Source: Ktedonobacterales bacterium
GTDB taxonomy: Bacteria > Chloroflexota > Ktedonobacteria > Ktedonobacterales > DATBGS01
Assembly (NCBI GenBank): GCA_036557285.1
Contig: DATBHW010000005.1
Coordinates: 124,001-188,000, forward strand
Length of the DNA stretch: 64,000 bases
Reading direction: 5' to 3'
The first letter of the stretch is position 1. The number at the start of each line of letters is the position of its first letter. The notes beneath the pieces are model-generated. The model ran no database searches and was not told the origin of the DNA. It was given only the letters and a program-made list of their open reading frames with translations. The translations under genes were made by a program, and so were the position numbers. Positions 1 to 64,000 of the stretch are shown in pieces.

Positions 1-37
1 TACCAGCCAAAACAAGCTCCTTTCAATCAAAGCAGCA

Positions 38-316
38 CTACCACCCAGGGGGCAGCGCCTGGGTCAGTAAAACGCCCATGATACTCAGCGCGGCCCAGGC
101 GAAAAGCCATGATACATCAAAAAACCCCACTGGGGGAATACGCTTGCGAATCGGCGCAATAACAGGCTCTGTGCAGCGCACCAGAAACAGCATGATCGGA
201 TTGCTCTCGCTGAGGCGAATCCACGACAGAATCATGCGCACGAACATCAAAGCAATTAAGCAACCAAAGAATAGATTGATCACCACATGCAGAATATTAT
301 GTTGGAGCAGAAACAT
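38..316 (-). CDS. YggT family membrane protein
   Basis: A 92-residue membrane protein with two hydrophobic segments (about 8-32 and 68-88) separated by a basic stretch with a conserved-looking TEPVIAPIRKRIPP motif, the hallmark of the YggT/YlmG family. Family members act in envelope or division-related processes; the precise biochemical role is not settled. A GGGGAGGAAG ribosome site lies 3 bases before the ATG. It is the last visible gene of a minus-strand series pgeF-yggS-DUF6391-yggT, an order resembling the ylm division cluster of other bacteria, which supports the family call. The length is normal for the family. Confidence 0.88.
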   Translation of the reverse strand: MFLLQHNILHVVINLFFGCLIALMFVRMILSWIRLSESNPIMLFLVRCTEPVIAPIRKRIPPVGFFDVSWLFAWAALSIMGVLLTQALPPGW

Positions 317-351
317 GTCTTCCTCCCCGGATCGCCAAGCGGGCAGTGCGC

Positions 352-846
352 TTATCCCTGAGCGGTTTGCACCTCAACGGTGGACAGGCCAAAGTACGAG
401 CGTCGTCTAATGTCACTGATACGCACGCCGCGCAGGTCAGGCAGCGTGGTCACATGCCGCTGAACCACCGCGCCAAACGGGCGGGCAAACACCATCGCGC
501 CCAATACCCCCGCCGCTGCCGAGAGCAGCCGGGTTCGCGGGCGCATCAGCGTCAGGGCTAGCAGCCAGCTTACTATCGTCAACGAAAGACCTACGGCAAC
601 ATTCGTCCCACAGTTCGGATGAATCGCCAGTTCTGCTTCACCCGCCTGGAGCCGCTCCAATGCTTCAGCAGCAGCCCCGCGAACTTTATCCAGATCGACT
701 GTACCAAAAATGACAAAACCTTGTGGGCTGGATCGGGCGCTGACCCGTAGATTAGCGATCTTCCTCGTTAGAATCGTGACCGTCGCATGCTCCAGCGCGT
801 GATTCTGGCGAATCCGCCGACCAAAGAACAAATCGCCTACGTTCAT
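352..846 (-). CDS. DUF6391-type membrane protein
   Basis: A 164-residue protein with an N-terminal NHALEHA motif (residues 15-21), a soluble alpha/beta-looking region to about residue 80, then two hydrophobic segments (about 82-101 and 107-128). The HALEHA signature is what I associate with the DUF6391 family; no function is known to me. The start is well supported by GAGGGGAGCAG just upstream of the ATG. It lies 35 bases before yggT and about 140 bases after yggS on the same strand, so it may be cotranscribed with the division-type cluster, although a repeat relic sits in the gap after yggS. Confidence 0.7.
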   Translation of the reverse strand: MNVGDLFFGRRIRQNHALEHATVTILTRKIANLRVSARSSPQGFVIFGTVDLDKVRGAAAEALERLQAGEAELAIHPNCGTNVAVGLSLTIVSWLLALTLMRPRTRLLSAAAGVLGAMVFARPFGAVVQRHVTTLPDLRGVRISDIRRRSYFGLSTVEVQTAQG

Positions 847-931
847 TGTCTGCTCCCCTCTCCCGGAGAAGGATCAATCAGGCTGCCGCGCCTTAGAATG
901 CCTCACACAACCGACGGGTGGCCCCACCCCT

Positions 932-956
932 GCCGCCTGGAAGGACGGCGCTACAA
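932..956. repeat. Relic of the GCCGCCTGGAAGG repeat core
   Basis: This 25-base stretch closely matches the inner inverted-repeat arm of the two mobile elements at 10854-11172 and 22821-22999 (GCCGCCTGGAAGG followed by CGGCGCTACAA). It lacks the outer ends, so it is a relic or a related short palindromic repeat. It lies in the yggS-DUF6391 gap between an ACACAACC (905-912) and GGTTGTGT (978-985) inverted pair that reaches the yggS stop codon, so the gap may fold into a long hairpin. Confidence 0.5.
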
Positions 957-984
957 CCCCGCCCCTGCTCGTGCGGAGGTTGTG

Positions 985-1686
985 TTAGGCGCCCTTAGCG
1001 GGCCGTTCGCCAAAGAGAGCGCGGCCAACGCGAACCATCGTCGCCCCTTCCTCAATCGCCACCAGAAAATCATTGCTCATCCCCATCGAAAGCGCATCCC
1101 ACGAGCCGCGCGGAAAACGTTCGCGCAGATCATCCCGCAGTTCCCGCAGCCGCCGAAAGACGGGCCGCGCCTCTTCTGGCTGGGTCGTATAGGGCGCAAT
1201 CGTCATCAGCCCCAGCACGCGCAGATGCGGCAAAAGCAGCGCCTCAGCCGCCAGCAGAGGAAGCTCCGTAGGGCTTATCCCCTCTTTGGAGGCTTCGCCA
1301 GACACATTCACCTGCAACAAGACGGAAACCATTCGCTCGCGCGCCGCAGCGCCGCGCTCCAACGCCTCCGCCAGATGCAGGCTATCCACGCTCTGAATCA
1401 GATCAAACAATTCCACAGCCCGCGCCACTTTATTTGTCTGAAGATGGCCGATCAAATGCCAGCGAATCAGCGGGTACTGCAACTCCCTGATCTTGGCGCG
1501 CGCCTCTTGCACGCGGTTCTCGCCAAACACTTTCAGGCCCACCTCATACGCCAGAGCAATACGTTCAACAGGGACCGTCTTGGTCACAGCGATAATCGTC
1601 ACATCATCCGCGCTGCGCCCGCTGCGCGTCGCAGCTTGCGCTACTTGCAAGCGCACCTCTCGAATGCGCTCTACCAGATCGTCCAT
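985..1686 (-). CDS. yggS: YggS/PLPBP family pyridoxal-phosphate homeostasis protein
   Basis: A 233-residue single-domain PLP-binding protein. The PLP lysine lies in AVTKTVP (Lys36). Further family blocks are FGENRVQEA (about 54-62), [11 protein letters not shown], and the C-terminal [21 protein letters not shown] block that cups the phosphate. Members have no catalytic activity of their own and are thought to buffer PLP and amino-acid pools. The start codon is 6 bases after the pgeF stop, so the two are almost certainly one transcript; this pairing is widespread. The upstream ribosome site is weak, consistent with coupling. Confidence 0.93.
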
Positions 1687-1692
1687 CGTTCG

Positions 1693-2523
1693 CTAGCCCA
1701 CATTAAGACCCGCCAACACCGCAAAACGCCCGGTCTTGCCGTGTTCGCGTCGGTGCGAAAAAAACAGGTCCGTGCGGCACGCCGTACAAAAAGGCATGAT
1801 CTCGATATGTTCTGGAGCTACCCCAGCCGCCAGCAACTGCTGCCGGTTGGTCTCCTTCAAGTCCAACATCCAGCGATCAGAGCGTCCATCTGCATGCGGC
1901 TGAAGCGCCGCCGATTGCCTGAGTTCAGCCGAACGCTCGAACGCCTCTAACACATCTGGCCCAACCTCATAGCAGCAAGGGCCAATGGCCGGAGCCAGGC
2001 CCACCAGCAGATCGGTAGGCCGTGAGCCAAAACGCTCGGCCAGCGCCCGCACAGTCTGACCAGCGATGCCAAGAGACGTGCCGCGCCAACCAGCGTGAGT
2101 GAGAGCGGCCACACGCCGCACCGGATCGAAATACAAAACAGGCAAACAATCCGCAAACGAGATGAGGAGAAATACTCCCGGCTCCCTCGTCACCAGGGCA
2201 TCGGCTCGCCGACGAAACCCCGGATCGCCAAGCTGGTCGTGGTCAAGCTTCCACTCCGCGCCAACCTCAATGACCTCATCACCATGCACAATCCACGAAG
2301 TCGCTATCGGCCAATCAGGCCGCCCCAGCGCCTGGGAAAGCAAGCGCCGATTCGCATACACTGTCGGGCGCTCATCGCCAACACTTAAACCCGTATTCAG
2401 ACTTTCATAGGGCGCGGCGCTCAGGCCACCCTGACGAGAGAAGACCGCGTGCGCCATAGCCGGATATTGGGAGAAATGGTCAAACTGAAAATAGGTACTG
2501 GCTCCTTGCTGCTGCTCAATCAC
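1693..2523 (-). CDS. pgeF: Peptidoglycan editing factor PgeF (YfiH/YlmD, laccase-fold)
   Basis: A 276-residue protein with the three metal-binding positions of the family: His80 in IVHGDE, Cys126 in SFADCLP and His143 in THAGWRG, plus the late GPAIGPCCYEVG block. In Escherichia coli the homologue removes misincorporated L-Ser from UDP-MurNAc-peptide precursors; others report multicopper-oxidase or purine-nucleoside activity for the fold. I start it at GTG 2523, with GGAGG about 12 bases upstream. It is the first gene of the pgeF-yggS-DUF6391-yggT series. The GH35 stop codon lies only 70 bases upstream, so separate promoter space is limited. Confidence 0.92.
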   Translation of the reverse strand: MIEQQQGASTYFQFDHFSQYPAMAHAVFSRQGGLSAAPYESLNTGLSVGDERPTVYANRRLLSQALGRPDWPIATSWIVHGDEVIEVGAEWKLDHDQLGDPGFRRRADALVTREPGVFLLISFADCLPVLYFDPVRRVAALTHAGWRGTSLGIAGQTVRALAERFGSRPTDLLVGLAPAIGPCCYEVGPDVLEAFERSAELRQSAALQPHADGRSDRWMLDLKETNRQQLLAAGVAPEHIEIMPFCTACRTDLFFSHRREHGKTGRFAVLAGLNVG

Positions 2524-2593
2524 GCGCGCCTATAAACCTCCGCGAAAAGTGTCACCCCCACTCTCCCTTCCATGTGCTATTGTAGCATACGAT

Positions 2594-4996
2594 TCACGCG
2601 GGCATCATATGCAGCGCCAGCACATCATCCGCCGCCAGCAGCAGATTGAGTTTCCCAGCGCCGCTGCACTCAGCACGCGAATGCTTATAGCTATATAGTG
2701 TCTCCACGCGAACATCCGTCAACCCTTCCAGCGTCAGCTTCAACTCGCCACGCTGTTCGCCCAGCCGATTCAGCAGAAAGAGCAGCCAGCTTCCATCAGG
2801 CAAGCGCCTCCGCACAGTCTCAATCTCCAGATCGCTCCCTGCCTGGCGCTGAACCCCGGCGGCATCCATCAATTCCACCACAAAGCGGCGCAGCCCGGCA
2901 CGTTCTTCAGGCGTCAGCCGATAGTAAACTGACGTGGCATACGCCCCGCCCGGGATTGTCCCCAGCACTGTACTGGTCCCCCGTCCCACCTCCACACGAT
3001 AGCCCGCCACCCGCGACCCGGAGCGCAGGACGACCTGGTCTGGCGGAACACCAATTACTCGGCCTTCCAGAATGCCATTCGCGCTATCGATCAAGTACAT
3101 TCCACCCTGTTGTGCCAGACCGAAAAAGCGGATCAGCCGATAATCGCCACGCACCGCCGCGCCGCCCGCCGAGGTCAGCCGCGCGCCGGGTAACTTGATC
3201 GCCTGGCCTACCAACAGCGGTTCGGCCAGATCGCTTAGGTGCATCGCGGTAGGCATCACGCGCGCCAGCCTCCGCCGATTCAGCAGGCGGTAACGAATCC
3301 CCCAGCCGTTCAGCAGCCCCAGCAGCATTTTTCCTGCCCCCAGCCACTGCGCGCTCTGCACAGTATAGGGATAGAGCACCCCGGCATCCGCCAACCACCG
3401 TCCATAAGCATCTCTGTAAATCGGGCCTGGCAGCGTGATAAGCTGCCCGCCCTGTTCCACATAGCGGCGCAGCTTCGCCAGGCTCTCCTCGTCAAGATAG
3501 CCCTTGGTCGGCAAGATGGCAACCCGACAGGTCGCCAATTGCTCATCCGGCGCCTGCTCCAGATCAAAGAAGCGCGGCTGATAGCCTGCGCTCAGCAACA
3601 GATCATAGAAGCCAAACGACCCCAGCGTCGCAAAAAACGGCAGCGGCCTCTGGACGCCCCACCTCGGCAGATACTCGTCTTTAGTCAAACGGCTGTAGGG
3701 CTGATAGTGCAGATAGGCGATAGCATCGCTGCTCTCGGTTGATTGCAATATCATTTGCTCGTGCTGGGCAAGAAACTGCTGCACGCCGCGCACCGCCTCA
3801 TAGCGCGGCTGCTCGCGGCCCTCTTCATCCAGCAGCGTCTGAAAGTGATAGGGCGCGCCTTCCGGGTCTTTGCCATCATGGGCAATATACATGGCATAGC
3901 CGCGCGTGCCATGCGCCGCGCAGCCCAGCACCGCCTGCACCGTCGCCTCATGAGCAATCCGCGCCCGCATATCCCACCAGCCCGTCCCCAACTCCAGACA
4001 AGCAGACGGTCGCTCAGGCGTGGCATAGGCGCTAAAAAGCGCCGGGCCACGCGACGAGAGAAAAGGGAAATCAGCGGTTGCCATGGAGTTGGTACTTTTG
4101 GTGTAGAGATCAAAGCCGTAGACATCAGCGACCTTCGACTTACTGCCTGGATGAGACGGGCTGCGATAGGTTGTCGGCTCATTGATCACCAACGGCACTG
4201 GCACGCCAAGCTCCCCGGCAATCTTGCGCAGATACTTCAGATAGCTGACCAGCCAGTCTTCAAGAAAACGCTGCCAATCGATAGCCTCGCCGCGCCCCCA
4301 TTTGCCGCGCGGGGGGAGAATCTGCCCAAAGGCGCGAAAGTTCGTACCCCAGGCAGCATTCAGGTCTTCAATCTCGCCGTAGGTATCGTGCAGAAAGATG
4401 CGATAGCGCCCCACTGTATCGGGGTTAAAATCAAACTTGCCCAGCGAGGCTCCATACATCAGGCCGGTTTCGTTATCAAGCTGGAAGCTGATGACGGGAG
4501 CGTCGAAATAGGCTCGCAGCGCCTCCACCACCGCCGCGTACCAGTGTTCCACTTTTGCCAGATAGGTTGCTTGCATCACCGCAAAGTTGAAGTAATGATC
4601 CCCGCGAATCAGCCGCCCATCGGGGCCGCGCATCACCGTATCAGGATACTTTTCACCTAACCAGCGTGGATGACCAAAGCCGCGATACTCAGCATAAATA
4701 TACGGCCCAGGCCGCGCCATCAGCGGCAGCCCACTTTCGCGGCACGCCTCCAGAAAAGCCACAAGGTTCCGCTGCGGATGTGTTTGACCGTGAAAATCGA
4801 GCGCGCCTTCTTCCGGCTCGTGCCAGACCCAGGGAATATAGCTGGAGACAGCGTTAAAGCCTGCCGCCTTCAGCTTCTCCAACCCTGGCCGCCAGAGATC
4901 AGACCGAATACGAAAATACTGAAACTCGCCTGCTCGCCAAAACCAGGGCTGCCCATCCAGCAAGAAGACGCCGCCCTGCGCGCTTAACCGAGCCAT
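2594..4996 (-). CDS. Glycoside hydrolase family 35 beta-galactosidase-like protein
   Basis: About 800 residues. The N-terminus shows the GH35 TIM-barrel pattern: a FLLDGQPWFWRAGEFQYFR start, the KAAGFNAVSSYIPWVWHEPEEG block and GLPLMARPGPYIYAEYRGFG. The proposed acid/base Glu is in FQLDNETG. An alpha/beta insertion follows, and C-terminal beta-rich domains extend well beyond the barrel. No signal peptide is visible, so a cytoplasmic enzyme acting on imported oligosaccharides is likely. I place the start at ATG 4996 rather than the upstream in-frame TTG (5014) because GGCGGA lies just before it. It follows hpt by about 60 bases on the same strand, an unexpected partner for a housekeeping gene. 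Confidence 0.85.
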   Translation of the reverse strand: MARLSAQGGVFLLDGQPWFWRAGEFQYFRIRSDLWRPGLEKLKAAGFNAVSSYIPWVWHEPEEGALDFHGQTHPQRNLVAFLEACRESGLPLMARPGPYIYAEYRGFGHPRWLGEKYPDTVMRGPDGRLIRGDHYFNFAVMQATYLAKVEHWYAAVVEALRAYFDAPVISFQLDNETGLMYGASLGKFDFNPDTVGRYRIFLHDTYGEIEDLNAAWGTNFRAFGQILPPRGKWGRGEAIDWQRFLEDWLVSYLKYLRKIAGELGVPVPLVINEPTTYRSPSHPGSKSKVADVYGFDLYTKSTNSMATADFPFLSSRGPALFSAYATPERPSACLELGTGWWDMRARIAHEATVQAVLGCAAHGTRGYAMYIAHDGKDPEGAPYHFQTLLDEEGREQPRYEAVRGVQQFLAQHEQMILQSTESSDAIAYLHYQPYSRLTKDEYLPRWGVQRPLPFFATLGSFGFYDLLLSAGYQPRFFDLEQAPDEQLATCRVAILPTKGYLDEESLAKLRRYVEQGGQLITLPGPIYRDAYGRWLADAGVLYPYTVQSAQWLGAGKMLLGLLNGWGIRYRLLNRRRLARVMPTAMHLSDLAEPLLVGQAIKLPGARLTSAGGAAVRGDYRLIRFFGLAQQGGMYLIDSANGILEGRVIGVPPDQVVLRSGSRVAGYRVEVGRGTSTVLGTIPGGAYATSVYYRLTPEERAGLRRFVVELMDAAGVQRQAGSDLEIETVRRRLPDGSWLLFLLNRLGEQRGELKLTLEGLTDVRVETLYSYKHSRAECSGAGKLNLLLAADDVLALHMMPA

Positions 4997-5058
4997 ACTG
5001 ATTCCGCCATTCAACTAAGATGATCGAGATGAGAGCAAAAAGAAGAACCAGGAACGCT

Positions 5059-5637
5059 TCATCGTCCTTTACCCGAAGTATCAGCGCCGTCTATAGGCGC
5101 CTGATACACCTCTGGTTTGAGAACTCCAATGTAGGGCAGGTTCCGGTAATGCTGCGCATAATCAAGCCCATAGCCCACCACAAAGCGATCAGCGACCTGA
5201 AAACCAATATAATGCGGGGTAACGACTTTCGCGCGTTCCTTCACCTTATCAATCAGCGTGCAAACCCGCAGGCTGGCCGGGTTCCTCGTGCGCAGCACCT
5301 CCAGCAAATAGTGCAGCGTCAAGCCGCTGTCAACAATATCATCTACGAGCAGCACATGCTTGCCAGCGATAGGTTCTTCCAGGTCTTTCACAATACGGAC
5401 CACTCCGCTCGACTCGGTGGCGCTGCCATAACTGGAAGTGACCATAAAATCCATCTCCAGCGGCAAATCAATCGCCCGCGCCAGATCGGCTACAAACATC
5501 AGCGCGCCCTTCAAGACACAGAGCAGCAGCAGCGGCGCTCGCCCCTTATAGTCGTGGCTGATATGCTGTCCCAACTCTGCCACCTTTTGCTGCAATTGCT
5601 GCTGGGTAATGATGACTTCTTCAATGTCGTTATGCAC
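5059..5637 (-). CDS. hpt: Hypoxanthine phosphoribosyltransferase
   Basis: A 192-residue type I phosphoribosyltransferase. The PRPP loop is VLLVDDIVDSGLTL (residues 95-108), the early VLKGALMFVADL block and the SSYGSATESSG flexible loop are present, and the C-terminal RFVVGYGLDYAQHYRNLPYIG hood is complete. It salvages hypoxanthine or guanine to IMP or GMP. The start is GTG at 5637, in frame and 4 bases after AAGGAGG; an overlapping ATG (5639) is out of frame. It directly follows tilS (35-base gap), the conserved tilS-hpt order seen across Firmicutes and Chloroflexota. Confidence 0.95.
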   Translation of the reverse strand: MHNDIEEVIITQQQLQQKVAELGQHISHDYKGRAPLLLLCVLKGALMFVADLARAIDLPLEMDFMVTSSYGSATESSGVVRIVKDLEEPIAGKHVLLVDDIVDSGLTLHYLLEVLRTRNPASLRVCTLIDKVKERAKVVTPHYIGFQVADRFVVGYGLDYAQHYRNLPYIGVLKPEVYQAPIDGADTSGKGR

Positions 5638-5672
5638 ATATCCTCCTTCTTAATTCGATACCTGATTCGATG

Positions 5673-7151
5673 CTACAAAACAGCTTCCAATTCCAACGCC
5701 AGCACACGCCGCGTCGTCGGCGTCAGCTTCACCACATCGGCAACCTGATAGCCAGCCACCCAGAGGATACGATCATCAGCCCCACACACCAGCGGCAGCG
5801 CATCGCGCTCGGGGCGGGGGATTTTCGCGTCCACCATTACATCTTGCAGCTTCTTCTCACTGCGCAGGCCCAGCGTGCGAAAGCGATCACCGGCCCGCCG
5901 CGTGCGCACGTAGAGCGGTTGATACGCCTCTACCGCATCCAGGTCCATATACCCCCAGCGCCGCCCAGGCTCGCCACGCTCGTAGCCTGGTGGCGGACTG
6001 TTCTGCCCATCCAACACATGCCCTCGTACCAACCAGCGCGTGCCAGGCAATCTCGCTTCGCCTGGCACAGAGAATAGTACGCGCTCTTGATACTGCGGCA
6101 GCGCGCCAGAGGCTGTACTCTTGCGTGCAAGCTCTGATACATACCCCAGGGTGAACCGCTTATATACACGGCGCAGCCGCAGCCCGCCAGGCAGATGAAG
6201 CGCGCCAGAACCAGATGAGCCAAGCAGCAGGGCATCGCTCGCCTCCACATGGCGGTAGCCCAGACGAGCTTCGCCGCCCGAAATCCGCCATCCCGCGCGC
6301 AGCAGCAAGCGCCGACGCAGCGCCAGTGGCAAAAGCCGATAGGCTTCCACATCCCCTTCCAGGCAAGACACCTGCTCACTGACAATAACATCAGGCCAGC
6401 AGGCGTCAACCTGCGCCTCGATATAGGCATTCTCCTCTGCCAGCACTACAGCGTTGCGCAGCAGTGTCTCACGCAGATTCGGGTTATAGCGTTCCAGCAC
6501 CGGCAGCAGATCGTGGCGGATACGATTGCGCAGGAAACGACGGTCCTGGTTGCTGGCATCCTCACGAGACGCGAGGCGATGCTGTTCGCAATAGCGGAGA
6601 ATCTCCGCGCGGCGGATACGCAGCAGCGGGCGGATAATATCGCCCTCCAGCGCGCGCATCCCGGCCAGGCCCGCCAGCCCACTCCCCCGCAGCCAGTGCA
6701 TCACCAGCGTTTCCACCTGATCATCAGCATGGTGGGCGACGGCAATCCGCGCCGCGCCAACATCAGCAGCAATCCGGCGCAGAAACGCATAGCGCGCGCG
6801 CCGGGCAGCGTCTTCCAGCGAGCGATGGGTCTTTTGTGCCTGTGCCTGAACATCCTCTCGCCCAGGCGTGAAGGGTAAGCCCCACTGCCTGGCGAGATCA
6901 GCCACAAATGCCGCGTCGGCTCGGCCAGCTTCGCCGCGCAGCCCATGATCGAGATGGGCCACATGTACCCTGATACCGGCATAAGGGCCTACAGGTCCAC
7001 AGAGGTTCTTCAGAACATGCAGCAGGCAAACGGAATCTGGCCCACCTGATACCCCTACGACCACCACGCCGCCGTCGGGAAACAGGTGCTGCTCGTCAAT
7101 AGCGGTTTGCACTCCCGCTAGCAAACTGGAATCAGTCAACGCATGCGCCAT
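5673..7151 (-). CDS. tilS: tRNA(Ile)-lysidine synthase TilS
   Basis: A 492-residue N-type ATP pyrophosphatase with the SGGPDS P-loop (residues 35-40) after VVVGVS. HVAHLDHGLRG, the AHHADDQVETLVMHWLRGSGLAGLAGM block and DASNQDRRFLRNRIRHDLLP are all TilS signatures. The C-terminal third carries the TilS tRNA-binding domain (TLGLRSEKKLQDVMVDAKIPRPERD). The enzyme converts the wobble C of tRNA-Ile(CAU) to lysidine and is essential where present. A TTGACA/TATTAT promoter lies about 60 bases upstream. No good ribosome site precedes the ATG. It heads the likely operon tilS-hpt-GH35. Confidence 0.95.
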   Translation of the reverse strand: MAHALTDSSLLAGVQTAIDEQHLFPDGGVVVVGVSGGPDSVCLLHVLKNLCGPVGPYAGIRVHVAHLDHGLRGEAGRADAAFVADLARQWGLPFTPGREDVQAQAQKTHRSLEDAARRARYAFLRRIAADVGAARIAVAHHADDQVETLVMHWLRGSGLAGLAGMRALEGDIIRPLLRIRRAEILRYCEQHRLASREDASNQDRRFLRNRIRHDLLPVLERYNPNLRETLLRNAVVLAEENAYIEAQVDACWPDVIVSEQVSCLEGDVEAYRLLPLALRRRLLLRAGWRISGGEARLGYRHVEASDALLLGSSGSGALHLPGGLRLRRVYKRFTLGYVSELARKSTASGALPQYQERVLFSVPGEARLPGTRWLVRGHVLDGQNSPPPGYERGEPGRRWGYMDLDAVEAYQPLYVRTRRAGDRFRTLGLRSEKKLQDVMVDAKIPRPERDALPLVCGADDRILWVAGYQVADVVKLTPTTRRVLALELEAVL

Positions 7152-7207
7152 GAGTTTTATGGGCTTGAGGTATGGTATGAGGATGACGCCAGCAACAATT
7201 ATGCCTT

Positions 7208-7236
7208 ATAATAGCAGGCGGCCTGGCATTTGTCAA
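7208..7236 (-). promoter_or_regulatory. Sigma-70-type promoter for tilS-hpt
   Basis: Read on the minus strand: TTGACA (7236-7231), a 17-base spacer and TATTAT (7213-7208). Predicted transcription starts near 7201, about 50 bases upstream of the tilS ATG. The rest of the 7152-7406 gap shows no other gene. Confidence 0.6.
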
Positions 7237-7406
7237 TCTCCAATAGACCATTTAGCAGACGATCTAAAAAGTCGCGCCTCCAACCGAATCTTTCATACCA
7301 TAATGAGAGACGGGGATAGCTTCCTGCTCTCAGGAGAACCATCCCCATCTTTCATTATCGCATATTATCTTGCGTTCAGGCGAACCCTGGCGGCATTTCG
7401 AGGGGC

Positions 7407-10190
7407 TTACTTATCGCGCTCGCTCTTCGCCAGCGCAGCCTGCGCCGCCGCCAGCCGCGCCACCGGCACGCGGAACGGTGAGCAGCTTACATAATCCAAC
7501 CCCACCTCATGGCAGAAAGCCACGCTGTCCGGGTCGCCGCCATGCTCGCCACAGATGCCCACTTCCAGGTGGTCATTCACCGCGCGCCCCTCGTCTACCG
7601 CAATGTCTATCAGGCGGCCTACACCATCGCGGTCCAATGTCTGGAAGGGATTGGTCGGCAAAATCTTCACCGGCTGATCCAGCCCAGGCTCTTCCAAACC
7701 CTCTACATACTTCAGCAAGAACTTACCCTCGGCATCGTCGCGGCTCATGCCAAAGGTCGTTTGGGTCAGGTCGTTTGTGCCAAAGCTGAAGAAATCGGCC
7801 ACTTTGGCGATCTGGCCGGCGGTCAGCGCCGCGCGCGGTAGCTCGATCATCGTCCCAAACTTATAGGCGATCTGCTGCCCGGCCCCAGACTCCCGCGCAA
7901 CCGCCTGGGCCTCTGCCTCAAGCTGGCGGCGCACCTCGCGCAGTTCGTTCACATGCCCCACCAGCGGGATCATGATCTTCGGCTGAAGCTTCAGCCCCTC
8001 TTTTGCCAGCGCCGCGCAGGCTTCCAGAATCGCCCGCGTCTGCATGATGTTAATCTCAGGGAAGAGCAGGCCCAACCGACAGCCGCGCAAGCCGAGCATC
8101 GGGTTCGCTTCGCGCATGCTGGCAACGGCATCCAGCAACTTGCGCTTGTGTGCCAGTTCCTGCTTATCACCGTTGGTGGCCTCCAGGCGCGTCACCTCAA
8201 CCAGCAATTCCTCGTAGGATGGCAAGAACTCGTGCAGCGGCGGGTCAATCAGGCGAATGACCACCGGATAGCCTTCGCCGGTCCTGGGATTGACCATCGC
8301 GCGGAAGATGCCGATAAAGTCCTCGCGCTGGAAGGGCAGCAGTTTATCCAGCGCCTTCTGGCGCTCCTCCTTGCTGGAGGCCAGGATCATCTGCTGCACA
8401 ACGGGCAGGCGCTCCTGCTCCATAAACATATGTTCAGTCCGACACAGGCCGATGCCTTCCGCGCCAAACTCCACTGAGCGCGCGGCGTCGCGGGGGTAAT
8501 CAGCGTTCGCCCAGACGCCCAGGCGGCGGAACTTGTCAGTCCAGCCCAGCAGTTCTTGCAGGTCTTTCTCTTCCTTGAAATTGGCTTCCACAGTTGGAAT
8601 AGTGCCCTTGAAGACCTCGCCGGAAGTCCCATCAATCGAAATATCATCACCCTCGTGAACAACGGTATCCGTCCCGCGCACGCGGCACTGGCGCTGCTCA
8701 TAATCCACCGCCAGCGCATCGCAGCCCACCACCGCAGGCAGCCCCAGGCCACGCGCCACCACCGCCGCATGGCTGCCTGTGCCGCCCCGGCTCGTCAGAA
8801 TGCCCTTGGAAACCAGCATGCCATGCACATCATCCGGGCTGGTCTCCTGGCGCACCAGAATCACACGCTGCCCGGCTTTGCCCAACTCCTCGGCGCGGTC
8901 AGCGTCAAAGATCGCCTTACCATAGGCCGCGCCCGGCGAAGCGTTCACCCCTTTGGCGAGCATACGCCCTTCGCCGCGCACCTTCTCCTGCGCCTTCGGG
9001 TCAAAGCGCGGCAGCAAAAGCTGCACCACATGGTTAGGCTCGACCCGCTTTACCGCCTCTTCTTCGGCGATGATGCCCTCGCGCACCATGTCCACCGCCG
9101 TCTTCACCGCCGAAGCGCCTGTGCGCTTGGCTGAGCGCGTCTGGAGCATATAGAGCCGCCCGCGCTCAATCGTGAACTCCAGGTCTTGCACATCTTTGTA
9201 ATGGCGCTCCAACCGCTCGGCAATTTCGTGGAACTGCTGATAGACCTGGGGCATCTCCTCTTGCAGATGCTCAACCGGCGACGTATTGCGTATTCCCGCC
9301 ACGACATCTTCGCCCTGCGCGTTCACCAGATAGGAGCCATACAGCATCTTCTCGCCGGTACTGGGGTCACGAGTGAAGGCCACGCCAGTGCCGCTCTGGT
9401 CGCCCATGTTGCCGAAAACCATCGTCTGCACATTGACCGCCGTGCCCAGATCATGCGGAATCTTGTTGAAGTTGCGGTAGTCAATCGCGCGCTTATTGTT
9501 CCACGAGGAGAAAACGGCTTCAATCGCCTTCTTCAGTTGCTCGTAGACATCGGTTGGGAAGGGTTCTTTGCTCTGCTGCTCTGCCAGATGCTTGAAATCC
9601 TGGGTCATCTGCTTAAGCGCATTGGCCGGAATATCGGCATCCGTAGCCGCGCCAGTCTTCTCTTTGTACTGCTCGATCAGATGCTCGAACGGTTCGGCTC
9701 TTAGCCCCAGCACGATCTTGCTGAACATCTGCACAAAGCGGCGATAGGCGTCATAGGCAAACCGCTCATCGCCAGAGAGCGCAATAATCCCCTGCACCGT
9801 CTCATCGTTCAGGCCAAGATTCAACACTGTGTCCATCATGCCTGGCATTGAAAACTTCGCGCCCGAACGCACCGAAACGAGTAGGGGATTCTCACGATCC
9901 CCAAAGCCCTTGCCGGTCTGCTCTTCCACGTAACGCAGCGCCGCGATGGCCTGGTCCCACATCCCCGGCGGGAACTGCCCGCCCTCCGTGTAGTACTGGT
10001 TACAAGCCTCAGTCGTAATCGTAAAGCCAGGCGGAACAGGCAGACCAGCATTGGTCATTTCTGCTACTCCGGCGCCTTTGCCGCCCAGCAGATCGCGCAT
10101 CTTTGCGTTGCCTTCACTAAATAGATAGACCCACTTGTGCGGCGACTGACGCACCGCCTCCTCAAATGTCGCGTAGGTAGTCTGCGCCAC
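7407..10190 (-). CDS. ppdK: Pyruvate, phosphate dikinase
   Basis: A 927-residue enzyme interconverting pyruvate, ATP and phosphate with PEP, AMP and PPi. The N-terminal ATP-grasp part has LGGKGAGVAEMTNAGLPVPPGF and MFGNMGDQSGTGVAFTRDP. The swivelling domain carries the phospho-His in GGTGSHAAVVARG (His474), and the C-terminal PEP domain has CGEHGGDP with catalytic Cys880. The usual regulatory Thr two residues before the His is Gly here, with a Thr at -3 (Thr471). The start is GTG, 4 bases after GGGAGGA. The protein is somewhat longer than the common 870-880 residues. Confidence 0.97.
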   Translation of the reverse strand: MAQTTYATFEEAVRQSPHKWVYLFSEGNAKMRDLLGGKGAGVAEMTNAGLPVPPGFTITTEACNQYYTEGGQFPPGMWDQAIAALRYVEEQTGKGFGDRENPLLVSVRSGAKFSMPGMMDTVLNLGLNDETVQGIIALSGDERFAYDAYRRFVQMFSKIVLGLRAEPFEHLIEQYKEKTGAATDADIPANALKQMTQDFKHLAEQQSKEPFPTDVYEQLKKAIEAVFSSWNNKRAIDYRNFNKIPHDLGTAVNVQTMVFGNMGDQSGTGVAFTRDPSTGEKMLYGSYLVNAQGEDVVAGIRNTSPVEHLQEEMPQVYQQFHEIAERLERHYKDVQDLEFTIERGRLYMLQTRSAKRTGASAVKTAVDMVREGIIAEEEAVKRVEPNHVVQLLLPRFDPKAQEKVRGEGRMLAKGVNASPGAAYGKAIFDADRAEELGKAGQRVILVRQETSPDDVHGMLVSKGILTSRGGTGSHAAVVARGLGLPAVVGCDALAVDYEQRQCRVRGTDTVVHEGDDISIDGTSGEVFKGTIPTVEANFKEEKDLQELLGWTDKFRRLGVWANADYPRDAARSVEFGAEGIGLCRTEHMFMEQERLPVVQQMILASSKEERQKALDKLLPFQREDFIGIFRAMVNPRTGEGYPVVIRLIDPPLHEFLPSYEELLVEVTRLEATNGDKQELAHKRKLLDAVASMREANPMLGLRGCRLGLLFPEINIMQTRAILEACAALAKEGLKLQPKIMIPLVGHVNELREVRRQLEAEAQAVARESGAGQQIAYKFGTMIELPRAALTAGQIAKVADFFSFGTNDLTQTTFGMSRDDAEGKFLLKYVEGLEEPGLDQPVKILPTNPFQTLDRDGVGRLIDIAVDEGRAVNDHLEVGICGEHGGDPDSVAFCHEVGLDYVSCSPFRVPVARLAAAQAALAKSERDK

Positions 10191-10207
10191 AGGTTCCTCC
10201 CTTATCT

Positions 10208-10224
10208 GGAGACGCTTTGTCTCC
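10208..10224. promoter_or_regulatory. Small hairpin in the ppdK leader
   Basis: A 6-bp perfect stem GGAGAC/GTCTCC with a 5-base loop, located just before the ppdK ribosome site. It could be a leader structure. There is no U-run in the ppdK direction, so it is not a typical terminator. Confidence 0.3.
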
Positions 10225-10306
10225 TGTTGTTATGCTGGATACGGCAACGATCTAAGCAATCCAGCAGTGGTCCGGCTAGGATACGTGTGCTGGCCTTGGG
10301 CTGCAC

Positions 10307-10366
10307 GAAATAGACTCTCTGGAAATAGACCCTCTGAAACTAGACTCTCTGAAAATATGCTCTCAG
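10307..10366. repeat. Four tandem copies of a 15-bp unit
   Basis: Four consecutive 15-base units: GAAATAGACTCTCTG (10307-10321), GAAATAGACCCTCTG (10322-10336), AAACTAGACTCTCTG (10337-10351) and the more diverged AAAATATGCTCTCAG (10352-10366). They lie between the stop of the HEPN gene and the start of ppdK. The last units overlap the hairpin described separately. No protein call is justified here. Confidence 0.85.
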
Positions 10367-10373
10367 AGAGTCT
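10342..10373 (-). terminator. Hairpin directly after the HEPN gene
   Basis: An 11-bp perfect inverted repeat (arms 10342-10352 and 10363-10373, core GACTCTCTGA/TCAGAGAGTC) with a 10-base loop, starting 4 bases past the HEPN stop codon. No long U-tract follows on the minus strand, so termination is plausible but not proven. Confidence 0.45.
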
Positions 10374-10377
10374 GTTT

Positions 10378-10767
10378 TCAGGGAGCTTCAACGACAACAC
10401 TTCGCGCCCAGCGCAGCACACGCCTGGCTCGCTGCATCAAGACATGGGCTTCTTCGGCGCTGATGGTCTGGTCGGCTTCTTCCGGGGGGGTCTCGGCATA
10501 GTAGGCTTCAGGATGATAGGGCGAAAGCGCCGCAGCGTCCTCCAGAATCTCCGCAGGAGCGTCTACGGCTGCGCCCAGAGCGCGCAGATCATGGTCGTAC
10601 ATGATACGACGCCCCTCGCGCCGCACGCTGACCGCCTGGAAGGATTTCTCTGCTACCTGATTGCATATGTCGGCACAGGCAAAATGCCGCCCAATCGCCA
10701 ATTCCAGCCCAGCCGAAGCCATATCCTGGGCCGCCTCCGCAAAGATGCTCAGGGCTTCCTCGTTCAT
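10378..10767 (-). CDS. HEPN domain-containing protein
   Basis: A 129-residue all-helical protein. The pattern AxDMASAGLELAIGRHFACADICNQVAEKSFQAV (about 12-46) followed by YDHDLRAL (57-64), then a helix ending ARRVLRWARSVV (113-124), fits the HEPN fold that often pairs with MNT nucleotidyltransferases. The R-x4-6-H RNase motif of toxin-type HEPN proteins is not evident, and no MNT antitoxin gene is adjacent, so it may be a stand-alone nucleotide-binding member. A promoter is visible at 10808-10837. The ribosome site is weak. Confidence 0.65.
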   Translation of the reverse strand: MNEEALSIFAEAAQDMASAGLELAIGRHFACADICNQVAEKSFQAVSVRREGRRIMYDHDLRALGAAVDAPAEILEDAAALSPYHPEAYYAETPPEEADQTISAEEAHVLMQRARRVLRWARSVVVEAP

Positions 10768-10807
10768 CAGCTTCTATCGTTTCTTATGAGCAGTTCAGAA
10801 CAGGGGT

Positions 10808-10837
10808 ATGATAGCCCGATGGGAGGGAAAGTGTCAA
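10808..10837 (-). promoter_or_regulatory. Promoter for the HEPN gene
   Basis: On the minus strand: TTGACA (10837-10832), an 18-base spacer and TATCAT (10813-10808), about 40 bases before the HEPN start. The mobile element inserted just upstream (target duplication 10845-10853) leaves this promoter intact. Confidence 0.55.
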
Positions 10838-10853
10838 CAGGACACAAAGCCAG

Positions 10854-11172
10854 GGTTCTCCCAAATCTGAGGTGTTGGCAAGCGAGGCGTGTTACTGGTA
10901 GCGCCGCCTCCCTTCGGAGAGGGCCGCTTGCCTCGGCTGGGCCTGCGGCCTGGACCGCTTGCGGGAACTGGGTTCCCGCACTCTCCCTCGCTGCGCTCGG
11001 TCGCGCGGTCCAGCCTCGGCAGTCTCGCTCCCGTTGGTCGCTCGCGCGTCCCTTCTTGGCGGCCAGCGTTGGCCTGCTGGTCCGCTGGCCTGGCGGGCGA
11101 ACGCGCGCCAGGGCGCAGCGTTGGCCGCCTGGAAGGCGGCGCTACAAGTGACCCCCGATAATTGGTGGAACC
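10854..11172. mobile_element. MITE-like element, copy A (319 bp)
   Basis: Imperfect terminal inverted repeats: the left end starts GGTTCTCCCAAAT, and the right end read in reverse is GGTTCCACCAATT. The element is flanked by a perfect 9-bp direct repeat, CAAAGCCAG, at 10845-10853 and 11173-11181. Inside, the right part carries the GCCGCCTGGAAGGCGGCGC arm next to CTACAAGT, and the left part has TGAGGTGTTGGCAAGCGAGGC, shared with copy B at 22821-22999. There is no transposase reading frame; the GC-rich interior gives only spurious frames. It is therefore a non-autonomous element mobilised in trans. The middle is about 140 bp longer than in copy B. Confidence 0.85.
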
Positions 11173-11244
11173 CAAAGCCAGAGGCGAGAAAGGAAGGCTC
11201 CCCTTCTCGCCTCTGGCAAAGGAAAATTATGAAGAAAACCGTGA

Positions 11245-11480
11245 CGCGCTCCAGCAACGCACTACAACGCAATGCGCTACAAGGGACGCACTTAGCAAGA
11301 CTACTGTACTACAGGGACGCCCTACACAACCAGCCTACGGAAACGCGCTCAGGAATCTACACTAGCAGGTATACATCCTACGATTCCACGCTACCATTAC
11401 GCACTGATCAAATCCGCGCTACAACCACGCGCTTCAGGAACGCGCTACGAAGCTGAGCTACAGAACCGCACTACACATTC
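11245..11480. repeat. Degenerate short repeats, ACGCRCTACA type
   Basis: About ten to fourteen imperfect occurrences of a motif near ACGC(A/G)CTACA at irregular 13-20 base spacing (for example ACGCACTACA, ATGCGCTACA, ACGCGCTACG, CCGCACTACA). The CGCTACAA word also occurs at the inner arms of the neighbouring mobile element. No convincing gene is present between 11182 and 11770; the remainder of that gap shows nothing I can assign. Confidence 0.55.
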
Positions 11481-11770
11481 TTCTCTTTCATCTTGATTAA
11501 CGGGTGATCTTCAGGTCAGTAACGCCAACTAAACGATCTTCGTCCACAAAAGAGGCAGGCGAGAGGCTGTACAGAACGGCAGAGATTACCGTATACTTAG
11601 GGTATAGCCAGGTCAGCAATAGCAGCCCAGTGGCTCCAGCCCAACACTTTGAGCAGAGGTTCTGGCGCCTTCCCCAACGCTTCACGGTCTGGTGGCCCTG
11701 ACTATGCAATAAAGGTTCTTCTTTAGGATGCTTTAGGATGCGCTCAAAAGCAGCCAGGTGCGCCCGTCAC

Positions 11771-11799
11771 TGGCATAATGCACAGGTTTCTGTTATAGT
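11771..11799 (+). promoter_or_regulatory. Promoter for the FHA-PrsW gene
   Basis: TGGCAT (11771-11776), a 17-base spacer and TATAGT (11794-11799). Transcription would start about 65 bases before the ATG at 11871. Confidence 0.5.
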
Positions 11800-11870
11800 T
11801 GCAGGGGCATAAAAAGGGCCATGTTTCCATCAAAATACTTATGATATAGCTTCTCTTGCAGGGATTCGGT

Positions 11871-13718
11871 ATGAGTTCGAGTTATGGTGTGCTGCGTGTG
11901 GTCCATGCCGAGGATGACGCCCGTAAGCGATCTGAAGCCAGCACAGAAAACACTGGATTAGGCGCCTGGGACTTGCCCGGTTATACAGGGAACGCGGCCA
12001 GTCTGCCAGACCCGCTTTATCTTCTCGCCGAATCCAGCACCAGCATTGGTCGTGGGCTGAATAATCATGTGGTCTTGATGGACCCCACTGTTTCGCGCGA
12101 ACATGCCCGGCTCACCTGGCGTAATGGTACCTGGCTGATCGAAAATCTCAGCACACACAATCTGCTGCATGTGGATAAAGTCAATGTTCCTTCTGGTAAC
12201 TCAAGAGAGATAGAGCCTGGCGCGATGCTGCTGCTGGGCCAGACAACACTGCAACTCCTGGCCCCGCGTACCGAGCAGCCCTCAAAACAGGCCAGGATGG
12301 ATGAAAAGACAGCGCCATCTGCCGCGCTCCAACCATCTGAACCCTTCGCCTCAGAACACCAGCTTTTACCAAAGGTAAGCGCCAGGCATATGGATGAAGC
12401 TGTGCTGGCAATGGTTGCTAGAGGTGAGAAGAAATCCGGTGGACTCTTGAGCATGAGTCCGGGTGTCACCCTTCAATTTGCTGTGCGCCAGCGGTTCGAC
12501 AGGGGTAGATTCTGGGCGTTGGGTACCGCTGCCGCTGTGTTATTTGGCTTTCTTTTCTTCATCGGCTGCGCGTATCTCACCTTCCTCAGAAACGCGCAGT
12601 TGAGCGCACAGGTCATCTCGCAAGGAGGGCTGCCCAACGTCCTGGCCGCTATAACTATTCCCGTCGTGCCGGCGCTGGGCATTGTCCTGCTTGTCAACAT
12701 CATTGATCGCTATGAGCGGGAACCCTGGCTGCTTCGCTTAGGCGCATTCCTCTGGGGCGCTTTGATCGCCATCCCCCCGGCGCTTTTGATCGAGCATACC
12801 ATTGTTGATGGCATTGCAACCATTCACTTCGGCTGGCTTTCGCGCACTGCCGCCGAAGTGATGAATTCGTTTCTACTGGGAGCCAACGCTGGCGTCACCG
12901 AAGAAGTCGTCAAGGGGGCCGGTCTGATCATCTTACTGATCGCCTTGCGCGATGAATTCGATAACGTGACCGACGGCATCATCTACGGCGCTCTCATCGG
13001 CGCTGGCTTCGCTATGGTGGAGAACTTCGTCTATTTCGCTCAGGACTCCAAACAATCGCTGCTTTTCCTGATTATTGGCCGCATCGTCCTCGGCTGGTTG
13101 GGGCATTCTACCTTTACGGCGTGCCTGGGGGCCGGGCTAGGGTACGCGCGCCAGACCAGGATCCCCTGGCAAAAATGGGCCATGCCCTTACTGGGTTTTG
13201 GAGTTGGCGTCCTGCTCCATACCCTCTTTGACTTCGTTGATTTCCAGGCCAGTGCTGCCATCCACGACGCGCCTAGCTCAGATCTGGTCGCAACGGTTGC
13301 CCTCATTGCTATCATTGCTGACTATATCCCGCCTTTTATCGCCCAGGGCGCTCTGCTCTATCTGCTGATGCGCTCACTCAACCACGAAGCCACTGTCGTC
13401 CGTGAATACCTGGCCGATGAGGTCATTCGTGGAACCATCACCCCGGATGAGTATCTCCTTCTCCAACGCTCATTCCGGCGTACCCGACTGGAACGGTTTT
13501 ATTTCTTCAAGCGTGGCTGGCGCTCCTGGCTGACGGCCAAGGCGCTCTATCAGACCCAGATCGGCCTGGCGTTCCGCAAGTGGCACGTCAGTATGGGCGA
13601 TAAGCCTAAAATCGGACGCAGGCAACCCGAAGACGCCTATCGAGAACGCATCAAGCGCCTGCGCGAAGATTTGATTGAGCAATCCCTTCCAACTGCCCTG
13701 CGGGCCTTCAGTAAATAG
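11871..13718 (+). CDS. FHA domain fused to PrsW-type intramembrane protease
   Basis: About 615 residues. An N-terminal FHA domain spans roughly 50-130, with GRGLNNHVVL (60-69) and VSREHARL (74-81), the phosphothreonine-binding signature. After a low-complexity linker, about eight to ten membrane segments begin near residue 214. The PrsW blocks are present: YEREPW (281-286), GVTEEVVKG (341-349, the two catalytic-type Glu) and DGIIYGALIGAGFAMVEN (368-385), followed by GHSTFTA. PrsW cleaves anti-sigma factors; fusion to FHA suggests control by Ser/Thr phosphorylation (inference). I use ATG 11871, preceded by AGGG at 7 bases, not the in-frame TTG at 11856. Confidence 0.88.
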   Translation: MSSSYGVLRVVHAEDDARKRSEASTENTGLGAWDLPGYTGNAASLPDPLYLLAESSTSIGRGLNNHVVLMDPTVSREHARLTWRNGTWLIENLSTHNLLHVDKVNVPSGNSREIEPGAMLLLGQTTLQLLAPRTEQPSKQARMDEKTAPSAALQPSEPFASEHQLLPKVSARHMDEAVLAMVARGEKKSGGLLSMSPGVTLQFAVRQRFDRGRFWALGTAAAVLFGFLFFIGCAYLTFLRNAQLSAQVISQGGLPNVLAAITIPVVPALGIVLLVNIIDRYEREPWLLRLGAFLWGALIAIPPALLIEHTIVDGIATIHFGWLSRTAAEVMNSFLLGANAGVTEEVVKGAGLIILLIALRDEFDNVTDGIIYGALIGAGFAMVENFVYFAQDSKQSLLFLIIGRIVLGWLGHSTFTACLGAGLGYARQTRIPWQKWAMPLLGFGVGVLLHTLFDFVDFQASAAIHDAPSSDLVATVALIAIIADYIPPFIAQGALLYLLMRSLNHEATVVREYLADEVIRGTITPDEYLLLQRSFRRTRLERFYFFKRGWRSWLTAKALYQTQIGLAFRKWHVSMGDKPKIGRRQPEDAYRERIKRLREDLIEQSLPTALRAFSK

Positions 13719-13840
13719 CCCATCCTGGCTACACTCGTCATCACCAGCATAGCGCGCTCTTGCCCGCTTGAATCGCCGTTTCGCCTCAGTAGAGCCTTTT
13801 TCTCCACTACAGCCAGAGGCTGTGCCGCAGGCGAGGCATC

Positions 13841-13870
13841 TTGACAACGACACGGGGCTGCGGCTATAGT
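13841..13870 (+). promoter_or_regulatory. Promoter for the 14008 membrane protein
   Basis: TTGACA (13841-13846), an 18-base spacer and TATAGT (13865-13870). The predicted leader is about 130 bases and includes a 7-bp stem AGCTATC/GATAGCT. It may also drive the sortase gene downstream. Confidence 0.6.
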
Positions 13871-14007
13871 AGCGACACCGCCGAGTTATCCAGGCCACGC
13901 GACAAACGAGCGCCCGATGTGTCTATGATGCAGCTATCAGGAACCGATAGCTCCGGCGGCGCAGCAGCCTCGCTATCGCATCACCAGAGCCGAGGAGAAC
14001 CAGCCCC

Positions 14008-14823
14008 ATGCGTGATTCGCAGCGCGAACCCGGAGCCTATCCCAGACGCAATCCCTCACGACCCATGTCTAACCAGCCCGCAGCCCGCAGCGCGAAACCC
14101 GATCCTGCGGGTCAACCCAGACCATCCGCGCGGCGCGCTGGCATGCCGGGGTCTGGTCAAGCGCCGCGCTCTCGCCCTTTCATCAATCCCAACGATCCCC
14201 CGCCAGGCCGCCCACGACTCCCCTCAGCCCAGGAAACCAGAGAAGCGCATTTCGAGCGCACCGAGCGCCTGCGCGCGCTGCGCCAGGATTTCCTCGACCA
14301 CGCCCAGACTAGGGTCAAGCCCCAAAAGCCACGTAACGTCTGGCTCGCCGTCGCGCTCACTGGTGTCTTGCTGGTCCTCTGTATTGTCGGGGCCATTGCT
14401 TTCTTCCAACTGCGGCCAACACTCTTTAGCGATGGCGGGCAGATCGTCGCTACTCAATTCATGGACGCTATGAAGCAAAAAGAGTATAAAGCCGCCTATG
14501 CTCACTGCGCGAGCAATGTACAGGAAGCCTTTGAGGACCACAGCGGGGCGCTTTCCCAAGATGACTTTATTCAGCAGGCGCAAGCAGCCGATCAGGTAGG
14601 GATTATCACCAACTATACTCCGGCAGGCTCAACCTCCATTGATGCCAATCATAAACAATTCACCTTCAGCGTGACACGCAGCAAACAGCAGGCAGTAACC
14701 ATCACCATCGGCGTCACCAAAGGCGATGACGGCTCGTGGAAAGTGAGCAGCATTGATGGCGCGCTCTTTCCCAGCTCCGACAACACTCCGCCTGACAATA
14801 CAGACGCGACGCCAACGCCTTAG
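14008..14823 (+). CDS. Proline-rich single-pass membrane protein with NTF2-like outer domain
   Basis: A 271-residue protein of no firmly recognised family. Residues 1-75 are rich in Pro, Arg and Ser and would be cytoplasmic. A helical charged stretch follows, then one membrane segment (about 110-134). The outer part begins GGQIVATQFMDAMKQKEYKAAYAHC and ends with an SWKVSSIDG strand, a pattern typical of NTF2-like or DUF4878-type lipoprotein domains, and a short Thr/Pro tail. GAGGAG lies 10 bases before the ATG. It stands 92 bases upstream of a sortase, so both may belong to one envelope unit. No LPxTG-type motif is present. Confidence 0.6.
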   Translation: MRDSQREPGAYPRRNPSRPMSNQPAARSAKPDPAGQPRPSARRAGMPGSGQAPRSRPFINPNDPPPGRPRLPSAQETREAHFERTERLRALRQDFLDHAQTRVKPQKPRNVWLAVALTGVLLVLCIVGAIAFFQLRPTLFSDGGQIVATQFMDAMKQKEYKAAYAHCASNVQEAFEDHSGALSQDDFIQQAQAADQVGIITNYTPAGSTSIDANHKQFTFSVTRSKQQAVTITIGVTKGDDGSWKVSSIDGALFPSSDNTPPDNTDATPTP

Positions 14824-14915
14824 AGGAACCTGACGCCATTGGCACGCAATATGCCAGAAGAAGAATGCGCCATGGGTGCGCATGTGATACTCTATCTTCT
14901 TGGATGCTTGCGTGA

Positions 14916-15554
14916 ATGTCTATGAAGTCGCCAGGGTTCTTGCTTTCTATCGCTCAACGCGTTCTGATGATCTACGGGCTGTTCTGCGCTCTGCTCACGC
15001 TCGCATCTTGCGGGCTGAACCTCTTTGCAGGTGGGGCAGCAAACCAGACCGCGCATCCGAACAGCGCCCCCAACCAGCCGAACAGGATACGCATCGCCCG
15101 GCTGGGGGTAGATTCGCCGATTATGCCCGTTGGCGAAGACCATTATGGAGCTATGGCTGCGCCCGGCGCCGGGCATCCGGCCAGCGACCCTATTTGGAAC
15201 ACCGCCTTCTGGTGGGAGCGTGGAGCGGCTCCCGGACAGCCAGGTAACGCCGTTCTGGCTGGTCATGTTGATCGGAGTGATGGCAGCCACGCCATCTTCT
15301 GGAATCTGCGCCAGATGCAGCCCGGCGACCACATCAGCATCACCAACCAGGCAGGGCAAACGTTCACCTTCCGGGTCACGAGCATTGAATCGTTCGACAA
15401 TCCCGATGGCGGCCCCACCGACCCGGTAATTCAGCGGGTCTTTGGCCCCGCCCCCACCGCCAATCTCAACTTGATTAGCTGCTATGGCGCGTGGGTTGGC
15501 ACCGAGTTTAATAGACGGCTTGTCGTCTTCTCCACCCTGATCACCGATGCGTAA
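14916..15554 (+). CDS. Class F-like sortase
   Basis: A 212-residue sortase with an N-terminal membrane segment (about 9-31; a LASC sequence ending at Cys32 could even be a lipobox). The catalytic set is complete: His117 in VLAGHVDR, Cys189 in LISCYG and Arg200/Arg201 in FNRRLVVF. Strand patterns IRIARLGVDSPIMPVG and GDHISITNQAGQTFTFRV match class E/F enzymes. Sortases anchor surface proteins by cleaving LPxTG-like signals; no obvious substrate is encoded in this window. The ribosome site is weak, and a second ATG (14922) is possible. It converges with the acyl-CoA dehydrogenase gene. Confidence 0.85.
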   Translation: MSMKSPGFLLSIAQRVLMIYGLFCALLTLASCGLNLFAGGAANQTAHPNSAPNQPNRIRIARLGVDSPIMPVGEDHYGAMAAPGAGHPASDPIWNTAFWWERGAAPGQPGNAVLAGHVDRSDGSHAIFWNLRQMQPGDHISITNQAGQTFTFRVTSIESFDNPDGGPTDPVIQRVFGPAPTANLNLISCYGAWVGTEFNRRLVVFSTLITDA

Positions 15555-15657
15555 CCGTCTTCGTTGAAGTATGAGGGGCTGCTGGCGCTGTTCGCTGGCG
15601 GCTATACGCATCCGCATCGCCTACCCCTGCCCATGAAGCAGCCCAGATTTCCAGAGC

Positions 15658-16821
15658 CTACCGCCAGTTGAGCATATCCTCCGCCACCGCGCGAGCGATG
15701 ATGAGCCGCTGCACCTGGCTGGTACCCTCGACAATCGTCAACTGCCGGGCATCACGATAGAAGCGCTCTGTCGCCGACTCCTGCATATACCCGATGCCGC
15801 CCATAATCTGGAGCGCCTTGTCCGCCGCCTCAACCGCTGTCTCCGTCGCAAAGCATTTTGCCATCGAAAGCCAGTGCGCGTGGTGCTTATCGGCTTTGCC
15901 CTCGTCAACCAGCGTGGCCGCCTGATAGGTCAACAGCCGCGACGCCTCGATACGCATCGCCACATCGGCAATCATCATCTGAATCGCCTGATGCTCAATC
16001 ACCGGCTGGCCGAACGTATGGCGCTGCTTAGCGTACTCGATGGCATACTGAATCGCCCCTTCAGCCGTCCCCAGGCCACGCGCCGCCACAATAGGCCGCA
16101 CCGAGTTCAGGTTCCACATAATCAGCTTGAACCCGTTGTTCTCCTGCCCCACGATCTGTGACGCGGGTACACGCGCATCCTCGAAGATTAACTCGCAGGT
16201 CGGCACGCCATGCACGCCCATCTTGCGATCAGACTTGCCCACGCGGAAGCCCGGCGTATCGCGGTCCACAATAAAGACGCTGAAGCCCTTCGAACCAGCC
16301 TTCACATCGGTCTTCGTGGCGACCAGAAAGAAATCGGCCACGCTCGCGCCGGAAATATAATGCTTCGTCCCGTTCAGAATATACTCATCGCCGCGCCGCT
16401 CAGCCCGTGTCTGGATATTCGCCGAATCGGAGCCAGCCCCCGGCTCTGTCAGCCCAAATGCGCCGCGTAGTTCACCCAGCGCCGTCCCCTGGCAGTATTT
16501 CTGCTTCTGCTCTTCAGTCCCATACTTGAGAATCGCCGAGGTCGAAAGCCTGGTCAGCAGCAGTATCAGCGAACAGGAGTTATCAACCTTGGCAACCTCT
16601 TCCACCGCCAGCCCCAGCCCCATCGTACCCGCGCCGCTGCCACCGTACTGCTCTGGGAATGTCAGGCCCAGCAAGCCAGCCTCTTTATAGACCTGAAAAA
16701 TATCTTCGGGGTACTCACCCGTCTCATCAAGTTCAGCGGCGCGCGGCGCAATCACCTCATGGGCGATCCGCTTCGCCGTATCGCGGATCAGTTGTTGCTC
16801 TTCGGTCAGGCGAAAATCCAT
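15658..16821 (-). CDS. Acyl-CoA dehydrogenase
   Basis: A 387-residue flavoprotein of the short/medium-chain type. It has AFGLTEPGAGSD and YILNGTKHYISGA for FAD and substrate binding, and the C-terminal IMGGIGYMQESATERFYRDAR signature. The catalytic base lies in IVEGTSQVQR (Glu365). It oxidises acyl-CoA to enoyl-CoA and passes electrons to an electron-transfer flavoprotein; butyryl-type specificity is likely from the family but not proven. AAGGAG lies 6 bases before the ATG. It stands alone, divergent from ddl. Confidence 0.95.
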   Translation of the reverse strand: MDFRLTEEQQLIRDTAKRIAHEVIAPRAAELDETGEYPEDIFQVYKEAGLLGLTFPEQYGGSGAGTMGLGLAVEEVAKVDNSCSLILLLTRLSTSAILKYGTEEQKQKYCQGTALGELRGAFGLTEPGAGSDSANIQTRAERRGDEYILNGTKHYISGASVADFFLVATKTDVKAGSKGFSVFIVDRDTPGFRVGKSDRKMGVHGVPTCELIFEDARVPASQIVGQENNGFKLIMWNLNSVRPIVAARGLGTAEGAIQYAIEYAKQRHTFGQPVIEHQAIQMMIADVAMRIEASRLLTYQAATLVDEGKADKHHAHWLSMAKCFATETAVEAADKALQIMGGIGYMQESATERFYRDARQLTIVEGTSQVQRLIIARAVAEDMLNWR

Positions 16822-16881
16822 CGGTTACTCCTTATAGTCCTGCGGGGACTGCCCTCGCCAGCGAGGGGTAGTGCTGCCGCT

Positions 16882-16910
16882 ATTATACCGCATCAGCCTT
16901 CCTCCGGCCA
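16882..16910 (-). promoter_or_regulatory. Probable promoter of the acyl-CoA dehydrogenase gene
   Basis: On the minus strand a perfect TATAAT (16887-16882) with only a weak -35 element (TGGCCG, 16910-16905) at 17 bases. It lies back to back with the ddl promoter. Confidence 0.4.
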
Positions 16911-16931
16911 TGCGCCGCGCCGTCGCGCCAT

Positions 16932-16960
16932 TTGACGCCTGACGCCCATCCTGCTATACT
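16932..16960 (+). promoter_or_regulatory. Promoter of the ddl operon
   Basis: TTGACG (16932-16937), a 17-base spacer and TATACT (16955-16960), about 50 bases before the ddl ATG. It would drive ddl, the GNAT gene and the enolase-superfamily gene together. Confidence 0.6.
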
Positions 16961-17014
16961 GCGGACGCCAGAATAAGAGAAAAAGCTCTACAGAATGCTA
17001 TAGAGGGGTCTTTG

Positions 17015-18226
17015 ATGAAGCAAGGAAAAGTTCGCGTGGGTGTCGTCTTTGGCAGCCGATCAGTGGAGCATGAAGTCTCGGTCATCACCGGCCAGCAGGT
17101 CATCGCCGCGCTGGATAAAAGCCGCTATGACATTATCCCTATCTATATCACCAAAACTGGCGCCTGGTATACGGGAGACAAGTTGCTGGACGTTGCCAAC
17201 TTTAAGGACGATACAGCGGTGCTGGTCGGCTGCGATCCCGTGTATCTCACGCCCGACCCAACTGTTGGCGGCCTGGTCGTGCGCCGCGAAGAAAAGGGCG
17301 GCCTCTTCAAGCGGGCGCGCGATCCCGAAGTCTTGTCGCTAGATGTTCTCTTCCCCACCATTCACGGTACCTACGGCGAAGACGGCACCCTTCAAGGACT
17401 CTTTGAACTGGCAGGCATCCCCTACGTTGGCTCTGGCGTCCTGGGTTCAGCCGTCGGCATGGATAAGATTCTTATGAAGTCTGTCTTCAGGGATTATGGG
17501 CTGCCCGTCGTCAAATACTACGCTGCCACGCGCCGCGCCTGGGAGAACACCCCCAACGAGACGCTCAACGCCATTGAGCAGGCGCTGGGCTATCCTGTCT
17601 TCGTCAAGCCCGCCAATCTCGGCTCCAGCGTCGGCATCTCTCAAGCGCAGAACCGCGAGGAACTGAGCCAGGCGCTGGAAGTGGCCGCGCATTATGATCG
17701 TCGGCTCTTGATCGAAGCCGCTGTGCAAAACGCCATCGAAATCAACTGCGCCGTCCTGGGCTTTCAGGAGCTTCAGGCGTCCGTCTGCGAACAGCCTTTC
17801 GCCTTGAAAGACTTCCTCAGCTATGAAGATAAATATATGCGCGGCGGCAAGAACAGCGGCATGAAGGGCCTGGCCCGCCAGATTCCCGCGCCTATCTCCG
17901 ACGAACTGACGGGGCGCGTCCAGCAGCTTGCCATCCAATCCTTTGAGATGCTCGATTGCCGGGGCGTGGCGCGCATTGACTTTCTGCTGGATACCAGAAC
18001 CGAAACGCTCTATATCAATGAAATCAATACCCTGCCCGGCTCCATCTCCTTCTATCTTTGGGAGCCGCTGGGCATGAACATCAGCGCCCTGGTAGATAAG
18101 TTGATTCAACTAGCTTTCGAGGCCCATCAAGAGCGCCAGCGCACCACCTATTCAGTTGACTCGCCCTTGCTGGCGCGCATGGGCGCGACTGGCAGTAAAA
18201 CGCCTGCCACCGCGTCACAGGCATAA
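17015..18226 (+). CDS. ddl: D-alanine--D-alanine ligase
   Basis: About 403 residues, an ATP-grasp enzyme making D-Ala-D-Ala for peptidoglycan. Seen: VVFGSRSVEHEVSVITG at the N-terminus, FPTIHGTYGEDGTLQG, GIPYVGSGVLGSAVGMDK, KPANLGSSVGI, the omega loop YEDKYMRGG, ARIDFLLD and INEINTLPGS. The domain order is complete, with the longer DdlA-type insertions. ATG 17015 is preferred over TTG 17012 because GAGGGG sits 6 bases upstream. The stop is 12 bases before the GNAT gene, indicating an operon. A murF-like gene lies nearby on the other strand. Confidence 0.95.
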   Translation: MKQGKVRVGVVFGSRSVEHEVSVITGQQVIAALDKSRYDIIPIYITKTGAWYTGDKLLDVANFKDDTAVLVGCDPVYLTPDPTVGGLVVRREEKGGLFKRARDPEVLSLDVLFPTIHGTYGEDGTLQGLFELAGIPYVGSGVLGSAVGMDKILMKSVFRDYGLPVVKYYAATRRAWENTPNETLNAIEQALGYPVFVKPANLGSSVGISQAQNREELSQALEVAAHYDRRLLIEAAVQNAIEINCAVLGFQELQASVCEQPFALKDFLSYEDKYMRGGKNSGMKGLARQIPAPISDELTGRVQQLAIQSFEMLDCRGVARIDFLLDTRTETLYINEINTLPGSISFYLWEPLGMNISALVDKLIQLAFEAHQERQRTTYSVDSPLLARMGATGSKTPATASQA

Positions 18227-18238
18227 AGGAGGCGTCGT

Positions 18239-19123
18239 GTGGCAAGGGGCGGATTCACCATCAGGCGCCTTGAGGCCGATAAGGACTACAAAGCGGCAGA
18301 AGAGGTTCAGCGGCGAGCCTGGGGTCTCAGTGACCTGGACATCGCGCCGCTCCACATCCTGCTGACCATCCACAAAAGCGGCGGGCTGGTCCTGGGAGCC
18401 TTTGACGAGCAGACTGATACGCTGCTGGGCTTCCTGCTCGGCTTCTATGGTCGCGGCGAAGATGGCCGCTGGAAGCATTGCTCGCATATGATGGGTGTCT
18501 TGCCCGAAGCGCGAGATCGCGGCATCGGCCAGGCGCTCAAGCTGGAACAGCGGCGGCTCATCCTGGCCGAGAACCTGGACCACATCACCTGGACGTTTGA
18601 CCCGCTTGAAGCCCGCAATGCCACGCTCAACTTCACCAGGCTAGGCGTCATCTGCAACCACTATATCCGCAACATCTACGGCGATACCCTGGGCGAACTC
18701 AACGCTGGCCTGCCCACTGACCGCCTCTCCGTTGATTGGTGGATTCGCAGCGCGCGGGTGCAGGCGCATGTAGACCCGACGCAAAGCGCATCGCCACAGC
18801 AGGCGTCAATCGCTTTGCTGGCCCAGGCGGCTCCAGTTGTAAGCGTTACCCACCGCCCTGATGGCCTGGTGGTTCCAGAAGAACATGATCTGACCGTCCA
18901 TCAGCCAACGCTGGCGCTGGAGATCCCCAGCGACTTTCAAGCCCTCAAAGCCGCCGACAGCGCCCTGGCGCTGCGCTGGCGTCTTACAACGCAAGCCCTC
19001 TTCGAGCATTACTTTGAGGCTGGCTACACCGCCACCGAATGCGTCTTCGACCAAAGAGGCAGCTATCGGCGCAGCGTCTATATCCTCGAAACCGGCTTCG
19101 AGGCGCATGCACAAGGAGAATGA
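18239..19123 (+). CDS. GNAT N-acyltransferase of the type paired with enolase-superfamily NSAR/OSBS
   Basis: A 294-residue acyltransferase whose first 170 residues form a GNAT fold (HMMGVLPEARDRGIGQALKLEQR is the acyl-CoA loop). The WTFDPLEARNATLNFTRLGV block is characteristic of the COG3375 group, predicted acetyltransferases found beside o-succinylbenzoate/N-succinylamino acid enzymes. In Geobacillus such a protein succinylates D-amino acids. The start is GTG 18239, just after AAGGAGG, and the stop is 9 bases before the next gene, so coupling is likely. The C-terminal part is less recognisable. Confidence 0.8.
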   Translation: MARGGFTIRRLEADKDYKAAEEVQRRAWGLSDLDIAPLHILLTIHKSGGLVLGAFDEQTDTLLGFLLGFYGRGEDGRWKHCSHMMGVLPEARDRGIGQALKLEQRRLILAENLDHITWTFDPLEARNATLNFTRLGVICNHYIRNIYGDTLGELNAGLPTDRLSVDWWIRSARVQAHVDPTQSASPQQASIALLAQAAPVVSVTHRPDGLVVPEEHDLTVHQPTLALEIPSDFQALKAADSALALRWRLTTQALFEHYFEAGYTATECVFDQRGSYRRSVYILETGFEAHAQGE

Positions 19124-19132
19124 GGCCCACCC

Positions 19133-20245
19133 ATGCCCACGATCACATTAGAAGCCGTTGAATTGATTCACGCGCGGCTGCCTCTGGTCAGCCCCTTCGA
19201 GACCAGCTTCGGACGCACCGATCAGCGTGAACTCATTCTTATCAAAGCCTTCGCCGAAGGGCTGGTAGGCTATGGCGAGTCAGTGCCGCTGGCCTTCTAC
19301 AGCTATGAGACCATTCAGACCGCCTGGCACATCCTGCGCGACTACGCCGTTCCAGCCCTGCTGCGCGAACCCCTCAGCGCCCCCCAGGAGGCTGCTGAAC
19401 GGATGCGCTTTGTGCGCGGTCACCCGATGGCGCGGGCTGGTCTGGAACTGGCCTGCTGGGATCTCTTTGCCAGGACGCAGAACATCTCACTGAGAGAACT
19501 GCTGGGCGGTGTGCGCGAGCGCGTGCCGGTGGGTGTCAGCATCGGCATCCAACCCACAATAGACGGGCTGGTCAAGGTCGTGGGCCAGCATGTCGCCTCT
19601 GGCTATCAGCGCATCAAAATCAAGATCAAGCCCGGCTACGACTTCGAGCCGCTGAGCGCCGTTCGTCAGGCGTTCCCAACCATTAAGATGATGGCCGACG
19701 CCAATTCCGCCTATCAGCTGGAGGACGCGCCCACGCTGAAAAAGCTGGACGCGCTCAACCTGATGATGATCGAGCAGCCGCTCGATTACGACGACATCTT
19801 CGACCACGCCCAGCTTCAGCGCCAACTCACCACGCCCATCTGCCTCGATGAGAGTATTCACAGCTTCCAGCACGCGCGCCACGCCCTGGAAATGGACAGC
19901 GGGCACATCATCAACATGAAGGTGGGGCGCGTCGGCGGCTACACGGAGGCAAAAGCCATTCACGATCTCTGCCTCAGCCGCAGCATTCCCGTCTGGTGCG
20001 GCGGTATGCTTGAATCGGGCGTTGGCCGCGCACATAACCTGGCGATCAGCAGCCTGCCCGGCTTCACCCTGCCCGGCGATGTCTCCGCTAGCGAACGCTA
20101 CTATCACGAAGACATCGTAGACCCGCCTGCCGTTCTGGAATCTGATGGCACGATCAAGGTTCCACAGCATGGGCCAGGCATCGGCGTCACGCTGCGCGAG
20201 GACGTGCTGGCACGCTACACGCTGGCAACAGAACGGATGATATAG
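19133..20245 (+). CDS. menC: Enolase-superfamily N-succinylamino acid racemase / o-succinylbenzoate synthase
   Basis: A 370-residue enzyme with a capping domain then a (beta/alpha)7 barrel. Active-site residues fall where expected for the NSAR/OSBS family: Lys164/Lys166 in IKIKIKPG, Asp189 in MADANSAY, Glu214 in MIEQPL, Asp239 in CLDES and Lys263 in NMKVGRVGG. Family members dehydrate SHCHC for menaquinone or racemise N-succinylamino acids, and many do both. The GNAT partner and the absence of other men genes favour the racemase role here (inference). The stop codon TAG directly abuts the stop of the convergent murF-like gene. Confidence 0.88.
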   Translation: MPTITLEAVELIHARLPLVSPFETSFGRTDQRELILIKAFAEGLVGYGESVPLAFYSYETIQTAWHILRDYAVPALLREPLSAPQEAAERMRFVRGHPMARAGLELACWDLFARTQNISLRELLGGVRERVPVGVSIGIQPTIDGLVKVVGQHVASGYQRIKIKIKPGYDFEPLSAVRQAFPTIKMMADANSAYQLEDAPTLKKLDALNLMMIEQPLDYDDIFDHAQLQRQLTTPICLDESIHSFQHARHALEMDSGHIINMKVGRVGGYTEAKAIHDLCLSRSIPVWCGGMLESGVGRAHNLAISSLPGFTLPGDVSASERYYHEDIVDPPAVLESDGTIKVPQHGPGIGVTLREDVLARYTLATERMI

Positions 20246-21937
20246 CTACTCTTCGTTATAGGTATCCGGTAGATCATTAGAGAAGAGAACCACTGCGCCG
20301 GGGGCAACCAGGCTCTTCATCCGCTCTGTTGCCTCGGTCAGCGAGCCGACGACAAAAAGCTGCTGCTCAGGGAAGCCCGCATCGCGCAGCCCGCGCGCAA
20401 TCGGCTCTGTTCGCTTGCGGCCAACCAGGATCGCCACATCGCAGGCGCCTGCCGCGTGCTGGCCGAAGCGATAATTCTCCTCGGCTTCAATCGGTCCTAG
20501 CTCCACCATCCCTGGCGTCACCAGGATACGCTTGCCGTCGTTGAACTGCGCCAGCGTATCCAGCGCAGTGCGCACGCCCTCCGGGTTGGCGTTATAGGCA
20601 TCATCAATCACCGTCACGCCACCTGCCCCTGCAATCAGTTGCAGGCGATGCTCCACCGGCTCAACCTCTTCCACCGCTCGCGCAATCTCCCCCAGGCGCA
20701 TCCCACACTCCAGCGCCGCCGTCACCGCCGCCAGAATGTTGGAGACATTATGTTTCCCAAGCAGCTTGCTACGAAAAGCTGCGCGTTCCTCGCCCTGCGC
20801 GCCGCGATACGTTACGGTGAACGTCAGTCCTTGCCGCGTGATCTGCGCATCGCTGGCAATCACCTGGGCATCAGTATTCGTCGGCTCAAGGCCATACGAA
20901 AGCACCCGCACTCGCCCCTCATTCCGCATCTGCTGCATCAACTGCTGGCAATAGGGATTATCGCCGTTATAGATAGCGGGCGCGCCAGACGGCAGCGCCT
21001 CCATCAGTTCGTTCTTGCCGCGCATCACGTTTTCGATACTGCCAAAGCGTTCCAGGTGCTGCGGGCCAACCGCCGTGATAATCCCTAGCTCTGGATGCGC
21101 CAGGCGGCAGAGTTCGGCAATCTCGCCGCGCGTGTACGCGCCCATCTCCACAATAAATATCTCATGCTCCGGCAGCAGATCAGTATTTATCACGCGACAG
21201 ACACCCATCGGTGTATTGAAGCTGCCCGGCGTCGCCAGCGTCTTATAGCGCGCCGAAAGGATGGTCTTGAGGATATGCTTGGTGCTGGTCTTGCCATAAC
21301 TGCCAGTAATGCCAATAACCCTGGGGTGAATCCGCGCCAGCTTCGCCTTCGCCTGGCGCAGATAATACTGGCGCACCTGCGCCTCCACCGGAAACATCAC
21401 CACATTTGCCAGGATGATCGCCAGGGCGATCACGCCGCGTTCAGTCAAGATGCCCATTCCCAGCGTAAAGGCCGCCCCCCAGGCAAACGTCAGGGACACA
21501 GGCTGCAATCCTATGGACGGCTGAAAGGCAAACCAGAGGCCAGCGCCTAATCCAGCCGCCAGCGCCAGCGAGATCACGATAGCCGTACTCAGCAGCCGTT
21601 TGGCACGCGCCGTATAGACCAGCGGCTTCTTCGCCTGTACTGCTTCGATGCGCAGCGCCAGCCCAACCGGCAGCGCCGCCGAAAGCACTGCCAGCGCCAC
21701 AAACGCCCAGAACTGCGGGAACAGCGCCCAGGCTAGCAGCCAGAGCATAACCAGCGCCAGGCAAGTCAGCGCGTGGCAAGCATCAACGAATCGCGTCGGC
21801 GCAGCCCGCGCCCAGCGCCAGAAGCGCCCGTTCTGATATTCTTCAATTTGATGGATATTGAGCAGGCGCGTCAGTTGGCGCGCCACGTAGACCTGCCAGA
21901 GCAGCGCCAGCAGCAGCCCAGCCAGCAACAACAGCAT
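20246..21937 (-). CDS. murF: MurF-like Mur ligase with N-terminal membrane domain
   Basis: About 563 residues. The first roughly 205 are hydrophobic with five or six membrane segments, replacing the usual MurF substrate-binding domain. Then come the Mur ligase ATP site GITGSYGKTS (209-218), the MurF-like FNTPMGVCRVI, VEMGAYTRGEI and GPQHLERFGS blocks, and a C-terminal VIDDAYNANPEG. MurF adds D-Ala-D-Ala to UDP-MurNAc-tripeptide, which fits the nearby ddl, but the swapped N-terminus leaves the exact substrate open. I prefer ATG 21937 (TTGAGG 6 bases upstream) to TTG 21949. It follows the hydrolase gene closely. Confidence 0.82.
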   Translation of the reverse strand: MLLLLAGLLLALLWQVYVARQLTRLLNIHQIEEYQNGRFWRWARAAPTRFVDACHALTCLALVMLWLLAWALFPQFWAFVALAVLSAALPVGLALRIEAVQAKKPLVYTARAKRLLSTAIVISLALAAGLGAGLWFAFQPSIGLQPVSLTFAWGAAFTLGMGILTERGVIALAIILANVVMFPVEAQVRQYYLRQAKAKLARIHPRVIGITGSYGKTSTKHILKTILSARYKTLATPGSFNTPMGVCRVINTDLLPEHEIFIVEMGAYTRGEIAELCRLAHPELGIITAVGPQHLERFGSIENVMRGKNELMEALPSGAPAIYNGDNPYCQQLMQQMRNEGRVRVLSYGLEPTNTDAQVIASDAQITRQGLTFTVTYRGAQGEERAAFRSKLLGKHNVSNILAAVTAALECGMRLGEIARAVEEVEPVEHRLQLIAGAGGVTVIDDAYNANPEGVRTALDTLAQFNDGKRILVTPGMVELGPIEAEENYRFGQHAAGACDVAILVGRKRTEPIARGLRDAGFPEQQLFVVGSLTEATERMKSLVAPGAVVLFSNDLPDTYNEE

Positions 21938-21950
21938 ACCGATCCTCAAC

Positions 21951-22787
21951 TCATGACGATAAGAAACTGGAGATCACCGCGCAGAACTGCGGGAAGCAAT
22001 CAAGATAGGAGAAATGCCCCGCGCCCTTCAAGACGACCAGCCCGGCGTCGGGAATCTCCTGCTCCATGATCTTGCCGTCGCTAACCGGTGTATCCTGATC
22101 GTTTTCGCCCCAGATCAGCAGCGCGGGCGCTTTGATAGATTTCAACACTGGGCGCAGGTCTTCGTTGACCAGTTTAATAAAAGTCCCCTGCATCACTCCT
22201 GGAGACACATTCCCATAATCCTCAGACCCCAGCAACTTCATCAACCGCTTGCGCAGCGCGGGCTGGTAGCGCCGGATGCCGGGCAGCGCAATCACTCGCT
22301 TGGCGACTTTATAGAAATAGACGCGCCGATAATAGCGAAAATTGCGCGGCGCGCGAATGCCTGCGCTGTCTACCAGAATTAGCCGCTTTACCCGCTCCGG
22401 GTGTTGCGCCGCCAACGTCAGCGAGACCCGCCCGCCATGTGAATGCCCGATGAAGGTCGCCCTGGGAATCTGTAAAGCATTCAGCCAATCCAGCGTTAGC
22501 TGCACATATTCGGCAACACTCCAGGGGACCGACGGCTGATCGCTGCCGCCGCAGCCAGGAAAATCGAGCGCATAGACGGCATAGTTGGGAGCCAGATACT
22601 CATAGATAGGCAGGACCGTCTGAATGGAACAGCCCCATCCATGCAGCAGCACGACGGCCTCTTTCGCAGGCGTTGGCTTACTCGCCTGTGCCTGCTGCGG
22701 CTGCTCCACCGATGGCTGTGGGGCCGCTGCATTGGAGCAATACGCGATCTTCAGATGTTGTAGCTCGATAGTCTTCAGCGCATCCAC
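21951..22787 (-). CDS. Alpha/beta-fold hydrolase
   Basis: About 278 residues. The oxyanion region is VVLLHGWGCS, the nucleophile is in IGHSHGG (Ser116), the acid is in WGENDQDTP and the His in GAGHFSYLD, so the triad is complete. A Pro/Gln-rich stretch (about 22-43) precedes the fold. The substrate cannot be told from sequence. I place the start at GTG 22787 after CAGGGAA; the longer open frame to 22928 reads into the mobile element copy B and is probably not native. The stop is 13 bases from the murF-like start, suggesting cotranscription. Confidence 0.8.
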   Translation of the reverse strand: MDALKTIELQHLKIAYCSNAAAPQPSVEQPQQAQASKPTPAKEAVVLLHGWGCSIQTVLPIYEYLAPNYAVYALDFPGCGGSDQPSVPWSVAEYVQLTLDWLNALQIPRATFIGHSHGGRVSLTLAAQHPERVKRLILVDSAGIRAPRNFRYYRRVYFYKVAKRVIALPGIRRYQPALRKRLMKLLGSEDYGNVSPGVMQGTFIKLVNEDLRPVLKSIKAPALLIWGENDQDTPVSDGKIMEQEIPDAGLVVLKGAGHFSYLDCFPQFCAVISSFLSS

Positions 22788-22820
22788 AACGTTGATTCCC
22801 TGGTGGTCTATAGCGTCTAT

Positions 22821-22999
22821 GGTTCTAGCAAAAATGAGGTGTTGGCAAGCGAGGCATGGTACTTGTAGCGCCGCCTTCCAGGCGGCCACCGCTGCGCCAG
22901 GGCGAGCGTTTGCCCTGCGGGCCAACACACCAGCAGGCCAGCGTTGAGCCGCCAGGATGGCGGCGCTACAAGTGGCAACTCCCGATAATTGGTGGAACC
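22821..22999. mobile_element. MITE-like element, copy B (179 bp)
   Basis: Shares with copy A (10854-11172) the left end GGTTCT-NN-CAAA-NN-TGAGG, the GTGTTGGCAAGCGAGGC block, the inner GCGCCGCC/GGCGGCGC inverted arms and the right end CCCGATAATTGGTGGAACC. It is flanked by an 8-bp direct repeat GCGTCTAT (22813-22820 and 23000-23007). The inner arms GTAGCGCCGCC and GGCGGCGCTAC can form a strong hairpin. It sits 34 bases upstream of the hydrolase start and just upstream of the tRNA-Val promoter. No coding capacity. Confidence 0.85.
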
Positions 23000-23015
23000 G
23001 CGTCTATAAGAGCCA

Positions 23016-23044
23016 TTGCGCCCGCAGAGGAAATATGCTACACT
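23016..23044 (+). promoter_or_regulatory. tRNA-Val promoter
   Basis: TTGCGC (23016-23021), a 17-base spacer and TACACT (23039-23044). The same TTGCGCCCGC word begins the -35 region of the tRNA-Phe promoter, which supports both calls. Confidence 0.5.
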
Positions 23045-23080
23045 TCCTCTGGCATCAGCAGCCCGCTGAATAGTTTTTTT

Positions 23081-23152
23081 GGGCGGCTAGCTCAGTGGCA
23101 GAGCATCTGTTTTACACACAGAGGGTCACAGGTTCAAATCCTGTGCCGCCCA
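23081..23152 (+). tRNA. tRNA-Val (anticodon TAC)
   Basis: The acceptor arms GGGCGGC and GCCGCCC pair perfectly. The D arm GCTCAGTGGCAGAGC, an anticodon loop containing TTTTACA (anticodon TAC), and the T arm CACAGGTTCAAATCCTGTG are all intact, with discriminator A. The CCA end is not encoded (ACCC follows). Confidence 0.95.
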
Positions 23153-23160
23153 CCCGGCCA

Positions 23161-23304
23161 TCACTCCGCGCTATTGGCTTCCTCGCCTGCATTCTCACCA
23201 GCAGCCGCCGCGCCGCTAAGCTGCTTGTGGTTACGCCACTCAAAAATGACTAACCCCAGGGTCAACAGCACCGCGCCAGGCACAAAGACCCAGAAGACAT
23301 TCAT
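23161..23304 (-). CDS. Small single-pass membrane protein (47 aa)
   Basis: An ORF beginning MNVFWVFVPGAVLLTLGLVI and ending with a charged, Ala/Glu-rich tail (residues 31-47, stop TGA at 23161-23163). One hydrophobic segment (about 3-21) is followed by FEWRNHK, giving an N-out/C-in or tail-exposed topology. An AAAGGA ribosome site lies 9 bases before the ATG. The frame is antisense to, and between, two tRNA genes. No family is recognised; the composition and the good ribosome site make it look real, perhaps a small envelope or complex subunit. Confidence 0.55.
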   Translation of the reverse strand: MNVFWVFVPGAVLLTLGLVIFEWRNHKQLSGAAAAGENAGEEANSAE

Positions 23305-23453
23305 GGTATCTATCCTTTCAGCATGTCACCATCTGGCGAGAGAAGAGATCACTCACCAGCATTGTATCATCTCTCTCCAGACTGAAGCGAAAGCGCCGAG
23401 GGTATCAAGCCAGGAGTTTTTGCCACAAACTGAGAAATCTGGCCCCAATAGCC

Positions 23454-23483
23454 TTGCGCCCGCGCTCAAGGATATGGTATACT
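23454..23483 (+). promoter_or_regulatory. tRNA-Phe promoter
   Basis: TTGCGC (23454-23459), an 18-base spacer and TATACT (23478-23483), about 30 bases before the mature tRNA. Confidence 0.6.
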
Positions 23484-23518
23484 CTCCCTTGCAGTTTCGT
23501 TTCTCTTCTCTAGAACCT

Positions 23519-23594
<76 letters not shown>

Positions 23595-23605
23595 CAGACA
23601 CACCG

Positions 23606-23654
23606 AGCGCCTCACGAACTACTTGAACCGCCGCGTGAGGCGCTTTTGTTTTTC
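23606..23654 (+). terminator. Intrinsic terminator after tRNA-Phe
   Basis: A perfect 10-bp stem (arms 23607-23616 and 23634-23643, GCGCCTCACG/CGTGAGGCGC) followed directly by TTTTGTTTTT. This is the clearest rho-independent terminator in the window. Confidence 0.88.
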
Positions 23655-23724
23655 TCTCTATTGCTTGCTCCAGGCGTTGCTTTCAGCAACGTTAGCTGTC
23701 ACCTTCTGTCGCGCAGCCACGCTG

Positions 23725-23754
23725 TTGTTGGATGGGGTGGGACTTTTGTATAAT
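23725..23754 (+). promoter_or_regulatory. Promoter of the first sensor kinase
   Basis: TTGTTG (23725-23730), an 18-base spacer and a perfect TATAAT (23749-23754). The leader to the ATG at 23867 would be about 105 bases. Confidence 0.5.
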
Positions 23755-23866
23755 TTTTGTGTCCAGAACCGCATATAGGGCCTCTTCCGCTCCTTCTCTT
23801 ACCTAACCCGTCATGGATGCGCAATGTGGATCGGGGCTGCACAGTGTAGACAGGAAGGGTAGCATA

Positions 23867-26179
23867 ATGAACGCCGATTCGGGCCAGCCGCCCTATCCTC
23901 TCAATGGCGGCGCAAGGCCAGCCAATAATGAGGCAGAGATGCCCACCGATCTTCAGCCAGAAATGACGGAGGGAGCGAACGGCTGCTTGAAACGTCTGCG
24001 ACGGTGGGCGCGAGTATCCTGGCTGGCGACGTGGCGCTGGTTCGCCACGAACTCCTTCGCCCCCGATTGGATGCCCAGGCCATTACGCCATCCTATCGTG
24101 AGTTATCTGCTCTCAATACTGCTGCCCATCGCCGTCGCCGCAGTAGAGGTACTTCTTGCCGAACGCTACCCGGAATTTACCCTTCAGCGCCTGCCGTTTG
24201 TCCTGGTAGTCGTGGTGATGGCGCTCTATTGGGGGTTAGGTCCGAGCCTGGTGGCGGGCTGCCTGGGTACATTTCTCATGTACTATGCTGTGCTGATCCC
24301 CCACTTCACCTGGGTGTTTGAAACCGCAGAAGATATTGCGGGAGTGTTTCTGCTCCTGCTTGTGTGCCTTGCTGTTGCGAACATCGCCAGTCGGAGAGAG
24401 ATAGCGCGGCGCAAAGCTAAAGAACTGGCCGTTTCTCTTGGGCGGGAGCAGGCCAGAAGCGAATTGCAGCACCAGCGCCTGCGCGCGGTGCTGGACGTGC
24501 TTCCTACCGGCGTTGGCATTGCCGACGCGCAGGGGCGCATTCTTGAATTGAACGCGGCCTTCAAGGTGATCTGGGGCCAGGAGTCTCCAATGGTGACGGA
24601 ACTGGTTCGCTATGACCTCTATAAAGGCTGGCGACCCGATACAGGAGAACCGATTTCCGCCGATGAATGGGCGCTGGCCCGCGCACTGAGGAGGGGTGAG
24701 GTCTATATCGGCGAGGAAGCGGAGATCGAAACCTTTGATGGGCAGCGCAAAGTGGTGCTCAACTCTGCCGCGCCCATCCGAGATGAGTCGGGAGCCATTG
24801 CCGGAGGGGTTGTAGCCATCGTAGACATCACGGAGCGCAAGCGCCTTGAACAGCATACCCAGGAAGCACTGGGCGCGTTACTGAAAATGGCGGAAACGCT
24901 TGTAGTGAGAGAGGGCGCCGTCACGGAGCAGGCGCTGCCACAGGGTATGCTGAGCGGCATGGTGCGGCGATTGGCAGAGTTAACGCGCAGCCTCCTGGGC
25001 TGCCAGCGCGTGAGCATCTTGTCATTAGAGCCAGGGACAGAGATCATTCATGTAATAATGACAGTGGGCCTCTCGTGGGAACAGGAGCAGCAATGGCTGA
25101 CCAGCCTGCCACAAGGAATACGGCTGAGCGAGAGGGTCCAGCCTGAGTCAGCTGCTCGCTTGCGAGCAGGCGAAACAGTGCTGCTCGATCTGACGCATCC
25201 CTCTTGGGGCAGCCTGGCGAACCCCCTTGGAACACGCGCCCTTCTTCTGGCGCCAATGCTCTTAGGTGAGCAACTCGTGGGCTACCTATCGCTCGATCAT
25301 GGGGATGCCGACCACGAGTATACTCCCCAGGAGCTTGTGCTGGCCGGGGCGGTGGCAAAACTTGCCGCGCTGGTGATTGAGCGGGAACGCCTGCTGCGTG
25401 AACGCGCGGATGCGCAGGCCAATATGCTGGCATTACGCGAGGCCAACCGACTCATGGATGAGTTTCTGGGTATCGCCAGCCACGAACTCAGGACACCACT
25501 CACTACCATCAAACTCCATTTCCAACTGGCCCAGCGCCGTATTAGTATGTTGCGCTCCCACGAGCCAGGCTCAGCCAGAGCGTTAGCAAGAGAGCTTGAG
25601 CAGCTTCAGGAGTTGTTCAAGCGCGGCCATATCCAGGCAGATCGGCTAGATCGCCTGGTAAACGATCTGCTGGATGTCTCGCGTATCCAGGCGGGCAGGC
25701 TGGAACTGCGCGAAGCGCCAGCCGACCTGGCAGAAATTACCCGCGAAGCCATTGAAGAGCAACTCCAGCTTGCGCCCAGTCGGATTGTCCACTTCCAGGC
25801 ATCTCCTGAGCGGGGCGTGATTGTTTCCGTTGATGCGTTTCGTATCAGGCAGGTTTTGACAAATTACCTGACCAACGCGCTCAAATACTCCAGAGAAAGC
25901 CAGCCTGTGACGGTTAGATTGCAGGCAGATGGGCAGCAGGTGCGCGTCTGGGTGCATGATGAGGGGCCAGGGATCCCGCTCCAGGAGCAGGCGCACATCT
26001 GGGAGCGATTTCATCGCGTGCCGGGGATTGAGGTGCAAAGTGGCTCAGGTATCGGCTTAGGGCTTGGGCTGCATATCAGCCGGACGATTATCGAGTGGCA
26101 CGGCGGGCAGGTGGGCCTGGAAAGCGCCCCCGGCGCGGGCGCTACCTTCTGGTTCTCGCTGCCGCTCTCTTCCTCTTAA
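23867..26179 (+). CDS. Membrane PAS/GAF sensor histidine kinase
   Basis: About 770 residues. A KdpD/DUF4118-like block of four membrane segments (about 78-175) is followed by a PAS domain (about 203-332), a GAF-like domain (about 345-515), HisKA with phospho-acceptor His539 in FLGIASHELRTPL, and an ATPase domain with NYLTNALKYS, DEGPGIP and [12 protein letters not shown]. It has no receiver domain and no adjacent response regulator. ATG 23867 is chosen over 23813 because AGGAAGGG sits 7 bases before it. Its domain plan and ATPase sequence closely resemble the kinases at 28906 and 34843, suggesting local duplication. Confidence 0.92.
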   Translation: MNADSGQPPYPLNGGARPANNEAEMPTDLQPEMTEGANGCLKRLRRWARVSWLATWRWFATNSFAPDWMPRPLRHPIVSYLLSILLPIAVAAVEVLLAERYPEFTLQRLPFVLVVVVMALYWGLGPSLVAGCLGTFLMYYAVLIPHFTWVFETAEDIAGVFLLLLVCLAVANIASRREIARRKAKELAVSLGREQARSELQHQRLRAVLDVLPTGVGIADAQGRILELNAAFKVIWGQESPMVTELVRYDLYKGWRPDTGEPISADEWALARALRRGEVYIGEEAEIETFDGQRKVVLNSAAPIRDESGAIAGGVVAIVDITERKRLEQHTQEALGALLKMAETLVVREGAVTEQALPQGMLSGMVRRLAELTRSLLGCQRVSILSLEPGTEIIHVIMTVGLSWEQEQQWLTSLPQGIRLSERVQPESAARLRAGETVLLDLTHPSWGSLANPLGTRALLLAPMLLGEQLVGYLSLDHGDADHEYTPQELVLAGAVAKLAALVIERERLLRERADAQANMLALREANRLMDEFLGIASHELRTPLTTIKLHFQLAQRRISMLRSHEPGSARALARELEQLQELFKRGHIQADRLDRLVNDLLDVSRIQAGRLELREAPADLAEITREAIEEQLQLAPSRIVHFQASPERGVIVSVDAFRIRQVLTNYLTNALKYSRESQPVTVRLQADGQQVRVWVHDEGPGIPLQEQAHIWERFHRVPGIEVQSGSGIGLGLGLHISRTIIEWHGGQVGLESAPGAGATFWFSLPLSSS

Positions 26180-26254
26180 TCAGCAGGCAATCTGTATAAA
26201 AGGGAAAGCGCCAGTGCATGGCAGCAGCGAGAGCCGCGTTGCCCTGGGCAGAAG

Positions 26255-26659
26255 CTAACCACGCTCCCAGGCAAAGAACTCCAACAAATGACCATCGGGG
26301 TCTTCCACAAAGACCTGCGTGACCCCATCTCCCCTGGCCTGTGGCCCTCCGACAATTTCAATCCCATGAGCCGCGAGGTGGGCGAGGCACGCACCCAGAT
26401 CAGCTACCTCGAAGGCCAGATGATGTCCCCGGCCTGTGCGCGCTGCATCACGCGGCACCCCAAAGCCAGAGGGGGCCGAGGTATCATGGGCATCAATCAA
26501 GTGTATCTGGAACCCCGCCCCCTGAAACCAGAGGCCCCCAAACGTGAAAGTACTTGGGCGCGGTATCTCTTTCAATCCCAGCATGGTTCCATAGAACCAT
26601 TGCGACCGCTCGATATTTTTGACGATCAGCGTGCTGTGGTCCAATGTCAATAGTTGCAT
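26255..26659 (-). CDS. VOC/glyoxalase-family protein
   Basis: A 134-residue single VOC domain. The first half is LDHSTLIVKNIERSQWFYGTMLGL (beta-alpha-beta with a metal His in LDH), and the second is GRGHHLAFEVADLGACLAHLAAHGIEI...VFVEDPDGHLLEFF, with metal-ligand-type His and Glu. Members include glyoxalase, fosfomycin-resistance thioltransferase and dioxygenase relatives; the substrate cannot be called. The start at 26659 is set by GGGAGGAAAAGG immediately upstream; the longer frame to 26701 is unlikely. It converges with the first kinase gene. Confidence 0.85.
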   Translation of the reverse strand: MQLLTLDHSTLIVKNIERSQWFYGTMLGLKEIPRPSTFTFGGLWFQGAGFQIHLIDAHDTSAPSGFGVPRDAARTGRGHHLAFEVADLGACLAHLAAHGIEIVGGPQARGDGVTQVFVEDPDGHLLEFFAWERG

Positions 26660-26844
26660 CCTTTTCCTCCCTTCTCGCTCGTTTGCAAGCTGTTGCTCCA
26701 TCCCTGTTCACCAGGAGCATGATAGCACAAAACTATCTAACACCTTGCATTTATTGTTCGATATGGCTGTGTATTGCCAGCATCCTGTCGATTTATTATA
26801 TAGTAGGCAGCCGTCTATCAAGTGATTGCTGTGTTTATCTATTC

Positions 26845-26873
26845 TTGACATTACAACTCCAAAGTGCTATAGT
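26845..26873 (+). promoter_or_regulatory. Promoter of the second and third sensor kinases
   Basis: TTGACA (26845-26850), a 17-base spacer and TATAGT (26868-26873), close to consensus. The leader of about 100 bases contains a short hairpin (GGTAGG/CCTACC near 26903). The rest of the 26660-26977 gap holds no gene that I can see. Confidence 0.7.
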
Positions 26874-26977
26874 GCGCAACATATCTGCGGAGATGCAAGG
26901 GGTAGGTTCCCCTACCAGCCGTCTGTCGTCCTACGACTCCTCAGTCTTCACTCTGATCCCCTAGTAGGGAGCCTCTT

Positions 26978-28909
26978 ATGACGTGTAAGAGCTGCCGAGC
27001 GAGGTCATCTGACCAGGCATACTGGCAGTCCAGCGATCCACTGCTCGTCACCTTACACTCAGGTTTCGTGAAGCCTCTCGGACGTGACACGCTCCTGCTC
27101 AGCGCCTTTCTAATCGTTGGCCTGCTGATAGCGTATCAACTGGGAGTAACGATACTCCAACCCTCCTGGAAAGGCCCTGCCACCGACTGGCTTCGTGCCT
27201 TCCTGGCCTGGCCGGGGCTGCTGGCGGTGATACTCACCAGCTTCTGGCTCACTCGCACGCGCCAACCTGAGTCGCTCGCATGGTGGATGCTCAGCGCCGG
27301 TTTTTTGGCCTATGCGATAGCACAGACGCTGTGGGGGATTTTCAATCAAGTGGTCTCCCCCAACAGGACTCCTGTCCCCTCGTGGCCGGATCTCTTTTAT
27401 CTTCTCCAGTATCCGTGTTTCTTCCTGGCGCTCACTCTGTTGCCTCGCACGCTTCCCTGGGGCCAGTCAGCACTGGCCCGTGTGAAAGTGGTTCTGGATT
27501 GTCTGCTCGTGATGGCAGCCGCTGCTGCCTTTTCCTGGGCTTTCCTCATGGCGCCGCTCTACGGAAAAAGTGCGCAATCGCTGCTTGGCAGGATCACCAA
27601 TCTGGCATACCCAATCGGGGATCTTGGAGTGCTGTTTGGTCTGGTATTGATGATTGCTTATCGCCGCCCAGTTGAACGCAGCGTGCTGATACTTCTCATA
27701 GGGGCTATCACCTTCCTGGCGTTTGCAGATTCCTGGTATCTTACCAGTAACCTCCATGCAAGCTTCCTCAGTGGGGAGGTTCCTGATCTGTTCTGGATGG
27801 GGTGCTATTTGCTCTTTCCCCTGGCCGGGCTGGCTCAGCTTCGACTGGCACAGCGCAAGGTCGTTGCACAGAAGGAGGGGAAATCGCCTGCACATCTGAA
27901 CGCCCCCCCACGAGAGGGGGCGTTCATCGGCAGTGTTCGTTTTCTGTTCCCCTTTATGGCGGCGTTGCTGGCTGGTGGAGTGCTTGTGGTCCAGGCCACC
28001 GTGGAGCCAAGTAGCCCGAACAGCCCATACATCGCCTTCGCAGTGACTTTCTGCGTGCTCCTCCTCGTAATCATGCGCCAGGAACTCACCTTCCTCGAAG
28101 GCGAACGCTGGCGCCGCGAACGAGAAGTGGCCCAGGTCAACGAACTAGCGGCGCTCCAGGAGGCCAATAGGCAGATGGACACTTTCCTGGGAATGGCAAG
28201 CCACGAACTCAAAACGCCGCTCGCCAGCATGAAGCTTGGGCTGCAACTGCAAGCGCGGCGCTTCCAGCGCCAGGTCCAACGCGATACAGAGGCGCTGACC
28301 GAGTTCGAGCCAATCATAGAGGGCTTTGTTCGCGTCGAACATCAGGAGCAGCGCCTGGAGCGGCTGGTGGATGACCTGTTGGATGTTTCACGCATCCAGG
28401 CAGGCAAGTTGGAACTACGCTCAGAATGGGCTGATCTTGTGACCATCGCCCGCGAGGCGGTTGAGGAGCAGCGCCAGGCCGCGCCGACCCGTACCCTGCT
28501 TCTCCAGCTTCCGGCTGAACAGCCGGTACCGGTAGACGCCGACGCGGATCGGATTGGGCAGGTAGTGACCAACTATGTGACCAACGCCTTGAAATACTCG
28601 CCCGATGATCGCCCCGTCGAAGCAGGCATCAACGTGGAGGGCCAACAGGCATGTGTGTGGGTACGCGATGAGGGGCCGGGATTACCACCAGAGGAACACG
28701 AGCGTGTCTGGCAGCGATTCCATCGAGTCAAGGGTATTGAGATTCAGAGCGGCACAGGCATTGGGTTAGGACTGGGGTTATATCTCTGCCACGCGATTAT
28801 CGAGCAGCATCAGGGGCGCGTAGGCGTGCAGAGCGCGCCGGGCCAAGGTTCTACATTCTGGTTCACGTTGCCGCTGGCATCCCAGCAGAACAAACAGAGG
28901 GCCGGATGA
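26978..28909 (+). CDS. Multi-pass membrane sensor histidine kinase
   Basis: A 643-residue kinase. About nine hydrophobic segments between residues 37 and 367 form an integral membrane sensor without PAS or GAF domains. A coiled linker leads to HisKA with His409 in FLGMASHELKTPL, and the ATPase domain has NYVTNALKYSPDD, DEGPGLP and GTGIGLGLGLYLC. The unusual input module is MASE-like in layout, but I cannot assign it. The ribosome site GGGAG lies 6 bases before the ATG. The stop overlaps the next kinase start (ATGA), so the two are translationally coupled. Confidence 0.9.
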   Translation: MTCKSCRARSSDQAYWQSSDPLLVTLHSGFVKPLGRDTLLLSAFLIVGLLIAYQLGVTILQPSWKGPATDWLRAFLAWPGLLAVILTSFWLTRTRQPESLAWWMLSAGFLAYAIAQTLWGIFNQVVSPNRTPVPSWPDLFYLLQYPCFFLALTLLPRTLPWGQSALARVKVVLDCLLVMAAAAAFSWAFLMAPLYGKSAQSLLGRITNLAYPIGDLGVLFGLVLMIAYRRPVERSVLILLIGAITFLAFADSWYLTSNLHASFLSGEVPDLFWMGCYLLFPLAGLAQLRLAQRKVVAQKEGKSPAHLNAPPREGAFIGSVRFLFPFMAALLAGGVLVVQATVEPSSPNSPYIAFAVTFCVLLLVIMRQELTFLEGERWRREREVAQVNELAALQEANRQMDTFLGMASHELKTPLASMKLGLQLQARRFQRQVQRDTEALTEFEPIIEGFVRVEHQEQRLERLVDDLLDVSRIQAGKLELRSEWADLVTIAREAVEEQRQAAPTRTLLLQLPAEQPVPVDADADRIGQVVTNYVTNALKYSPDDRPVEAGINVEGQQACVWVRDEGPGLPPEEHERVWQRFHRVKGIEIQSGTGIGLGLGLYLCHAIIEQHQGRVGVQSAPGQGSTFWFTLPLASQQNKQRAG

Positions 28910-31900
28910 TGCTTGTCGGACAGGAGCCATCTATGCAGGAAGAGCATCTTCCCTCCAACAATCAATCGAAAATCAGTACCACACACTGCACTGATGAGGC
29001 CCGGCGCGGCCCCGTTTCCGCGCGGGAGACGCCCGCCGCGCCAGATAAAAATAGGCTCTCGCGCTACCGCAAGGCCGAAAAATCCTGGCTTCCACTGCTT
29101 CGCTGGCTTCAAGTGAACAGCTTCTCGCCACGTTGGCTGCCGAGACCACTGCGCCATTCGGCTGCCAGGTATCTCGGCACGCTGCTGATCGAGGCGGTTG
29201 CTGTCTTTGGGAGCTTCCTCCTTATCCGCTGGTGTCCAGAATTTGCTTTTAAGGGCTTGCTGCCGGTGCTGACAGTGATACTGATAGCTCTGAGTTGGGG
29301 GGCTGTGCCTGGTCTGCTTGCTACGTTGTGGGGCGCTTTGCTGCTTGATTTCTTCATCTTGCCACCAGTGGTCTCCTGGAACTCTGGGGGGGGTAATGAT
29401 CTGGTTAGCTTGCTCTTGTTCCTGCTGGTTGGGTTCATCATCAGCCTGGTTGCGGGGCAGAGCAGTTGGGCACGCCGTCGAGCCGAAGAAATGACTGGCT
29501 CGCTCAGAGAGGAGCAAGCCAGAACCGAACGGGAACGCCTCCGCCTGCGAACGCTGCTGGATGTCCTTCCGGCTCCGGTAGGAATGGTAGACGCTCAGGG
29601 GCGATTCCTGGAAAGAACCCCCGCGTGCAAGGCGCTCTGGGGTGAAGCAGCGCCAGCACCCCAGGAGATCGCCGACTATGCATCTGCGAAAGCCTGGTGG
29701 CCCGACAGCGGGAAGCCGCTGGCCGTCCAGGAGTGGGCGCTGGCTCGCGCACTGAGCAAGGGCGAGATCGTAACCAACAAAGAGGTAGCGATTGAAACCT
29801 TTGATGGACAGCGCAAAGTCATCCTGGACTCGGCCACCCCTATCCGCGATGAAACTGGAGCGATTATGGGCGCGGCAGGCATTCTTCAGGACATTACCGA
29901 GCACAAGCGCCTGGAGGAAGCGTTGCGCCAGGCTGAACGGGAAGCGGCAGCACGTGCCAGTCAGCTTGAAGCCGTTTTCGAGGCGATGGCCGATGCGGTT
30001 CTCGTCTTCGACAGCAAGGCACGGATCTTTCAGCGCAATGCCGCTGACCGCCAGATGTTTGTATTCGACTCTGAGCCAGAGACACTAGATGAACGCAGAT
30101 CACTCATACGGCTCCGTGATGAAAATGGGCAACCACTTTCCGATGAGCGCCTGGTGACGCTCCATAATCTCCAAGAGGGGGTAATGAAGCGCCCAGCGCC
30201 CTATGTCATGGTTCGCACCACCAGGGGTGAGGATACGATGCTCGACGTGACCGCAGAGCCAATACGCGATGCGGAGGGACGCCTTATGGGTGGTGTGATG
30301 GTTCTACGCGATGTCACCGAGCCACGTCGGTTGGAGCGCGAAGTGGCCCGGCGCGCGAGTGAACTGGAAGTGATCTTCGAGACCATCGTTGATGGTATCT
30401 TCGTCTATGACACTGAGGGGCGGATCATGCGCACCAACTCGGCTGGCCGCCGTCTGCTCAATCTCGATGATCATCCTGAGTATCGCTCTATGCCGCTGCT
30501 TGAGCGCATTTCACACTATCATGTTTGCTATGAGCATAATGAGCATCTGTCACAAGAACGCTGGCCGCTTGCGCGCATGCTGCGCGGAGAGGTTCTTAGC
30601 GATCCAAACGCGGTTGATGTCAGCTATCAGATGCTGGATGGGCGCAACGTCGAGGGAAGCATTACCGGCGCGCCGCTGCGCGATGCTGACGGATGCATCA
30701 TGGGCGCTGTCATGGTCCTGCGCGACCTGACCGAGCGACAGAGGCTGGAACGGCGCACTCAAGACGCGCTTCAGGCGCTGCTGGCGATGGCCGAGGCGCT
30801 TGTCCAGGCGCCTGATGAGCTTGCTTCCCCGGAACTGAGAATCGGATCGCCAGCCAGTCTGGCCGCTCATCGGTTGGCAGAATTGGCGAGCAATCTGTTG
30901 GAGTGTTCCAGTGTGAGCATCTCCACACTGGACCTGGAACATGGCGTCTCACAGCCATTGGCAGTGCTGGGGCTTTCGCCCGAACAGGAGCGACGCTGGT
31001 GGGCCGGAGAGCGCCGCTGCGCGCGCTGGATGGATGGCGCTCACACAGAGGTGCTCGCTCGCTTGCAACAGGGGGAGACGCTGGCGCTGGATATGACCAA
31101 CCCGCTCCTGTGTGACGAGTCGAACCCATTCGATACTCAGTTCTTCCTTGCTGTTCCCATGCGTATCGGCGAACGGCTAGTCGGCCTCCTGATTCTTAAC
31201 CCCAGGGGCGAGCCGCCTCGCTACACTGCCCAGCAGATCGCCCTGGCGGAAGCGACGGCCAAACTGGGGGCGCTGGTGATCGAGCGAGAACGCCTGCTGC
31301 GCGAGCGCGAGGCGGCAAAGGCGGGAGAACTGGCGCTGCTCCAGGCCAACCAGCAGATGGATGCCTTCCTGGGTATGGCAAGTCATGAACTTAAGACACC
31401 GTTGACGACCATCATCCTTGGCCTTCAGTGGGGCCAGCGTCACCTCCAGAGGATATTGCGCGAAGAACTCGCCGCAAGAAGCGCAAACGATGGAACGGGC
31501 AAAAAATGGGCGACTTTGGATGAACACCTCGCCCGCACAAGCCGCCAGGCTACCCGGCTGGACCGGCTGGTCAATGATCTCCTGGATGTCTCACGCATCC
31601 AGGGGGACAAATTGGCCTTCCATCTGGAATCTGCCGATCTGGCGATTATTCTCCGCGAGGTTGTCCAGGAGCAGCGTCAGGCCAACCCGCAGCGTTCCAT
31701 TCAGGTATATCTGCCAGCGAATCAGAGCATGCCAATCTACGCAGACGCCGGACGCATCGAGCAGGTCGTGACAAATTATCTTACCAACGCGCTGAAATAT
31801 TCCACCGAAGACGAACCTGTCGAGATCGGCGCAGCGCGCGAGGGAAGCCGTATGCGCCTCTGGGTACGAGATCACGGGCCAGGTATTCCCCTGGCCGAGC

Positions 31901-32124
31901 AGGAACACATCTGGGAGCGTTTCCATCGCACGCCGGGGGTCGAGGTACGCAGCGGCTCCGGTGTGGGCCTGGGATTAGGGCTATATATCAGCCGGGCTAT
32001 CATCGAGCGCCATCATGGGCAGGTCGGCGTTGAGAGTCTTCCCTGCGAGGGCGCTACTTTCTGGTTTACGCTGCCGCTCTCTTTTCTCAAGGAAGACAGA
32101 CCAGCAGACGAGAAGAATGGCTGA
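28906..32124 (+). CDS. Triple-PAS membrane sensor histidine kinase
   Basis: A 1072-residue kinase. A DUF4118-like four-helix membrane block (about 88-184) is followed by three PAS domains (about 211-335, 354-475 and 488-615), a GAF-like domain (about 650-800), HisKA with His827 in FLGMASHELKTPL, and a complete ATPase domain ending in GVGLGLGLYIS...FWFTLPL. The start overlaps the preceding kinase stop as ATGA; an alternative ATG exists at 28933. No regulator gene is linked. The multiple PAS modules suggest redox, light or ligand sensing; no heme- or flavin-binding signature was identified by eye. Confidence 0.92.
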   Translation: MMLVGQEPSMQEEHLPSNNQSKISTTHCTDEARRGPVSARETPAAPDKNRLSRYRKAEKSWLPLLRWLQVNSFSPRWLPRPLRHSAARYLGTLLIEAVAVFGSFLLIRWCPEFAFKGLLPVLTVILIALSWGAVPGLLATLWGALLLDFFILPPVVSWNSGGGNDLVSLLLFLLVGFIISLVAGQSSWARRRAEEMTGSLREEQARTERERLRLRTLLDVLPAPVGMVDAQGRFLERTPACKALWGEAAPAPQEIADYASAKAWWPDSGKPLAVQEWALARALSKGEIVTNKEVAIETFDGQRKVILDSATPIRDETGAIMGAAGILQDITEHKRLEEALRQAEREAAARASQLEAVFEAMADAVLVFDSKARIFQRNAADRQMFVFDSEPETLDERRSLIRLRDENGQPLSDERLVTLHNLQEGVMKRPAPYVMVRTTRGEDTMLDVTAEPIRDAEGRLMGGVMVLRDVTEPRRLEREVARRASELEVIFETIVDGIFVYDTEGRIMRTNSAGRRLLNLDDHPEYRSMPLLERISHYHVCYEHNEHLSQERWPLARMLRGEVLSDPNAVDVSYQMLDGRNVEGSITGAPLRDADGCIMGAVMVLRDLTERQRLERRTQDALQALLAMAEALVQAPDELASPELRIGSPASLAAHRLAELASNLLECSSVSISTLDLEHGVSQPLAVLGLSPEQERRWWAGERRCARWMDGAHTEVLARLQQGETLALDMTNPLLCDESNPFDTQFFLAVPMRIGERLVGLLILNPRGEPPRYTAQQIALAEATAKLGALVIERERLLREREAAKAGELALLQANQQMDAFLGMASHELKTPLTTIILGLQWGQRHLQRILREELAARSANDGTGKKWATLDEHLARTSRQATRLDRLVNDLLDVSRIQGDKLAFHLESADLAIILREVVQEQRQANPQRSIQVYLPANQSMPIYADAGRIEQVVTNYLTNALKYSTEDEPVEIGAAREGSRMRLWVRDHGPGIPLAEQEHIWERFHRTPGVEVRSGSGVGLGLGLYISRAIIERHHGQVGVESLPCEGATFWFTLPLSFLKEDRPADEKNG

Positions 32125-32147
32125 CACCAACTCAGATTGAATATTCC

Positions 32148-32193
32148 GCAGCGCCTTCCAGGCGGTCAACGGCAGCCGCCTGGAAGGCGCTGC
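32148..32193. terminator. Long hairpin between convergent kinase genes
   Basis: A perfect 18-bp inverted repeat (arms 32148-32165 and 32176-32193) with a 10-base loop, between genes that converge at 32124 and 32226. It has no T-run on either side. The arm sequence GCGCCTTCCAGGCGG is almost the same as the inner arm of the two mobile elements, so this looks like a repeat-derived, bidirectional terminator-like hairpin. Confidence 0.65.
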
Positions 32194-32225
32194 ACGCGGC
32201 AGCCCCTCGCACGCAACAGAATGGG

Positions 32226-33830
32226 CTATGCCAGTGGAAGCCATATACTAAAGGTACTCCCCTGCCCAGGGGCGCTCTCAACGGTGATATGGCCGCCCAG
32301 TTGCTCCATCAGCTTCTGCGCGATGGAAAGGCCCAATCCTGTCCCATGCCGATCACGCACCGGGTCTGCCCGGTAGAAACGCTCGAAGATATGTGGCAGA
32401 TCTGCTGGTTCGATTCCGATACCAGTATCACGCACCCCTAACACAGCCTGCCCATCTACTCGTTCCAGAGAGACGGTTACACGGCCTCTGCCCGGCTCAT
32501 CGCTGGCAGGCGTATATTTGATAGCGTTATCGAGCAAAATGAGTATGACGCGGCGCAGCGCCTCCTCCTCCCCACGCACCCGCGTCGGCTCGATGCGGCC
32601 CACCTCTAGATGAAGCTGCGAACCCTCGGCGTTTAGCCGTCGGCGCAACTGGCGTACAAGCTGCAACAGCGCATGATCTAATTCCACTGGAGACGCTTGC
32701 GCAAGCGGTGGCAGTTCCTGCCCTGTGGCTTCAGATGGCGTGCCTGGCTGATCTGTGCTGGTATCGGCGCGCGCCAGAAGCAAGAGATCGTCAACCAGCC
32801 GCGCCAGCCGCAGTGTTTCTGTATAAGCATCAGCGAGCATAATACGACGCTCGTCGGGGGGTACTTCCTCCAGGTGTCGCTGCAAAAACGCCAGGTTGCC
32901 CTGCACTGTGGTGAGCGGAGCGCGTAATTCATGGGAAGCGTCGGCCACAAAACGCTGCTGGGTCTGGCTCGCCCGTTCCAGAGCCGCCAGCATCTCATTC
33001 AGCGTCTCCACCACCTGAGCCAGTTCGTCCTTCCCCCCAGAGCGAGGCACCCGCTGGCTCAGTGTCCCCAGCCGATGACCATCAGCAGTAGAGGCAACAA
33101 TGGCTCGCGCGGTGGCGCCAATCTCACCCAGCGGGCGAAGCACACGTGCTGCAATCAGCCAGCCTCCTGCCAGCGCCCCCACCAGGATCGCCAGGCCACC
33201 AAGCAGCAGCAGCCTCCAAAGCAGATCAAAGGTTTTATCAACATCACTGAGAGATTTCGTGATCAGCAGCGCCCCAATCACTGGCCCTGAGCCGACAGGC
33301 GCTCCATCAGCATCTACCCCGCCACTCGGCCCATCACCGCTGCCTCCAGGGGAAGCGGCGTCTGGCGCACGAACGGGAACGACCTCAACCCGGATATGCT
33401 CTCCATTGGCCTGGGCGTCATACCAGCTTACCTGACCATCCAGCGCCGCCTGGATCGCGCCGGGATCAGCCGGGATCATCAGCGCGGCCCTGCTGCTCGA
33501 CAAATAGCGAACCCCTCCCTGAGCGTCCTGAACCTCGACAATCACTCCAGGGTTATGGTAAATATCCACGATATTGAGCGTAAGTTGATCAGGCCAGTAC
33601 GGCGGGGTGGGCAATAACTCCCGGCGCAGGTTCACCGTTGCCAGCCGGGCTTCTGCCCGCAGGGCGTTATCAACGCTTTGCCGGTTGGCATCCGCCGTGA
33701 GCAGCAGGATGAGCACGCTAAACACGGCGAGGGCAACCGTCAGCAGCGTCCCATACCACAGCGCCAGACGCAGGCGCAGGGAATGGCGGGGGGCGCTCTG
33801 GTCTCCAGGCACCTGTCTTCGCTTCCTCAT
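32226..33830 (-). CDS. HAMP sensor histidine kinase of an OmpR-type two-component system
   Basis: A 534-residue classical kinase. TM1 spans about 25-46, an outer sensor domain about 47-200 with a Gly/Ser-rich insertion (158-185), and TM2 about 203-229. A HAMP domain follows, then HisKA with His300 in FVADASHELRAPL, and an ATPase domain with DNAIKYTPASDE, DTGIGIEPADLPHIFERFYR and GTGLGLSIAQKL. It follows its response regulator by 43 bases on the same strand, so this is a true pair, unlike the orphan kinases around it. The ligand is unknown. Confidence 0.94.
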   Translation of the reverse strand: MRKRRQVPGDQSAPRHSLRLRLALWYGTLLTVALAVFSVLILLLTADANRQSVDNALRAEARLATVNLRRELLPTPPYWPDQLTLNIVDIYHNPGVIVEVQDAQGGVRYLSSSRAALMIPADPGAIQAALDGQVSWYDAQANGEHIRVEVVPVRAPDAASPGGSGDGPSGGVDADGAPVGSGPVIGALLITKSLSDVDKTFDLLWRLLLLGGLAILVGALAGGWLIAARVLRPLGEIGATARAIVASTADGHRLGTLSQRVPRSGGKDELAQVVETLNEMLAALERASQTQQRFVADASHELRAPLTTVQGNLAFLQRHLEEVPPDERRIMLADAYTETLRLARLVDDLLLLARADTSTDQPGTPSEATGQELPPLAQASPVELDHALLQLVRQLRRRLNAEGSQLHLEVGRIEPTRVRGEEEALRRVILILLDNAIKYTPASDEPGRGRVTVSLERVDGQAVLGVRDTGIGIEPADLPHIFERFYRADPVRDRHGTGLGLSIAQKLMEQLGGHITVESAPGQGSTFSIWLPLA

Positions 33831-33873
33831 CCGTGAAACTCCTCGACACTTGCGCCCGTCTCCCTACTTGCTC

Positions 33874-34548
33874 TTACTCTTTGAAGACATACCCAACTCC
33901 GCGAATGGTATGGATCAGTCGTGGCTCACCTTCAGACTCCAGCTTGGCGCGTAAATAGCCAACATAGACTTCCAGGATATTTGATGATCCCTCGAAATCA
34001 AGCCCCCAGATTCGGTCCATGATAATCTCGCGGGTCAGCACCTGGCGGGGACGGCGTAAAAAGAGAAACAGCAGCTCATATTCAGTAGGTGAAAGTTCGA
34101 TCTCACGTGCGCCTCGGTGGGCCAGGCGAGTGCCGGTATCGAGTTCGACATCCGCATACCGCAGCACTTCATGTCGTTCTGCCTGGCTGCGCCGCAAGAG
34201 TGCTTTCACGCGCGCCACTAACTCTTCGGGCGCAAAGGGCTTGACCAGATAATCATCAGCCCCGACTGTCAACCCTTCGACCCGATTCGCCACCGCATCG
34301 CGGGCAGTCAGCATCAAGATAGGCACATTATCTCCTGCTTCTCGTAACCGCCGGGCCACCTCCAGTCCATCCAATCCTGGCAGCAAAATATCGAGAACGA
34401 TGAGATCGGGTGGCCGTTCCAGCGTGCGGTCCAGGGCTTCATGACCACTGGTAGCAATGGCGACACTATACCCCTCATAGGCAAAAATGCGGCGTACTAA
34501 ATCGGTAATGCGGGGATCATCGTCTACCACAAGCAAATGCGCTTTCAT
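33874..34548 (-). CDS. OmpR/PhoB-family response regulator
   Basis: A 224-residue regulator. The receiver domain has the acidic pair at Asp10/Asp11, phospho-acceptor Asp53 in LIVLDILLPG, the Thr in MLTARD and the Lys in DDYLVKPFAPEEL. The C-terminal winged helix ends with RLIHTIRGVGYVFKE. The start is ATG 34548 (MKAHLLVVDD), not the upstream in-frame start, because the receiver strand begins there. It is cotranscribed with the HAMP kinase and divergent from the frameshifted kinase at 34843. Confidence 0.95.
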   Translation of the reverse strand: MKAHLLVVDDDPRITDLVRRIFAYEGYSVAIATSGHEALDRTLERPPDLIVLDILLPGLDGLEVARRLREAGDNVPILMLTARDAVANRVEGLTVGADDYLVKPFAPEELVARVKALLRRSQAERHEVLRYADVELDTGTRLAHRGAREIELSPTEYELLFLFLRRPRQVLTREIIMDRIWGLDFEGSSNILEVYVGYLRAKLESEGEPRLIHTIRGVGYVFKE

Positions 34549-34842
34549 ATACTGCCTATCCTGACTCAAAAGGGTACTTCACTTTCCATCAAACAATGTA
34601 CCACCGGCATGTGAAGCGATGCTGAAACGCCCCTGAACTGAAGCTGAGAAACGGCACAGATCGGGGCGTCTGCCGCCTGCTGTCTCAGGTCTGATTCAGA
34701 AAAGCTTCAGCCTCATCTCACTTTGCACTGCTACACTACTCTGTGGTGGCTGATAGCCATCTGAATGGCTCGTTCCGTTCTCGGTAGTCTGGCGCGCTTC
34801 GGGCCATCAAGCACCCAGTTGATAAATAGCGTGGGGGCGATA

Positions 34843-36494
34843 ATGAGTAGGAAGCACAAACACCAGGAAGGTATAACGCGGATACGTTCCCTGTGGCCTG
34901 GATACAGGCGGGCCATCCAACGCTGGCTTCTGGCGAACACGTTTGCGCCCTCCTGGTTGCCCAGAACGTGGCGCCCTCCCATGATAGGCTATCTGGTAGC
35001 AATCGCTCTGCAAGCAATTGTCGCTACTACCACCCTCCTGCTGCTGCAAACCTTTCCCACCTTCGCGTTTTCCGGTGTGCTGGAGGTGTTGGTCGTCGCT
35101 TTCGTAGCCTTGAACTGGGGGGCTGGCCCCAGCCTGATCGCAACCCTGGTAGGCGCGCTTCTTTTGGAGTTTGTGATCTTGCCGCCCCGTTTTACCTGGA
35201 ACCTGACCGATGCTCAGCAAGTTGTCGAAACGCTCCTGTTCTTATTCGCCGGATTGATTATTAGTGTGGTTGCCAGCCAAAGCCAGCGGGCGCGGAAGAA
35301 CGCCGAAGAGCTGACCATCTCATTGGCGGTCGAGCGGGCGCACTTGAACGCGATCATCGAGGCAATCCCGGATGTTGTCGCTATCTACGATCATCAAGGA
35401 ACCATTATACGGCTCAACCACGCAGGGCAGCAGATGGTCAGCCTCACTGGCAGCAGCGCGACACAGGCGCCAGCCCTGCCAAATGACGCAGGGGCCGCCA
35501 GCGGTGAGGAGCAGTTCCCACTCGCTCTCTTTCCTCTTGAGCGAGTGCTGGAAGGTGAGACGCTGGAGGCTATTGAAGTGCAGACCTCCACTGCTCTAGG
35601 GGAGGAACGCTTTGTGTCGGTAAGTGCTGCTCCCCTGCGAGAACGACAAGGCCAGGGAGCCGGGGCTGTGAGCATCATGCGCGATATTACCACCCTCCGC
35701 CGGAATGAGCAGGCGGTACGTGAAGCCAACCGACAGATGAGCGACTTCCTTAGTCTCGCCAGCCATGAACTTCGCACACCTTTGACCGGCATCACCGGCC
35801 ACCTTCAGCTAGCCCAGCGTCGCCTGGAGCGCCTCATTTCCAGTGAAGAGAGGCCCAAGACAATACACACCAGAGAAGAAACCAGCCGATTCGCGCTGAT
35901 TCAGGAGCCACTTCAGCGGGCAGAACAGCAGGCCAGGCTCATGAACCGGCTGGTAGGCGACCTGTTGGATGCCTCGCGCATCCAGGCCGACCGACTCACG
36001 CTTCATCTCACCCTTTGTAATCTGACCACCATTGTTCAGCAGACAGTAGAAGAGCAGCAATACTCCTGGCCGAATCGCACCATTGCGCTCCACCTGCCGG
36101 ATAATGCGCAGGCGCCGCTCCTGGCAGATGTCGACCGCATCGGGCAGGTGGTGACGAACTACCTGACCAATGCGCTCAAATATTCTCCAGAGGATAAGCG
36201 GGTCGAAGTGTGTCTCCGATTGGAGGGCCACCAGGCGCGAGTGCTGGTGCGCGACTACGGACCGGGATTGCCCGCCTCTGAGCAAGAGCGCATCTGGGAG
36301 CGATTTCATCGCGCGCCGGGGGTTGAAGTGCAGAGCGGCTCTGGAGTGGGTTGGGCCTGGGCTTGCACATCAGCCGCATCATTATCGAGCGGCATCAGGG
36401 GCAGGTTGGCGTTGAAAGCCTGCCAGGATACGGGGCTACTTTCTGGTTTACCCTCCCGCTGATCACGCCAGAACAACGGCTCCACAGCATATAA
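34843..36494 (+). pseudogene. DUF4118/PAS sensor histidine kinase with a frameshift in the ATPase domain
   Basis: A kinase with a four-helix membrane block (about 50-145), a PAS domain (about 167-290), HisKA (His308 in FLSLASHELRTPL) and an ATPase domain. After GSGVG (about 36349) the frame reads WAWACTSAA and stops at 36462. A one-base insertion near 36350 would restore [23 protein letters not shown]...FWFTLPL to a stop at 36492-36494. So one base is missing in the glycine-rich ATP-lid segment. It may be a true mutation or a sequence error; without the repair, the kinase core loses its last strands. The start is taken at ATG 34843 over 34765. Confidence 0.85.
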
Positions 36495-36575
36495 TATACT
36501 GAGAGAACGTTGAGAACCCCCTCGGCTGAGGAAATGATCGTTACCAGGTGAAGAAGACGAGGAGGATCAACAGCC

Positions 36576-38411
36576 TTGCACACCCTACCCTTGCTGTTGC
36601 AGATGACAGTCGCCTTAAGCGCAGCCTTCTGCGGTGGGCTGATCGCTCGTCGCTTCGGGCTGCCTCCCATCGTGGGCTATCTGCTCGCAGGGGTCGTCAT
36701 TGGTCCCTTTACCCCTGGATTCATCGGTGATGTCGAAACAATCAACGAGTTGGCCGAACTTGGGGTGATCTTCCTCCTGTTTGGGGTTGGACTTCATTTC
36801 TCGCTGCGTGATCTGTGGGCCGTCAGAAAAATTGCGATCCCTGGAGCTCTTGGGCAAATGGCCCTCGCCACCGCGGTGGGGTTCGCCCTGACACGAGCCT
36901 GGGGATGGTCTGGTGCTTCCGGCGTGGTGCTGGGGCTGGCTATTTCTATCGCCAGTACGGTTGTCCTCTTGCGTGGCCTGATGGACCAGGGATTGCTCAA
37001 TACCCGACATGGGCAGGCTGCCGTAGGGTTGTCGGTATTCCAAGACCTGGCGACGGTGCTGATCCTGGTCTTGCTGCCGGTGTTGTCTCCAATCGGCCAG
37101 GGAAGCCTGTGGCAAACGACTGGCTTCGCCCTGCTAAAAGCAGGCATCTTTGCCGGGATTATGCTCCTCGTTGGAGCGCGCGTACTCCCCTGGCTCCTCT
37201 TGCGGATCGCGCATACCCGCTCGCGTGAATTATTTGTTGTAGCGGTGGTCGTGATCGCTCTGGGGATCGCGCTGGGAGCAGCAGACCTCTTTGGTATCTC
37301 CCTGGCGCTGGGCGCTTTCCTGGCAGGTGTGGTCATCAGTGAATCGGCAATCAGCCATCAGGTAGGCGCTCAGATGCTGCCATTTCGGGATACCTTTGCC
37401 GTCCTCTTCTTTGTCTCCGTCGGCATGCTCGTGAATCCAGGCTATCTGGTCTCCCACAGCGAACAAGTTCTCGCACTGACCGCGCTGATTGTCCTGGGCA
37501 AGCCGCTCCTGACAATCCTCCTGGGATTTCTGATACCCGTCTCAGCGCGAACGCTGCTGGTGGTGTCTGCCGGGCTGAGCCAGATCGGAGAGTTCTCCTT
37601 TATTATCGGGCAGGCGGCGGTTGCATTAGGTCTGCTCACTCTGGAGCAATATTCCTTGATTCTGACAGGGGCGCTCCTGTCCATCCTGGTCAATCCATTC
37701 CTGTTCAGGGCAATATCCCCAACAGAAGCTCTGCTGCGTCGGTGGCCCTGGCTGTGGAAGCGCCTGGATCGACAGGGGCCGACACCACCGCCGCCCAGCG
37801 AAGCCCTCAGCAATCATGTAGTGGTCGTAGGCTATGGAAGGGTCGGCCAGCATGTGGTCACGGTCCTGAAGCATCTGACAATCCCACAACTGGTGGTAGA
37901 GATGGATGTAGACCGGGTGAAAAAACTGGAGCAGGAGGACATTCCTACCTTGTTGGGTGATGCGGCGAACTCTGAAGTGCTTACGCATGCCCGATTGGAG
38001 CGCGCTCGCGCCCTGGTGGTCACGGTACCGGAGGAAGCCGCCGCAGAACTGATCGTGGCGACAGCACACGATCTCGCGCCCACGACACCCATCATCGCTC
38101 GCGCCTCGACACAGGTGGGGGTAAGCCGCCTGGCCGAGCTTGGAGCGCAGCAGGTCATCCATCCTGAACTGGAAGGAGGTCTGGAGATCGTTCGCCAGGC
38201 GCTGATTCGTCTCGGTTTCCCAGAACAAGAAGTGGACCAATACGCAGAAGCAGTTCGGCGGGATCGGTACGAGACGGGAATTGATACCACGACTGAACAA
38301 CAGGCTTTGGAACAGCTCCTAAATGCTGTTTCGGGCGCAAAGAAGACTTTCGTGGTTGATGAGAAAGAGGAAGATGATAACATCACCCACTCTTCAAGAC
38401 GCGCGCGCTGA
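36576..38411 (+). CDS. Kef-type cation:proton antiporter (CPA2) with TrkA-N domain
   Basis: A 611-residue transporter. About twelve membrane segments fill residues 1-390, with AAFCGGLIARRFGLPPIVGYLLAGVVIGP at the start and GLALSIASTVVLLRGL and LGAFLAGVVISES in the core, typical of KefB/YbaL. A cytosolic TrkA-N Rossmann domain follows (about 408-520; VVVVGYGRVGQHV, then a conserved Asp-rich nucleotide region), which gates such proteins by NAD(H) or similar ligands. The start is TTG 36576 with GAGGAGG about 10 bases upstream. It is 81 bases after the frameshifted kinase on the same strand. Confidence 0.93.
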   Translation: MHTLPLLLQMTVALSAAFCGGLIARRFGLPPIVGYLLAGVVIGPFTPGFIGDVETINELAELGVIFLLFGVGLHFSLRDLWAVRKIAIPGALGQMALATAVGFALTRAWGWSGASGVVLGLAISIASTVVLLRGLMDQGLLNTRHGQAAVGLSVFQDLATVLILVLLPVLSPIGQGSLWQTTGFALLKAGIFAGIMLLVGARVLPWLLLRIAHTRSRELFVVAVVVIALGIALGAADLFGISLALGAFLAGVVISESAISHQVGAQMLPFRDTFAVLFFVSVGMLVNPGYLVSHSEQVLALTALIVLGKPLLTILLGFLIPVSARTLLVVSAGLSQIGEFSFIIGQAAVALGLLTLEQYSLILTGALLSILVNPFLFRAISPTEALLRRWPWLWKRLDRQGPTPPPPSEALSNHVVVVGYGRVGQHVVTVLKHLTIPQLVVEMDVDRVKKLEQEDIPTLLGDAANSEVLTHARLERARALVVTVPEEAAAELIVATAHDLAPTTPIIARASTQVGVSRLAELGAQQVIHPELEGGLEIVRQALIRLGFPEQEVDQYAEAVRRDRYETGIDTTTEQQALEQLLNAVSGAKKTFVVDEKEEDDNITHSSRRAR

Positions 38412-38461
38412 TAGTTTCCAATTTTGAGCAAACGATTGGTTGATTGGTACAGGCTGCGTTT

Positions 38462-39061
38462 TCAGCCAGCGCCTCCGACTGGGCTTACCTCTCCATACAC
38501 CTGCATACATCGTAAACACACGTCCGCTTCATCCCCCAGCAGCGCCGTCACCTCCTCCGGCGCGACGTAGCGGAGTTCATCTATTTCAATGCCGTCTTCG
38601 CGTGGCGTGCCAGGTAATGCCGCTCGGTAGTAGAGCGTTAACTGATGGGTTCTTGGATGCTTCTCTGCGGAAAGGACTGGCCCCACCTGGACCAATACGC
38701 CCAACTCCTCATGTAGTTCGCGCTCCAGCCCTGCGGCTGGCTGCTCGCCGGAACCAATAAGCCCGCCAGGGAGTCCCCAGGGACGTGCCCGATAGGTATG
38801 ATGCGCCAGCAGCACCCGCCCCCGACCATCCACAATCACCGCGCAGGCTCCCATCGTCACCTTGGGCGCAGCAATGCGTACAGCCAGATCCTGACACCAG
38901 GTTGGCAGCATCCGCCAGGTGTGATAGAATGCACGTCTCGCCCACACCTCCAGCCTGCACCCCGCCCGGCGCTGGTCTAACTCACGGATTCCAGGTTGGA
39001 CCGCAAGCGGTTCTCGCAACCGTTGCTGCGAGTTCATTGATGTATTTGTTTCCTGCGCCAT
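38462..39061 (-). CDS. Nudix hydrolase
   Basis: About 199 residues. The Nudix box G-x5-E-x7-REL-x-EELG is intact in the block starting GGLIGSGEQPAAGLERELHE (roughly 113-136), preceded by AVIVDGRGRVLLAHHTYRARPWGLPGG. It hydrolyses nucleoside diphosphates linked to another moiety; the substrate is unknown. ATG 39061 is preferred over 39082 because GGAAGG lies 4 bases before it. A long N-terminal extension (about 70 residues) precedes the box domain. It converges with the antiporter and is divergent from the Crp-like pair. Confidence 0.87.
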   Translation of the reverse strand: MAQETNTSMNSQQRLREPLAVQPGIRELDQRRAGCRLEVWARRAFYHTWRMLPTWCQDLAVRIAAPKVTMGACAVIVDGRGRVLLAHHTYRARPWGLPGGLIGSGEQPAAGLERELHEELGVLVQVGPVLSAEKHPRTHQLTLYYRAALPGTPREDGIEIDELRYVAPEEVTALLGDEADVCLRCMQVYGEVSPVGGAG

Positions 39062-39144
39062 ATTGCCTTCCAATTGGGACATTCATCCCCGAAACCTCAA
39101 TGCTCATCAGCATTCTTCCAGTTGCTAGAGATATACCATAGCCC

Positions 39145-39162
39145 CCTACAAAGTTCTGTAGG
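39145..39162. promoter_or_regulatory. Palindromic operator candidate upstream of the Crp-like genes
   Basis: CCTACAAAGTTCTGTAGG is two perfect 6-bp arms around a 6-base centre, and it overlaps a second small palindrome AGTTC-N5-GAACT (39152-39166). It lies in the divergent Nudix/Crp gap, a natural place for a regulator site. Which protein binds is unknown. Confidence 0.4.
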
Positions 39163-39324
39163 AACTACTACCTAATTTCTCCTGGGCCAGCACCCGTCAT
39201 TCTTTGTAGCGCCCACCACAGATAACGCAGCGCCGCGCGTGGTATCCCCTAAGACAAGACGGATAGTCGTTGCGCTTGGGTGGTTGTTCAGAGCCTCTAA
39301 GGGAACCTACGAAGGAGGCGTTCA

Positions 39325-40335
39325 ATGCGTTTAGAGGTCTACCTCCCTCTCCAGTATTCTGACCAGTCAGAAGTGTTGGATCTCATCAAACGGGCCGAGC
39401 AGATCCCTGGGCTACAGGTGACTATCAGGTCTATTGGGTCTGGCGATCTTCGTAGCTTCTTCGTGGGAGCCGTACCCATCTATCTATTAGATGGACAACT
39501 TCTTGCCGCCGGGTATCCTCCACCTGAGTCCTTCCTGGCAGCCCTGCGCCAACGCGCCCAGGCGCCATCGTCGGCGTGGCTCCTCCCTGCGGGTTCTGCG
39601 TGGTCTCCCCAGGATAGCCCACACGCGGCAGCCTCGGCCTCAGACCAGGGAACGTCTCCCGTTCTCCTGCTGCTGGACGTGTTTCGTGATCTGACTCAGG
39701 AGGAACTGGCAGCCCTGAGTCCCACCCTACGCCTGAAACGCTATGCGAAGGGCCAGTGCGTCTACTGGCAAGGAGACGTTGCAGACACGATGTTCCTGCT
39801 GCGGCAGGGACGGATCGAACTCCATCACCTGACCCGACATGGGAAGCGGTTGAAGTTAGGAGTCATGCGGCCTGGCATGTTTTTTGGAGAGGTATGTGTC
39901 CTGGGCGAGAGTATTCGTTACGCCACCGCTGAAGTGGTCGAAACGTCTCAGGTAGCCATTATCGAGCGGGCCGAGGTTGTACGGCTCATTCGTGAAGAAC
40001 CAGACTTTGCGCTCTATCTCGTGAAAGCACTCAGTCGGCGCTTGCAGTTGAGTGAAATGCGCATGGTAACTCTGGCCTATTATGATGTCTCGACTCGCCT
40101 GGCCGCCGAACTCTTACAGGTGAGCCAGGAGGAACAAGCGACGCTGCTGCCCATCACCCATCAGGAATTGGCAGACCGCAGCGGCCTGCTGCGAGAAACC
40201 GTGACAAAAACGCTCGACGCATTTCAGGAGGAAGGGCTGGTTGAACTCCACCGTGGACAGGTTCGCTTGCGAGATGTGCGGGGGCTGAGAACCTTGCTCG
40301 AACCACTGGATACCGAGAACATCCTCCAGGGCTAA
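39325..40335 (+). CDS. Crp/Fnr-family regulator with N-terminal thioredoxin-like domain (first of pair)
   Basis: A 336-residue protein. Residues 1-78 show a beta-alpha-beta start (MRLEVYLPLQ) and the AVPIYLLDGQLLAAGYPPPESFLAAL half with a candidate cis-Pro (Pro51), the pattern of a thioredoxin fold, but no CxxC. A linker (79-112) leads to a cyclic-nucleotide-type beta-roll (about 113-225; LKRYAKGQCVYWQGD and GMFFGEVCVLGES) and a Crp helix-turn-helix (about 278-306, THQELADRSGLLRETVTKTL). It lacks the Cys cluster of Fnr. AAGGAGG precedes the ATG. The next gene is a paralogue. Confidence 0.85.
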   Translation: MRLEVYLPLQYSDQSEVLDLIKRAEQIPGLQVTIRSIGSGDLRSFFVGAVPIYLLDGQLLAAGYPPPESFLAALRQRAQAPSSAWLLPAGSAWSPQDSPHAAASASDQGTSPVLLLLDVFRDLTQEELAALSPTLRLKRYAKGQCVYWQGDVADTMFLLRQGRIELHHLTRHGKRLKLGVMRPGMFFGEVCVLGESIRYATAEVVETSQVAIIERAEVVRLIREEPDFALYLVKALSRRLQLSEMRMVTLAYYDVSTRLAAELLQVSQEEQATLLPITHQELADRSGLLRETVTKTLDAFQEEGLVELHRGQVRLRDVRGLRTLLEPLDTENILQG

Positions 40336-40764
40336 CCCGTTGACAAGAACGTCCTGAACTCTGCACAGCATGACATTATTCCTCTCTGGCAAGCTATCGC
40401 AGCACGCAGCTATCGGGCGTCATCTAGCAGCCAGCCGATTGGTTCAAGCATGCGCTGGAGATAGAGAGTTCAAGAAGCCATTCGTTTGCGTATGCAGACC
40501 CACATATCACTGTACAGTGGCGGTAGTTGCGTAGCAATGGCTACAGAACGTATCCGAACTACTGGTTATTGTTAGAGGAGTCAATATCCCGACATCTGTA
40601 TCTTAGAACCCTGCCAGGATTCATAAGATAGTAGAGCGCCTGGAATGTCTGGAATATCTTTGGAATGTCTCATGCAGTATTTTTATGTAGCTCTATATGT
40701 CATTTTGCGCGCCCTTGGGAACCAGAATAGCTCCCGTCCTTCTAGAAAAGGGGATAGCTAGCAC
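40336..40764. other. Long gap between the two Crp-like genes
   Basis: No gene is seen. It holds a perfect 12-bp palindrome CACTGTACAGTG (40508-40519), which could be a regulator site, and a doubled TGGAATGTCT near 40640-40680. AAGGGGA precedes the second regulator by about 11 bases. The length suggests independent control of the downstream gene. Confidence 0.45.
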
Positions 40765-41778
40765 ATGCGCCTGGAGATCTATAGTAGTAGCCAGAACAAT
40801 GATTATCAGGAATCACTCCTCATCGCCGAGCAAGCGAGCCTGATTCCTGATCTTGATGTCGCTATTATTACAGTTGATGAGAGCGAGCAGCATTCGGCTC
40901 CCGTTCAAGAGTCGCCTTCGTACTTGCTTGATAGCCAGGTGATTTCGATGGAGCGGTCCTCCTGGGAAGGGTTCCTCAAACATCTCCGCTGGCAGGCGAG
41001 AGCAAATCTTGATGGGGATAGTTCACCGCATCGCTCGCAATTGCCACCCCCTCAGAAGCCAGCTTCATCCACCCCACACAGTTCATCGTTGCTCTCGATG
41101 GATCTTTTCTCCGATCTAAAGGAAGAGAGTATCGTTTCAATATACCGGCGCATGCCGCAGCGGAAATATGCGAAGGGGCAGCTTATCTACTTGCAAGATG
41201 AGCCATCTCAAGGGTTGTTTCTGCTGAGACAGGGCCGGGTGCAAGTCTATCGTTTGACTTCCAATGGCAAGCGATTAGAACTGGCAACGATCCATGCCGG
41301 GACGTTCTTCGGTGAAGTGCCACTATTGGGAGAGGCATTGCATCATGCCTCAGCCGAAGCAGGCGAAGACGCTATCGTTGGCATATTCAGTCGCCCACAT
41401 CTGGAGCAGGTCATCCGCGAATGGCCGGTGGTTGGTCTACGCTTGATTGATGAACTCAGCCGACGCATAGACCTCGACGCATTCCGTCTCGAAGAATTCG
41501 CGTACCAGAGCGCACCCGCGCGCCTGGCAACAGCCCTCTTACGTTTGCGTCAGGAAAGTGGGGATCAAGTCATCACCATGACCCATCAAGAACTCGGCGA
41601 CGTGACCGGCTTGCTGCGTGAAACGGTCACGAAGATGCTCAACGAATTCCGTGTCGCCGGGCTGGTGGAATTGCACCGGGGCCGCATTCTTCTGAGCGAT
41701 GTCACTGGCCTTCAACGGTTGCTCAAAGAGTATGACCTGGTTGGCTCACGCCAGTTAACCAGGCTGGCGGCTAGTTGA
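40765..41778 (+). CDS. Crp/Fnr-family regulator with N-terminal thioredoxin-like domain (second of pair)
   Basis: A 337-residue paralogue of the preceding regulator, aligning end to end. MRLEIYSSSQ opens the thioredoxin-like half, with the candidate cis-Pro again at residue 51 (ESPSYLLDSQVI). The beta-roll has RKYAKGQLIYLQDE and GTFFGEVPLLGEA, and the DNA-binding helices are THQELGDVTGLLRETVTKML. I see no cysteine at all, so redox or Fe-S sensing by thiols is excluded for this copy. The N-terminal domain is more diverged than the C-terminal half. Ligand and target genes are unknown. Confidence 0.84.
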   Translation: MRLEIYSSSQNNDYQESLLIAEQASLIPDLDVAIITVDESEQHSAPVQESPSYLLDSQVISMERSSWEGFLKHLRWQARANLDGDSSPHRSQLPPPQKPASSTPHSSSLLSMDLFSDLKEESIVSIYRRMPQRKYAKGQLIYLQDEPSQGLFLLRQGRVQVYRLTSNGKRLELATIHAGTFFGEVPLLGEALHHASAEAGEDAIVGIFSRPHLEQVIREWPVVGLRLIDELSRRIDLDAFRLEEFAYQSAPARLATALLRLRQESGDQVITMTHQELGDVTGLLRETVTKMLNEFRVAGLVELHRGRILLSDVTGLQRLLKEYDLVGSRQLTRLAAS

Positions 41779-41826
41779 CACTCCTCCGGGCGTAACCGCC
41801 TGACCCTCAACCCACATATTCAGAAA

Positions 41827-41853
41827 GCGGCGCCACCTGGCAGGTGGCGCCGC
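41827..41853 (+). terminator. GC-rich hairpin after the second Crp-like gene
   Basis: Arms GCGGCGCCACC (41827-41837) and GGTGGCGCCGC (41843-41853) around a 5-base loop, about 50 bases after the stop codon. It is very stable, but no T-run follows. Confidence 0.55.
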
Positions 41854-41991
41854 TGCTGCGTCTCCATCTCCGTCGCACTCCCTCCTGCCACTCCTCATCT
41901 CCTGCTAAACAATGCCTCAGCAGCCTCGGCAACGCTTTCGCAGGCCCATCCTCGTTAGAAAAATAACGTCAATAAAGAACTTTTCCAATGC

Positions 41992-42019
41992 TTGACTTTG
42001 CGGCGCTCATGCATATACT
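41992..42019 (+). promoter_or_regulatory. Promoter of the GH5 lipoprotein gene
   Basis: TTGACT (41992-41997), a 16-base spacer and TATACT (42014-42019), about 70 bases before the ATG. The 41779-42088 gap holds only this promoter and the preceding hairpin. Confidence 0.6.
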
Positions 42020-42088
42020 GTCCTGGACATACATCAGGTTGTCATTGAGAGGGCAGAACCTGCTATTCCACTAGAGAGAGAGGGGTTA

Positions 42089-43276
42089 ATGCCTCGTTCC
42101 CGCATTGTCAGCGGAGGGATTCTCTTAACTATCCTGGTAAGTTTTATCGTAGGGTGCAGCAACCCCTCAGCGAGTCTCCAGAAGCTCAGTTCCACTCCTG
42201 GTATGATCCAGGGACCATTACATACCAGTCATGGACAACTGATTGATGCCACGGGACGCGTAGTCCATCTCACCGGAGTAAATTGGTTTGGTTTTGAGAC
42301 TGGTACCTTTGCGCCGCATGGCCTGCAAGTTCGCAATTGGCGTGATATGCTCGCTCAAATCGCCCATGCAGGCTTCAATACCATTCGCCTGCCCTACAGC
42401 AACCAGCTTTTCGACTCAACAAGCGTGCCTGAAGGGATTGATTATAAGCTGAACCCCGATCTCGTCGGCTTGAAAGGCGTGTCCCTGATGGATAAGTTCA
42501 TCCAGGGCGCCGGGCAACTCGGACTGAAGATCATCCTCGATCAGCATCGGCCTAACGCGCAGGCGCAATCAAATCTCTGGTATACCGATCATCTGCCCGA
42601 ATCTCGCTGGATCGGCGATTGGACGATGCTGGCGAAGCGTTATCAGGGCAATTCGACGGTTATTGGCGCCGACTTACATAACGAACCGCATGGGCAGGCA
42701 ACCTGGGGCGATGGCAACCTAGCCACCGACTGGCGGCTCGCGGCAGAGCGGGCAGGCAATGCCATTCTGGCGGTCAACCCCGACTGGCTCATTCTCGTTG
42801 AGGGCATCGAAGCCTATCAAGGCGACTATTATTGGTGGGGAGGAAACCTTGAGGGCGCAGCCAAATATCCTGTGCGGCTCTCTCACCCCGACAAACTGGT
42901 CTATTCTGCCCATGACTACGGGCCAGAGGTCTGGCAGCAAACCTGGTTCCAGGCAAAGGACTTTCCCTACAACCTGCCCGCGCTTTGGAAGAAGCACTGG
43001 GCCTATCTCCAGCAGCAGGGGCAAACTCCGGTATTGCTGGGCGAATTTGGGGGCCAGTCTGTAGGGCTGAATCCAGAGGGTATCTGGATGCGCGCCCTTG
43101 TAGAGTTCTTGAAAGTGAACGGGATCAACTACACCTACTGGTCCTGGAATCCAGATTCGGGAGATACCGGCGGCTTGTTGAAGCCAGATTGGAAAACGCT
43201 TGACTCAGCCAAGATGGACATCCTCTCGGCCTATCAATGGCCGCTCCCAGGTGACTTCCATCCCCCAGGCTCATAA
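42089..43276 (+). CDS. Glycoside hydrolase family 5 lipoprotein (endoglucanase-like)
   Basis: A 395-residue enzyme. A lipoprotein signal ends at Cys23 (FIVGC), so it should be anchored on the outer face of the membrane. The GH5 barrel starts at VNWFGFETG; the Arg of the substrate site is in GFNTIRLPYS, the acid/base Glu199 is in ADLHNEPHG, and the nucleophile Glu319 is in LLGEFGG, with SAHDYGP between them. Endo-beta-1,4-glucanase-like activity on cellulose or mannan is the likely role. AGAGAG lies 7-8 bases before the ATG. It converges with the transposase-like gene across a long hairpin. Confidence 0.9.
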   Translation: MPRSRIVSGGILLTILVSFIVGCSNPSASLQKLSSTPGMIQGPLHTSHGQLIDATGRVVHLTGVNWFGFETGTFAPHGLQVRNWRDMLAQIAHAGFNTIRLPYSNQLFDSTSVPEGIDYKLNPDLVGLKGVSLMDKFIQGAGQLGLKIILDQHRPNAQAQSNLWYTDHLPESRWIGDWTMLAKRYQGNSTVIGADLHNEPHGQATWGDGNLATDWRLAAERAGNAILAVNPDWLILVEGIEAYQGDYYWWGGNLEGAAKYPVRLSHPDKLVYSAHDYGPEVWQQTWFQAKDFPYNLPALWKKHWAYLQQQGQTPVLLGEFGGQSVGLNPEGIWMRALVEFLKVNGINYTYWSWNPDSGDTGGLLKPDWKTLDSAKMDILSAYQWPLPGDFHPPGS

Positions 43277-43354
43277 GCTCCCTGAGCAAACCGTTCTATA
43301 GGCATATGGTTAACTGAGGCCCTGGGCTAGACGCCCCTCAGCGCCAACGTCATC

Positions 43355-43400
43355 TGGCTGGCAAGCGGAGCCGAGAAACCCTGGCTCCGCTTGCCAGCCA
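43355..43400. terminator. Perfect 18-bp hairpin between convergent genes
   Basis: Arms TGGCTGGCAAGCGGAGCC (43355-43372) and GGCTCCGCTTGCCAGCCA (43383-43400) with a 10-base loop, between the GH5 gene and the convergent Tn3-like gene. No T-run is visible. The geometry (18-bp stem, 10-base loop) equals that of the hairpin at 32148-32193, also between convergent genes, but the sequence differs. Confidence 0.65.
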
Positions 43401-43430
43401 TCTGTAGATAGCTTCCCCGCCGATGCGTCC

Positions 43431-46325
43431 TTATGTACTCTGGCAACACTCAGGACCAGCTCTATTTCCTTGCGCTGTGTCGCTGATTACCCTATCGAAA
43501 AGATACTCCCCAACCAGATGAAGATGCTCCCACATAATCGGATGGAGATATTGCCACATATCCTCTGGCACAGGCTGACCACGCCTGGCAGATTCCTGAG
43601 CAGCGACTTCAAGATAGCGAGTATTCCATACAATGATCGCGTTGATGACCAGGCTTAACGCCAGGATGCGCCTGAACTGCGCTGCGGAGTCTCGATCACT
43701 CACGCGCCCCTGTTGGCCGAAAAAAATCGCCCGTGCCAGGGCATCAACCGATATACATCTATGCTGTCCTGCCAGCACTCTTTGACGCAGGGAAGCGTCT
43801 ACAATAAAGTTCAGGATATAACGTGTCCTGGCAATACGGCCTACTTCCTGAAGCGACTGGCGCAGCGTATTTCCCTCATCCATATTCTGTAGCTTCGGGA
43901 TGAGAAGAGAAGGGCGGATCAATCGGTCTTTTAATGACGCGGCAACCCGGTTCATTGTCTCCCATTGGGTAATAATCAACGGATCGCGGGTGGCATATAG
44001 CAAAAGGGGATCGAGTATCCCGTAGGAGGCTCCCTCTTGCGCTCGAATCATTATCTGGTCGGGCAGGTCATCCAGGGGCAGCGCCAGGCGATACCCCAGT
44101 AACTCGAAGAGACCATAGAGAAGATCGGTGCAGCCAGGGGTATCAGTAGCATGTTCCTGAATAGGGAGCAAATCCTGATAAACAAGGCCATCCAGAGTAT
44201 AAGGCGCTTCCTGCGCCAGAGGACTCACAAGACCTATCCAATACTGGATCGCCTGATCAGAAACATGGCTATAGATGTTCACTTTTCGACCCAACGCATC
44301 GCCAGATGCGCGATAGCGCGCATACGGGCCTGAGACAAGCCGCGCAAATTCGCTCGCATTTGACGAAGAAACAGCGCCAGAGCCAAAAGCTCTGGTCAGG
44401 GGCAGGCTTTGATGAAAGGCAATCAAGACCTGGATGGCCTGTTGCAGCGTCTCTTCACGGAGGTACCAATCATAGACCCGTACAAGCTGACCATGTGGAA
44501 TACCGGAGGCAGCGGCCATTGCTGTTAGTCCAATATTCGTAGCCTCAGCTACCAGCACCGCCAGAAGCGTAGATCGAATCGTTTCCTGATGCCTGGGGGT
44601 AGGCTCTCGTCTGGTGGTCAGGTGATCAAAAGCCGAGGTAAATCCAGTCCAGCTATCAACCTCTAAGAGAAGCTGGGGCAGACCAACCCTTGGCAACAAG
44701 GCCGTCAGTGAGCGGCGCATCGAAGCAGCGCCTGCGGGCGTCTGGAGGCGGTCCTGGGCGGTACGTATGAGTCGGCCATCTTTTATCTGAATGGAGGGAT
44801 GATCCAACAAGAGTCCGGCTGCTCTGGTCGCCAGGGCATCTAGCTCCGTTCTGGCTTGCGCCAGGTAATCCTCTCCATTGTGTGGTAAGCCACTGGTCAC
44901 GAACCAGGATATGCGCTCCTGACGCCATTCAGTGGGCGTATAGAGACCAGCAGACCAAGGGGCATAGTTACGACTTCCTTCTACCGAAAGTTCTCCAGAT
45001 CGCAGTGCCTGGCGGACCTGGTAGAGCAGGCAAAGTTCCCAGGCGCGCCTATCTATGCCATTGGGGCCAACTACTGCCCTCATCCAGCGTTCCGGCACAA
45101 AGCCAAGCGGAGCATCTTTCGGCGCTTTTTTGCGATGCTCACGATCCATCGTATGCAAAGTCTCCAGTCCTGCCAGCACAGGACTATATGCGCCCGGCGA
45201 GCTAAAGCGCAGCATTTGCAGCAGCACGCGCGCAGGTTCTCGTACCTGGCTAAATCGCTGTTTGAGCAAAGCAAAAAGGCCCTCGACTTCATTCTCATCA
45301 AGGGACCGACTTCGGCTTACAAGCGTGCTCACCTGCTCACGAGAGACTTGCTGAAAGATACGATCTCGCACCCGATGCGTGGGAACCTGGGGATCAAGGA
45401 GAACCTGCGTAATACCGCGAAACAAGCGCGCGCTCGTGAGGTTAGCCTGAACCTGCTCCATTTGAGCCTCTCTTAGCTCAGCATTGGCCCGCGCAAACAA
45501 ACGCCCTATCAGGGTATCGAACATCTCGACAATCACATCGGTGATCTCTGGGCCGCGCACGGTCAGGAAAGCCAGAAGCAGTGCGTACCGTTTGGCAGGT
45601 GGATAGCGTCGAAGGGCCTGAGCAGAAAGACGCCTTACAATAGCTGCCCATTGCCAGAGGCGCGGAGGTTGAATGCCTATCCAATCAATGGTGTCGGGGA
45701 GGGCTGCCCGAACCACCTCAAGCCGACGCCCTTCATCGCGGATCGCCTCAGTTGAGGCCGCATGTGGAGGAGTCACAAGCGTCGCCAGAATACTCCTTCC
45801 CTGGCATGTTCGGCAGAGTCCATCCAATTGATCTCGCTGCGCCTGGGTCAGTTGATGTGCAAGGTTCTGAAAGAGGGTCTCCTCGGTTTCACGGCGTACT
45901 TGATACACGATTCTCTGGATAACAGTCTTTGCAGCAGGCCGGAATATCTGCTGACTGGCTAGCCAGCCATAAGCTGCTTTGATGAGTTCAGTAGTATTGG
46001 CGGTTTGCAGAACCTGCGCAGCGAGGAAGGATCGCAGCAGCCCCGTATCTTCAGCAGTAAACGAGCGCAGGCGCAGATAGTCCTGCACCGCCTTCATATC
46101 TGTATTGTGGAGTACAGGGCAATTTTTGTATTGAATGACCGTCTCTGGTTGAATACCCAACTGGGCGCCGATGCAGGCGATAAGCGCTTCTGGCAGCAAT
46201 GCAGGATGCGCAGCCGCTATCGGGTCGGTACGCGCCCAGATAAGCAGTAAGGCGCGCTCCAGCCGCTGGAGGTCGTTATGTACAGCATTCACCAGGGTGA
46301 GATCGCAGGAACTCAACCTTATCAC
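43431..46325 (-). CDS. Tn3-family transposase-like protein, first catalytic Asp replaced
   Basis: A 964-residue protein matching Tn3 TnpA over its length. The late block SGDALGRKVNIYSHVSDQ, the EHATDTPGCTDLLYGLFELLGYR segment with the second Asp (Asp728), and INAIIVWNTRYLE with the Glu (Glu906) are present. The first catalytic position, normally the D of SSSDGQ, is Asn656 (SSSNASEF). The N-terminus is about 60 residues shorter than usual. Its GTG start overlaps the stop of the upstream glycosyltransferase (GTGA). No resolvase and no clear terminal repeats are visible. It may be inactive or repurposed. Confidence 0.85.
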   Translation of the reverse strand: MIRLSSCDLTLVNAVHNDLQRLERALLLIWARTDPIAAAHPALLPEALIACIGAQLGIQPETVIQYKNCPVLHNTDMKAVQDYLRLRSFTAEDTGLLRSFLAAQVLQTANTTELIKAAYGWLASQQIFRPAAKTVIQRIVYQVRRETEETLFQNLAHQLTQAQRDQLDGLCRTCQGRSILATLVTPPHAASTEAIRDEGRRLEVVRAALPDTIDWIGIQPPRLWQWAAIVRRLSAQALRRYPPAKRYALLLAFLTVRGPEITDVIVEMFDTLIGRLFARANAELREAQMEQVQANLTSARLFRGITQVLLDPQVPTHRVRDRIFQQVSREQVSTLVSRSRSLDENEVEGLFALLKQRFSQVREPARVLLQMLRFSSPGAYSPVLAGLETLHTMDREHRKKAPKDAPLGFVPERWMRAVVGPNGIDRRAWELCLLYQVRQALRSGELSVEGSRNYAPWSAGLYTPTEWRQERISWFVTSGLPHNGEDYLAQARTELDALATRAAGLLLDHPSIQIKDGRLIRTAQDRLQTPAGAASMRRSLTALLPRVGLPQLLLEVDSWTGFTSAFDHLTTRREPTPRHQETIRSTLLAVLVAEATNIGLTAMAAASGIPHGQLVRVYDWYLREETLQQAIQVLIAFHQSLPLTRAFGSGAVSSSNASEFARLVSGPYARYRASGDALGRKVNIYSHVSDQAIQYWIGLVSPLAQEAPYTLDGLVYQDLLPIQEHATDTPGCTDLLYGLFELLGYRLALPLDDLPDQIMIRAQEGASYGILDPLLLYATRDPLIITQWETMNRVAASLKDRLIRPSLLIPKLQNMDEGNTLRQSLQEVGRIARTRYILNFIVDASLRQRVLAGQHRCISVDALARAIFFGQQGRVSDRDSAAQFRRILALSLVINAIIVWNTRYLEVAAQESARRGQPVPEDMWQYLHPIMWEHLHLVGEYLFDRVISDTAQGNRAGPECCQST

Positions 46326-47668
46326 GTCGCCCCTCGCTTCTGGGAGGGCATGTCAAGCGTTGATAGCCCCTGCCTGTGAGCGCCTACATGTTGAGTCTTC
46401 TCCCAGTTGTTGATGCCTCTTAACTGGCGCAGCGTAGCGCGCAGGGAAGCGTAGGAGAGAATCCATTGGTAAGGCAGATAGGCAAGAGCCATCACCACTG
46501 GTGTTTTCCAGGAAGGTTTCAGTTTGTGAGCATCGGTGAACTCATAGAGTCCGATGACTGAAAGAACGAAATGAGCTATAAGCAGATAAAAAGGCAGGTC
46601 CAGAATAATGGCAACACCGGCAGGTGTCTTGATGGTGAACATCATGATCAGCGAGGCAAGCACATACAGCCCCAGGAGCGCCTGAGCAGATGGGAAGGCA
46701 AGGGTATAGAATGCCAGCAGACGCTGACCAAAAGTAGGCAGATGTTTCCATTCCCCCTTTATCAAAGTCTGCAAGAAACCCTGGCTCCAGCGCGTCCGCT
46801 GGCGAATGAACTGCTCCAGGGTCGGGGGCGTCTCCTCGCGTGTGACATAGCGATCATCATAGACAACACGCACCGGCTCTTTGAGGCAGCTAATGCGAAT
46901 ACCTATATCAGCATCTTCGGTCAGGTTATATTCATCCCACCCACCTACGCGATTCAGTATGGCGCGGGTAAAAAATACCGTATTGCCACCAAGGGTAATG
47001 GACCCTCTGCGCGCATGATAATGCAGACGACTTTTAAACCAGAAGAAATACTCCAGCACGTTCAATGTAGAATACCAGCTTGACTGGAAATTCATGAGTT
47101 GCACGCCACATTGGATAACCGGGACATGCTCCTGTAACATCAGGGTGTTCACAATGTTAAAGATGTCCGGGTGGATGTCGTCCTCAGCGTCGAAGATCGT
47201 CACGACCTCATTGTGCGTGTTTCGCAAGCCCACATTCAATCCATGCGGCTTGTTGATAGGGCGATCATTGTAACTCACCCCACGCACGGTATGTATTCCC
47301 GCTGCCTGTAACTGGTTAATCTTCTGCTGAGCTTGCTTAATTGTTCCCACATCATCCGCCGAGCAGATAACAACTACTTCCAGCAGTGACAGCGGATAAT
47401 GAGCACTTACCACCCGCTCGATAGTTGTCTGGATAACATCTTCCTCATGCCGGGCAGGCAGCATGACAGTAAAGGTTGTGCGCGGTGGGAGAAAGCGTGA
47501 TGGTACCTGTCCCTTCTGGTGAGCCTCCCGTTGATCCCAGGTATACAGCATGAGATAGAGAGTATAGACAGACTGAAGGATGAGCAGAACAGATATAATA
47601 AGTGAGCCAGGAATGACAACACTGACCCACAAGTTTGCAGCAGGGAGAGAGGCCAAAACAACATTCAT
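46322..47668 (-). CDS. Processive family 2 glycosyltransferase
   Basis: A 448-residue membrane glycosyltransferase. An N-terminal membrane segment (about 14-43) precedes the GT-A domain, which has VMLPARHEED, the DAEDD metal site (160-164), TEDADIG (250-256) and the processivity motif QRTRW (290-294). Three or four membrane segments close the protein. This layout fits polysaccharide synthases such as cellulose, poly-GlcNAc or hyaluronan-type enzymes; the sugar cannot be told. The stop overlaps the transposase-like start. A GGGGTAAG site precedes the ATG. Confidence 0.9.
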   Translation of the reverse strand: MNVVLASLPAANLWVSVVIPGSLIISVLLILQSVYTLYLMLYTWDQREAHQKGQVPSRFLPPRTTFTVMLPARHEEDVIQTTIERVVSAHYPLSLLEVVVICSADDVGTIKQAQQKINQLQAAGIHTVRGVSYNDRPINKPHGLNVGLRNTHNEVVTIFDAEDDIHPDIFNIVNTLMLQEHVPVIQCGVQLMNFQSSWYSTLNVLEYFFWFKSRLHYHARRGSITLGGNTVFFTRAILNRVGGWDEYNLTEDADIGIRISCLKEPVRVVYDDRYVTREETPPTLEQFIRQRTRWSQGFLQTLIKGEWKHLPTFGQRLLAFYTLAFPSAQALLGLYVLASLIMMFTIKTPAGVAIILDLPFYLLIAHFVLSVIGLYEFTDAHKLKPSWKTPVVMALAYLPYQWILSYASLRATLRQLRGINNWEKTQHVGAHRQGLSTLDMPSQKRGAT

Positions 47669-47717
47669 CGCAGCTTACCCCAGGTCCAGAAAAGATATAT
47701 GGCACTATTCCAGTTCT

Positions 47718-48191
47718 TTACTTTGTCTTATCGCCTGGAAGATCAAGGTTCTGCACATCCTCAACACAGCCATCGGACTGTGTTCGCACAATGTAAATCC
47801 TCTCAGCCTGCCAACCATCAGGCCGCTGTGCAGTAACCAGATAGACGCGCATTTCACCTCCTTTGGCTTGCGGGTGGGCGCTAAGAAACTCCGTCGTGAA
47901 GGTGATGCCCTGGCCGACATCAAACGCGCTCTGCTCGGACGCCTGCTGACGAAGTTCTTCTATTGAGAGACGCGCCTGAAGTGTTGGACAAAGCTGATGC
48001 CACCCCAGCGCCCCGTCTCGTGTGACAACTGATTTCATAAAGAGATCAGCGCGAGTGGGAGGCACGCTATGAGCCGCGCCCGAAGAAGCAGCAGCAGCGA
48101 AAGCACCCGCGCCTAACAGCACAACCAGACCAGCCAGGAGCATCAGGGACACCAATGGCCTACGCAGTACCCTCGCTTCCACTCTCTTCAT
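47718..48191 (-). CDS. Exported or membrane-anchored protein of unknown function
   Basis: About 157 residues. A basic start (MKRVEARVLRRP) and a hydrophobic segment (about 12-34) form a signal or anchor. The mature part (TRADLFMKSVVTRDGALGWHQLCPTLQARL onwards) has an alpha+beta pattern like NTF2-type domains, similar in layout to the outer domain at 14008, and contains two Cys. The start at 48191 is set by GAGGAG 5 bases upstream. It precedes the GT2 gene by 49 bases and probably shares its transcript. No function is assigned. Confidence 0.6.
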   Translation of the reverse strand: MKRVEARVLRRPLVSLMLLAGLVVLLGAGAFAAAASSGAAHSVPPTRADLFMKSVVTRDGALGWHQLCPTLQARLSIEELRQQASEQSAFDVGQGITFTTEFLSAHPQAKGGEMRVYLVTAQRPDGWQAERIYIVRTQSDGCVEDVQNLDLPGDKTK

Positions 48192-48329
48192 GATGGCTCC
48201 TCGAAGGCTGCGCCAGGCCATTCATTGTTCCCTTCTGATACCTTTTTGTTCCCGCATTCTAGTTTTATCGCTCCCGGAATTTTTTTTCTGTGTTTTCTAC
48301 TACAAACCTTTCGGGTTTCTGCTCCCATC

Positions 48330-49898
48330 TCATGGAAGGCTATAAGCCATGAGCTTTGCGCTTTCATCTGTACAGTAGAGGCGGCTGCCTACTACAATAG
48401 GGCTTTCCCAATGGACGCCGCTGATGCTGCCGCCAGAGGCTGCGGCGGCGCTGCCCCACAGGCGATGGCCGGTACGCGGATCGAGAGCCACCACTTCTGT
48501 GTTCATGGTTTCCACAAAGAGGATGGCTCCTGCTATAACCGGCGAGGTTGCCCCCACGCCCACCGTCCAGGCCACGCGCAACCGGGAAACGCCTGAAGAA
48601 GAGGTAAATACCTGATAGCCACTGATCGCGCAATTGTTGCTGACAAAGACCCACAGGTTGCCGCCAATCTGGTCACTCCAGACAGCAGGCTGCGTCAAGA
48701 CCGGACAATGATCTGGTGCGAACAACGTTTGCAGTTCGCCGCCAATATGCCCTTTACCACCTTGCCCACTCAAATCCTGCCGGTTCAACAGACGCAGCAG
48801 CCCCTCTTTATCTGCCTGTATCGCCAGATAAGGCGTCTTGCTACCTGTTATTTCAGGCAGCAGCACTGGCGCGGAACTGCCCAGATCAAGATCCTGCATA
48901 GAAAGCGAATCTGTCTCCGCAGGGGTATACGAATCCAGGATTTGCGTCCCATCTCCGGTCAATTCCAGTACACTCTCTCCCCATGCGTCGCCGCCTCGGT
49001 TGGCAGTATAGGGTCCGTTGCTTGTTGCGACAAAAATATGTCCTGTAACCGGATCAACATTCACGCCTCCACGCGCCCAGATGCCTGCGCCGTTCTCAGC
49101 GCATTCGCCAGGCTTGAGCAAATGGGTTCGAGCTGAACACAGGCTATTAAAAACATGACGTGTCCCCTGCGGTAGATCGATGACCACGACATGACCCTGA
49201 TACGGAGGAGCGTCACCACCAAAGCTTGCGGTAGTGACATAGAGCCTGTTATTGGCAATATTGAGCGCAGAAGACACTTTCTCGCTTTTTGGCATGGTCG
49301 TAACGATTACCGGCCATCCAGCCCCACGCACCTCCTGCCCGGTAGCCGCCTGGTATTTATGCACCTTGCCATCCAGCCCGTAGCTGTAAATCACCAGCCG
49401 GGAAAGATCGGCCACTGGCGATGCGGTAGTGATCTTGTTGGGATCTGTACTCGTAGAGGCCGTCGCCCAAAGCTGAAGCCCTGTTGCCGCATCAATTGCC
49501 AGCAGCCTTCCATCTCTCGTGGTGAGGTAAAGTACATCGTGGCGCGTGCCGTCGGGCAGCGGTACGGAAGGAACCAGGATAGGGGCTGAATCAGCGACCT
49601 GGGGAAGCGCAACAGCCCATAGGCGATGCATCCGCCCCACATTCGCCGCCGTAATAGCGGTTTCGGCGGAATTGACCTCACTGCGAGCAGCATCAAACCC
49701 AAAAGTAGTCCAGGCGCTCCCGCAAGCAGGCGTATCTAAAAAAGCGGGTGGCAGCCACCCAAGACGGTTAGGGCAGGGCTGTGCGGCAGGATCATCACAG
49801 CCAACCATTCCAATGACCGCTGCGGCGAGAAACCCGATCCCCATGAGGCGCAGTGCGCTTCGCATTCTGGAGGTCCGTTGTGGTCTTGCTCTACTCAT
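48330..49898 (-). CDS. PQQ-type beta-propeller lipoprotein
   Basis: A 522-residue secreted protein. A lipobox ends at Cys34 (MVGCDD). Repeated blades follow the pattern of quinoprotein or BamB propellers: LLAIDAATGLQLWATA, KVHKYQAATGQEVRGAGWPV and VVALDPRTGHRLWGSAAAA. The metal- and PQQ-ligating residues of dehydrogenases are not evident, so an enzyme call is not justified; a structural or binding role is likelier. The start is 8 bases after the stop of a NarL-type regulator, so the two form one operon. Two or more Cys pairs may stabilise the blades. Confidence 0.82.
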   Translation of the reverse strand: MSRARPQRTSRMRSALRLMGIGFLAAAVIGMVGCDDPAAQPCPNRLGWLPPAFLDTPACGSAWTTFGFDAARSEVNSAETAITAANVGRMHRLWAVALPQVADSAPILVPSVPLPDGTRHDVLYLTTRDGRLLAIDAATGLQLWATASTSTDPNKITTASPVADLSRLVIYSYGLDGKVHKYQAATGQEVRGAGWPVIVTTMPKSEKVSSALNIANNRLYVTTASFGGDAPPYQGHVVVIDLPQGTRHVFNSLCSARTHLLKPGECAENGAGIWARGGVNVDPVTGHIFVATSNGPYTANRGGDAWGESVLELTGDGTQILDSYTPAETDSLSMQDLDLGSSAPVLLPEITGSKTPYLAIQADKEGLLRLLNRQDLSGQGGKGHIGGELQTLFAPDHCPVLTQPAVWSDQIGGNLWVFVSNNCAISGYQVFTSSSGVSRLRVAWTVGVGATSPVIAGAILFVETMNTEVVALDPRTGHRLWGSAAAASGGSISGVHWESPIVVGSRLYCTDESAKLMAYSLP

Positions 49899-49906
49899 AG
49901 CCCTGG

Positions 49907-50554
49907 TCAGGAATCCTTAACCAGATTATGCTGTAAGGCCAGAATGACTGCCTCGGTTCGGTTCGATGCCCCCAACTTGGCGCGGATGCTGCCCACATGA
50001 TATTTGACAGTCGTCGTGCTAAGCACGAGCCGCTCGGCAATTTGCTGGTTGGATAACCCTTCCGCCAGAAGGTTCAAAACCTCAATTTCCCTCTCTGTCA
50101 GGTCGTGGCCCAATTTAGGCCCGACCCTTACTGTCCGAGCTAACGCCTGACCCGCTGCTGGAGCCAGGGTCGGCTCCCCACGAGTGGCTAACCGAATAGC
50201 CTGGGCTAACTCAGCAAGGGTTACATCTTTGAGCAAATAACCGATGGCTCCTGCCTGGAGAGCCTGCTGCACCAGATTGCCCTCCTGAAAGTTGGTTAAA
50301 GCAAGCACCCGAATGCCTGGGAACGATGCGCTAAAAGCGCGCAGGGCATCAATGCCTCCCATACCAGGCATCACTAAATCCATCAGAATAACATCCGGTT
50401 GGATCTCAGAAGCCAGACCCAATGCCTCTTCCCCGCTGCTCGCTTCTCCGACCACCTCTATATCCTCAAAAGCCAGTAAGGAAGTCTTGATACCATTCCG
50501 GGCGATGGTGTGATCGTCAACGATCATGAGCCGAATTGGGCTGGTTTCAGTCAT
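49907..50554 (-). CDS. NarL/FixJ-family response regulator
   Basis: A 215-residue regulator. The receiver domain has IRLMIVDDH at the start, phospho-acceptor Asp in [11 protein letters not shown] (about residue 58) and [11 protein letters not shown] LuxR-type helix-turn-helix closes it ([25 protein letters not shown]). No HisKA_3-type partner kinase is adjacent; the orphan kinases of this window carry HisKA domains and would not be the usual partners. It is cotranscribed with the PQQ-propeller lipoprotein, an uncommon pairing. Confidence 0.94.
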
Positions 50555-50861
50555 GGAAAGGCTCTTCTCCCTATGTCATCCTTCCAAATGACCGCGACTT
50601 GAGCGCCGTGACCCGATTGGCTCATTCCTAGAAGAGATGTATTGAGGGGGTGTTGCACTCTTTTCCCTATCCACGCCACGCGGTTTGCCAGATGCCAGAA
50701 TGAAATGGCAAGCCTTGCTACACCTTACATACCTTACTGCTGCGGCAAAGTATGAACCCTGGTGCTGCAAGTTGTGAACCAACAAGTGCCATGAAAGGGT
50801 GGTTCTTTAGTTGATTGGAGGCGCTGCTTTCTATGCGCATGCGCTCCAACCTGATCCTCAT
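50555..50861. other. Gene-free gap upstream of the NarL-type regulator
   Basis: 307 bases with no supported gene. The regulator promoter should lie here on the minus strand, but I cannot pick a convincing -35/-10 pair. Short open frames on both strands lack ribosome sites. Confidence 0.4.
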
Positions 50862-51248
50862 TTACTGGGGTGGTGTGGCTGATTGGTAGCTATCGCTTCC
50901 TCCAGTCGGCAAATCCTCCTGAACCACGTTTGTAAATAGGAACGGGTAAGCAGTATCCTCTCGCTCCCTGTTTAGACCGATGAGCAGATGCTGCGGAGCA
51001 GGCGTAATTGGAGATTGGACAAGAGCCTGGACGAAATCCTGAATCCAGAGCGGCTCGATGAGCGCCAGGACCATAGGTTTCACCTTAATTTTGCCGCCCA
51101 GGTTTTTTGACACGACCGCCGCGGCCTTTACTTTGATACGCTTTGCCGCGTTCAGAGCCTTCAGTTCCTCAAGCGCCTCATGAGCTTGAGGATCATCATC
51201 AAACACAAGCCTGAGAAGCGTCATGCGCTCATGTGGCTGGCTCGCCAT
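50862..51248 (-). CDS. Small soluble protein of unknown function
   Basis: 128 residues starting MASQPHERMTLLRLVFDDDP. The middle (HEALEELKALNAAKRIKVKAAAVVSKNLGGKIKVKPM) recalls the ferredoxin-like pattern of DUF1269-type proteins, but the similarity is weak and I do not assign it. The C-terminal third (TPAPQHLLIGLNRERED onwards) is hydrophilic. There are no cysteines and no membrane segment. The start is well supported by AAGGAGG 5 bases upstream; the longer frame to 51314 is unlikely. Confidence 0.6.
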   Translation of the reverse strand: MASQPHERMTLLRLVFDDDPQAHEALEELKALNAAKRIKVKAAAVVSKNLGGKIKVKPMVLALIEPLWIQDFVQALVQSPITPAPQHLLIGLNREREDTAYPFLFTNVVQEDLPTGGSDSYQSATPPQ

Positions 51249-51526
51249 GTATGCCTCCTTAGCTACAACGCTCATCCCTGCGCATCTGACGGTGCGGCTC
51301 ACCGTCGCCATCAACGCTCAATTTATCCAATGCTTCGAGGGCGCGAGAACCCCCTTTACTCTCTACCCTATCCCAAACCATATGTTCTAACCCCTCTCAA
51401 GATAGGCATCTTAGAGGAGAGTTTTTCACTCTCCAAAATGTGGATACAAGACTAGCCAAAAGATAGTCATCCCTTTTTCTGACTGGACTCTGGCAAGAGA
51501 AGCAATTTTCCAGACAAGCTGCCTGT

Positions 51527-53578
51527 TCAACAAAGAAGCGGCAGGGTTCTGGCTTTCAGCGGAAAAGCCTTGCAGAAAAACCTGAAAATATGAGGGCGTG
51601 ATAGAGAAGTAGAACCAGCAGCGATGCTATCAATCCCCGATTGCTTAGGGGAGGGCGCATACTCTGTTAGCTTCATGACGATGGCGGTGATATGATCGAG
51701 GCCGCCGTGTGCCTTTGCCTGTCCAATCAGCTTATTGCTCGCCAGTGTTACATCCGAGTGCTGGCGCATTATCATTTCAAGGTCTGCATCAGAAAGTATC
51801 TCCCAAAGTCCGTCTGAGCAGAGAAGCAGTTGATCATCTGCGCCAATAGGCAGCCGAAAAGAATCAACCTGTACATCTGGATGCTGACCCAGGCTTCGGT
51901 ACACCCGGCTTCGGCTCAGACCTGTGCAAACATCATCACATTGCATCTTTCCTGCGGCAACACGCATTTCAGCAATTGAATGGTCAGTCGTCACACGACG
52001 CAGGGAAACGTGGGAAAGCAGCAAATAGGCGCGGCAATTACCGACGTTGCAGATAGTTGCCTCATGGCAAGAAACCAGTGCTGCCGTCACGCTGCATCGG
52101 GCAGTAGAGCTTTCCCGTTGATTTCGCCAATAGAGCAGTTGGTTGGCGCCCTGGAGTGTGCTTTCCAAATGAGCAGACAAGTCTTCGCACGGAATATCTT
52201 CTTGAAGAAGACGAGGCGCTAGAGACCGAAAGATCGTGTCAATAGTCCTACGGCCCGCGCTCTGTCCATCGGCGAAGCGCCCTACACTATCAGCAAGGAC
52301 CAGCAACGCAAACGGTTGAGGCTGTCCCTGCGCCCTTCGGGTACCCGTCACAGCCAGAAAACCATCTTCTTGCTCTCGGTCAGCCCGTATATATCCGCGA
52401 TCTGTCCTTGAACTGACTTGTATTCCCGGTGTTGGGAGCCTGTGTTGGTTCTTTTTGAGCCAACGGCTAAACTCTGCCACCGAACCACGCGCCATGTTGT
52501 GGCGGTTGAGCGCCGCTGATCGCCTGGACCACCACTTCACAAGCCTCAGCCTGGGGAAACGCTCGGCTATCGAGAGCATCAGAACCAGGGCTATACACAG
52601 GATAAGCCAGACGACCAGAAGCCCCAGCACAATGGCGGTGGGATCAATGGTGAAAACGCGAAAGGCGTCCCCCGGATGCTCCTGCGCAGAAGCAGGAAAT
52701 GGAAAAGGGGTACCACTGCCCCCGTTGACTGCCAACTCCCCAGTATCTGCAAAGCTGGCGTGCCCTGGTGATCGGGTAAGGAATGGAGCAACCTGCGCTC
52801 CTGGTTGCGGGGGTATGACGGTGAATTTTACGGACACGACCAATCCCGTTAACGTTCCCACAAAGAGCAGCGTATTGTCTCCGGTCAGATCGCCAACGTC
52901 CCATGCCTGATTCATCGCAAACTGGCCGCTGTTGTCTGCTCGCGCCTGAGCAACTGGCGTGGTGTGTTGATCGTTGAGATAGACCTGTACAGGTTCGTTC
53001 GGAGCAAAAGCCTGCCCACGGAAGCCCAGCAGATCATGTGGGTGCGGCGCATAGTTGTCCAGAACCACCCAGGGGGTGAAAGCCTGAAGTGTAATATCCA
53101 CAATGACAGGCTCGCTGCATTGCGGGTCCATAAAATACAGGTGATAGACACCTGGGGAGACCAGCGGAATATGCGCGCGGCCCGCCAGGTTGCCCCCGGT
53201 ATTGGTATGAACCGTCGTCAGCAGTGTGCCTTTCTGGCCTGTGGGATCGTTTTTCTGGTTGCCCAGGCGCACATCAATCTCTTCGTTGGGTTGAAAGTTC
53301 ATACCCGTAAAGCCAACATCATGGATAGGATGGAAACTATAGCTATCCAGGCCAACCAGCGGAGGCGGCTTCTCGCTCTCGGAGCAGGGACAGCCAGGGC
53401 TACATTGATCGTTTCCGGCGCTGGGAGACGGCTGCGCAGTGGGCGTCCGGGCAGAAGGATGCGCTACACTCTGGTGGCTGGCCCCCACCTGGGCAGGGCC
53501 GAAACAGCCAGCGAGCAGAGTAGCAGCCACCAGGACCAAAGCGCAGCAGCGAGCTATTTGCGTGGCCGTATGCTCCAT
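51527..53578 (-). CDS. Ig-like repeat receptor with cytoplasmic PP2C phosphatase domain
   Basis: 683 residues. A lipobox-like signal (LLAGC, Cys25), a Ser/Pro-rich linker, two Ig-like repeats (about 75-165 and 168-255; NFQPNEEIDVRL and AFAPNEPVQVYL), one membrane segment (315-337) and a PP2C domain (386-637). The four metal-site aspartates appear present: Asp405 (QEDGF), Asp430 (LADSVG), Asp589 (CSDGLWE) and Asp628 (LDHIT), though the usual GDSR is GNCR. It would dephosphorylate Ser/Thr proteins in response to an outside signal (inference). A GGAGGTT site precedes the ATG. It is preceded by a related Ig-repeat gene. Confidence 0.82.
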   Translation of the reverse strand: MEHTATQIARCCALVLVAATLLAGCFGPAQVGASHQSVAHPSARTPTAQPSPSAGNDQCSPGCPCSESEKPPPLVGLDSYSFHPIHDVGFTGMNFQPNEEIDVRLGNQKNDPTGQKGTLLTTVHTNTGGNLAGRAHIPLVSPGVYHLYFMDPQCSEPVIVDITLQAFTPWVVLDNYAPHPHDLLGFRGQAFAPNEPVQVYLNDQHTTPVAQARADNSGQFAMNQAWDVGDLTGDNTLLFVGTLTGLVVSVKFTVIPPQPGAQVAPFLTRSPGHASFADTGELAVNGGSGTPFPFPASAQEHPGDAFRVFTIDPTAIVLGLLVVWLILCIALVLMLSIAERFPRLRLVKWWSRRSAALNRHNMARGSVAEFSRWLKKNQHRLPTPGIQVSSRTDRGYIRADREQEDGFLAVTGTRRAQGQPQPFALLVLADSVGRFADGQSAGRRTIDTIFRSLAPRLLQEDIPCEDLSAHLESTLQGANQLLYWRNQRESSTARCSVTAALVSCHEATICNVGNCRAYLLLSHVSLRRVTTDHSIAEMRVAAGKMQCDDVCTGLSRSRVYRSLGQHPDVQVDSFRLPIGADDQLLLCSDGLWEILSDADLEMIMRQHSDVTLASNKLIGQAKAHGGLDHITAIVMKLTEYAPSPKQSGIDSIAAGSTSLSRPHIFRFFCKAFPLKARTLPLLC

Positions 53579-53651
53579 AGAGAACCTCCATCAGTAGACA
53601 GATATACAGTATTCTTTCAGCTATACGTTCTGGCCTGGAGCCAGAAAGGCA

Positions 53652-55016
53652 TCACTTTCCATCAAGTGGGCAGGTAAAGGGCGGTTGTGGCTGAACCTCT
53701 ACAGGCGTATCGGCAGGCGCCACGGTGATCGTGGCTACAGCCGTACCTCCACTTTTGCTGCCCGTCAGAGTGAACGCCAATTTACCCTTCTGGACATTAC
53801 TGGGAATAGTATAAGAACCTGCCGCTCCGACGTTGCCGTGCCCATCAACCTGGAAACAACTGATCATCTTCTCTGGATTGCCTGTGTAGACATGGACGAC
53901 CTCATTCCGCGCAAAACCTTTGGCATAGAAACTGATCGTCGTTCCAGGGCTTCCTCCGTAGGTGCTTGGCTGGACAACCGGGTTATAGGGGGCAACCGTA
54001 AAAGCGACTGAGGCTGGCGCCCGGCTTTGGCTTCCCATGAAGAGGAGCGTCTGTTTTCCTTTCAAGCCAAACGGGATCAGGAAGCCTGGCGCATTGGCGA
54101 AGGTTCCTTGCGCATTCGTCTGCACAATGGCGAGTGGTTGCCCAACAGCGCGATTGACAAAGACCAGCACTGTCTCATTGGGGCCAAAGCCTTTTCCCGA
54201 ATAGCTCAAAACGTTATCCGCCCTGATCGAGTAACTGGAGAGTTTCACCGTCGGGTACAGCTTCAACATGAAGAAGGTATTTGTAACCGGCGTTTGGCTC
54301 TTTACCCCCATGAAGATAAAGTAGTTATTTCCCTCCGCGCCGAAGGGAACCTGGAGCGGCGCCTGGCCTATGCCCCCGCCTTCGTCGGTCGTAAGTGTAG
54401 CGATGGGATCGGTTGACATACTGTCCCAGTAGACATTGACCTTCTCATGGGGCGCAAAACCTTTGGCAGTGACTTTTAGCGTATCGCCAACCTTCCCAAC
54501 CAGGGAACTCAGCTTCACGGTGGCAATGCTCCCGTTCTGAATGAAGCCCATAGATTGCGCAATCTTATCGCTGTTGCGCTGATGAGCCTGGATGATGAAG
54601 TTCCCGAAAGGTTGTGAAGCGGGCAGCGTAATCGCTACATTGCTAAAAGAGCCTGTCGCGTCTGTTTGTATGGAGTTAATGACCTTCCCTGGATCGTTTG
54701 CCTTCTGCTTAATTCGGAAATCTATGAAGACCTTGGGGTCAAACTCGCTGCCAAGGACGTTGATGACGGATCCCTGGTGAACCACTCCTGGTGTGAACAG
54801 GATAAACGGCGTATTGTTGCCGCCAGCCGGCCCCCCGGTAGGCACAATCGGAGTAGACGTGGGAATCTGTCCAGGGGCAGAAGGGGTAGCAGCACTGGTG
54901 CCGGTGGTATCCACTGCTGTGCCTGAAGGGCTGAAAGATCGCAGAAAGATACTGGATACTAAAGCAACGAGCAAAAGGATAACCACCCCCCAGAGCAAGA
55001 CCTTGCGACGGCTCAT
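53652..55016 (-). CDS. Membrane-anchored Ig-like repeat surface protein
   Basis: 454 residues. One N-terminal membrane anchor (about 7-29), a Thr/Pro/Ser-rich linker (about 30-65), then four Ig/IPT-like repeats, each with a strand motif of the form GF-x-P-N-E-x-V-x-V: GFAPHEKVNVY, GFGPNETVLVF and GFARNEVVHVY, with a more diverged first repeat. Most of the protein would lie outside the cell. It shares this repeat with the PP2C receptor 73 bases downstream. GGGGAG sits 4 bases before the ATG. Adhesion or ligand presentation is plausible. No sortase signal is visible. Confidence 0.75.
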   Translation of the reverse strand: MSRRKVLLWGVVILLLVALVSSIFLRSFSPSGTAVDTTGTSAATPSAPGQIPTSTPIVPTGGPAGGNNTPFILFTPGVVHQGSVINVLGSEFDPKVFIDFRIKQKANDPGKVINSIQTDATGSFSNVAITLPASQPFGNFIIQAHQRNSDKIAQSMGFIQNGSIATVKLSSLVGKVGDTLKVTAKGFAPHEKVNVYWDSMSTDPIATLTTDEGGGIGQAPLQVPFGAEGNNYFIFMGVKSQTPVTNTFFMLKLYPTVKLSSYSIRADNVLSYSGKGFGPNETVLVFVNRAVGQPLAIVQTNAQGTFANAPGFLIPFGLKGKQTLLFMGSQSRAPASVAFTVAPYNPVVQPSTYGGSPGTTISFYAKGFARNEVVHVYTGNPEKMISCFQVDGHGNVGAAGSYTIPSNVQKGKLAFTLTGSKSGGTAVATITVAPADTPVEVQPQPPFTCPLDGK

Positions 55017-55061
55017 AGAACTCCCCTTTCTACTGGACTGATATAGCTACCCGGATACCGA

Positions 55062-56744
55062 TTACTTTTCCACTTGATAAATCTGGAGTTCGATGCCTCC
55101 TCGTGGCATATCCCAGATACGTTGGGAATGTTGGAGGGCCTCCAAAATATAGTTCTCGCCGCCATCCCCGTTGTTAAGTTCCATAGCTTGCAGCATCTTA
55201 TTGGACATCACGATATAGTCAATGTTTTGCCAATTTTTGGCAAAGAGTTTATCCCGCACATCAGGATCAGCCGCCGCTTTCCAGTGAGAATGCGCCCACT
55301 TGTAATAAGGCGCCACATCATGGAGGTCCACCCAAAGCTCATCATCTATAATGACCCTGGCATTAGCAGGGATATGCTGGCGGATAAAAGCCAGTTGGTC
55401 GGTTTGCATATAGGTGACATTGAGTTTGTAGAGGTCGTGAGGCACTGTCCTACCATGTTCATCATGGACAAAAAAGTAGCCTGCTGATGGCGAGAGGAGC
55501 ATGGCCCATAAGGTGACAATGGCGACCCCCTGCATTGAAGTGGAGAGGGCAGCGGGACGCAGCCGGGCCAGAGGCCGAAGCAGAATTGCTCCAAGGATTC
55601 CAAGATTCATTGCCAGGAAGGGCAACAGAGGGACAACATAGAACTCCAGCATCTGGCTGCCGCGAATAAGATACAGGGCATAGCTGGCTGCCAGAAGGGA
55701 AGCTACAATATATCCCCGGTTACGTGGCCGCGAACTCCAGCCAATGATCAAATTACAAATCAAAGCCACACAGCCTAAAATCAGGATGAGCTTATCCCTG
55801 GGGAACCAGATGCCAAGGCCAAATCTCCAGAAGTCGCTGTTTACATCGAAAATGCTGCCTTGCCCACGATGTAACTGCCACCAGATGGTGTACAAAAGGG
55901 AAACGTGATCAGCCGGTGGATTATTCAGATCAAAATCGAAATGGCTCGGCAAGAGTTCGTTTTTCAACGTGGCGTACAGGAAATAGAGCGAGATGACTGA
56001 ACAGGAGGCGTAGAACCAGCTCCCCAGCGCAAAGCGATAATTCTCTTGCTTATGCACCTGGGTATAAAGCAGATACACAAAAACAGGCGCGAAGAAGATC
56101 GTGTTTTCCTTTGTAAGAACGCCTATCCCGAACGCCAGACCACTCAGCACCGAGGTAATAAGCCTCCCGTCATCCCGCGTGACCAGATAGAGGCTGAGCA
56201 ATATCCAGAAAACCATGATGTTATCTAACAGCACCTGGCGCTGGTAATAGACGGCCAGCGGTGAGAAATTGAAGAAAAAACAGGCAATCGTAGCAGCACT
56301 CAGACGCCCCGAAAACCGATAGGTGAGCTGAAACAGGAGAAAGATGCTGGCTATATGAATAAGCAGCATCAACACCCTACCAGTATTGATAGCATTGCCA
56401 AACGTCTGAAACTGGAAGGGCAAAATGCTCACCCACCCGCTAATCAACAGCCATCCTGCCGGAGCATGGTCATAGAAATAGGTATAAGGTTCAAGCCTGG
56501 CCTCGCGCAGCACCGACCAGGCTTGCTCCATATAGATGCCCTCATCGGTGATATAGAGCGGATACTGAAACAGATGGTAGCCATGAGTAAGCGTGCCTGT
56601 TATCAGAGAGAAAGCCAACAACACCTGCCCATACAAACCTGGCTTTGTGTGAGCGCCTGCCAGTGTGCCTGGTTTGCTCGCTGTAATATCTACCGAGTGC
56701 TGAGCAGGGGGAGCCTGAAGATATGGCGCTTCCTGATGACTCAC
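55062..56744 (-). CDS. ArnT/PMT-type (GT39-like) membrane glycosyltransferase
   Basis: A 560-residue protein with about eleven membrane segments. The first outer loop has YITDEGIYMEQAWSVLREARLEPYTYFYDHAP, containing the acidic Asp-Glu pair of lipid-phosphate-sugar-dependent transferases. The C-terminal soluble region (about 430-560, beginning VIIDDELWVDLHDVAPYY) is periplasm-facing in the family. It should transfer a sugar from a polyprenyl-phosphate donor to a lipid or protein. It starts at GTG 56744 and precedes the two Ig-repeat genes (45-base gap), so those surface proteins could be its acceptors (inference). Confidence 0.8.
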   Translation of the reverse strand: MSHQEAPYLQAPPAQHSVDITASKPGTLAGAHTKPGLYGQVLLAFSLITGTLTHGYHLFQYPLYITDEGIYMEQAWSVLREARLEPYTYFYDHAPAGWLLISGWVSILPFQFQTFGNAINTGRVLMLLIHIASIFLLFQLTYRFSGRLSAATIACFFFNFSPLAVYYQRQVLLDNIMVFWILLSLYLVTRDDGRLITSVLSGLAFGIGVLTKENTIFFAPVFVYLLYTQVHKQENYRFALGSWFYASCSVISLYFLYATLKNELLPSHFDFDLNNPPADHVSLLYTIWWQLHRGQGSIFDVNSDFWRFGLGIWFPRDKLILILGCVALICNLIIGWSSRPRNRGYIVASLLAASYALYLIRGSQMLEFYVVPLLPFLAMNLGILGAILLRPLARLRPAALSTSMQGVAIVTLWAMLLSPSAGYFFVHDEHGRTVPHDLYKLNVTYMQTDQLAFIRQHIPANARVIIDDELWVDLHDVAPYYKWAHSHWKAAADPDVRDKLFAKNWQNIDYIVMSNKMLQAMELNNGDGGENYILEALQHSQRIWDMPRGGIELQIYQVEK

Positions 56745-57027
56745 GAGGCAATCTCACTTTCCAAACTGGAGAAGGTAGCTACCTTGAATTTGGCGGGCGA
56801 AAAGCTGATAGAAGCCCATGTTTCCGGCTTTCACCCGTAACTATTCGCACTGGCTAATCACACTAGCAATGTAGAAGGTTCCAAAACAAGTTTCTGTAGC
56901 AGCAACTACATTGCTGCGGACCCAGCCATTCCTGCTATTCCTGCCATCTCCTCTATAGCAAAAGCCATAGGATGTTTTCGCCAGAAAACTAAAAGGAATA
57001 CTCATCATATTCCCTTGATATATCCAG

Positions 57028-57056
57028 TTGACAAAAGATACATTTCTACGTACACT
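57028..57056 (+). promoter_or_regulatory. Promoter of the LacI-type regulator
   Basis: TTGACA (57028-57033), a 17-base spacer and TACACT (57051-57056). The predicted start is near 57063, just before the operator at 57081-57100. The rest of the 56745-57157 gap has no gene. Confidence 0.75.
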
Positions 57057-57080
57057 CTCCAGAGCCAGTTCCGGTAGCGG

Positions 57081-57100
57081 TTTCGGGAACGGTTCCGAAA
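57081..57100. promoter_or_regulatory. LacI-type operator, probably autoregulatory
   Basis: TTTCGGGAACGGTTCCGAAA is a 20-base near-palindrome (8 of 10 positions pair) with a central CG step and AAC/GTT-like inner half-sites, as in LacI/GalR operators. It lies at about +18 to +37 of the promoter, where bound repressor would block transcription. Confidence 0.65.
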
Positions 57101-57157
57101 GGGAGCGGAGTTTTCCCAAATGGACACACCCCCTTTGGGCAGGGAAGAGAGGCTACT

Positions 57158-58255
57158 ATGTCAGAAAGGCTGACGATACAAGACATTGCCCGGTTAGCTG
57201 GCGTTTCCAAGGCGACTGTATCTCGCGTATTGAACCATAAGCCTGATGTAGACGCGCTCACGCGGCAGCGCGTCATGCGCATCATGGATGAGTACGCTTT
57301 TGTTCCCAGTATTACTGCCTCCGGGCTGGCTGGGGGCCGCCGGGGTATGATTGGCGTTCTGGTACCCGCTTTGACCTGGCACTTCATTCCCGAAGTGGTG
57401 CAGGGTGTTGCGGAGGTCGTCGAACGGAGCGCCTACGAACTCCTGCTCTACAGCATCTCTCAGCAAGAGAATCGCAAGGCGGTTCTTGACCGTATTCTGG
57501 ATACCAAGTTGACGGCTGGCCTGCTCGCTGTAGAGCCTGGATCATTTGTAGAGCGCCTGACCCAGTGGGCCGAAGGAAATTTTCCGGTTGTCCTGATTGA
57601 TGACCAGCACGTGCCTGCAAACACTCCCTGGGTCGGTGTTGATAACCGTATGGGCGCCGCTGCTGCCGTCCGTCACTTGATTGGCCTGGGCCATCGGCGG
57701 ATTGCTCACATCCGAGGGCCGCTTCAGTATCAATGCTCTCAGGAACGCTATCAGGGCTACCAGCAGGCGATGGTCGAAGCTGGCCTGGCGCTCGATCCGG
57801 CCTTCGTCCTGCAAGGGGATTTTCAGGTTGCCAGCGGACACGCCTGCGCGAGCACATTGCTCACACTGGCCGAGCGGCCTTCGGCGATCTTTGCCGCCAA
57901 CGATCACATGGCCTGGGGAGTTCTAGAGTTTGCGGGGGCGCATGGGCTGCGTGTTCCCGAAGATATAGCTGTCGTCGGTTTTGATGACACGCCCCCCTCG
58001 CAGTACAAACATCCACCACTGACAACAGTGCGCCAACCTTTTCAGGAAATGGGGCAGCGCGCTGCCGAACTTTTATTGTGGTTGATAGACCTGCCTCACA
58101 ATGGAGGCGAAGAGCGACGTAAAACGCTCCTCTCACTAGAGCCGCCTCTGCCCTTTCCAGGGTACAACGCGCCTCTGCACATTCAGTTGAAAACATCCCT
58201 TATCATTCGGCAATCATGCGGCGCTCAGCAGCTAGCTTCAATCGCTGGCGTGTAA
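57158..58255 (+). CDS. LacI/GalR-family transcriptional regulator
   Basis: A 365-residue repressor-type protein. The DNA-binding head is [27 protein letters not shown] (5-31), followed by a hinge and the periplasmic-binding-fold effector domain ([22 protein letters not shown] to [20 protein letters not shown]). Effectors of the family are usually sugars or nucleosides. GAGAGG lies about 7 bases before the ATG. It stands directly upstream of an ABC importer on the same strand and very likely controls it and itself through the operator upstream. The last 30 residues are longer than usual. Confidence 0.95.
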
Positions 58256-58447
58256 GCAGCAGCGCACCAGCCGAACTATCAACGGCCCAAGGCTTCGTAG
58301 TGAGAAATCATCTTAGGCGTCATCCCAATCGTTCGATGTTACACAAGATGAGGTGGAAAGCTTCTACAGCTCTCAACACCTGGCATCTCTGTGGTTTTCA
58401 TCAGTCTATTCAATAGTTTGTTTCGCCCCTTGTGAGGAGGTATATCT

Positions 58448-60115
58448 ATGAAACCCTGGCATCGCCGGGTGATGGCTCCAGCCCTGCTGTTGCTCGTTGC
58501 CCTCAGCATGATTCTATCTGGCTGTGGCGAGAGCAGCGGGAGCGGGAGCAAATATGGTGGCTCAGTAACCATCGTCCCCGCTCCCAATGGCGTGTTCACA
58601 AAGAACTTTAATCCGTTCCTTGCCAACAGTTCCCGCACCGGCACGCAGGGGATGATCTATGAAACTCTGCTCTTATTCAACCGGCTCAATGGCAATTCCA
58701 CCCCCTGGCTTGCCTCAAGCTATAGCTGGTCGAAGGACGCCACCAGTGTCACTTTCCATCTGCGCCAGGGCGTCAGGTGGTCGGATGGGCAGCCATTTAC
58801 CAGTGATGATGTGATCTTCACGTTGAAGCTGATGCAGCGCTTCCCCGCGCTTGATGGGAACTCGCTGTGGAGCACGATCCAGAACGTCAGCAATCCTGAC
58901 CCAAGCACAGTCACAGTGGCGTTCAAGCAGCCAGCAGTGACCATGCTCTGGTATCTCGGCGGGCAGACATTTATTGTTCCCCAGCATATCTGGGCGAAGA
59001 TCAGCGATCCGGCGACAGAGACGAACCCCAATCCGATTGGCACAGGGCCGTTTTTGCTGAAGTCCTTTAATCCGCAGCTCTACGTCCTCGGCAAGAATAC
59101 ACATTACTGGCAGGCCGGAAAGCCCTACGTGAATGAACTGCGCTATCCGGCGTATAACTCAAACACCAGCGCCGACCTGCTCCTATCACAAGGCGCGGTA
59201 GACTGGACAGGGCTTTTTACCCCCGATGTCGAAAAAACCTTTGTTTCTCGTGACCCGGAACACAATCACTACTGGTTCCCCTCAAGTGATGTAGTGATGC
59301 TGTATCTCAACACGGCCAAGGCTCCGTTCGATAATCTTATGGTCCGGCAAGCCCTCAGCGCAGTCATTGACCGCGAGAAAATCTCCAAGGTGGCTGAAAA
59401 TGGCTACGATCCTATAGCAAGCCCAACCGGGCTGGTCTTGCCCAGCAACCAGAAATACCTGGACCCGAAGTACTCCAGCCTCTCATTCAGCATGGATGCC
59501 GCCAAAGCAACCTCGCTGTTGGAGCGCGCGGGCTTCAAGAAGGGCGCTGATGGTATTTACGTTGATCACAGCGGCAAGCGCCTCGCCTTCAAGATTGATG
59601 TGGTTGCTGGCTGGACCGATTGGCTGACAGCTTCTCAGATTATGGCGAGCAACTTCAAGGCCATCGGGATTGACGCCAGCGTCAACGTCGCAACCTTTAA
59701 CGACTACATCAGCGCGCTCGCCCAGGGCGACTTCGACACCGCCATTTCCTGGACCAGCCCAGGACCGACACCGTACTTCCTGTACAACTCCATGCTGAAC
59801 AGTAAGAATACGGCGGCTATTGGGCAAAAGGCAACCTCCAACTGGGCGCGGTGGAATGACCACGCGACAGATGAACTGCTGAACAAATACGACAGTTCCA
59901 CAGATGAGGCGGCCCAGCAGGAAGCGATAGCTGGGCTCCAGAAAATCATGGTTGATCAGCTGCCGAGTATCCCGCTGATGTATGGCCCAACCTGGTACGA
60001 ATACAACACGACTCGTTTTGTAGGCTGGCCGGATCAGGACAATCCTTACGCGATGCCTGCGCCGTACAGCGCCCCGGACGCCGAACTCGTAGCACTTACT
60101 ATCCATCAGCGGTAG
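58448..60115 (+). CDS. ABC transporter substrate-binding lipoprotein, family 5
   Basis: A 555-residue extracytoplasmic binding protein with a lipobox at Cys26 (LSGC). It has the family 5 (DppA/OppA type) blocks: FNPFLANSSRTGTQGMIYETLL, VTFHLRQGVRWSDGQPFTSDDVIFT and VRQALSAVIDREKI. The family binds peptides, nickel, or oligosaccharides such as cellobiose and xyloglucan fragments. The LacI-type regulator upstream makes a sugar ligand more likely (inference). GAGGAGG is 8 bases before the ATG. It is the first structural gene of the importer, followed by a stable hairpin before the permease genes. Confidence 0.93.
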   Translation: MKPWHRRVMAPALLLLVALSMILSGCGESSGSGSKYGGSVTIVPAPNGVFTKNFNPFLANSSRTGTQGMIYETLLLFNRLNGNSTPWLASSYSWSKDATSVTFHLRQGVRWSDGQPFTSDDVIFTLKLMQRFPALDGNSLWSTIQNVSNPDPSTVTVAFKQPAVTMLWYLGGQTFIVPQHIWAKISDPATETNPNPIGTGPFLLKSFNPQLYVLGKNTHYWQAGKPYVNELRYPAYNSNTSADLLLSQGAVDWTGLFTPDVEKTFVSRDPEHNHYWFPSSDVVMLYLNTAKAPFDNLMVRQALSAVIDREKISKVAENGYDPIASPTGLVLPSNQKYLDPKYSSLSFSMDAAKATSLLERAGFKKGADGIYVDHSGKRLAFKIDVVAGWTDWLTASQIMASNFKAIGIDASVNVATFNDYISALAQGDFDTAISWTSPGPTPYFLYNSMLNSKNTAAIGQKATSNWARWNDHATDELLNKYDSSTDEAAQQEAIAGLQKIMVDQLPSIPLMYGPTWYEYNTTRFVGWPDQDNPYAMPAPYSAPDAELVALTIHQR

Positions 60116-60130
60116 CAGCCTCTATCCAAA

Positions 60131-60189
60131 GGCAGCAGCAAGGAGCTTGAGGGGCCACCAAGCGGTCTTCACAGCACCCTGCTGCTGCC
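60131..60189 (+). promoter_or_regulatory. Intercistronic inverted repeat after the binding-protein gene
   Basis: Perfect 10-bp arms GGCAGCAGCA (60131-60140) and TGCTGCTGCC (60180-60189), without a T-run. Such structures often protect the binding-protein mRNA or lower readthrough, giving more binding protein than permease. Its position 15 bases past the stop fits that. Confidence 0.5.
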
Positions 60190-60205
60190 CTTGAAGGGAC
60201 CGTCT

Positions 60206-61189
60206 ATGCATTACCTCCTGCGTCGGTTCATCTTTTATCTCGCGGCTCTCTGGGCTGCGCTGACGTTGAACTTTCTCATTCCGCGACTGATGCCAGGCGA
60301 TCCGGTTCTGTTACTGGTAGCGCGGCTTCAGGGGCAAGTTGACCCGCGTGCTGTCCAGGCGCTGCGCCTTCAGTTTGGATTGAATACCAACGCCAGCTTG
60401 TGGTCGCAGTACATCGAGTATCTGGGCAATCTGGTTCATGGCAACCTGGGTACTTCCATCGCCTATTTTCCCTCCTCTGTCGCTGAAGTAATCGGGCTTG
60501 GCTTGAAATGGACACTGATGCTGGTAGGCATTTCCGCCATATTGAGCTTTTTCATCGGCACACTCATGGGGACAGTAGCGGCCTGGCGACGAGGATCATG
60601 GTTCGATACCGTACTTTCGCCTCTGCTCACCTTTTTCTCCGCCATTCCCTATTTCTGGCTCGCGCTGATTGTTCTCTATCTCCTCGGCTTTATCCTGAAG
60701 TGGTTCCCGCTGACGGGCGCATACAGCCTGGAACTTGAACCAGCCTTCAGTGGCCCGTTCTTCCTGAGCGCGATCTATCACGGGACTCTGCCCGCCGCAA
60801 CCATCGTCATCAGTTCTATGGCTGGTTGGATGCTTGGAATGCGCAACGCCATGCTGACAACACTCTCAGAGGATTATGTCTTGATGGCGCAGGCCAAAGG
60901 GCTTTCTGAGCGGCGTGTCATGATCACCTACGCCGCTCGCAACGCGATCTTACCCAATATTACCGGCTTCGCACTGTCGCTTGGCTTTGTGGTTGGCGGG
61001 GCGCTCCTGACGGAGATTGTCTTTTCGTATCCAGGGTTAGGCTACATCTTGCTCCAGGCAGTGCAGTCTGATGATTTTCCGCTGATGCAGGGGATTTTCC
61101 TGATGATTGCTATTGCCGTACTTGGCGCTAACTTCCTGGCTGACGTGTGTTACGTGGTTCTCGATCCGCGCGTTCGGCAAGAAAGGTGA
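60206..61189 (+). CDS. ABC transporter permease, DppB type
   Basis: 327 residues with six membrane segments. The N-terminus MHYLLRRFIFYLAALWAALTLNFLIPRLMPGDP is typical of DppB/OppB. The EAA-type loop for ATPase contact is DYVLMAQAKGLSERRVMITYAARNAILP. ATG 60206 is preferred over TTG 60191 because AAGGGA lies 6 bases before it. It pairs with the permease gene 7 bases downstream to form the membrane channel. Confidence 0.93.
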   Translation: MHYLLRRFIFYLAALWAALTLNFLIPRLMPGDPVLLLVARLQGQVDPRAVQALRLQFGLNTNASLWSQYIEYLGNLVHGNLGTSIAYFPSSVAEVIGLGLKWTLMLVGISAILSFFIGTLMGTVAAWRRGSWFDTVLSPLLTFFSAIPYFWLALIVLYLLGFILKWFPLTGAYSLELEPAFSGPFFLSAIYHGTLPAATIVISSMAGWMLGMRNAMLTTLSEDYVLMAQAKGLSERRVMITYAARNAILPNITGFALSLGFVVGGALLTEIVFSYPGLGYILLQAVQSDDFPLMQGIFLMIAIAVLGANFLADVCYVVLDPRVRQER

Positions 61190-61196
61190 GTGAGAG

Positions 61197-62156
61197 ATGG
61201 CCGTAAGGCAAGACGACGCTCAATCTTTGCTTCAAGAGCAGCAAAACACTAGCGCGCCGCAGGAGCAGCCTGGTAAAGGGGCAGAGTTGACCGGCAAGCT
61301 CCTGAAGAAGCGCCGCATAAATCTAGCGATCTTTCGCCCGGTAAAGATTCGCATTGGCCTGAGCATCCTTAGCTTCTTCATCTTGCTGGCGATCTTTGGG
61401 CCTTTATTGATTCACCAGGATCCACAAGCGTTCAGCGCGGACGTATTATCCGCTCCATCAGCAGCGCACTGGATGGGTACCACACAGACCGGACAGGATG
61501 TTTTTGCCCAAGTCATCAATGGAACCCGTATGACCTTGCTGGTGGGTTTCTCGGTTGGGGCGCTGGCAACGCTGCTCTCCGTTGTCATCGGCCTCACCGC
61601 CGGCTACTTTGGCGGCGTGATTGACGAGTGTATCTCGCTGCTCATCAATATCTTCCTGGTAATCCCGGCACTGCCGCTGACCATTGTACTGGCAGGGTAT
61701 GTTCCTGTGCGCGGACCTTTGCCGGTAGCTATTGTCATCAGCCTCACAGGCTGGGCCTGGGGCGCGCGGGTGCTGCGGGCGCAGACACTTTCTCTACGTC
61801 AGCGCGAGTTTGTCGAGGCCGCGCGCGCCAGCGGCGAAAGTACGTTCCGCATCATTTTCGCTGAGATTCTGCCAAATGAGCTGGCGATTGTCGCGTCAAG
61901 TCTGATCTTCACGATCATCTACGCGATCTTTTCTGAAGTTGGGCTGGAGTTCCTGGGTTTGAGCGATGTTACCGTCACCAGTTGGGGCAATATGCTCTTC
62001 TGGGCAACAAACAACCAGGCGCTGCTGTTGGGCGCGTGGTGGTGGATCGTGCCGCCAGGGCTGTGTATCGCGCTTTTGGGTGCGGGGCTGGCCTTTACGA
62101 ACTTCGGAATTGATGAACTCACCAATCCGCGTTTGCGCGATGCCTCGCGTGGTTAA
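61197..62156 (+). CDS. ABC transporter permease, DppC type
   Basis: 319 residues: a cytoplasmic leader of about 55 residues, then six membrane segments. It has DPQAFSADVLSAPSAAHWMGTTQTGQDVFAQVINGTRMTLLVG, the DppC/OppC N-terminal outer motif, and an EAA loop REFVEAARASGESTFRIIFAEILPNELA. It partners the preceding permease. The gap of 7 bases marks one operon. The leader is longer and more charged than usual. Confidence 0.94.
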   Translation: MAVRQDDAQSLLQEQQNTSAPQEQPGKGAELTGKLLKKRRINLAIFRPVKIRIGLSILSFFILLAIFGPLLIHQDPQAFSADVLSAPSAAHWMGTTQTGQDVFAQVINGTRMTLLVGFSVGALATLLSVVIGLTAGYFGGVIDECISLLINIFLVIPALPLTIVLAGYVPVRGPLPVAIVISLTGWAWGARVLRAQTLSLRQREFVEAARASGESTFRIIFAEILPNELAIVASSLIFTIIYAIFSEVGLEFLGLSDVTVTSWGNMLFWATNNQALLLGAWWWIVPPGLCIALLGAGLAFTNFGIDELTNPRLRDASRG

Positions 62157-62206
62157 AACAACGCCTGTATTTCTGTATCACTCCCCTTTAGGGAAAGGTG
62201 AAAGAG

Positions 62207-63337
62207 ATGATGACTGATCCGGTGCTGGAAGTGAAGCGCCTGAGTGTTGATTATGCAAGCGCGTCGGGAGCAGTTCACGCCGTTGATGATGTGAGTTTCA
62301 CACTGCGTCGTGGGCAAATCTTTGGCCTGGCAGGCGAGAGCGGCAGCGGGAAATCAACGCTGGCCTATGCGATTGCGCGCCTGCTGCGCCCTCCCGCTGT
62401 GGTGACGCAAGGAGAGGTCTGGTTCTACCCACGACCTGGCACAGAGAGCCAGAACAACGAATCGCTTTTAGCGCCAATCAACGTGCTTCACCTCACGCCA
62501 GCGGGACTTCGCGCCTTTCGCTGGCGCAGGCTCTCCATCGTCTTCCAAAGCGCGATGAATGCGCTCAACCCGGTACTCGACATCAGCACACAGATTACCG
62601 ATGTGCTGCGGGCGCACGAGCCTGGTATGTCGCGCAAAGCGCAGCAGGAGCGCGCGCTGGAATTGCTTCGATTGGTCGGCATTGCCCCGGATCGACTCCA
62701 CAGCTATCCACACGAATTGAGCGGTGGCATGCGCCAGCGGGCGATCATTGCAATTGCGCTGGCGCTGAACCCCGACATTATCATCATGGATGAACCCACC
62801 ACCGCGCTAGATGTAGTGGTACAGCGCGAGATTCTCGCCGAAATCAAAGGCTTGCGCGAGCGGTTGGGCTTTTCCGTAATCTTCATCACCCATGATCTTT
62901 CGCTGCTGCTGGAGATGAGCGATCAGCTAGCGATCATGTACGCTGGCCGTCTCGTGGAAACGGCCACACAACGCCAACTCAATCGCCAGCCGCGTCATCC
63001 CTACACCTATGGACTCCTGCACTCTTTTCCAAAATTGCGTGGTCCCCGACAAAGTATGACTGGCATTCCTGGCTCTCCGCCCGATCTGAGAGCCGCGCCA
63101 TCAGGTTGCGCCTTTCATCCCCGCTGCTCGTTCGCGTTTGAGGCGTGCCATACAGCCATCCCTGGACTCTTAACTCCCTGCCCTGACGAGCCAACCCAGC
63201 AGGTTGCCTGCCACCTTTACAACGCCAGTATGCAGCCGCCTGGCCTCCCCAGCGAGTTTTCCCCCTCAAATGGTACACCATCTGACCCCGAGCTACAAAA
63301 GGAACCCACTCATGAGCATTCTTCGCCCCTCTACTAA
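62207..63337 (+). CDS. ABC transporter ATP-binding protein, DppD type
   Basis: About 376 residues. Walker A GESGSGKST, Q-loop FQSAMNALNP, signature LSGGMRQR, Walker B IIIMDEPTTALD and the switch His in FITHDL are all present. The C-terminal oligopeptide/dipeptide domain RHPYTYGLLHSFPKLRG...GCAFHPRCSFAFEAC, with its Cys cluster, may bind an Fe-S centre as in some family members. ATG 62207 or 62210 is likely; an in-frame GTG (62198) is less so. The 3' end overlaps the next gene by 26 bases. Confidence 0.93.
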   Translation: MMTDPVLEVKRLSVDYASASGAVHAVDDVSFTLRRGQIFGLAGESGSGKSTLAYAIARLLRPPAVVTQGEVWFYPRPGTESQNNESLLAPINVLHLTPAGLRAFRWRRLSIVFQSAMNALNPVLDISTQITDVLRAHEPGMSRKAQQERALELLRLVGIAPDRLHSYPHELSGGMRQRAIIAIALALNPDIIIMDEPTTALDVVVQREILAEIKGLRERLGFSVIFITHDLSLLLEMSDQLAIMYAGRLVETATQRQLNRQPRHPYTYGLLHSFPKLRGPRQSMTGIPGSPPDLRAAPSGCAFHPRCSFAFEACHTAIPGLLTPCPDEPTQQVACHLYNASMQPPGLPSEFSPSNGTPSDPELQKEPTHEHSSPLY

Positions 63338-64000
63338 TCCCCCTGCTCACAGGGGAGGATCACATAGTACAGTCGAGTCTTCAACCTGTTCGGTTGAAGA
63401 GAACCTGCCAGTATTAGAGGCCGTTCATATACGCAAAGAGTTTCCGCTGCGTCGGCTGAGGCTCTTTGGTCCCAGGCGCGGAGTGAAAGCAGTGGAAGAT
63501 GTTTCGCTCTCATTGCGCCCCGGCCATTCGCTCGCTGTGGTAGGAGAAAGCGGGAGCGGCAAAACCACCGTAGCCCGTTTACTGGCGCAGCTCTATCCGC
63601 CAACGAGTGGCAGCATCCGCTTTCGTGGCGCTTCCGTTGGACGAATAAGAGGGAGAAAGGTCAGGGCCTATCGCCGCCATGTGCAACTGATCTTTCAAGA
63701 CCCGTTCTCTTCGCTCAATCCCATGCACACCATCAGGTATCATCTGAATCGTCCTCTGCGCTTGTATAGACATGCCCGCTCGGCTGCTGAAGAAGAGCAG
63801 CAGGTCAAAACCCTGCTGGAACGAGTCAACCTTGTGCCTGCCGAGCAGTTTATCAATAAGTTTCCCCACCAGTTGAGCGGCGGTCAGCGCCAGCGAGTAG
63901 CGATTGCTCGCGCGTTGGCAGCGCAGCCAGAGGTTCTGCTGGCCGACGAGCCGGTTTCCATGCTCGATGTATCAATCCGGCTGGACATCCTGAACCTTTT
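63312..64000 (+). CDS. ABC transporter ATP-binding protein, DppF type (partial, runs off window)
   Basis: The first 229 residues of the second importer ATPase, reading MSILRPSTNPPAHRGGSH onwards. Seen: GESGSGKTTVARLLAQLYPPTSG, FQDPFSSLNP, HQLSGGQRQRVAIARALAAQPEVLLADEP and SMLDVS. The gene starts at ATG 63312, inside the end of the preceding ATPase gene (26-base overlap), with AAAGGA about 9 bases upstream. An unusual leader of about 38 residues precedes the ABC domain. The C-terminus lies beyond the window. Confidence 0.92.
   Translation, partial: MSILRPSTNPPAHRGGSHSTVESSTCSVEENLPVLEAVHIRKEFPLRRLRLFGPRRGVKAVEDVSLSLRPGHSLAVVGESGSGKTTVARLLAQLYPPTSGSIRFRGASVGRIRGRKVRAYRRHVQLIFQDPFSSLNPMHTIRYHLNRPLRLYRHARSAAEEEQQVKTLLERVNLVPAEQFINKFPHQLSGGQRQRVAIARALAAQPEVLLADEPVSMLDVSIRLDILNL

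Follow-up and report, generated by a model that had tools for sequence, protein, structure and literature searches.

A large MITE family with a REPIN in every bounded copy examined in a Ktedonobacterales genome

REPINs are commonly regarded as bound to a single resident RAYT, with slow spread inside a lineage. In the original report, REPINs are REP doublets that form hairpins, reach high copy numbers and are presumed to be mobilised by RAYTs (Bertels and Rainey 2011, PMC3116915). A further report (PMC3733652) deals with GTAG REPs, with RAYTs and with TIR-flanked tyrosine transposases; its available portion includes hundreds of P. putida and P. fluorescens structures with degenerate GTAG units adjoining unrelated stem-loops and also names the bacterial MITEs NEMIS, ERIC, RUP and Nezha.

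The repeats described here combine two known kinds in a new form: they make up a large MITE family with a REPIN in every bounded copy examined. As in published REPINs (PMC3116915), two inverted REPs form a unit of high copy number; unlike those REPINs, most units here are enclosed in a second transposon, whose shell has terminal repeats and is bordered by a 9-bp target duplication. The GTAG foot and RAYT genes flanked by the repeat are shared with GTAG REPs, whereas target-duplicating transposon ends surround the REPINs here and none are reported in the available portion of PMC3733652. Like NEMIS, ERIC, RUP and Nezha, as presented in that portion, the elements are short and non-coding with inverted terminal repeats; in contrast to these, they hold a modular REPIN cargo of variable length, and their ends were matched to no named family here. 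Tips of the type GG(C/T)TCT are reminiscent of ISL3-family insertion sequences, but delimited ISL3 elements mostly have 8-bp duplications, and no intact ISL3 element with the MITE ends was found in the searched genome. No description of a REPIN-packaging MITE turned up in the literature searched, which consisted of partial texts and lay mostly outside subscription journals.

The window, that is the whole stretch of 64,000 nucleotides that was analysed, holds the element from which the work started (copy A) and a second family member (Table 1). Copy A is 319 bp long (10854-11172), begins with GGTTCTCCCAAAT and finishes with ATAATTGGTGGAACC. These ends were readable as the imperfect terminal inverted repeats proposed in the initial annotation. 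Its description of a transposed element without a transposase, bracketed by an exact 9-bp repeat, was also borne out, as CAAAGCCAG stands at both ends, the element is non-autonomous, and 9-bp duplications in the family lie far above a swapped-flank null (see below). Five copies of CAAAGCCAG are present in the window, compared with 1.04 expected by chance, and only two of them abut the ends of copy A. The REP doublet (REPIN) core, common to every duplication-bounded copy found, had been overlooked, and the TGAGGTGTTGGCAAGCGAG block that had been singled out is one of three end-arm types abutting the REP. The 144-nt extra block of copy A is missing from 175-bp copies with the same arms, and a similar block is placed in the right REP of other copies. 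As a single strand, copy A folds more stably than shuffled sequences (z -4.0 as DNA, -3.6 as RNA).

Table 1. Features of the two family members and their setting, in window coordinates.
Feature	Position	Strand	Remark
Left 9-bp target duplication of copy A, CAAAGCCAG	10845..10853		
Right 9-bp target duplication of copy A, CAAAGCCAG	11173..11181		
Left arm of copy A, type A, 44 nt: terminal repeat GGTTCTCCCAAAT + CTGAGGTGTTGGCAAGCGAGGCGTGTTACTG	10854..10897	+	
Cargo of copy A, REPIN of 248 nt: REP head GTAGCGCCGCC at 10898, inverted partner GGCGGCGCTAC ending at 11145	10898..11145		
Extra block of 144 nt within the left REP palindrome, nested hairpins	10907..11050		boundaries ambiguous by several bases
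Right arm of copy A, type C, 27 nt: AAGTGACCCCCGATAATTGGTGGAACC, inverted terminal repeat GGTTCCACCAATTAT	11146..11172	-	
HEPN-domain gene (PF05168)	10378..10767	-	downstream of the promoter; copy A lies upstream of the gene
Sigma-70-like promoter TTGACA-18-TATCAT	10808..10837	-	consensus match only
Second family member, 179 bp, REPIN cargo of 105 nt, heads at 22865 and 22969	22821..22999	+	

The insertion of copy A had been placed 8 bases upstream of the -35 box of the HEPN gene. This is roughly right, with 7 bases between duplication and box and 16 between element and box. On its other side, a terminator-like hairpin with a 19-pair stem (11177-11217) directly adjoins the insertion, and the target duplication includes the hairpin foot, GCCAG. 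The second family member is flanked by an 8-bp duplication, GCGTCTAT, at 22813-22820 and 23000-23007, and a tRNA gene (23081-23152) follows about 80 bp downstream.

The host genome (5.1 Mb, 82 contigs) was searched for further copies. Using copy A as query, 90 matches were obtained. The genome-wide search for the ends, which the initial annotation had proposed, revealed a large family: at no more than three mismatches, matches numbered 213 for the right-end motif (19 for its reversed control) and 87 for the left-end motif (4 for its reversed control). Homology continuing past the proposed ends, one of the findings that it had held to speak against an inserted element, was not the rule. The long copies (L002-L006) match the query from position 8-12 to 328, the element being 10-328 of the query, and stop at the proposed ends.

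Two samples were analysed for duplication-bounded elements. The first comprised 60 stretches picked for end motifs and the window (1.21 Mb), the second 20 further stretches (0.34 Mb), and both together cover 1.55 Mb or 30% of the genome. The stretches were chosen for holding ends, and densities are therefore not genome averages. This resulted in 72 bounded elements of 124-392 bp, 58 from the first and 14 from the second sample. Looser rules, allowing 7-bp and 8-bp one-mismatch repeats, gave 60 elements in the same stretches in which the stricter rules gave 58. The 72 elements are short, lack a transposase gene and have inverted terminal repeats and a target duplication of fixed length, which is 9 bp in 62 (42 exact, 20 with one mismatch), 8 bp in nine and 10 bp with one mismatch in one. 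Bounded copies differ in their flanks, and each has its own matching 8- to 10-mer.

An end-pair test was carried out in the 1.21 Mb, taking the nearest pairs of ends 100-420 bp apart with duplications disregarded (n = 101). An exact 9-bp duplication was present at 30 of these unselected pairs, and 48 had one with at most one mismatch. Swapped-flank nulls averaged 0.3 (exact) and 0.5 (at most one mismatch) of 101 and never exceeded 3 in 1000 trials each. None of the 101 pairs had an exact 10-bp duplication; thus the duplication is 9 bp, sometimes 8. Copies without duplications, the other finding held to count against insertion, are not the rule, although 49 of the 101 had no duplication. In 26 of those 49 a REP pair is still present, and such pairs could be aged or rearranged copies, or could have come about by chance. 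These results are evidence of the ordinary kind for a family moved by a DDE-type staggered cut.

Site analyses were done with 71 of the 72 elements, one being dropped for its short flanks. Open frames of at least 200 codons contain only 24 of these 71 sites, compared with 80% of random positions. Insertion is mostly between genes. A preference for palindromic targets was not convincing (4/71 at the site versus 0-3/71 at shifted positions). Likewise, no convincing paralogous empty site was found among 60 joined flanks, where matches were self-matches or repeats, and there was no close relative with empty sites.

Both ends of the elements carry arms with the tip GGTTCyNCCAA, forming imperfect inverted terminal repeats. 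Three arm types were distinguished, type A of about 44 nt, type B of about 27 nt and type C of 27-31 nt, with few exceptions and mostly within 26-44 nt. The 72 bounded elements are paired A-C (54), B-C (14), C-C (2) and A-B (2). A REP head lies within the next 35 nt after type-A matches in 101 of 104 cases and after type-C matches in 129 of 129. For the type-B pattern a REP followed in 34 of 114, a low figure that is probably due to a short pattern matching by chance. An identical type-A arm (first 40 nt) was found with cargos of 104 to 248 nt.

Bounded elements had been gathered in both samples without reference to REPs. An outer inverted pair of the REP head GTAGCGCCGCC was nevertheless present near both ends of all of them (58/58 in the first sample, 14/14 in the second). 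The head has a GTAG foot and a hairpin, as in published GTAG REPs, and occurs in inverted pairs, as in REPINs; 494 exact heads were counted within the 1.55 Mb. Heads also occur in clusters without arms (87 of 237, the other 150 having arms). Armless heads are exact and the sequence upstream of them scores at background. Arm scores beside REP heads are bimodal, with the arm either clearly present or absent. A spacing of 103-107 nt is the commonest both in armless REP pairs (28 of 42) and in two-armed ones (48 of 86). The cargo of the MITE family is a REPIN, and the REP also exists outside the MITE. In short, the repeat is a GTAG-footed palindrome of high copy number that forms inverted pairs, and a RAYT gene is flanked by the same REP.

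Three related RAYT genes were found, on contigs C55 (RAYT1), C38 and C12, the latter two being 68% and 57% identical to that of C55, respectively. Two of the three pass the cut-off of 80 for NCBIfam REP_Tyr_transpos (NF047646), with 82.5 and 80.5, and RAYT1 scores 79.9. Eight exact armless REP heads lie on both sides of RAYT1 within about 1.15 kb, where about 0.4 were expected at the sampled average of 0.32 per kb. The paralogues L181 (C12:72155-72748) and L180 (C38:26759-27367) adjoin the variant heads GGAGCGCCGCC and GTACCGCCGCC, which suggests one REP class per RAYT. Proximity and co-occurrence in the sequence are what point to a link between RAYT and REP, and a RAYT would presumably act on the REPIN cargo.

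The distribution of these parts was analysed among other genomes. REP matches at no more than one mismatch numbered 640 in this genome versus at most 2 in each of the other 46 genomes of the order. Those 46 hold only distant RAYTs of at most 38% identity, save for one 44-residue match of 43%. The REPs, the close RAYTs and the MITE are essentially confined to this genome among the 47 of the order. In 60 other genomes the MITE arm gave nothing beyond one lone chance match. This match, a lone end in G046 (L063), was rejected as a relative, as it sits in an apparent coding frame (read from the sequence). The only match of a wider contig search, in a Planctomycetota MAG (L183), was also rejected, since the terminal repeat is missing beside the matching block.

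A mobilising transposase was sought in several ways. Within the sampled 30% of the genome, searches over distances of up to 8 kb gave no autonomous partner, i.e. no duplicated end pair more than 420 bp apart. A genome-wide search with three Pfam families gave one match for ISL3, five for DDE_Tnp_1 and one for IS256, none of which has matching ends on both sides. The search for UPF0236 (ISLre2) carries no weight, as its controls gave no match either. The ISL3 match is a remnant, a transposase C-terminus at L061 ~1453-1891 (C38), with a similar right end only. Of 29 ISL3 loci of the order (L148-L176), six had clear ends, with 8-bp duplications. Three of 20 wider ISL3 stretches had ends that could be delimited, in one of them with a duplication read as 9 bp with one mismatch. 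L174 was rejected as an ISL3 element with a matching end, since that end falls in another open frame.

We consider it likely that the family is a MITE of two short arms enclosing a REPIN, moved by a DDE transposase, with the REPIN belonging to the resident RAYT. REP pairs of the same spacing without transposon ends, together with the RAYT gene that they flank, lead to this reading. The arm tips would be recognised by a DDE-type transposase, the gene of which may lie elsewhere or have been lost, and this enzyme would insert the unit by a 9-bp staggered cut, mostly between genes, leaving the 9-bp duplication. The REPIN would be the repeat of a RAYT in the same genome and would spread as a passenger of the MITE as well as alone. 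We infer the DDE class of this transposase, and likewise the order in which arms, REPIN and other parts came together. It is possible, though we tend to doubt it, that an ISL3-family transposase is the mobiliser, with ISL3 ends as the arms. In the same order, ISL3 elements start with GGCTCT or GGTTCTCC, tips like those of the MITE, and the only ISL3 remnant of the genome has GGTTGGTGGAGCC 148 bp downstream, which resembles the MITE end TTGGTGGAACC. This remnant is incomplete, however, so that its other end and duplication are unreadable, and the 8-bp duplication of most delimitable ISL3 ends is seen in only 9 of the 72 MITE copies, against 62 with 9 bp. The 9-bp length argues against simple ISL3 membership. 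Movement of the whole unit by a RAYT alone, with no DDE transposase, is very improbable: the genome has RAYT genes and the searches revealed no DDE gene with these ends, but clear 9-bp duplications accompany inverted terminal repeats. Y1 transposases (IS200/IS605 type) insert without duplicating their target.

Given a MITE with REPIN cargo, two engines could be at work, the DDE transposase moving the shell and the RAYT or REP recombination renewing the cargo. We regard this as rather unlikely, although it is consistent with the same arms around different cargos, the four arm pairings and armless REPINs of identical size. If true, REPs would gain long-distance spread and the MITE an exchangeable palindromic cargo and swappable arms. 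We also think it improbable that the REP heads are the MITE's own subterminal palindromes, with armless pairs as worn-out MITEs and nearby RAYTs by chance. About 63% of REP clusters do have arms, and REP and MITE are both limited to this genome. Worn-out copies, however, fit poorly with exact armless heads beside background sequence and with scores that are bimodal instead of graded; chance fits poorly with the eight heads around RAYT1, and both the foot (GTAG) and the pairing of inverted copies agree with published GTAG REPs and REPINs. An origin from chance repeats or from an assembly artefact can be practically dismissed: some contigs (C52, C53) end in these repeats, but bounded copies have individual flanks with matching 8- to 10-mers, far above the null mean of 0.5 in 101. 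On the favoured reading, a MITE that packages REPINs is a second, unrelated multiplication route for REPINs, and this genome would be a natural place to separate RAYT and DDE contributions to repeat spread.

Further repeats were observed alongside the family. A nested block, GCTTGCC...GGTCGCTCGCGCGTCCC, which often comes in steps of about 72 nt, is found in the loop of REP palindromes and in some cases within other, unrelated ones (window ~10907-11050; outside REPs, L090 near 12998 and L104 near 854). It has 23 matches inside and 42 outside bounded elements, and possibly represents a third mobile repeat. A different palindromic repeat (like TTGTAGCGCCGTCCTTCCAGGCGGCAGGGGTGGGG) was found at window 954, L084 8397, L085 2235 and L099 4361, in the last three near GGTTGTGTGAGGC-type sequence. 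Two elements, L131 8479-8654 and L126 7305-7485, have the duplications CTGTAGCGC and AGCGCCGT, respectively, which suggest insertion into another REP. A separate insertion sequence, L143 1369-2711 (C24), has CAGGGCTATTTAATAG ends, a 9-bp duplication TCCTGATGC and a DDE_Tnp_1 gene inside.

Follow-up and report, generated by a model that had tools for sequence, protein, structure and literature searches.

Few receptor-type PP2C phosphatases are known to us, and their inputs are mostly not known. PstP of Mycobacterium tuberculosis (1TXO) combines a bacterial PPM/PP2C fold with a single transmembrane (TM) helix and an intracellular catalytic domain; its ectodomain has been described as PASTA-like (PMC12088040). 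tPphA of Thermosynechococcus (2J82, 2XZV, 2Y09) is one short soluble catalytic domain. The third-metal Asp of motif 5 is essential for catalysis in bacterial group I PP2Cs (PMC4524716, PMC3375153), and group II PP2Cs are active with two metals (PMC4524716). In actinobacteria, a GT39 transferase (Pmt) acting with Ppm1 O-mannosylates the linkers of secreted cellulases (PMC11727336). As outlined in PMC12203970, the RsgI biomass sensors of Clostridium thermocellum join an extracellular module via a TM helix to an intracellular regulator near cellulase genes. They serve here as a functional analogy only; RsgI is an anti-sigma factor, whereas the protein described below is of phosphatase type, and no homology is claimed.

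The window, a stretch of 64,000 nucleotides from a soil-type Ktedonobacterales bacterium (Chloroflexota), was analysed for gene content, domain order, predicted topology, homology, fusion history and synteny. The original prediction of three consecutive genes, coding for a transferase, an anchored Ig-like protein (IgA) and a protein with Ig-like and PP2C domains, was confirmed: all three open reading frames are present on the minus strand, with matching domains (Table 1). The intergenic gaps measure 45 bp (first and second gene) and 73 bp (second and third gene). Clear Shine-Dalgarno-like stretches precede the genes for IgA and for the fusion protein IgB-PP2C, and scans for promoters and terminators gave results at about chance level. 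These genes most likely belong to a glycan-related locus of the cell surface rather than forming a three-gene unit devoted to signalling.

Table 1. Positions of the examined features in the window.
Feature	Position	Strand	Basis or remark
Secreted GH5 endocellulase (Acidothermus E1 type), lipoprotein-like signal	42089..43276	+	PDB 1ece, E 2.1e-120
GT2 membrane glycosyltransferase, cellulose-synthase-like domain	46322..47668	-	BcsA match, 2.8e-9
Small secreted/anchored protein, family not assigned	47718..48221	-	Homologs by IgB genes
IgB-TM-PP2C fusion (P0001)	51527..53578	-	683 aa; single uninterrupted ORF; AlphaFold model
PP2C domain of P0001 (residues 385-638)	51665..52426	-	Pfam, alignment, Foldseek
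TM helix of P0001 (residues 313-340), followed by Arg/Lys-rich stretch	52559..52642	-	Hydropathy; model
IgB module of P0001 (residues 74-254), two Ig-like domains	52817..53359	-	41-44% identity to other IgB
IgA (P0002), TM-anchored, four Ig-like domains	53652..55016	-	454 aa; AlphaFold model, orthologs
GT-C glycosyltransferase, PMT/GT39-like (P0003)	55062..56744	-	560 aa; Pfam PMT_2, PMT
LacI-family regulator, divergent from GT39 operon	57158..58255	+	53% identity, same divergent position in G019
ABC importer (oligopeptide/oligosaccharide-type): family-5 solute-binding protein, 2 permeases, 2 ATPases	58448..64000	+	Last gene cut by window end

The transferase matches the Pfam families PMT_2 (PF13231, 1.9e-8) and PMT (PF02366, 3.4e-7), each above the curated cut-off; a search of the PDB gave no sequence match. 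Its DE motif (ITDEGIY; D67, E68) follows the first TM region and is invariant in the ortholog of another Ktedonobacterales genome, G019, which is 61% identical, and the motifs HAPAG and RQVLLDN are also present. Identities to orthologs in other families of the phylum are 43-61%. The enzyme would most likely transfer mannose onto Ser/Thr residues of proteins, although PMT_2 also spans GT-C transferases other than protein mannosyltransferases. The likeness to actinobacterial O-mannosylation extends to the PMT-family transferase, the Ser/Thr/Pro linkers and the association with cellulases (PMC11727336), and relatives of the window locus have a polyprenyl-phosphate-mannose synthase fused or adjacent. 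Unlike the actinobacterial enzyme, the window GT39 shares a conserved cassette with Ig-repeat genes, and its acceptors and sugar are predicted only.

The AlphaFold model of IgA (mean pLDDT 82) comprises one N-terminal TM helix (residues 3-25), a Ser/Thr/Pro-rich linker (26-68) and about four beta-sandwich domains (68-434); a linker of this composition is also present in IgB-PP2C. Orthologs of IgA with 41-54% identity were found in 10 further genomes. A PDB profile search gave no significant match, and the best fold match was 6xi3 (E 2.7e-13), the tandem Ig repeats from the extending region of a large bacterial adhesin. This structure resembles the four-domain stalk at 16% identity; IgA, however, consists of four domains and a TM anchor and is not a giant adhesin. 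The IgB module of the fusion resembles, over both repeats, stand-alone or differently fused IgB proteins (G175, G019, G252), and these matches (1e-84 to 1e-94) are far stronger than those to the next-best family (1e-42). Scores for the NCBIfam GxPGS Ig-like domain (NF058592; 29.4 and 23.4 bits) were below the curated cut-off of 45 bits. Neither P0001 nor P0002 gave a Pfam match above cut-off to the IPT/TIG domain (PF01833), which was found above cut-off only in one Ig protein of G231. The domain alignment used split repeats, and the first Ig repeat of the fusion was folded almost without relatives because the Ig rows span the second repeat only.

The proposed common origin of the Ig repeats of IgA and IgB-PP2C is supported by their homology (E 3e-14, 30% identity over 177 residues). 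The shared motif GF-x-P-N-E-x-V-x-V was found in exact form in one of six repeats (GFGPNETVLV) and only approximately in the rest. It reads as a family signature and not as proof of contact between the two proteins, because 59-84 of the 400 Chloroflexota genomes compared have Ig-like domains of this kind.

The model of the fusion protein shows a lipobox (LLAGC, 21-25) in an N-terminal helix, then the two Ig-like domains, the TM helix (hydropathy 3.25 over residues 316-334, positive-inside flank) and the PP2C fold. These features agree with the proposed topology, Ig outside and PP2C inside, and form a receptor-type layout of exported ectodomain, single stop-transfer TM helix and cytoplasmic PP2C, which is likewise a prediction. 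The PP2C domain matches Pfam PF00481 (1.8e-8, above cut-off). Its closest structure is PstP 1TXO (Foldseek E 2.8e-17, TM-score 0.82 on the target, 27% identity), with further matches to 2PK0 and 2J82, and tPphA is the top PDB sequence match (E 9.3e-17). In contrast to PstP, the ectodomain comes first, so that the domain order is reversed, and it is Ig-like.

The gene set GT2-GT39-IgA recurs in 11 genomes from several families of the phylum, which bears out the original pairing of a GT39-type transferase with an Ig protein. Additional Ig genes, either IgB or another type with four repeats, are usually present as well. An E1-type GH5 endocellulase gene is often nearby; 6 of the 11 genomes have one at most 10 kb from IgA, with just 1-6 copies per genome. 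In relatives, GT2 lies directly before or beside GT39; in the window GT39 adjoins IgA, and GT2 is located about 7.4 kb from the IgA start, with other genes between. The window GT2 is 72% identical to the G019 gene adjoining GT39. Homologs of the small protein next to it (42-54% identity) are neighbours of IgB in G175 and G252, and the G019 homolog lies close to the locus. DPM1, GT39, GT2 and GtrA are contiguous in G252. The LacI/ABC operon flanking the G019 locus is syntenic with that of the window (importer genes 65-71% identical), and the same locus contains GtrA, a GH38 alpha-mannosidase and a GH5 copy 65% identical to that of the window, 4 kb from IgA. There, IgB is fused via a TM helix to a DPM1-type mannosyl-phosphate synthase (GT2), and PP2C is a separate gene; the in-frame TGA considered as a possible read-through site divides two real genes, DPM1-TM-IgB and PP2C. 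The window genome also has a DPM1 homolog (C11, 54%). A limited literature search found no published description of a GT2-GT39-Ig-GH5 cassette.

The surroundings of the three genes, overlooked in the original prediction, comprise a LacI/SBP5 ABC importer, GH5 endocellulases, GT2 and GtrA, and a GH38 alpha-mannosidase gene sits just beyond the window. No Tn3 inverted repeats were found around the transposase.

We tentatively favour, at somewhat less than even confidence, a surface-glycan locus with GT39-O-mannosylated Ig stalks, one of which, IgB, is fused to a TM-PP2C as a receptor-type phosphatase. GT39 would move mannose from polyprenyl-phosphate-mannose onto Ser/Thr-rich linkers of exported proteins. 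The Ig proteins would be membrane-anchored stalks, probably O-mannosylated, accompanied by secreted GH5 endocellulases and an importer of oligosaccharides. In the window lineage, an IgB stalk was joined in frame to a duplicated TM-PP2C, and a change at the stalk (polymer contact, other stalks or glycosylation) would affect how the substrates of Ser/Thr kinases are dephosphorylated. What we infer are the sugar (mannose), its acceptors, the ligand and any signalling. In favour of this reading are the DPM1, GtrA, GH38 and GH5 genes that join relatives of the cassette, the Ser/Thr/Pro-rich linkers and the actinobacterial precedent.

The claims that the trio is a conserved unit, and that it represents an undescribed signalling system, were not upheld. 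Among the 134 Ig-bearing and 67 PP2C-bearing ORFs of all loci compared, the Ig-PP2C fusion was found only in the window genome, the sole representative of its family in this set; this single occurrence also weighs against the favoured reading. A PP2C gene is present in the GT39/Ig locus of just one other genome, G019, where it is separate and falls into a different clade of the tree. Its orthology with the fused PP2C was rejected by AU tests (p 2e-7 for P0001 + G019), as was a grouping of P0001, the C5 paralog and the G019 PP2C (p 2e-6); these tests involve long branches and should be taken with caution. Class-wide PP2C ORFs of 800-1000 aa were also dismissed as further Ig-PP2C proteins, their N-terminal halves being unrelated to Ig repeats.

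By homology, the third gene is an IgB ectodomain grafted onto a TM-PP2C that arose in this lineage by duplication of a receptor-type PP2C. The two halves are seen apart, since G175, from another family, has IgB as a separate secreted two-repeat protein and the C5 locus of G000 has the sister TM-PP2C. The direct parent family is that of the ktedonobacterial receptor PP2Cs (e.g. L045, L050, L058), which share the order signal peptide, ectodomain, TM and PP2C and adjoin a Ser/Thr kinase gene in 5 of 7 loci checked. Unlike the window protein, they have canonical PP2C motifs and an ectodomain with no relationship to Ig repeats.

Catalysis is the weakest step of the favoured reading. All four Asp residues for metals 1 and 2 are kept (QED 403, LADS 428, CSDG 587, LDH 627; motifs 1, 2, 8 and 11), but the third-metal Asp present in PstP and in the GDSR of tPphA is replaced by Asn (GNCR, 513-516). 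Phosphatase activity is doubtful because of this substitution at a position essential in group I enzymes (PMC4524716). It is quite possible that the PP2C half is dead or dying and merely anchors the IgB stalk in the membrane, as DPM1-TM does in G019, where another enzyme is fused to the same IgB. The lost Asp and further motif changes (NED to QED, DG to DS, DN to DH), in part common to the C5 paralog (GKNR, motif-1 Arg lost), and long branches in the PP2C tree (0.92 and 0.83, where the C7 copy has 0.19) agree with such a decay. The GC3 of the PP2C half (0.48, lower than the 0.60-0.69 of the remaining gene and the 0.63-0.77 of its paralogs) is also as in a domain under relaxed constraint. However, the metal 1/2 ligands are intact, the reading frame is open, the fold is predicted with pLDDT > 90 across most of the domain, and two metals suffice in group II PP2Cs (PMC4524716). 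Of the two outcomes that would speak against the original prediction, lack of conservation of the trio was found, and an inactive phosphatase is suggested by the missing Asp.

It is unlikely that GT2, GT39 and GH5 form a synthase-plus-hydrolase set of the bacterial cellulose or Csl kind that makes and trims a surface polysaccharide, with Ig proteins as wall scaffold and PP2C regulating synthesis. Within the cassette, conservation is highest for the BcsA-like GT2 (60-74% in other Chloroflexota families), an E1-type GH5 endocellulase lies beside it, and Ser/Thr phosphorylation commonly regulates envelope synthesis. Nevertheless, the LacI regulator, ABC importer and GH38 alpha-mannosidase alongside in two genomes indicate breakdown and uptake, and the locus showed neither an export nor a co-catalytic subunit. 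The originally proposed model, in which IgA is the ligand of the fusion protein through Ig-Ig contact, matches the gene adjacency, Ig homology and receptor-like topology but is very improbable, as some genomes have IgA together with other Ig genes but no PP2C in the locus, and family expansion explains the homology.

At one locus, IgB has been joined to a mannosyl-phosphate synthase in one genome and to a phosphatase in another, a clear case of modules being exchanged. A further proposal, rather improbable in our view, is that a receptor Ser/Thr phosphatase with an Ig ectodomain reads the state of O-mannosylated stalks, or cellulose contact, and resets a Hanks-type kinase pathway, having arisen by an ectodomain swap in a kinase-linked receptor PP2C. 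Because the ectodomain stems from a group of genes whose substrates can be predicted (O-mannosylation, endocellulase, oligosaccharide importer), a guess at its input is testable. The GT2-GT39-Ig-GH5 cassette, which recurs across the phylum, may represent a Chloroflexota system for surface O-glycosylation with a link to cellulases.

All three genes of the predicted Ig-repeat receptor phosphatase operon are real open reading frames on the minus strand, at the positions originally given (see table). Gene 1 (GT39) encodes a GT-C transferase that exceeds the cut-off of both PMT Pfam families. Gene 2 (IgA) has a predicted single transmembrane helix (TM) and four Ig-like domains; a Pfam search of it returned no family, and its best fold match is to repeats from the extending region of a large bacterial adhesin. 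Gene 3 encodes a lipoprotein-like signal (LLAGC) at its N-terminus, then two Ig-like domains (the IgB module) and, after a TM helix, a PP2C domain. Sequence comparison showed homology between the Ig parts of gene 2 and gene 3, in line with the common origin proposed originally, but the motif GF-x-P-N-E-x-V-x-V on which that proposal relied is present in its exact form in only one of the six repeats. Ig-like domains of this kind are frequent across the phylum.

Features of the Ig/GT39 locus and of compared loci
Feature	Sequence	Positions	Remarks
GH5	window	42089	
Tn3-family transposase	window	43431-46325	between GT2 and GH5
GT2, cellulose-synthase-like	window	46322-47668	final 4 bp overlapped by transposase start
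167-aa protein	window	47718-48221	
Gene 3, IgB-TM-PP2C	window	51527-53578	minus strand
Gene 2, IgA	window	53652-55016	minus strand
Gene 1, GT39	window	55062-56744	minus strand
LacI promoter	window	57028-57107	divergent gap; TTGACA-17-TACACT, then near-palindromic GGAACGGTTCC
DPM1-type synthase-TM-Ig	L051 (G019)	6766-8715	one TM, two or more extracellular Ig-like domains
Receptor-type PP2C	L045	6103-8448	signal peptide, ~380-aa ectodomain, one TM
Receptor-type PP2C	L050	6560-9322	as L045
Receptor-type PP2C	L058	8515-10941	as L045
Large Ig-repeat protein	L089 (G021)	7453-10098	
Ser/Thr protein kinase	L089 (G021)	10311-12296	directly follows the Ig-repeat protein

The PP2C fold of gene 3 is predicted to be intact and the four Asp residues for metals 1 and 2 are kept, but the Asp of GDSR is replaced by Asn (GNCR). 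In group I PP2Cs this Asp is an essential third-metal ligand (PMC4524716, PMC3375153); in group II enzymes it is absent, yet some of them are active with two metals. Further motif changes (QED, ADS, and LDH), a long branch, and a fall of GC3 to 0.48 in the PP2C half alone fit relaxed constraint on this half, which may be a weakened phosphatase, a sensor pseudophosphatase, or a mere anchor. In the open-access literature, PASTA, zinc-ribbon, and kinase partners are named in a survey of bacterial PP2C domains from 2025, whose main text contains neither "Ig-like" nor "immunoglobulin" (PMC12088040).

The closest relatives of the PP2C half are a TM-PP2C ~20 kb away on the same contig (48% identity) and a PP2C on another contig that adjoins a Ser/Thr kinase gene (46%). 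All three form one clade (support 100/99), with the fusion and the same-contig paralog as sisters (100/97). Similarity of these two extends through the TM helix (score 80 versus at most 47 in 500 shuffles, a value inflated by hydrophobic clustering). The IgB module occurs in G175 as a secreted neighbour of IgA that consists solely of two Ig repeats and shares 38% identity with the Ig half of the fusion, and in G019, a member of the same order but a different family, joined to DPM1. Receptor-type PP2Cs (signal, ectodomain, TM, PP2C) are usual in the order, with an adjoining kinase gene in five of seven loci checked. Gene 3 is thus an ectodomain swap, in which an IgB stalk was placed on a duplicated receptor PP2C. 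No other open reading frame combining Ig and PP2C was found among all loci compared, which include a single genome from the family of the window. Grouping the PP2C of the G019 locus with the fusion and its same-contig paralog was rejected (AU p 2e-6, with long branches). PP2C seems to have entered the GT39/Ig locus twice independently, which lends weak support to a functional link.

The kinase gene and receptor PP2C, adjacent in most Ktedonobacterales loci looked at, are an unstudied kinase-receptor phosphatase pair. The ~380-aa ectodomain (L045, L050, L058, and others) has no Pfam match and a faint likeness to trypsin-type proteases.

A profile search of 400 genomes sampled from the phylum detected full IgA orthologs in 11, which represent seven families. 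GT39 directly adjoins IgA in ten of the 11; in family f55 (G175 and G252) IgA and the GT2/GT39 genes are divergently oriented, and either one of the latter or GtrA intervenes. GT2 adjoins GT39 wherever the contig is long enough, the sole exception being the window, where PQQ, a LuxR-type regulator, and other genes separate GT2 from the three-gene operon. Most IgA-bearing genomes have an additional Ig gene, either nearby or at another place in the genome. GH5 (Acidothermus E1 type), present in only 1-6 copies per genome, is no more than 10 kb away from IgA in six of the 11 genomes (G019, G140, G175, G182, G231, and G259; roughly 2% per genome expected by chance), four of which belong to one family, leaving about three independent cases.

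The best relative, G019, has a syntenic region. Its LacI regulator, divergent in both genomes, and ABC importer (52-71% identity to those of the window) are followed by GtrA, GT2 (72%), GT39 (61%), IgA with an N-terminal zinc ribbon (53%), the unusual DPM1-type GT2-TM-IgB fusion, a free-standing PP2C, GH5 (63%), and a GH38 alpha-mannosidase. The counterparts are scattered across ~35 kb of the window's contig: GH5, GT2, IgB-PP2C, IgA, GT39, and LacI/ABC, then, past the window end, GH38, GH5, GtrA, a second TM-PP2C, and a further GH5. At the settings used, the search around the transposase gave no terminal inverted repeats. The GC content drops from ~0.59 (1-40000) to 0.54 (40001-60000) at ~40 kb, where the GH5/Ig/GT39 region starts. 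Homologues of the 167-aa protein, which matched no family, adjoin IgB genes in two genomes (G175, G252) and lie near the locus in G019; judged by this, it is an apparently unrecognised member of the Ig/GT39 locus. The near-palindrome behind the LacI promoter and CGTAACCGGTTACG in the corresponding gap of G019 are probable autoregulatory operators; no sign of GT39 operon control by these candidate operators was seen.

Beyond the demonstrated anatomy, homology, and history of these genes, we infer sugar, acceptors, ligand, and signalling. Together with a polyprenyl-phosphate-mannose synthase, which in relatives is either part of a fusion or encoded alongside and which has a homolog elsewhere in the window genome, GT39 would probably mannosylate Ser/Thr/Pro-rich linkers on exported Ig stalks. 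Actinobacterial GT39 acts likewise on linkers of secreted cellulases (PMC11727336). The adjoining endocellulases, alpha-mannosidase, and LacI-type regulator with importer suggest that the locus serves polysaccharide use at the cell surface, and the fusion would link the IgB stalk to Ser/Thr phosphorylation.
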